DNA from: a virus | Direction: 5' to 3' (one strand) | IMG/VR virus record: IMGVR_UViG_3300046028_002144 | Span: 1 to 21,589 of that record | Length of the DNA stretch: 21,589 nucleotides | Part shown: piece by piece, positions 1 through 21,589 of the stretch | Layout: every line of letters begins with the position of its first letter | How positions within the stretch are numbered: the stretch's first letter is position 1 | Made by a program: the position numbers and the translations under genes | The notes under the pieces: generated by a model | What the model was told of the DNA's origin: nothing | Databases searched by the model: none | The model's input: the letters and a program-made list of their open reading frames with translations, nothing else

Positions 1-3000
1 AGAGAACATGTAAAACGCACCCTTTTTACCCTTGCCTACCCGCAGCCAGTAGTTGCCGTAGCGAACCAGCGGGAAGTACACCCCAATCTTCTTGGCTTCA
101 GCAAAGTCCGCGTTGATTTTAGCCAGCAACCGCGACTTGCCCGCAGCATCCATGGAAGAGTTTGCGATCATCTGGTTAAGTGTAGCGAGGCTTTCATCCA
201 GCATACGGACATAGTCGTCACGCGCCATCTGGAATATCTCGATGCCCTGCTTGCCACCCTGCTTCTCCAGCTTGTCTTTCAGCTGATACACAAACTTGAA
301 GTCGTTCTCGCGCTTGGTAATGTTGCCTTTGACCGCAGCTTTCTGCGCTTTGGACAGTGTGGGGTCCTGCAACTTCTTCTGCAACTTATCCATTTCCTCG
401 TCGGCAGCAAGGGCGGCGGCAATCGTCGGATGCACCGTAGGGTCCGCGTTCAGCAGTGTGGTGGCGTATATCAAGTTTTCCAACGTGCGCCCGGCTTCCG
501 GCTTTTCTTTCTGCCATGTAGCCCAGCCGTTGACCCGTTCAAACAGACCCCGCATCTCTTTGTTACGGAACGCGTGCATATCATCCACGCGGTCAGGTAC
601 GTTCTTGAGATTATTGAGCCTATTTCCTGCGATACGGATAACATCGTCAGTGGAGAACACCCGCAAGATAGCGTTGAGGGAGCCGATTGCAATGTTGTCG
701 AAGCGGCTAGTAAGAGCGTCCAGCACTCCGTTCTTATCTTTGCGTGTGCCGTTAATACCCGCGCCTATGGCAGAGGTAGACTCCGTAGCGCTTCTGGACT
801 TGAGAAACTTGTCTTGCACAGCGTCCTGCTTGGTTTGCTTTCTGCTCGCGGCGGCAACAACGCTGGCGGGTATATCAGCCTCCGCAGCTATAAGTAGTTC
901 GTCAGTGAGCACGATAAGGTCGGCAAACGCATTGTTGCTGTCGCCGCCAAGACCGAAGAGCCTGCGCAGGAGTCGCACAAACGACGAGAGCATACTGGGG
1001 CTATCCGGCGTGCCGATACCCGTAGGGGAGTCAATGCTAAGCAGTATGCGCTGCATAGCCGGGTGGGTCATACCATAGGTAACGAACTCACGAGGATCAC
1101 TGAACGCCCCAACCTCAAAGAACGCCTTCTCCGCATCTGTGGCAGTACCTGACACAATTTTGTTCTTCACGTGATCGGCGGCGCGGGCTTTGAGCGCCGT
1201 AAAGTCATCAAGCACAGCACGCTGCGCTTCTGTCAGCGACTCAGGGCTATCGTAATACTGCTCGATCAACCCGATCGTCGCTGCGTGCAGGGCTTCGTGC
1301 AGGAAGGTCAGGTTGTCTACGCCTTCCTCTCCGGCAATGTTGTTCAGGTAGATGACTTTACGCCCATCACTCAGTACAGCGTACAGCCCAGCAGCATTGG
1401 CACCATCACCGACAAACTCTACCCGAGCTTCTTCCGGTATCATGTTGGGGTCAGTGACAATAACCAGCTCTACACCGCGCAGGAACTGCTTGAGCCTGTT
1501 AGCCAAGGCTCGTTCAAACTTATTGCCAGTACGGGCTATGCTGTCTACCGCCTGCGTGGCGCTGCGCAAAGTAAGCAGTATGGGGTTGGGCTCAGCACTA
1601 GCAGCTACGGGTATGCGGTCTGCACGGGCTGCTTTACCTTTGGTACGTGCCTTGGTTGCTTTCTTGGTTTCCAGCACTTCAATTGAGGACAGCTCTTCGG
1701 CCCGTGCCTGAGCTGTAGTGCGCTCTTTATCAGTAACTGAAGGATGCGCAATCGTCTCTTGTGCAAGCTTACCTGCTTTAGTTTTGGCCTGTGGGTCTTG
1801 CGCCTGCACGCGGTAGGCGTTGGCCAGCCCCATGCTACGTTTATCGCGGGCTTCTATTACTGCCGTTGGAGTCGGGTCTGCAGCTACGTCTGCCTGCACA
1901 AACTTAAGCGCACTTGTCGCTGCATCGGTGCGCTCTTTAACAGCCCGCTTCGCGGCGTTAGCTTTATCCTCGACGGGTGCAGCTTCTGGTTGTGCCTCGT
2001 TTGCCGGGGCTACCGCCTCTGTACGACGGAACCCCTGCTTTACCACCGTGACTTTAGGTTGTGCCGGACCTGCGGGTGCTGGCTTTGCTTTGCCTTTCAG
2101 GGTGAGCTTAGGCTTAGGCGCTGTGGCTTCAGGTGCAACGGGCGCGCCTTCTGTAACTGCGGGTGCCTCTTGTACACTTTCCGGCGTTCCTTCGACACGT
2201 TGTGCAGTCGTGTCGATCGTGTCACCACTAAGCTCAACCGCCGTAGCCGGAGGGGCTTTTGGTTTCTTTGCCCTCGTAGGTTTCTTGGGTTCAAGGGCTT
2301 GCTCCGGGGCAGTGGTGACGGGCTCAGCTGCACGGACTTCTGATGCTACTGATGGCACAACTTCTTCTTCAACTGTAGCTTCCCGTGCAGCGCCTTCAGC
2401 TTCACTGCGGGCCACTTCGGCTTTCAGCGCGTCGAGCTCTTCTTGTGGGGTAGTGGCGGGCTTTGTGGGGGGAGTAGTCGGTGCAACTTCTTCCTCTTCT
2501 ACTGCAACATCTTTTTCCGCAGCGGTGCGTATGGCATCAGCTTCTTCTTGGGCGGCGGCTACGCGGAGTGCTTCCGACACATCCTCATCGGCCATATCTG
2601 GTGCAGCTGGTGCGACTTCGGGTTTTGCGGTAGGGGGAGTTTCAGCTGTAGGTGCTTCCTCCTCCACGTCTTCTTCGTCTTTAGCTTGCGCACGAGCCCT
2701 GAAGTCCGCAGCGATATCGGTCATCCCAAGTGCTTCTGCGTCGTTTGCCAAATCATCCAGCGCGTCCGCACTGCTTGGGCCCGTACCTTCCGACTCTACC
2801 TCAAGCGCACGCCGCGCACGCCCCGGCTCCGTAACTCCGGCAACTCCACCTAACCCCGCAGCTGCAAGGCCTTCGAGCGCCGCCGCCCCAGCTACCCCGC
2901 GCATGGTGGGTACGTCGATGCCTTCACGCTGCAGCGCTACGTTTGCTGCGTACTGTTCTTGGCCGCCTTGAGCAGCCTCTGTAGCAGTTTCAGCAGCCGC

Positions 3001-3888
3001 AGTGGTAAGGCCCTGACGCACTCGACCGCGCCCAGCCATCTCAACCATTTCTCGCCGGGTCTGTGCTGCTACCGCATCTTTGGCGGCAGCGCGGCTTGCT
3101 GCTTTACCTATGGTGGTGCGGAGCAGCGAAGGCTCAAGACCGGTACGTGAAGCAAGCGCGCCCAAGGCGGTGCCGCTAAGGATGAGCCCGAGGTTTTCCC
3201 CGCCGTAGGATTGCGCTTCTTCAGCCACTTGTGCAGCTTGCTCTTCAGGCACGCCGGCTTTGGTAAGCTCCTCTTTGACCGCATCATAGATGGAGCTTTT
3301 AACCACACCAGTACCTTGGGCGGCACCAAGTCCAAGCGCAGCGGCGGTACCAGCAAGAACTGGAGCTGCAGGGGCAAGATAAGTAGCACCAATACCGCCT
3401 AGAATAGCGGGGACTGCAGTGCCGAAAGCTTGGGTGGTAAAATCAAGCGGTGCGACCATGAAAGCTTTTGCGGCGGCTTTGACCTGCTCACCAAGCCCAG
3501 CGTCCTCTACTTCGGCCATGATGCGGGCAACTTCTTGTGAGTCCTGCTTGGACTGCGCCGACATCAAATCACCGAGGTAGTCCTCCGCTCCACGCAGTGC
3601 TGTGGACACACCAGACTCTGCACCAAAGACGTCAGAGACAAGCCTTGTGCCAGTTACGGCCCCACGAGCTAAGCCGAGCGGGAGGTCAAGGGTCTCGCGC
3701 AGTAGGTTGGATTCTACTTGAGGCTCGGGAGGCGTGTAGGTAGACAGGAACGCTGCTACTTCTTCTGGTTTATACCCAGACTCCAGCGCTGTCTGCACGT
3801 TGAAGTTGTACTGCTGCCCGAGAAACTCCGCGATCTCGGCATCGGAGTACCCAACGCTTTTTGCTTTAGCGTAGTCGAACTGCGCCAT
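1..3888 (-). CDS. Large polyvalent virion protein with zincin HExxH motif (3' end missing)
   Basis: The frame is open from ATG at 3888 to the window edge: 1,296 codons with no stop, so the C-terminus is missing. The start is supported by an AGGAG on the upstream TAG, about 10 bases away. Residues 1-45 hold helical motifs of the type GYSDAEIAEFL. Residues about 140-240 are Ala/Gly-rich and hydrophobic. Residues about 430-750 are Ala/Pro/Glu/Lys-rich and probably disordered. HEALH at 864-868 is a zinc-metallopeptidase signature, and Glu925 in FFEVGAFSDPREF is a candidate third ligand. The end is helical and closes with YFPLVRYGNYW. Giant phage proteins of this type (large polyvalent proteins, LPD families) are thought to travel in the virion and enter the host, with peptidase modules acting on host or virion proteins. 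The assignment is by motif and layout only; substrate unknown. Confidence 0.75.
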   Translation of the reverse strand, partial: MAQFDYAKAKSVGYSDAEIAEFLGQQYNFNVQTALESGYKPEEVAAFLSTYTPPEPQVESNLLRETLDLPLGLARGAVTGTRLVSDVFGAESGVSTALRGAEDYLGDLMSAQSKQDSQEVARIMAEVEDAGLGEQVKAAAKAFMVAPLDFTTQAFGTAVPAILGGIGATYLAPAAPVLAGTAAALGLGAAQGTGVVKSSIYDAVKEELTKAGVPEEQAAQVAEEAQSYGGENLGLILSGTALGALASRTGLEPSLLRTTIGKAASRAAAKDAVAAQTRREMVEMAGRGRVRQGLTTAAAETATEAAQGGQEQYAANVALQREGIDVPTMRGVAGAAALEGLAAAGLGGVAGVTEPGRARRALEVESEGTGPSSADALDDLANDAEALGMTDIAADFRARAQAKDEEDVEEEAPTAETPPTAKPEVAPAAPDMADEDVSEALRVAAAQEEADAIRTAAEKDVAVEEEEVAPTTPPTKPATTPQEELDALKAEVARSEAEGAAREATVEEEVVPSVASEVRAAEPVTTAPEQALEPKKPTRAKKPKAPPATAVELSGDTIDTTAQRVEGTPESVQEAPAVTEGAPVAPEATAPKPKLTLKGKAKPAPAGPAQPKVTVVKQGFRRTEAVAPANEAQPEAAPVEDKANAAKRAVKERTDAATSALKFVQADVAADPTPTAVIEARDKRSMGLANAYRVQAQDPQAKTKAGKLAQETIAHPSVTDKERTTAQARAEELSSIEVLETKKATKARTKGKAARADRIPVAASAEPNPILLTLRSATQAVDSIARTGNKFERALANRLKQFLRGVELVIVTDPNMIPEEARVEFVGDGANAAGLYAVLSDGRKVIYLNNIAGEEGVDNLTFLHEALHAATIGLIEQYYDSPESLTEAQRAVLDDFTALKARAADHVKNKIVSGTATDAEKAFFEVGAFSDPREFVTYGMTHPAMQRILLSIDSPTGIGTPDSPSMLSSFVRLLRRLFGLGGDSNNAFADLIVLTDELLIAAEADIPASVVAAASRKQTKQDAVQDKFLKSRSATESTSAIGAGINGTRKDKNGVLDALTSRFDNIAIGSLNAILRVFSTDDVIRIAGNRLNNLKNVPDRVDDMHAFRNKEMRGLFERVNGWATWQKEKPEAGRTLENLIYATTLLNADPTVHPTIAAALAADEEMDKLQKKLQDPTLSKAQKAAVKGNITKRENDFKFVYQLKDKLEKQGGKQGIEIFQMARDDYVRMLDESLATLNQMIANSSMDAAGKSRLLAKINADFAEAKKIGVYFPLVRYGNYWLRVGKGKKGAFYMFS

Positions 3889-3901
3889 GCGTTACGTACT
3901 C

Positions 3902-5602
3902 CTACTGTTTGAACATAGACTCTAGGGGCGGTCTTTGCCCTTGCGGCACTGTGCTTTGGTCCTGCTCTGGGTCCATACCCGCCGCTATCAGGAGCGCTTT
4001 GTACTGCCTGTTAGTCTCTGTATCTATCTCTTGGCTAGTAGGCCTAAAATTACCTTGGCCACTAAGGTATTCAAGCGCGCTCTCCTGCGCCTGAGTGCGG
4101 AGGTCTGTAAGAAGCGTAGACTCCTGTAGGGGGAGCCGCGCACCAGCAGCTGCCCGTGACTGTGCCATTGCGTTGGCTTGGATATACTCACGCGCCTTAA
4201 ATCTAGCCTCCACTTCCGACATCTCGGGGTTCTCTGCCATGAAGTAATTAACATAGTCGTCAACCGTCAGTGCAGTGTCAGTCGGACGCTGCTGGTTTTG
4301 ACTCTGGACCCTAGCCACGGCCAACTGATTCTCGCGGCTCAACCTTGCCTGCTCGTCTTCGGACGCCATCTTCTCGCGCTCCAACTGCAGCGTCTCGATG
4401 TTTTTAAGCGTCTGAGTCATCTCATCTCTAATACGGGCGTCACGAGCTTGAATGCCTGAGCCACCACCCAGCAGCGTTGCACCAAGGTTAGTACCACCAC
4501 TTGCGCCAGCACCCTGCAGGAACGCAATCAACGCACCGAGCTTGTCCGTCTCCTCTGCCTCAAGGCGAGCCAGCTGGGCTTCATAGCGGCTCATGCGTGG
4601 GTCTTGGGGTGCTTCGCGTTGTGCAGTGCGCATCGGGGTTACATCTTCCCCGAGCATGGAGGCTAGGTCTTGGTCAGTGCCTTGGCGCATAGGAGCCACA
4701 CGGGGTGCGACAAGGGCCCCAAGTCCTGCGGAGGGCTCCTCTCTGCTACGCGCAAGTGACGCATCGGGACCAAGGGGTGTATAGGGCCTCTGCGCCGGGG
4801 GCTCCTCTCTGCTACGCGCAAGTGAAGCATCGGGACCAAGGGGTGTATACGGAGCTCGCGGGGTACTGCCGATACGATCCATCTGCGCTCGCAGCTCAGC
4901 TATATTAGCCGGGGGGTTAGCCCCCTCCCTGCGCTCATCAAATCGACGAAGCGCATCCATAGACACGGGGATATCGCGGGCGGGAGTGCCTTCGCTTAAA
5001 ACAGACGCAACCCCAGTTGGGGCTTCACTGGGCATGTTACGGACGTTCATGGTACTGCGCAGTACGTTCTGCGCACTGGCGGGGTCTTGCGCTAGAGCCC
5101 TTGCCTCTTCTTCGGCCAAGCCAGCAGCTCTAAGCTCTTGCTCCAACCGGCGACGCTCATCAAACGCACGCAGTGCATTCATGGAGTACGGGACTTCTTC
5201 CGCCTGTACATTCCCACCCGGTGCGTAACCCACAATCCCACCGCGAGCCATGCCGACCATGTTAGGTGCGGGCTGGGATGCTACACCACCGGACATAGCT
5301 TGCTGCATCTGCTGTGCCTGCATCATCTGACCTTGCTGCTGGAGACCCGGAGCGAGCGAAGCTGCTACTTCCTGCTTGGTAGCCTGCATCATCTGGCCTT
5401 CGAGCTGGTCCTTCACGGTGCCGGACTCAGGCTGCATCTGCATCTGCAGACTACGCTGCGCAGCTTCCTTATCCTTCTTCAGCTTCTGCAGGGCGAGCAG
5501 GTCCAGCAAATCTTGGTTCATGGCGTAACGCTGCTGGAGCCCCTGCGGGTTCGCAGCAAACATATCAGCGCGGGAGTTTACGAGGGAGTCGATGCCTGCC
5601 AT
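3902..5602 (-). CDS. Virion-associated Gln/Met-rich helical protein
   Basis: 566 residues of unknown precise function. The chosen ATG begins MAGIDSLVNSRADMF; an in-frame TTG 48 bases upstream would overlap the previous gene and is less likely. The N-terminal third (residues about 15-110) is Gln/Met/Leu/Lys-rich and helical, likely coiled coil. It is followed by the Gly-rich motif GGIVGYAPGG. Two related segments, SMNALRAFDERR and SMDALRRFDERR, are internal repeats, and a 22-residue unit (PYTPLGPDASLARSREEP) is duplicated in tandem. The C-terminal part has a long Arg/Glu/Gln-rich helical stretch. It sits 16 bases after the preceding gene and 13 bases before the large polyvalent protein, so it is probably co-translated with virion proteins. 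Internal/ejection protein or scaffold are possible roles; neither is demonstrated. Confidence 0.7.
   Translation of the reverse strand: MAGIDSLVNSRADMFAANPQGLQQRYAMNQDLLDLLALQKLKKDKEAAQRSLQMQMQPESGTVKDQLEGQMMQATKQEVAASLAPGLQQQGQMMQAQQMQQAMSGGVASQPAPNMVGMARGGIVGYAPGGNVQAEEVPYSMNALRAFDERRRLEQELRAAGLAEEEARALAQDPASAQNVLRSTMNVRNMPSEAPTGVASVLSEGTPARDIPVSMDALRRFDERREGANPPANIAELRAQMDRIGSTPRAPYTPLGPDASLARSREEPPAQRPYTPLGPDASLARSREEPSAGLGALVAPRVAPMRQGTDQDLASMLGEDVTPMRTAQREAPQDPRMSRYEAQLARLEAEETDKLGALIAFLQGAGASGGTNLGATLLGGGSGIQARDARIRDEMTQTLKNIETLQLEREKMASEDEQARLSRENQLAVARVQSQNQQRPTDTALTVDDYVNYFMAENPEMSEVEARFKAREYIQANAMAQSRAAAGARLPLQESTLLTDLRTQAQESALEYLSGQGNFRPTSQEIDTETNRQYKALLIAAGMDPEQDQSTVPQGQRPPLESMFKQ
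4733..4849 (-). repeat. Tandem 51-base direct repeat, 66-base period
   Basis: The segments 4733-4783 and 4799-4849 are identical except for one base (c/a within gtga[c/a]gc). The period is 66 bases, so the duplication is in frame and adds 22 residues (PYTPLGPDASLARSREEP plus linker) to the 566-residue virion protein. The near identity suggests a recent slippage or recombination duplication. Confidence 0.9.
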
Positions 5603-5618
5603 GTTATTTAGTCTCTTA

Positions 5619-6560
5619 TTAACCTGTTTTAGCGCCGCCGCTGGTGACAACGGGTTTCGTGCCGTCGCCGGTACCGCCCAAGGCTTTCAGCTTCGCAAAC
5701 AGCTCCAGAATACCCCCTGCCCCACCAAACAACTGACTCAACCCGGTAGGTTCTTGGTAGCTGTAGGATTCGGTCTGCAGAGGTTGGCCTTGGAGCAGGG
5801 ATTGCATGTACTGGACCATCTTGAAAGGGTAGTCGCGCTCCTCCTTAAACTGACTGTAGTCCGCCAAGATACCCTCACTATCAATGTCGCGCTGCGTGGC
5901 ACCGGCAGTCTGTTGGTTTTTGAGTATATCAAGCCCGTACGTTTGGGCTCTCTCTGCAGCTAGGCGGCGCATCTCTTCTTCTTTGTTGAACTGGTTCTGC
6001 GCGGCAGTGAAGGCGTCTTGGTAGCCTTTGCCCCTGATGTCAGCAATCCCGCGTGTGAGGTTGCGGTCCAGCTCAGATTCCATAATAGCTTGGCGCCCAC
6101 CGCCGTACGCACCGGCACGAGTCATGCGTCCTGCGTTCTGTACACGGGCAATCTCAGCGTCACGGCGGGCCTCAGTAATCTGCGGTTCCAGTGCTGCCGT
6201 AAGATACGGTGACATGTAGGAGCTTGCAGTGCCCGCCGTAGTGAAGGAGCCCGGAGTGTACGAGGTCTGCGCCGTAGTAGGCAAAGTAAGCCCTGCCAAC
6301 CCCGAGAACGCCTTGTCCTGCAGTGTGCTCGTCCCGGCAGTCAGGGGACCGGTATATGCCTCATAGGGCGTAGCTGCTAACGCCTTCCCCTTTGCCAGCA
6401 TGTCTGTAACATAGGGACCCGCCCACGAGGAGAGGGAGGACTCAGTGCCAGTTTTTGCGCCTGCTAGAGGGTCTACAGTGGTACCCGTAGTGGCTCCACC
6501 CGTATTAAAACGTGCAACGCCTATACCACTTCGCGGCAACGATTGGGGTCTATATTGCAT
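5619..6560 (-). CDS. Virion-associated protein, AGRMTRAGAYGGGRQ family
   Basis: 313 residues. The start is ATG at 6560 with a strong GAGGTGA a few bases upstream that includes the TGA of the preceding gene. The N-terminus has GVARFNTGG, one of several Gly-Gly motifs shared with neighbouring genes. Residues about 60-120 are Thr/Ala/Gly-rich. The centre (residues about 128-215) is strongly helical with the motif RMTRAGAYGGGRQAIMESE and alternating Arg/Glu, consistent with coiled coil. The C-terminus is Gly-rich. Proteins with this central motif recur next to tail and internal-virion genes in aquatic podovirus genomes as I remember them, without an assigned function. The family recognition is recall, not a search. 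An internal virion or tail-tube accessory role is inferred from position. Confidence 0.7.
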   Translation of the reverse strand: MQYRPQSLPRSGIGVARFNTGGATTGTTVDPLAGAKTGTESSLSSWAGPYVTDMLAKGKALAATPYEAYTGPLTAGTSTLQDKAFSGLAGLTLPTTAQTSYTPGSFTTAGTASSYMSPYLTAALEPQITEARRDAEIARVQNAGRMTRAGAYGGGRQAIMESELDRNLTRGIADIRGKGYQDAFTAAQNQFNKEEEMRRLAAERAQTYGLDILKNQQTAGATQRDIDSEGILADYSQFKEERDYPFKMVQYMQSLLQGQPLQTESYSYQEPTGLSQLFGGAGGILELFAKLKALGGTGDGTKPVVTSGGAKTG

Positions 6561-6568
6561 TGCTCACC

Positions 6569-7363
6569 TCACGCGGGTGTGTATTTATTGGGGTTGATCT
6601 GTCGCCCTTGCTCCGGGCGTCCGGTGCGTGCTCTGCGCACTCGGTCCATCATGTCATACAGAACTTTAGCCCCAGCTTCGGAGTTACCGTTACCGAGGTG
6701 GCTCACAATATCTGCAGGCATGACGAATTCACCGTCTGACAATGCAGCTTCCTGTGCGCCGTCGATTCTAGCAGGGACTCTATCCGCCATGCCATCAGTG
6801 GGGCCACCGAGGTAGTAACCACGGGACTCGGGTAACGACATCAGGCCACCTTGAGCTGCGGTAACAGTTGTGGTGGGGGGAACCGGAGTGTAAGTAACGT
6901 CCGAGAAATAACGGCGTCCACCGGAACCGGGGCGACGGGAAGGCATTGCTTCTTTTGGAGTGTAGGGCTTACCACGCTGTGCAGCGTACCCCATCAGCTG
7001 ATCGAAGCTCGTACCCTGACCCATAGCCTTCTGCGCCTCGGCCAACTGGATATCGGGGTTCATGCCATACTGGGTAGCCCAGTCCCGAATCTGCGAGTTT
7101 TGCAAGTTAGTGTCCACCATAGGCAGTGCGGTACGTTTAGCCGTGTACTCCGGGATGCCACCTTGGTAACCACGGGGCTGGTTAGTATTGGCTCCGCCGA
7201 GGCCGATGAATTTCTTAACGTCATCGTTGCCTAGTAAACCGATAAGCCCAGCAGCCCCAGCGCCAGTACCGAGGATTTTGGACCAGTCAAAAGTACCGTC
7301 TTTGTCTTTCCAGTCGGTAAGGAAATCTAAAAAACCGCTACTCAGCTCTTTAATTCCAGCCAT
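6569..7363 (-). CDS. Tail/virion-associated protein with LSDGEFVMPADIVSHLG motif
   Basis: 264 residues from ATG at 7363, directly after the upstream TGA (TGATATG) with GAGG five bases before. An in-frame TTG 36 bases earlier lies inside the upstream gene and is disfavoured. Residues 1-60 contain a short hydrophobic Gly/Ala/Leu stretch (about 31-45). Residues 92-136 carry IRDWATQYGMNPDIQLAEAQ and its continuation, shared with the N-terminus of the 886-residue neighbour. The C-terminal third contains GGPTDGMADRVPARIDG followed by LSDGEFVMPADIVSHLG and a final helical Arg-rich tail. I recognise that C-terminal block as common in phage structural regions, usually annotated hypothetical. The role is probably structural; a binding partner could be the 886-residue protein because of the shared motif. 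Confidence 0.72.
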   Translation of the reverse strand: MAGIKELSSGFLDFLTDWKDKDGTFDWSKILGTGAGAAGLIGLLGNDDVKKFIGLGGANTNQPRGYQGGIPEYTAKRTALPMVDTNLQNSQIRDWATQYGMNPDIQLAEAQKAMGQGTSFDQLMGYAAQRGKPYTPKEAMPSRRPGSGGRRYFSDVTYTPVPPTTTVTAAQGGLMSLPESRGYYLGGPTDGMADRVPARIDGAQEAALSDGEFVMPADIVSHLGNGNSEAGAKVLYDMMDRVRRARTGRPEQGRQINPNKYTPA

Positions 7364-7372
7364 ATCAACCTC
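7364..7372 (-). promoter_or_regulatory. Ribosome binding site deciding the start at 7363
   Basis: On the coding strand GAGG lies five bases before the ATG and overlaps the end of the upstream gene. This supports ATG at 7363 over the longer TTG-initiated frame at 7399. Confidence 0.6.
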
Positions 7373-10025
7373 GCAGGAGCTGCATAGCCAGCTCAACAAT
7401 ATCTACTTGCCCACCTTGTGCGTATCCTACACCACGTAGGTTCTTGATCCTAGCCAAGTTCTTGTCCTCTTCACTCTCGGGTTCCATCTTTGGTGCAAAG
7501 ATACTCTCGCCGCCAACGTCGTATAGGTAGTCGATCTCGGCCAGCTCGCCCGGAGTTGTAGTTACGGTGCGGTATTGAGGCGTGAACCCCATGCCACCCC
7601 CTCCAGTGCACTCCTCAAAGTTTAGAGCGAAGTAAAGAGGATCGTCGCAGCCTTTAGGTGGAGGTGGCGGAGGCGGAGGTGGCGGAGGTGGCGGCGTAGT
7701 TTCGCACTTCTCCGGGTTGTTCATGGCGTACACCGGGTCGCTGCAGTTCTCAACCACTAGACCGCACTTCGCCGGGTTCTCAGCTGCATAGACTTTATCG
7801 CTGCAATCCTGAGGCGGAGGCGGAGGTGGCGGAGGCGGAGGCGGCGGAGGCGGCGGAGGCGTACCGTAGCACTCTTCTAGGTTCTCAGCTGCATAAGCGG
7901 GGTTGTCGCAATCCTGAGGCGGCGGAGGCGGCGGAGGCGGAGGCGTACCGTAGCACTCTTCTAGGTTCTCAGCTGCATAAGCGGGGTTGTCGCAATCCTG
8001 AGGCGGCGGAGGCGTACCGTAGCACTCTTCCGGATTTTGGTTTGCATAGACTGTATCGCTGCAATCCTGAGGCGGCGGAGGTGGCGGAGGCGGAGGCGGA
8101 GGTGGCCGAGGCGTACCGTAGCACTCTTCCGGATTTTGGTCTGCATAAGCTTGATTGCTGCAGTCCTGAGGCGGCGGAGGCGGAGGCGGAGGTGGCCGAG
8201 GCGTACCGTAGCACTCTTCCGGATTTTGGTCTGCATAAGCTTGATTGCTGCAGTCCTGAGGCGGCGGAGGCGGAGGCGGAGGTGGCGGAGGTGGCGGAGG
8301 CGGCGGAGGCGTACCGTAGCACTCTTCTGGGTTCTGAGCTGCATAGACTTTATCCTCACAACCTACTGGAGGCGGAGGCGGCGGAGGTGGAGGCGGAGGC
8401 GTACCGTAGCACTCTTCTGGGTTCTGAGCTGCATAGACTGGATCGCTGCAGCCCTGAGGCGGAGGTGGAGGCGGCTCTGGTTCCTGAGGAGTATCTTCGC
8501 GTTTATTTGCGTCTTGCCACCTACGGTTTACTTCTTCTACCGATACCCCGGTTGCTTCGGCAATATCTTCCGGGCTAACCCCGTAAGTTTCAGCAGCTTT
8601 ACGTATTTCTTTATCGGTGGCGCCTTTGTTTTTGCGCAGCCACTCGCGTATTTGTTCGCTCAGAGTAGGGCCGGTGCCAACGGTTACTTTGTCTGTACCG
8701 TCACCTCCGATAGTGGTATCCGTACCTTGTCCTCCAGCAGTGGTATCCGTGCCTTGGCCACCCGTTACAGTGCTTGTGGTAGAGCCAGTAGTGGTGGTGC
8801 GAGCAGTCGGGTCTTTGAATACATTGCTCAAAACACCAATAACAGTTTCGACTGGGAACCCTGTCGCACGTTCTACTTCGCCAATCAGGACACCATAAAC
8901 GCTTTCGTTAATAGGCCCGGTGCTTTGCCCGAGCACCCTTCGTATAGCTTCATCCACCGCAGGAATACCAGTAGTGGCCCCTACGGAAACTTCTTTTTTG
9001 CCGTATTTACCGAGGTCAATTACTTCAGTGGCGCCGGGCAGTTGGCTTCTATCAATAGTCCTATCGCCCCAGTCAACATTGCCTGTTACACCACCCGGAC
9101 CAAAGATAACGCTAAAAATAGAACTCGGGTCTTCCCAGATTTGCCCGGGCAGCGACAGTACGTCTTTGACGTAGTCTACTGGGGCGAGTGAATTTCCTGC
9201 AGGTGTGGTAGCGGTAGCGGGTGCCTGCGCACTAGGTTTACCAAACCGGTCTACTACTGTCTGCGGGTTGCGCATGTAGTCAGAAATAAGTCCAAACGCT
9301 AACTCTTGTGCAATGTCACTAGGGTTTACTTGGCCAGACTCAAGAGCCATGTTGATGTCACCCGGGTACAGTCCAGCTAGAGTAGCCATACCCTCTGGGG
9401 TGTAGAGCATTTCGTTGATATTGTCGGGCGAGTAGATAGAGAATGGGTCGATCCCTGCCTGCTGTAACCCCTGTATAGCAGCTTCGTATTTAGCCGCTGC
9501 CTCACCTTGGCGGGCGTCGCGGCGGGCACCAAAATACTTATTTAGGAAGTTGGCGATCTGAAGCGGGGCAGCAATACTGCCGAGGATACCCCCTATCCCA
9601 GTAGCCCCCGTGTCGAGGGGGGTTACACCGGCGCCGATGGGGCTCGCAGGTACTGCTTGGCCGGGGAGGAATATCCCTGTATTTGGTATTTGCGACGACA
9701 GATACGCCCTAGTAGCGGCTTGTTGCGCAGCGTTAGTTGCAGCGCCGCTCAGTAGGCTGTTAGCCCCAGACGTAGCAAGAAGCCCCGCCACAGTGTCGGT
9801 GACGTCGTTGGTGTCCATGTAGCTAGGTGCGGTATACGGAGCAGGTGCAGGAGCTGAATACGGCGTGTAAGGCACTCCCCTCTGCTCGGCTATGCCCAGC
9901 AGGTCATCAAACGTCATGCCCTTAGCAACGCCGCGCTGGGCCTCAGCAAGCTGGGTATCCGGGTTCAACTTATACCCGGTAGCCCACTCACGGATCATTT
10001 GCTCTTGGTCGGGGGTTAAAGCCAT
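7365..10025 (-). CDS. 886-residue virion protein with Cys-pair modules on polyproline linkers
   Basis: Start ATG at 10025 has GAGGTGAG immediately upstream. Residues 11-55 carry IREWATGYKLNPDTQLAEAQ and its continuation ending in PYTP, shared with the next gene. Residues about 60-430 form an Ala/Gly/Pro-rich structural region. Residues about 430-452 hold short repeats of the type GGQGTDTT. A second helical motif, IREWLRKNKGATDKEIRKAA, then GVSPEDIAEATGVSVEEV follows at about 453-505. Residues about 515-806 hold ten modules of the form C-x12-C (typically CSDPVYAAQNPEEC), most ending YGTP and separated by proline runs of about 4-17. The C-terminal ~80 residues are non-repetitive and end with GYAQGG and a Leu-rich helix. 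Polyproline rods with disulfide-sized modules suggest an extended virion spike or spacer. Function unknown. Long proline runs would normally need elongation factor EF-P in the host. Confidence 0.75.
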   Translation of the reverse strand: MALTPDQEQMIREWATGYKLNPDTQLAEAQRGVAKGMTFDDLLGIAEQRGVPYTPYSAPAPAPYTAPSYMDTNDVTDTVAGLLATSGANSLLSGAATNAAQQAATRAYLSSQIPNTGIFLPGQAVPASPIGAGVTPLDTGATGIGGILGSIAAPLQIANFLNKYFGARRDARQGEAAAKYEAAIQGLQQAGIDPFSIYSPDNINEMLYTPEGMATLAGLYPGDINMALESGQVNPSDIAQELAFGLISDYMRNPQTVVDRFGKPSAQAPATATTPAGNSLAPVDYVKDVLSLPGQIWEDPSSIFSVIFGPGGVTGNVDWGDRTIDRSQLPGATEVIDLGKYGKKEVSVGATTGIPAVDEAIRRVLGQSTGPINESVYGVLIGEVERATGFPVETVIGVLSNVFKDPTARTTTTGSTTSTVTGGQGTDTTAGGQGTDTTIGGDGTDKVTVGTGPTLSEQIREWLRKNKGATDKEIRKAAETYGVSPEDIAEATGVSVEEVNRRWQDANKREDTPQEPEPPPPPPQGCSDPVYAAQNPEECYGTPPPPPPPPPPPVGCEDKVYAAQNPEECYGTPPPPPPPPPPPPPPPPPQDCSNQAYADQNPEECYGTPRPPPPPPPPPQDCSNQAYADQNPEECYGTPRPPPPPPPPPPPPQDCSDTVYANQNPEECYGTPPPPQDCDNPAYAAENLEECYGTPPPPPPPPPQDCDNPAYAAENLEECYGTPPPPPPPPPPPPPPPPQDCSDKVYAAENPAKCGLVVENCSDPVYAMNNPEKCETTPPPPPPPPPPPPPKGCDDPLYFALNFEECTGGGGMGFTPQYRTVTTTPGELAEIDYLYDVGGESIFAPKMEPESEEDKNLARIKNLRGVGYAQGGQVDIVELAMQLLRG
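7608..8474 (-). repeat. Ten Cys-pair modules alternating with polyproline tracts
   Basis: In-frame coding repeat. Ten modules each contain two cysteines 13 positions apart, and most are followed by YGTP and a run of CCN/CCT proline codons (GGN-type triplets on the given strand). Units near 7880-8010 and near 8130-8280 are almost identical pairs, whereas the last two or three units are degenerate (AENPAKC, MNNPEKC, LNFEEC). Proline-tract length differs from unit to unit, as expected for slippage-prone triplet DNA. Confidence 0.9.
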
Positions 10026-10033
10026 CTCTCACC

Positions 10034-10684
10034 TCAAGGCAAAACAGGTAGCACTTCGGGGAGTGCTGAAATAAAGAACACCGCAACCACAGCAGACGAT
10101 ATGCCCGGGTGGGGAGAGGTAGCCGCTATGTGGTCCAGAGACAGGTCAATGTCGTCACCGGTCCAGTACAGCTCGATGTAGCTACCCGCCTGCAGGTCAA
10201 TGATGAAGTTCCAGTTAACCTCAAGGATAGCGGTGGAGCCTGAGACTTTGTACTCCTGTGCTGAGTAACCAACGTCTACACCGTCTCGGGCAATCCACAA
10301 GTAGACAATCTTGGACGAGCTACTATCACTACGCACTTGCCCAGTAAACTGGATATTGTAGATGCCTGAGTACTCCACAGTGATCTCAGATGTAGTAGCT
10401 CCGTTAATCGTAATGGCGTTATCCAGATACGTCTGGTTGAACCGCACCGGCTGTCCGACGTCCACCGTGTCAAGCGCTTGGTCACCTGTGTCAAAGAACA
10501 GCGCGTTGGGCACCTGCAGGAACCTACCCCCGTTCTCCCCAACCAACGAGTTAACCGCGTTACCTATCCCGTTGAAAAACAGACGCAGTATGTTGTTGAG
10601 CGCATCCATGAAGCCCTTCAGGGGCGACGGCGGCGCTACAGGCAACGCGGGGGGTGAAGTTTTACCCAGCAGGCGAGCGCTCAT
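10034..10684 (-). CDS. Virion protein with C-terminal jelly-roll-like (TNF/C1q-type) domain
   Basis: 216 residues. The ATG overlaps the TGA of the upstream structural gene (ATGA), indicating translational coupling. The N-terminus is Pro-rich (LGKTSPPALPVAPPSP), followed by a helical segment FMDALNNILRLFFNGIGNAV that could insert into a trimer core or a partner. From about residue 75 the sequence is beta-rich with alternating hydrophobics: ITVEYSGIYNIQFTGQV, KIVYLWIARDG, AGSYIELYWTGDD, then AVVAVFFIS. The pattern of G-x-Y followed by an inner strand, a 'W(I)xRDG' segment and a late hydrophobic strand resembles TNF/C1q-like jelly rolls used at phage tips. Such domains trimerise and bind glycans or receptors; here that is inferred from pattern only. 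Confidence 0.65.
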   Translation of the reverse strand: MSARLLGKTSPPALPVAPPSPLKGFMDALNNILRLFFNGIGNAVNSLVGENGGRFLQVPNALFFDTGDQALDTVDVGQPVRFNQTYLDNAITINGATTSEITVEYSGIYNIQFTGQVRSDSSSSKIVYLWIARDGVDVGYSAQEYKVSGSTAILEVNWNFIIDLQAGSYIELYWTGDDIDLSLDHIAATSPHPGISSAVVAVFFISALPEVLPVLP

Positions 10685-12528
10685 GTGCCTCTACGACCAT
10701 CAAGCTTCATATCCAGACGCGACGCGCCCAGCTGCCACGAGACCCCAAGCGCAGTAGACTCAACCCGCATGGCGAACTGCCTGCCTCTTATACGGGTGAA
10801 CACCTGCCCAGTAAACTTCTCTATGGGTATCGTAGCAGTCCTAGTGATAGCGTTGCTGCTGTTGCCACCTTCGGATAGCGGCGAGTTGTACCCAGAGCCT
10901 GAGTTCGACAAAGGCAGTAATGTCATCGTGATAGCAGGACTATCCGCCGTGGAGCCTTCAAATGTTACGTCTGGTAACACCCGGTTAATGAGCACGAAGT
11001 GGTCACCGTCGTCCATGTCAAACTCGGAAGACAGAATATAAGCATTGATCGGGAACGCCGTGCCGGTCTCGTTGCAGTCCGTGCCAATCTCTTGGAGCAC
11101 GAGGTTGTGGCTGTAGGTAGCAGCGATAGGGTAGTCCCTCAGCTTGGCGTCGATCCACGCTGTGCGGCGTAAAGTGCCGTAATGCCACAAGTTTTCCACA
11201 TAGTTATACACAACGTAGCGATCAACCTCAGTAGAATCCGCCGAGCAGTAGAACCACCACACCTCGTTGAAGGACTGGTTGGTGCCTGCAAACACTTGGT
11301 AGTACTGATCTTGGTTGAAGTCGGTGAAGACATACCGGCGCACGTCGCAAGGCAGTGGCACCACAGTACCGTCGTAGCGGTAGAATTTGTCACGCCCCAT
11401 CCAGTACGCGATGCTGTTGGCGTAGACCACGGAGTTGGGCCCGGCGATCGAGATGTTGTCACCCAGAATCTGCGCACCCCAGACATCCGGCGCACCGAGG
11501 TACTGTAGTGAGTACAAGGACGTGTCAGTCCACACCAGTATCTCTTGGCGTGCCTGCAGGGCGGAGATGATTTGTGCCCCACGAGACAGACGCAGCGATC
11601 CAGCTTGGTTGGTGGCGCTAGGCGTCCACATCCCGGCGTCTTCTTGATCTGACCAACGGATCAGCATGGGGTCTAGCACCGAGCTGCCAATCTCGTTACA
11701 GCCAAACGCCAGCACGAACCGATTGATGTCTGAGACCACAGCGTAGTTCACCACCGTAGGGACGTCGGACGCCCCGCCAAGAGAGGACACATTGACTGCC
11801 CGAGTGGCAACGCCACTGGAGGCATCCCAGTAGAATAAACCGCCGCCACGGGCGGCAAAGATCAAGTCCTCACCAAAGTTGGACTGACTCCACAAGCGCA
11901 TCTCGACAGTTGTAGTGCCGCCGAACCCCCACGTACCAAGCCCAAAACCCCCGGCGCTCCACCCTGAGAACGGCACGGCTAACTCGTTACCTATGTTGAT
12001 CTGGTAAGCCGCAGTGACCGTACCCCCGCCGTTTGCAGTGCTGCTGGCGTTAGAGGATGCCGTGATATTGTAAGTGTTAGCAGTAAGCACGGTGATCTCG
12101 AACTCACCGTTCAGAGTAAGCCCACCCACTGCTGTAGCACCACTAAAGGTAACAAAGTCCCCCGTAATACCCCCGTGGGCTGTGTCAGTAACCAGCACGA
12201 TAGGAGAGCCGTTTGTTGTGTCGAAGGGGTCTGTCAGGGTTACAGAGCTACGTATAGGGGTGACGTCGTAGTATGCACCGCCGCGCTCAATGTAGAACTT
12301 AAGGTTGGTGCCCACCCCGATGAGGTTCTGACCCCCAAGGGTTACCCAGTTAAACAGCGATCGGCAGACACCTAAGAATGTCTCAGACGAGAAACGCTGC
12401 CACCCACCGATCTTCTCAGGGGTGCCTTGGCGGAAGCGAACTTTGTCAGACTCATACCACTTACCCTCGTTAGCGTAGCGGGTATTTTCTCTGTTCACGC
12501 CCGGGGTTATCTGGACTTTCTTAAGCAT
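10681..12528 (-). CDS. Large beta-rich virion structural protein (tail hub/stabilisation-like)
   Basis: 615 residues from ATG at 12528, 35 bases after the endolysin stop. The N-terminus MLKKVQITPGVNRENTRY plus ESDKVRFRQGTPEKIGGWQR is a signature I recognise from many aquatic podovirus genomes. The body is beta-rich with many Gly, Thr and Trp residues and recurring patterns such as LIGVGTNLKFYI, NLIFAARGGGLFYWD, EILVWTDTSLYSLQYLG and EVWWFYCSADS, which look like successive blades. It could be a tail hub or a P22 gp10-like packaged-DNA stabilisation protein. The segment at residues about 95-175 (VTDTAHGGITGDFVTFSGAT) resembles an inserted Ig-like or ubiquitin-activating-like beta domain common in tail proteins. 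It is translationally coupled to the following jelly-roll gene. The structural role is likely, the exact position in the virion uncertain. Confidence 0.72.
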   Translation of the reverse strand: MLKKVQITPGVNRENTRYANEGKWYESDKVRFRQGTPEKIGGWQRFSSETFLGVCRSLFNWVTLGGQNLIGVGTNLKFYIERGGAYYDVTPIRSSVTLTDPFDTTNGSPIVLVTDTAHGGITGDFVTFSGATAVGGLTLNGEFEITVLTANTYNITASSNASSTANGGGTVTAAYQINIGNELAVPFSGWSAGGFGLGTWGFGGTTTVEMRLWSQSNFGEDLIFAARGGGLFYWDASSGVATRAVNVSSLGGASDVPTVVNYAVVSDINRFVLAFGCNEIGSSVLDPMLIRWSDQEDAGMWTPSATNQAGSLRLSRGAQIISALQARQEILVWTDTSLYSLQYLGAPDVWGAQILGDNISIAGPNSVVYANSIAYWMGRDKFYRYDGTVVPLPCDVRRYVFTDFNQDQYYQVFAGTNQSFNEVWWFYCSADSTEVDRYVVYNYVENLWHYGTLRRTAWIDAKLRDYPIAATYSHNLVLQEIGTDCNETGTAFPINAYILSSEFDMDDGDHFVLINRVLPDVTFEGSTADSPAITMTLLPLSNSGSGYNSPLSEGGNSSNAITRTATIPIEKFTGQVFTRIRGRQFAMRVESTALGVSWQLGASRLDMKLDGRRGT

Positions 12529-12563
12529 AACGGTGACCCTTTGGTGGGGCTATTATGGCACAA
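12529..12563 (-). other. Largest intergenic gap (35 bases), leader of the 615-residue structural gene
   Basis: This is the only gap of more than 16 bases between neighbouring genes. On the coding strand it contains CATAAT, which resembles a bacterial -10 box, and an AAAGGG that may serve as a weak ribosome binding site. No convincing -35 hexamer stands at the usual distance and no hairpin is visible, so a promoter is only a possibility. Confidence 0.3.
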
Positions 12564-13043
12564 CTACGACAAAAACAGCGCTTGCTCTTCCAGCCTGCGT
12601 CGGGTCAATCCCGGTAGTACTCGGCCCCCGCCCTTGTTCCACTTGGGGAACTCTGCTGCTGCACCGGAGATGTCCCCCCGGTTGTACTTCATCCGCAGGG
12701 TAGATGACTGCAAGCTACCGAGACCCACGTTGAAAGCGAAGGAAACCAAGGCATCGAAATGTGACTGGCTATTAAAAGCGCTAGGGCACAGTCTAAGTAC
12801 ACCTGTCTCAAACCGAGTAAGATCGCTCCTAAGAATCGCATCAACGCCCCCGTCGGTCCAGATTTTGTCATGTTCGGGTCTTAGTGGGTACGCCTTGCGC
12901 TCTTCGAGTTTCAGTTTAGCCTGTTCTGGGTACAGCACGTGGCCGTAACCAATCGTCCAAAGCAGGGCAGGGCAGAGGTACGGCTTAAGTCGTAGCCCTT
13001 CATGATGTTTCATCAGCCCAACGGCAGCGTCAGACGTTTTCAT
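12564..13043 (-). CDS. Endolysin, T4-type lysozyme (glycoside hydrolase family 24)
   Basis: 159 residues. Cleaves the glycan strands of peptidoglycan to release progeny. The N-terminal active-site block is HEGLRLKPYLCPALLWTIGYGH: Glu15, then Cys24 and Thr30, fitting the E-8aa-(D/C)-5aa-T triad spacing of T4-like lysozymes, with Cys in place of the common Asp. Downstream FDALVSFAFNVGLGSLQSST and WNKGGGRVLPGLTRRR are the expected family blocks. Length is that of a single-domain GH24 enzyme, with no cell-wall-binding domain. No N-terminal hydrophobic signal-anchor is visible, so a holin is expected to release it. The start ATG overlaps the TGA of the holin-like gene (ATGA), indicating coupled expression. 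Confidence 0.93.
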   Translation of the reverse strand: MKTSDAAVGLMKHHEGLRLKPYLCPALLWTIGYGHVLYPEQAKLKLEERKAYPLRPEHDKIWTDGGVDAILRSDLTRFETGVLRLCPSAFNSQSHFDALVSFAFNVGLGSLQSSTLRMKYNRGDISGAAAEFPKWNKGGGRVLPGLTRRRLEEQALFLS

Positions 13044-13522
13044 TTTTTGAAGGCTTGGCTACCGAAGTGGAACGCCACGATGGAACTCCAGATAATCTGA
13101 GTCTCTTCATCCCACAGCAATGCCATTGCGTCTTGGAAGGCTACCCCGGTCTCGATGGCATAGTAGAAGCCGAACCCGTCTACGGCGCAGAGCAGGAGGA
13201 ACATGCCGTAAGTAATCAGAGGTCGTACAAGGGCGCGCAGGTTAACTACCCAAGTCGAGGCGCCTCGGCCTATCTCGATGTCATGGTTGAGCAGGGCGGC
13301 CTGCTGTGATGCTGCTGTCTGTACGAAGATCGCCTCGTTTTTGATCTCTTCCATCTTGGCCTGAGCAATGTAGCCACGCTCTGCCATCTCAAGCTCGCGT
13401 TCTTTCGCAGCCTGTAGCAGTAGCAACTCGTGCTTCTTGTCCTGCTTGTCCTGAAAGAAGTCCAGCAGCTTAGGCAAGCCGCCAGCGAGAAAAGAGATAA
13501 CGGTAGAGAGTAGGGTCAGCAT
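13040..13522 (-). CDS. Holin-like membrane protein
   Basis: 160 residues from ATG at 13522 (TAATATG junction). A longer TTG-initiated frame exists but lies inside the preceding gene. The N-terminus MLTLLSTVISFLAGGLPKLL is an amphipathic or membrane helix. Residues about 22-85 are charged and helical (DKQDKKHELLLLQAAKEREL), likely coiled coil. Residues about 97-120 (RALVRPLITYGMFLLL onward) form a clear membrane segment, and about 130-156 contains another amphipathic or membrane stretch ending FGSQAFKK. The RPLITY...FHFGSQ architecture resembles three-TM holins of phages and gene transfer agents. It lies directly upstream of and overlapping the endolysin, the usual holin place. Pore formation is inferred from topology and position; a membrane scaffold role is the alternative. 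Confidence 0.62.
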   Translation of the reverse strand: MLTLLSTVISFLAGGLPKLLDFFQDKQDKKHELLLLQAAKERELEMAERGYIAQAKMEEIKNEAIFVQTAASQQAALLNHDIEIGRGASTWVVNLRALVRPLITYGMFLLLCAVDGFGFYYAIETGVAFQDAMALLWDEETQIIWSSIVAFHFGSQAFKK

Positions 13523-13533
13523 ATTACACCTTC
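13523..13533 (-). promoter_or_regulatory. Ribosome binding site deciding the start at 13522
   Basis: GAAGG on the coding strand lies six bases before ATG 13522, within the last codons of the preceding gene. It supports this start over the upstream in-frame TTG at 13570. Confidence 0.6.
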
Positions 13534-13997
13534 TTGAATAACCACATGGACACAGCAACAGGTACTGCAAAAATAATTACGATAAGAACCACAGCGATAG
13601 CGTTCTGGATGGTCTTAGCCCTGCGCCTGCGCTGCAGCATGACTGTGCGCTCCCGGCCTTCCTTTAGCTGCCTGCGCTCCTCCATCATCTCGCGATACGC
13701 ATCAACGCCAAAGCGGTAGACAATAAGCTCGCGGAGCTCCTTTTCCTGCTGCTCAATTTTCTTTCTGCGCATCAAATTTTCCATCGCCTGCTGCTCTACA
13801 CTTCCCTTGTGTAACAGCTTTTTGAAGATAGGAGGATCGCGGGACTCTTCTTCGTGCTGCTTCAGATCAGCGCAGGCACCGAACCACGTTCCAAGCTGAG
13901 AGCCTACATCCTCAATCTCACGGCCAGCTTCAACCGCCTTTTTTACAAAATTAAAAGCAGCAGAAGCAGTAGCGAAGGCTGTGATTGGGTCGAGCAT
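13524..13997 (-). CDS. Membrane-anchored helical protein of the lysis region
   Basis: 157 residues from ATG at 13997, one base after the preceding stop. A GTG nine bases upstream would give MNEMLDPIT, but the ATG start (MLDPITAFATASAAF) has a better spaced GGTGA. The protein begins with an Ala-rich amphipathic helix. A long charged helical region follows (residues about 55-125, with RRKKIEQQEKELREL and ERRQLKEGRERT) and then an Arg-rich patch. A single C-terminal membrane segment is seen at about 132-153 (IAVVLIVIIFAVPVAVSMWL) with a KK tail. Proteins with the LDPITAFATA start recur in marine podoviruses and cyanophages as unassigned genes, from memory. C-terminal anchoring next to holin and endolysin suggests a lysis or membrane accessory role, but no spanin lipobox or signal is present. 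Confidence 0.65.
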   Translation of the reverse strand: MLDPITAFATASAAFNFVKKAVEAGREIEDVGSQLGTWFGACADLKQHEEESRDPPIFKKLLHKGSVEQQAMENLMRRKKIEQQEKELRELIVYRFGVDAYREMMEERRQLKEGRERTVMLQRRRRAKTIQNAIAVVLIVIIFAVPVAVSMWLFKKV

Positions 13998-14007
13998 CTC
14001 ATTCACC
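13998..14007 (-). promoter_or_regulatory. Ribosome binding site supporting the start at 13997
   Basis: GGTGA on the coding strand (14003-14007) lies five bases before ATG 13997. For the alternative GTG at 14006 the only G-rich stretch (GGGGAC) is too close. The choice changes the protein by three residues. Confidence 0.4.
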
Positions 14008-14241
14008 GTCCCCGTTTATCTTATTCCACGCACCAAGCATCAGAAGGCCAAGCACGAACATCGTCCCGGCACGAGCCACGGTGTGCCAGATCGTTTTCTT
14101 CATTCCGCGCCAGTCGGTAATCAGGGAGCGTAGATCACGGACATCGGTTCCAGCGTCATCATCATGCAAGCCGATCTCGCGCAGGACAGACTTCATTTCC
14201 TCGCGGATTATTTGCCGGAGCGCAATTTCGTCGATGTTCAT
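13999..14241 (-). CDS. Small single-TM phage protein (possible second holin)
   Basis: 80 residues from ATG at 14241 with GAGGAG six bases upstream, overlapping the TGA of the tiny ORF before it. The N-terminal half is charged and helical (LRQIIREEMKSVLREIG), followed by an acidic turn HDDDAGTDVRDLRSL. One membrane segment at about 58-72 (ARAGTMFVLGLLMLGAW) precedes a short polar tail. The arrangement 'DxxDLR...GxxxxGxxxxxxxW' resembles small uncharacterised phage membrane proteins found beside lysis genes (DUF6127-like by memory). It may be a holin or antiholin or merely a membrane anchor; the sequence alone does not decide. Confidence 0.6.
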   Translation of the reverse strand: MNIDEIALRQIIREEMKSVLREIGLHDDDAGTDVRDLRSLITDWRGMKKTIWHTVARAGTMFVLGLLMLGAWNKINGDGE

Positions 14242-14251
14242 GCCCTACTCC

Positions 14252-14368
14252 TCAGCCGCCAAATGCGGTAGACATGAACGGGCTGCCGGACAGTGCGGCA
14301 TCGTCTACAACCACAACAACCGCTGGCCCATACGAGCCGCCCACAAACGCCAAAACCATGCCCGCCAT
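14252..14368 (-). CDS. Tiny 38-residue ORF filling a gap
   Basis: ATG follows the previous TAA without a spacer base (TAAATG), and the TGA stop lies inside the Shine-Dalgarno of the next gene. The product starts MAGMVLAFVGGSYGPAVVVV, then has DDAALSG and ends MSTAFGG, being Gly/Val/Ala-rich and weakly hydrophobic. Its exact fit into an otherwise unexplained 127-base interval argues for a real gene in a genome with almost no spacers. I do not recognise the family. The hydrophobic stretch is short and contains Gly and Pro, so a membrane span is doubtful. Confidence 0.5.
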   Translation of the reverse strand: MAGMVLAFVGGSYGPAVVVVVDDAALSGSPFMSTAFGG

Positions 14369-14638
14369 TTAACAGTCCTCCACGGTCACCACCGCCAAGT
14401 TGTCTTGAATAAATATCACGTTCACGATTGCCCTCGGCGGCCAATCAAGTTTAAGTATCGGAGTTATGCTACCCGACCGAAAGGTCTTATCAACAAAGGA
14501 CTCCAGCGTAATAATCTCATCGCTGTTGTTAAACATCATCAACATGTCGCCCTGAGCAAACACGTTAGCCGGAATCTTCACCGCACTGCTGTTGTTAATG
14601 CACGTGATTTTGTTGGCATTGTCCTTCGTTAAATCCAT
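14369..14638 (-). CDS. Small beta-protein related to the tail-fibre C-terminal domain
   Basis: 89 residues. The ATG at 14638 lies inside the end of the upstream gene (10-base overlap, different frame). The sequence KIPANVFAQGDMLMMFNNSD, later VNVIFIQDNLAVVTVED, aligns by eye with the last ~65 residues of the tail-fibre gene at the right edge (TIPDATFAAGDAVLLFNN ... ANILFVSGTVCVISG). Shared features are IP-x4-F-A-x-G-D, the FNN turn, a Leu then Arg pair and the N-I-x-F strand near the end. In the tail fibre this domain is C-terminal. Here it stands alone, so it may cap, chaperone or decorate a fibre. The relationship is seen in the sequence; the function is inferred. Confidence 0.62.
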   Translation of the reverse strand: MDLTKDNANKITCINNSSAVKIPANVFAQGDMLMMFNNSDEIITLESFVDKTFRSGSITPILKLDWPPRAIVNVIFIQDNLAVVTVEDC

Positions 14639-15069
14639 GACGGCTTCGGGTACTGCGCTTTAACTGCGTCAATTTTTGCCTGCATCGCTGCTGCGTCTGC
14701 ACCACCCTTCCACTGCGCATCCAACTGGTCCCCGATTGACGGATAGGCAGCACGGCGCTGTGCAAAATAGTCGGGCATCGTAGGGCGTACAACTTCGGAC
14801 TTATCAATCGCTACCGTCGTGGTCCCGCCAGTGAAGGGGTCTTCGACTTCACGGGTCTTTGGTTCAAGCGCCGCCCACTCAGCTTCCTTGGCGTCAATTT
14901 CAGCTTTTACGCTGCTCTCTTGGGTGGCCAAGAAGGTCTGCAGCTCCATGCCGGGCGGAATGAACCGCTGCCAGTCGTAGGTCTGACCGTTGTGGATGAC
15001 TTTCAGGTAAGTCAAGGCGCGAGACTCCTCACCGCCCACGGTGCCCAACCCTTCCAGTGATATGCTCAT
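14629..15069 (-). CDS. Small tail-associated protein with YPSIGDQLDAQWKGG motif
   Basis: 146 residues, with ATG overlapping the TGA of the glycosyltransferase/methyltransferase gene (ATGA). The N-terminal ~50 residues are beta-rich (ALTYLKVIHNGQTYDWQRFI). The centre is Ala/Glu-rich and helical (SSVKAEIDAKEAEWAALEPK). The C-terminus contains RRAAYPSIGDQLDAQWKGG and AAMQAKIDAVKAQYPKP. The C-terminal 'YPSIxDQLDAxW' block occurs in many phage proteins encoded beside tail fibres (XkdW-like or tail-fibre-assembly-like annotations). A fibre assembly or attachment role is plausible because of its place after the adhesin genes, but it has not been shown here. Confidence 0.65.
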   Translation of the reverse strand: MSISLEGLGTVGGEESRALTYLKVIHNGQTYDWQRFIPPGMELQTFLATQESSVKAEIDAKEAEWAALEPKTREVEDPFTGGTTTVAIDKSEVVRPTMPDYFAQRRAAYPSIGDQLDAQWKGGADAAAMQAKIDAVKAQYPKPSWI

Positions 15070-16439
15070 GCAGCCTCCTTATACGCTTCGAGTCTAAAGT
15101 TCTTGCCGGGATGCGCCCCGATAACAGGCAGCACCTGAATACCCTTAAAGCCAACCACACTGCACAGCGCGGATAGCGTTTCAGGCGTGTAGCCCCACAG
15201 ATGCGGGGACAAAGCACCCTTCTCTTGCGTCTCAGGAGTAACATAGTCTACGTACGCCCCGAACATACACATAGCGGCTGTGTGCTTTTCTTCGCCAGTC
15301 TTGGATATGAAGTCTTCGCACAGGGCTTCCAGATCAGGAGTTTCCAGTACGATTTTACCACCCGGCTTCAAGGTGTCGTACCACTTACCAAGCACTTCAG
15401 AGGCGCGGTGCTGCGGCAGGTGTTCAATCACATGACTCGCAAGAATCTCGTCTGCGCAGTTCTCAGGCAGATCAAGCTTTGTGATGTCCTGCTTGATGTC
15501 AGCAGCCTCACCGTACATATCTACGCCCATGTAGCCATCAACGCGATCTTGGCCGCAGCCCATGTTAAAGCGGATCGGCTGACCTTCCTCAAACATTTTG
15601 GCAAGTACGGACTTGTAACCAGTCTTAGCCCCAGTGCCCTCGGGCAAACGGTCATGCCATCGGCGATCAATAAACTCTTTGTCGTCCAGCGTCAGCGGTC
15701 GGGTAGGCTTGATGTTGGTGTAGTAGTTCTTCAGGTCAACTGAGGGGTGCGCTGTGTACAGCCCGGTTGCCAAGTCCATGTGCAGGCACTGTACGTCGGT
15801 GTTGACCAGCAGCTTTGTGCCACGCTTATGCAGCCGGTGGACGAAAAAATTGTCCTCACCGATGAACGGGATGATACCTTTTGGGCCTTCTACCTGACTG
15901 CCAATGCAGGTAAACGGCAGGTCGGGGGCTTCGTCTTTCATTGCGCGCAGCAGGTCAATGGGGATCATCATCACGTCCATGCCTGTCTGCCACGCATCAA
16001 TCAGTTGGCCGGGGTCTACGTTAGGGATTGTGATCCAGTCGCCGTTGCGTACCATAATCATCGCGTCAGAGCACTTGATGTAGTAAACACCCGTGACTAC
16101 CGCGTCGGGGTTTTTCTCAGCGGTTTCGTGTAATACTTTGAAGCCGTTGTACGGCAGAACCGTGTCCTCACCGATAAACAGAAGATACTTGGCCCCAGAG
16201 CTGAGGGCTTGCTCCATCAGGTAATTTCGCGCTACGTCTACTTTCTCACCGCCAATGTTCACAAACCCGTGGGAGAACCCCATCAGGTCAATGTGCAGAC
16301 CTTCGTACCCATCAAAGTTCTGGGCAGCGGTTTCGTTCAAGTCACGCCTTGGCTGCGCAATCAGCACATAGGGCGCTATCGACTTGGATTCGTCGTAGAT
16401 TTCCTGCATGACATCAATGATCTTGTCTCGGTTGTACAT
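15066..16439 (-). CDS. Glycosyltransferase-like / SAM-dependent methyltransferase two-domain protein
   Basis: 457 residues from ATG at 16439, preceded by GAGGAG on the stop codon of the last propeller gene. The N-terminal domain (about 1-260) looks like a GT-A glycosyltransferase: a central hydrophobic strand ending in an acidic pair, KYLLFIGEDTVLP (84-96), and a later GEDNFFVHRLHKRG (194-207). The C-terminal domain (about 288-457) is a class I methyltransferase: motif I FNMGCGQDRVDGYMGVDM (291-308), Asp318, HVIEHLP (336-342) and LKPGGKIVLETPDLE (357-371). Such fusions modify sugars or proteins. Sitting between adhesin and lysis genes, it could modify virion fibres or host surface glycans. 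The domain assignment is firm for the methyltransferase and good for the transferase; donor and acceptor are unknown. Confidence 0.8.
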   Translation of the reverse strand: MYNRDKIIDVMQEIYDESKSIAPYVLIAQPRRDLNETAAQNFDGYEGLHIDLMGFSHGFVNIGGEKVDVARNYLMEQALSSGAKYLLFIGEDTVLPYNGFKVLHETAEKNPDAVVTGVYYIKCSDAMIMVRNGDWITIPNVDPGQLIDAWQTGMDVMMIPIDLLRAMKDEAPDLPFTCIGSQVEGPKGIIPFIGEDNFFVHRLHKRGTKLLVNTDVQCLHMDLATGLYTAHPSVDLKNYYTNIKPTRPLTLDDKEFIDRRWHDRLPEGTGAKTGYKSVLAKMFEEGQPIRFNMGCGQDRVDGYMGVDMYGEAADIKQDITKLDLPENCADEILASHVIEHLPQHRASEVLGKWYDTLKPGGKIVLETPDLEALCEDFISKTGEEKHTAAMCMFGAYVDYVTPETQEKGALSPHLWGYTPETLSALCSVVGFKGIQVLPVIGAHPGKNFRLEAYKEAA

Positions 16440-16448
16440 TCGTTCTCC

Positions 16449-17828
16449 TCAGAACTTGTTGAAAAAGGGCGACAAAGCATAACCCGGGTTGGTAGGAACT
16501 CCAGTGGATATTTTTTGGCCTCTGTTGGCGTTAAAAGGTACGAAGTGTATGTCACCGTTAGGAGCCAAAACGCCGCCTGAATATGCGTTTGATGCTGTGG
16601 ACACCAATGAGTAAGTAGAGACTACGCCCGCAGCAGATATCTTCTGACCCCTATCTGCAAACCCATTAACAAAATGGATGTCACCATTTGGTGCAAGTGC
16701 GCCGCCTCGATATGCTTCTGCTGCGGTGTAGACTAGTGAATATGTTGATACCACTCCAGCTGCCGAAATTTTCTGACCTCGGTTGGCACTATGCGGAACA
16801 AAGTGTATGTCACCGTTAGGGGCAAGAACGCCACCAAAATAGGCAATGTTAGCTGTATAGACCAAACTGTAGGTAGACACCACGCCTGCTGCAGATATTT
16901 TTTGACCAACCGCCGCACTGTGAGGGATAAAATGAATATCTCCGTTAGGGGCTAGAACACCACCTGCGTAAGCACCAGTTGTTGTGTAAACAAGAGAATA
17001 TGTTGAAACTACGCCAGCAGCAGATACCTTTTGCCCCCTATTCCCGCTGAAAGGAATAAATTGAATATCGCCATTTGGGGCAAGGACGCCACCTTGATAC
17101 CTTTGAATGCCTGACTCATAGACTAGGGAGTAAGTCGAGACAACCCCAGATGCGGAGATTTTTTGACCTCTATCGGCATTATGCGAAACAAAATGAATAT
17201 CTCCGTTAGATGCTAAAACACCGCCTTCATAAGCGGCAGATTCCGTATAAACCAGTGAATAGGTGGAAACAACTCCAGCAGAGTTTATCTTTTGACCCCT
17301 TACAGCGTAGTTTGGAACAAAGTGAATGTCACCGTTGGGAGCTAGAACACCGCCAGCGTATGCTGCTATTGCCGTGTAGACCAACGAGTAGGTACTTACG
17401 ATACCGCCAACACCGTTGTTGTTGAACGGCGCACCGTTAATCACCCCTGCATCCAGCGTCTTCTTCAGGTTTGTCCAAGCAACCAAATCAGTGCCGACTG
17501 AGGAGTTATCTCCCGTGGGTACAGTACCCGGCGTAGCGTCAGCGGGGAACGTGACGAATACATCCTTCGTGCCAGCAGCCCAGTCAACAGCGTTGTTGCT
17601 GTTGCTTGATTCCAAAATAGTGTCGCGGCTCAGTGTCGTGCCGGATGAGGTGTATGTCCCAATGCCCAGTTCCCAGTCAGTGCCGTCGGTGATGCAGTAG
17701 TAAGTCTGGTTGGTGTCACCGATAACCGAGAAGTCTTGAAACCCCACAGCAGCAGAACCCAGCGTAAACGTGCCAGTGCCAGTTGTTGTGCTGGTGACCT
17801 TAACTCTGTCTTTGACTACGAATGCCAT
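16449..17828 (-). CDS. Seven-repeat propeller-like tail protein, paralogue 3
   Basis: 459 residues, ATG nine bases after the stop of paralogue 2 with AAGGA upstream. Residues 1-141 form the shared N-terminal domain (RVKVTSTTTGTGTFTLGSA, TLSRDTILESS, DWAAGTKDVFVTFPA), a type widespread in phage tail proteins and presumed to anchor to the virion. Residues 142-442 are seven repeats of about 43 residues with the core STYSLVY...GGVLAPNGDIHFVP...RGQKISAAG. Repeat 3 is one residue longer (ESGIQRYQGG), and repeats 2 and 6 have core substitutions (LASNG, FVNGF). The C-terminus ends LSPFFNKF. At DNA level its repeats differ more from each other than those of paralogues 1 and 2. Seven units of this length fit a closed seven-bladed beta-propeller; receptor binding is inferred. 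Confidence 0.8.
   Translation of the reverse strand: MAFVVKDRVKVTSTTTGTGTFTLGSAAVGFQDFSVIGDTNQTYYCITDGTDWELGIGTYTSSGTTLSRDTILESSNSNNAVDWAAGTKDVFVTFPADATPGTVPTGDNSSVGTDLVAWTNLKKTLDAGVINGAPFNNNGVGGIVSTYSLVYTAIAAYAGGVLAPNGDIHFVPNYAVRGQKINSAGVVSTYSLVYTESAAYEGGVLASNGDIHFVSHNADRGQKISASGVVSTYSLVYESGIQRYQGGVLAPNGDIQFIPFSGNRGQKVSAAGVVSTYSLVYTTTGAYAGGVLAPNGDIHFIPHSAAVGQKISAAGVVSTYSLVYTANIAYFGGVLAPNGDIHFVPHSANRGQKISAAGVVSTYSLVYTAAEAYRGGALAPNGDIHFVNGFADRGQKISAAGVVSTYSLVSTASNAYSGGVLAPNGDIHFVPFNANRGQKISTGVPTNPGYALSPFFNKF
16503..17405 (-). repeat. Seven in-frame propeller repeats (paralogue 3)
   Basis: Seven coding units of 129 bases (one of 132; the last lacks one codon). Protein cores are nearly identical while third codon positions differ widely, so the protein scaffold is kept by selection rather than by recent duplication alone. 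Confidence 0.93.
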
Positions 17829-17837
17829 AGTGAGTCC

Positions 17838-19220
17838 TTAAAACTTGTTCAGGTAGCTGCTAAGGCAGACATCGGATGGTAAGGGAATGGCTGGGCAGGT
17901 GGAGATTTTCTGGCCTCGGTCGGCGCTACGGGGCACAAAATGTATGTCTCCGTTGGGAGCTAGGACACCGCCAAAGTATGCGCTTGATGTTGTATACACC
18001 AGCGAGTAAGTTGAAACAACGCCTGCGGCTGATATCTTCTGGCCTCTGTTGGCGTCTTGGGGCACAAAATGTATATCCCCGTTGGGAGCTAGAACACCCC
18101 CAGCGTATGCGCCTCCCGCTGTGTACACCAGCGAGTAAGTTGAAACTACTCCAGCTGCGGATATCTTCTGACCCCGGTTGGCTGAATAAGGTACGAAGTG
18201 TATGTCCCCATTAGGGGCTAAGACGCCGCCAGCGTATGCGTTTACTGTTGTGTACACCAGCGAGTAAGTTGAAACTACTCCAGCCGTAGATATCTTCTGA
18301 CCCCGGTCGGCGCCAACCGGAACGAAGTGGATGTCACCGTTGGGAGCTAGAACACCCCCAGTGTATGCGGTTGTTGTCGTGTAGACCAGTGAGTATGTAG
18401 AGACTACTCCAGCGGCAGATATCTTCTGACCTCTGTTGGCGTCTCGAGGCACAAAGTGTATATCCCCGTTGGGAGCAAGGACACCACCGGAGTATGCGTT
18501 TGTTACCGTGTACACCAGCGAATAGGTTGAGACTACTCCAGCTGCGGATATCTTCTGACCTCTGTTGGCGTTATAAGGCACAAAGTGTATATCCCCATTT
18601 GGGGCTAGGACACCGCCCCAGTATGCGGCTACTGCTGTGTAAACCAGCGAATAAGTTGAAACTACTCCAGCAGCAGATATCTTCTGACCTCGGTCCGCTA
18701 CATAAGGCACAAAGTGTATATCCCCGTTGGGAGCTAGGACGCCTCCGATGTATGAGTTTGATGCTGTGTACACCAAAGAATACGTACTTACGATACCGCC
18801 AACACCGTTGTTGTTAAACGCACTGCCGCCCTGAACGCTTTTGTTCAGCTTCTTCTGGAAGTTCTCAAATGCAACGCCGTCTGTGCCGATGCTGCTGTTG
18901 TCTGCGGTAGCGTTAGAGCCTTGCGTGCCCTCTGCAGGAAACGGAATGAAGACTGCTTTAATCCCAATCGCCCAGTCAATCCTAGCGCCACTGCTGCTTG
19001 AGTCCAGCACCTCATCACGCGACAGGGTTGTACCAGAGGCGGTGTACGTACCAATGCCCACCTCCCACGCTATGTTATTCGTGATGGTGTAGTAGGTCTG
19101 GTTGCCATCGCCTACCCCGGAAAAGTCTTGGTAGCCCTCAAACGCAGCACCAAGCGTCAGAGTCCCTGTCCCGGTAGTGTCGGTCGTTACTTTTGCTCGG
19201 TCACGGAGTACGAAAGTCAC
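17838..19220 (-). CDS. Seven-repeat propeller-like tail protein, paralogue 2 (GTG start)
   Basis: 460 residues. The start is GTG at 19220, eight bases after an AGGAG that overlaps the stop of paralogue 1. Residues 1-141 are the shared N-terminal domain (AKVTTDTTGTGTLTLGAA, TASGTTLSRDEVLDSSS), and residues 142-441 are seven repeats. The C-terminal tail is CPAIPLPSDVCLSSYLNKF, with two cysteines absent from paralogue 3. Within repeats the residues after VYT (VTN, TTT, TVN, AGG, TSS, AVA), the residue before GG (I, W, S, T, A, A, F) and those after FVP (YV, YN, RD, VG, YS, QD, RS) vary, while the rest is almost fixed. A fibre tip or receptor-binding role is inferred from neighbours and architecture. 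Confidence 0.82.
   Translation of the reverse strand: MTFVLRDRAKVTTDTTGTGTLTLGAAFEGYQDFSGVGDGNQTYYTITNNIAWEVGIGTYTASGTTLSRDEVLDSSSSGARIDWAIGIKAVFIPFPAEGTQGSNATADNSSIGTDGVAFENFQKKLNKSVQGGSAFNNNGVGGIVSTYSLVYTASNSYIGGVLAPNGDIHFVPYVADRGQKISAAGVVSTYSLVYTAVAAYWGGVLAPNGDIHFVPYNANRGQKISAAGVVSTYSLVYTVTNAYSGGVLAPNGDIHFVPRDANRGQKISAAGVVSTYSLVYTTTTAYTGGVLAPNGDIHFVPVGADRGQKISTAGVVSTYSLVYTTVNAYAGGVLAPNGDIHFVPYSANRGQKISAAGVVSTYSLVYTAGGAYAGGVLAPNGDIHFVPQDANRGQKISAAGVVSTYSLVYTTSSAYFGGVLAPNGDIHFVPRSADRGQKISTCPAIPLPSDVCLSSYLNKF
17898..18797 (-). repeat. Seven in-frame propeller repeats (paralogue 2)
   Basis: Seven 129-base coding units, the last one codon short. Unit 3 carries a variable block identical to one in paralogue 1, and unit 5 has a 55-base block nearly identical to one in paralogue 1, indicating exchange between genes. 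Confidence 0.93.
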
Positions 19221-19233
19221 TGGGCGCTCTCCT
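19221..19233 (-). promoter_or_regulatory. Ribosome binding site for the GTG start at 19220
   Basis: AGGAG at 19229-19233 on the coding strand overlaps the TAG stop of the previous paralogue and lies eight bases before GTG. The good match supports GTG as the true start, giving an N-terminus (MTFVLRDR) aligned with MALVLKNR and MAFVVKDR of the sister genes. Confidence 0.7.
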
Positions 19234-20614
19234 AGAACTTATTCAAAAACGAGCTAAGGCAAATGCCAAGGCCCAGAGGTTGACCGGAGTTGGTGGATAT
19301 CTTCTGGCCCCGGTTGGCGCTCCCCGGAACAAAGTTAATGTCTCCGTTGGGAGCTAGGACACCGCCGGAGTATGCGTTTGTTACCGTGTACACCAGCGAG
19401 TAAGTTGAGACTACACCCGCGGCAGATATCTTCTGGCCTCGGTTGGCACTAGCGGGTACGAAATGTATGTCACCGTTGGGAGCTAAGACACCGCCTTGGT
19501 ATGCGCTTGCTGCCGTGTACACCAACGAATACGTAGAGACTACCCCAGATGCAGATATCTTCTGGCCTCGGTCGGCGACAAACGGCACGAAGTGTATGTC
19601 TCCGTTCGGGGCTAAGACGCCTCCGATGTATGCGGCTGCTGTTGTGTAGACCAGTGAGTAAGTTGAAACTACTCCAGCTGCAGAGATTTTCTGGCCTCGG
19701 TCGGCATTTCGTGGCACAAAGTGTATGTCACCGTTAGGAGCTAAGATGCCTCCGATGTATGCGGCTGCTGTTGTGTACACTAGAGAGTAGGTTGAAACTA
19801 CGCCTGCTGCAGATATCTTCTGACCTCGGTCGGCGCTATAAGGGACGAAGTGTATGTCTCCGTTGGGAGCTAGGACACCACCAAAGTATGCGATTGATGC
19901 TGTGTACACTAGTGAGTAGGTAGAGACTACACCTGCTGCAGATATCTTCTGGCCTCGGTTGGCGAGAATCGGCACGAAGTGTATGTCTCCGTTGGGAGCG
20001 AGAACACCGCCCCCGTATGCGTTTGCTGTTGTGTACACTAGTGAGTAGGTAGAGACTACGCCTGCTGCAGATATCTTCTGACCTCTGTTGGCTGAATAAG
20101 GTACGAAGTGTATATCCCCATTAGGGGCTAAGACACCGCCAAAGTATGCGGTTGATGCCGTGTAGACCAACGAGTAGGTACTTACGATACCGCCAACACC
20201 ATTGTTGTTGTAAGTCTGCCCACCCACTACACCCGCGTTGAGCGCAGTCTTGAACGCCTCCCAGCCGGACAAGTCAGTGCCAATGTCGTTGGCGTCGCAG
20301 AACGGCACACCGCCCGGCGTTGCGTTGGAGGGAAATCCACAGATCACCGTTTTCGTGCCAGCGGCCCAATCTACCAGTGCGTTGCTGTTGGAAGACTCCA
20401 GCACCTGATCGCGGGACAACGTAGTGCCGCTTGTAGTAAACGTGCCGATCCCTGCTTCCCAGTTAGTTGCATCGCTAATCAGGTAGTACGTGGTGTTGGT
20501 GTTCCCAACAACAGAAAAGTCCTGATACCCCGTCACCGCAGAGCCAAGAGTGAACGTGCCCGTACCAGTGGTCGTGGCAGTTACGCGAACCCTGTTTTTG
20601 AGGACAAGTGCCAT
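19232..20614 (-). CDS. Seven-repeat propeller-like tail protein, paralogue 1
   Basis: 460 residues. The ATG overlaps the stop of the tail-fibre gene by one base (TAATG), indicating coupled translation. Residues 1-141 are the N-terminal domain (RVTATTTGTGTFTLGSA, TSGTTLSRDQVLESS, DWAAGTKTVICGFPS), a motif set I know from many phage tail proteins. Residues 142-441 comprise seven 43-residue repeats and the tail ends GICLSSFLNKF. Each repeat reads as four short strands: GVVSTYSLVY, GGVLAPNG, DIHFVP and RGQKISAA. This is the size and pattern of NHL/YVTN-like seven-bladed propellers. Only seven positions per repeat vary much. The final NKF is conserved in all three paralogues despite divergent preceding residues. 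Likely a receptor-binding tip or fibre-bound adhesin; not proven. Confidence 0.82.
   Translation of the reverse strand: MALVLKNRVRVTATTTGTGTFTLGSAVTGYQDFSVVGNTNTTYYLISDATNWEAGIGTFTTSGTTLSRDQVLESSNSNALVDWAAGTKTVICGFPSNATPGGVPFCDANDIGTDLSGWEAFKTALNAGVVGGQTYNNNGVGGIVSTYSLVYTASTAYFGGVLAPNGDIHFVPYSANRGQKISAAGVVSTYSLVYTTANAYGGGVLAPNGDIHFVPILANRGQKISAAGVVSTYSLVYTASIAYFGGVLAPNGDIHFVPYSADRGQKISAAGVVSTYSLVYTTAAAYIGGILAPNGDIHFVPRNADRGQKISAAGVVSTYSLVYTTAAAYIGGVLAPNGDIHFVPFVADRGQKISASGVVSTYSLVYTAASAYQGGVLAPNGDIHFVPASANRGQKISAAGVVSTYSLVYTVTNAYSGGVLAPNGDINFVPGSANRGQKISTNSGQPLGLGICLSSFLNKF
19292..20191 (-). repeat. Seven in-frame propeller repeats (paralogue 1)
   Basis: Seven 129-base coding units, the last one codon short. 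Units 4 and 5 share the same variable residues TTAAAYIGG with nearly the same DNA, pointing to a recent internal duplication or conversion. Confidence 0.93.
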
Positions 20615-21589
20615 TAGGATACGTTTCCAGATATGACGCAGACGGTGCCAGACACAAACAATATGTTTGCCAACCCGCGAGTTGCCAGCGTGACCGTGGC
20701 CTTATCCTCATCCGTCCCAGATATGTACGCTGTAGTAATCGTACAGGTAATCGTGACATCCCCAGTGGTGTTGTTAAAAAGCAACACTGCATCGCCCGCA
20801 GCAAACGTCGCATCTGGGATTGTGATTGACCCGCCGGAGCCTACGCCAACGACTTCGCCAATATCGCCCACAGCTAAAGAGTAAGAAGTTGTTTTGTCTG
20901 TCACATACGGGATGTTGAGATACCCAACCTTGTTTGTTCCATCAACCGTTGTGTTGGACAAGACGCCTGATGCTGGTGTTCCCAAAGCGGGGGTAACCAG
21001 AGTAGGTGATGTAGCAAACACCAACGCACCTGAACCTGTCTCGTCAGTTACAGCCGCAGCAAGGTTTGCACTTGAGGGTGTGCCAAGGAATGTAGCTACG
21101 CCGGCGCCTAGAGAAGTTATACCTGTGCCGCCGTTGGCAACTGGGAGAGTGCCCGTAACACCAGAGGCCAAACTCACCGTGGGGTTTGCCAGCGTAACCG
21201 CCGCACCGCCGCCTGCACCGTCAGTTACTATCATCGCCTTTGTGCCCGTAGCGATGGTTACCGAGCTGCCTGAGCCTTGTGAGATCGTAATCGACTGACT
21301 GCCCGTCGTGGCGTTCTCAATGATCCAGACCTTGGACACCGTGTTCGGCGCCAGAGTCACGGTACGCGTTACAGTCAAGGACACTGCAGAGGTAATCTTC
21401 AGGTACAGCGAGCGCGTACCGTCAGCCGACGCATCCGGCATCGTGAAGGTTTCGTCGGCGTCAGCGGCCATCTGCTTGGTGCCAAGGCTGAACGCGTCAG
21501 CAATCAGAGACAGGTTGGTGTTGGTGCTTGTGCCCCAAGTGCCTGATTCGTCACCTGTGCCAATCTCCTTTAGCCGGAGGTCGTTCGTG
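20614..21589 (-). CDS. Tail fibre protein (5' end outside the window)
   Basis: 324 residues are visible. The frame is open to the right edge, and the sequence upstream of the internal Met at 21471 (LKEIGTGDESGTWGTSTNTN) is a typical phage fibre N-terminal motif. The true start is therefore beyond the edge, probably only a few codons away. Domains in order: the N-terminal virion-attachment type motif, a beta-rich segment (LYLKITSAVSLTVTRTVTL, VWIIENATTGSQSITI), the classic fibre repeat TLPVANGGTGITSLGAG, the APALGTP-like stretch TLVTPALGTPASGVLSNT, and a C-terminal beta domain (TIPDATFAAGDAVLLFNN ... ANILFVSG). The C-terminal domain has a stand-alone relative at 14369-14638. It lies just ahead of the three propeller genes, with one-base stop/start overlap. 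The role would be a tail fibre or connector for the adhesins. Confidence 0.8.
   Translation of the reverse strand, partial: TNDLRLKEIGTGDESGTWGTSTNTNLSLIADAFSLGTKQMAADADETFTMPDASADGTRSLYLKITSAVSLTVTRTVTLAPNTVSKVWIIENATTGSQSITISQGSGSSVTIATGTKAMIVTDGAGGGAAVTLANPTVSLASGVTGTLPVANGGTGITSLGAGVATFLGTPSSANLAAAVTDETGSGALVFATSPTLVTPALGTPASGVLSNTTVDGTNKVGYLNIPYVTDKTTSYSLAVGDIGEVVGVGSGGSITIPDATFAAGDAVLLFNNTTGDVTITCTITTAYISGTDEDKATVTLATRGLANILFVSGTVCVISGNVS

Follow-up and report, generated by a model that had tools for sequence, protein, structure and literature searches.

We have found that an 886-aa protein of an uncultured podovirus-like phage contains ten two-cysteine modules of the form C-x12-C, strung together for the most part by runs of proline. 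The window, i.e. the whole stretch of DNA that was analysed (21,589 nucleotides), is a 21.6-kb fragment of this phage with its genes on the minus strand. Judging from comparison with orthologues, the array is how one lineage fills a variable slot and not a feature that the family conserves. We put at about an even chance the reading that it would serve as a stiff, length-variable, disulfide-pinned spacer in a protein of the P22-like podovirus tail/DNA-ejection block, perhaps one that is ejected.

The array protein and its modules

The features of the array protein are as follows.

7365..10025 (-), array protein, 886 aa (open reading frame; dN/dS; synteny with L125, L132, L047 and L175)
9876..10025 (-), N-terminal three-helix domain, residues 1-50 (AlphaFold pLDDT about 90; motif also in the 276-aa neighbour)
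8493..8666 (-), four-helix HTH-like domain, residues 454-511, directly upstream of the array (AlphaFold pLDDT 95+; weak HTH-type HMM matches, below cut-off)
7608..8474 (-), polyproline/two-Cys array: ten C-x12-C modules and nine proline runs of 4-17
8409..8450 (-), module 1, CSDPVYAAQNPEEC
8319..8360 (-), module 2, CEDKVYAAQNPEEC
8211..8252 (-), module 3, CSNQAYADQNPEEC, DNA identical to module 4
8121..8162 (-), module 4, CSNQAYADQNPEEC
8022..8063 (-), module 5, CSDTVYANQNPEEC
7953..7994 (-), module 6, CDNPAYAAENLEEC, DNA identical to module 7
7869..7910 (-), module 7, CDNPAYAAENLEEC
7764..7805 (-), module 8, CSDKVYAAENPAKC, followed by a non-proline linker
7704..7745 (-), module 9, CSDPVYAMNNPEKC
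7608..7649 (-), module 10, CDDPLYFALNFEEC
7497..7535 (-), conserved C-terminal signature IDYLYDVGGESIF, common to all orthologues (alignment A1; 47 viral stretches, 39 distinct proteins)

All 20 cysteines of this reading frame fall within ten exact C-x12-C pairs, in full agreement with the ten modules counted in the initial annotation, whereas 20,000 shuffles of the same protein gave a mean of 0.43 such pairs and a maximum of 4. The frame is coding, with a dN/dS of 0.28 over the first 517 codons against a 95% identical relative (L001), and the opposite-strand ORFs lying over the array (7826-8578 and 8037-9191) were discarded as shadows of the repeats. The cysteines span 8450-7608, position 8474 being the start of the proline run that precedes module 1. 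In order, the proline runs measure 6, 11, 17, 9, 12, 4, 9, 16 and 13 residues (97 run prolines), and thus the annotated range of 4-17 holds, but modules 8 and 9 are linked by GLVVEN and not by proline. Likewise, the annotated core YAAQNPEEC is found as such in modules 1 and 2 only. Tested against the pattern C-x-[DN]-[PA]-x-Y-A-x-x-N-P-x-x-C, both cysteines and their x12 spacing are conserved in 10/10 modules of the window; departures from the core consist of Q, T or K in place of P4 in modules 2-5 and 8, L in place of P11 in modules 6 and 7, and F at positions 7 and 11 of module 10.

In Pfam and NCBIfam no family matched the array protein above cut-off, PHROG offered nothing convincing, and none of 50,697 phage records matched. 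Its full-length AlphaFold model was poor (pLDDT 63, pTM 0.29), and a fold search with it returned no usable match.

CCC is absent from the 97 run prolines, yet it is the commonest proline codon (92/259) in the other genes of the window. This absence may reflect selection against frameshifting or the mere spread of a CCG-CCT unit. As a general signature against frameshifting, however, CCC avoidance was rejected, since it is clear in the window (0/97 versus 11/54), partial in the distant orthologue L170 and not seen in L047 or L150; moreover, CCT-C, which according to published work is also selected against, is common in the proline runs. On the plus strand, the region over the array (7660-8480, +) is rich in (GGN)n, which could form G-quadruplexes and be a source of replication slippage.

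A hypervariable slot within a conserved gene order

In reading order, the window encodes a lysozyme, gp10-like and 216-aa proteins, the array protein, its 276-aa neighbour, a DNA-ejection-like protein, one of 582 aa and finally a very long protein. The neighbours with assigned features are listed below.

12564-13043, lysozyme
10681..12528 (-), gp10-like 'stabilization'/virion structural protein (PHROG 3287, 9.4e-73)
10034..10684 (-), 216-aa protein with a BclA_C-like domain, encoded where P22 has its tail-needle gene (Pfam BclA_C, 8.8e-9, marginally under the cut-off)
6569..7399 (-), 276-aa neighbour with an SDGEFVMPAD...LGNGNS C-terminal domain (21 relatives)
5619..6560 (-), 313-aa DNA-ejection-like protein (PHROG 4287, 6.4e-7)

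Wherever flanking sequence is available, the order gp10-like gene, 216-aa gene, array protein, 276-aa gene and ejection genes is kept, as in L125, L132 and L047, and its upstream half in L175. Needle-like (~220 aa) and SDGEF/ejection genes flank the array-protein orthologue on both sides in the window, L125 and L132; the L047 orthologue is preceded by the gp10-like gene and followed by the SDGEF gene, and in L175 the upstream side is seen. From this gene position and order we infer that the array protein is part of the virion.

Several other genes of the window deserve comment. The 276-aa neighbour carries the opening motif of the array protein (R[DE]WAT.Y..NPD.QLAEAQ......FD.L...A.QRG.PYTP), and this resemblance suggests an old duplication or a domain exchange. 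The protein of more than 1296 aa encoded at 1-3888 (-), cut by the window end, resembles a virion RNA polymerase in PHROG (2.2e-18) and comes close to the threshold for an LPD39 domain, and is probably a large polyvalent ejected protein. At 16449-20614 (-) lie three tandem paralogues of ~460 aa, each with six to seven repeats of ~45 aa (GVVSTYSLVYT..AY.GGVLAPNGDIHFVP); the two that were scanned both match the Vgb_lyase propeller family, and the three may represent exchangeable tail-fibre tips. Also among the tail genes, at 15066-16439 (-), a 457-aa protein bears a C-terminal methyltransferase domain (Methyltransf_11), its N-terminal part of ~290 aa giving no domain match.

The C-terminal signature YLYD[IV]GGESIF occurs in 39 distinct proteins of viral contigs, often followed by a GG..D..LLRG tail (alignment A1), and the window protein shows both. 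The slot preceding the signature is hypervariable among these orthologues. Its fillings include Gly/Thr-rich repeats, LDT-type repeats, a PTPTPT stretch (L154) and a lone run of 15 prolines without cysteine (L047). In two orthologues (L136 and L150) polyproline is combined with a different two-Cys module, CPDGQERNAAGIC, and three others (L125, L132 and L098) hold the same C-x12-C module arrayed with GTKTDP linkers. One orthologue (L092) contains exactly one C-x12-C module and two cysteines, and another, from a distant branch (L170), has four modules with proline runs of 19, 10, 8, 33 and 17. A tree built from the constant parts implies at least seven changes of filling state and sets L170 outside the clade of the window, a placement that its long branch makes unsure. 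Of 32 complete orthologues, 19 are free of cysteine; the rest have an even number (12) or just one (L054). Cysteine is thus missing from most orthologues and proline runs from many, and the core function of the protein requires neither. Part of what the initial annotation named as counting against it, namely homologues without conserved cysteines or without any proline linkers, was therefore observed, many positional orthologues having no cysteine at all and others carrying Cys modules without prolines.

Isolated phages yielded no relevant tblastn match, whether the query was the complete array protein, its modules, its C-terminus or the Cys-rich proteins of the second lineage described below. 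The gp10-like neighbour matched distant podoviruses, and inspection of five of them, including DSL-LC04, revealed no array in the genes read.

Comparison with the three nearest relatives of the window (L001, L175 and L046) indicated that the array itself varies, apparently quickly. The gp10-like proteins of L001 and L175 are 97.7% and 94.8% identical to that of the window, and the 276-aa neighbour in L046 is 94% identical. L001 carries the first two modules of the window in swapped order (41/42 bases), with linkers of 12 and 9; linkers in L175 are 6, 6 and 6; and in the L046 array the linkers are short and modules of two kinds occur. Set against the 11, 17, 9, 12, 4, 9 and 16 of the window, these values bear out the earlier proposal of length-variable DNA. 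The contigs of all three relatives end inside the array, as expected because short reads cannot resolve such repeats. Within the window, module 3 equals module 4 and module 6 equals module 7 in 42/42 bases, and such identity of adjacent modules indicates recent duplication. As a related observation, L084 and L102 are the two ends of one contig (IMGVR_UViG_3300034418_002344), both lying inside the same kind of module array, and it appears that the array broke the assembly of an otherwise circular genome.

The C-x12-C module and the pairing of its cysteines

Beyond this lineage, C-x-[DN]-P-x-Y-A-A-x-N-P-x-E-C is, as far as pattern and profile searches reveal, a recurrent unit undescribed in protein-family libraries and found mostly in uncultured viral contigs. 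The module pattern was detected in 72 viral stretches versus 8 in about 85,000 bacterial and archaeal genomes, a contrast that is only rough given the different sizes of the collections. Modules gave nothing above cut-off against Pfam, NCBIfam and PDB domains, and Foldseek gave no match with the module model. Most viral matches belong to Cys-rich proteins of a second uncultured podovirus lineage (L042, L026, L021, L120 and others), whose genes adjoin those for a holin, a tail protein (tail adaptor) and a gp10-like protein. These proteins share with the array protein the C-x12-C module, often with a proline/glycine stretch and a short, conserved C-terminal end right after it, as well as the proximity to tail genes, but they differ in having many further Cys modules (up to 118 Cys) and an unlike C-terminal tail. 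Homology of the two tails (PGELAEIDYL versus PELLARQEFPITDYL) looked plausible by eye and was dropped after hhalign returned a probability of 0.3. In two of the Cys-rich proteins (L134 and L109) the modules are linked by long EPEPEP repeats that resemble TonB linkers. As for the bacterial matches, a 9.4-kb contig of a Verrucomicrobiales MAG (L075) has an open frame with four C-x12-C modules and may be of phage origin, binned with the bacterium, and two others (L077 and L081), with the motif, a signal-peptide-like start and odd Cys counts, were set aside as unrelated.

Throughout the collected proteins, the core Y-[AF]-x-x-[NH]-P is accompanied by both cysteines at the C-x12-C positions in 204/207 cases and by a first cysteine shifted by one in 3/207; because the patterns used to pick the loci demanded the second cysteine, the count is biased for a single module in each locus and not for the rest. 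An even number of cysteines was found in 43/45 non-redundant complete module proteins (range 2 to 118), the odd pair being the bacterial L077 and L081; one even protein (L079) is also from a bacterial genome, which leaves 42 even cases from viral contigs or the window, partly non-independent owing to relatedness. In gp10-like controls from the same contigs, 24 counts were even and 10 odd. Parity also holds within the family, 12/13 complete orthologues with any cysteine having an even count, and in the orthologue with one module and two cysteines only intramodule pairing is available within the chain. An AlphaFold model of a three-module segment (23 aligned rows) gave a helix-kink-helix in every module, with a mean pLDDT of 85 and a pTM of 0.36, values indicating that the modules are confidently modelled and their mutual arrangement is not. 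Taken together, the conservation of the cysteine pairs, the even parity, the single-module orthologue and the predicted helix-kink-helix favour one disulfide within each module as the best reading. The small disulfide loops of the initial annotation are thus supported by 204/207 cores and by 43/43 even counts with L077 and L081 set aside, and the structure prediction it had called for yielded the helix-kink-helix in each module.

Other uses of the cysteines fit these data less well. Bonding between different copies, which would lock a multimeric tail or conduit as in the tail of phage Milano, finds a precedent in the extensive virion disulfide networks described in PMC10811340 and would suit the many cysteines per chain; we consider it very improbable, since strict even parity and constant C-x12-C spacing favour pairing within modules, as do the single C-x12-C module of L092 and the single other two-Cys module of L136 and L150. 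Binding of zinc or iron-sulfur in place of disulfides can be discounted almost entirely: paired cysteines do occur together with acidic residues, but the window modules have neither a His ligand position nor CxxC, each offers two thiols, single-module proteins exist and no metal-domain HMM matched.

Possible function and comparison with known systems

The protein would consist of small N-terminal helical domains and a conserved C-terminal tail, with the hypervariable spacer in between. Each 14-residue module would form a pair of N-capped mini-helices, [DN]-P-x-Y-A-A-x followed by N-P-E-E-C, held together by a disulfide between its own cysteines, and polyproline II linkers would join the modules into a stiff, extended strand. 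Proline runs are in general expected to form stiff PPII rods and to depend on EF-P for their synthesis. The polyproline II helix rises 0.31 nm per residue, and at this value the 97 run prolines alone would reach about 30 nm. Unequal recombination and slippage in the repeated DNA would rapidly reset the array length. Less certainly, the protein could be ejected with the other internal proteins and, by analogy with the proline-rich TonB rod that spans the periplasm, could bridge this oxidising compartment as a tether or spacer; it is there that the disulfides would form. A point against this reading is that phage proteins are made in a reducing cytoplasm, and disulfides could therefore arise only once the cell has lysed or the protein has been ejected. 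Extended linkers recur in the slot or between modules as EPEPEP (L134, L109), PTPTPT (L154) and GTKTDP (L125). As published background, podovirus ejection proteins form a trans-periplasmic conduit (PMC8402733), a stiff polyproline helix of TonB spans the periplasm (PMC10907165), and ribosome stalling at polyproline runs with rescue by EF-P is well established (PMC4176338, PMC11611912).

Whether such a strand works inside or outside the virion, or does anything specific, bears on two further explanations, both of which we regard as unlikely. If the protein were an external adhesive or decorative tail fibre, a proline stalk would display its Cys loops as variable binding knobs; receptor-binding and decoration proteins do resemble it in their hypervariable repeat arrays and module shuffling, the Cys-rich protein of the second lineage sits between holin and tail adaptor genes, and an oxidising exterior would suit disulfides. 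However, the module faces are near-invariant (Y, A, N and P in the core) while the linkers vary, the opposite of variable knobs; the N-terminal helices, the conserved C-terminal tail and the ejection-gene setting fit an internal protein better, and tail-fibre-like genes with propeller-type repeats are found elsewhere in the window. Alternatively, the slot might tolerate any soluble, extended low-complexity sequence, modules and prolines having multiplied through slippage and recombination without serving any particular mechanical purpose, a situation compatible with the Gly/Thr-rich, PT, LDT-type or polyproline repeats of the orthologues, with the Cys-free proline run of L047 and with recent duplication of adjacent modules. 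Drift, however, would preserve neither both cysteines in 204/207 cores nor even parity in 43/43 proteins (again without L077 and L081), and modules and extended linkers combine repeatedly in distant lineages (L170; EP repeats in L134). The spacer reading could be extended to a redox-set injectable rod, packed reduced and flexible in the head, ejected into the periplasm, and oxidised there by host Dsb enzymes into a stiff, module-pinned polyproline strut whose evolvable repeat number would match the envelope spacing of the host, a proposal that is decidedly speculative and that we rate below either of these two explanations.

Apart from its function, the data reveal an unlisted two-Cys module that turns up in numerous uncultured phages and points to a hypervariable slot within an otherwise conserved protein of podoviruses. 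Should the spacer prove to be ejected, its natural length and linker variants would offer a series for asking how conduits match the bacterial envelope, and whether phage infection depends on the host disulfide and EF-P machinery.

The order of the P22-type ejection block is gp10-gp26-gp14-gp7-gp20-gp16, and the window resembles it in having gp10-like, then needle-like, then ejection-type genes. The array protein differs in that neither its sequence nor its fold matched a P22 ejection protein (Pfam, PHROG and NCBIfam gave nothing significant, and no fold match linked it to gp7, gp14, gp16 or gp20), and no counterpart of the Cys/proline slot was found there. With the TonB and TolA rods it shares a long polyproline or EP-type linker between small end domains (PMC10907165), EP being the linker between modules in L134 and L109; in contrast, there is no sequence relation, no TonB-family match to the TonB C-terminal domain was obtained in Pfam or NCBIfam, TonB has no Cys modules, and the periplasmic location of the array protein is presumptive. 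Finally, the tail of phage Milano (PMC10811340) offers a precedent for structurally important virion disulfides; those bonds lie in a contractile tail, whereas the bonds predicted here would lie within 14-residue modules of a short-tailed phage.
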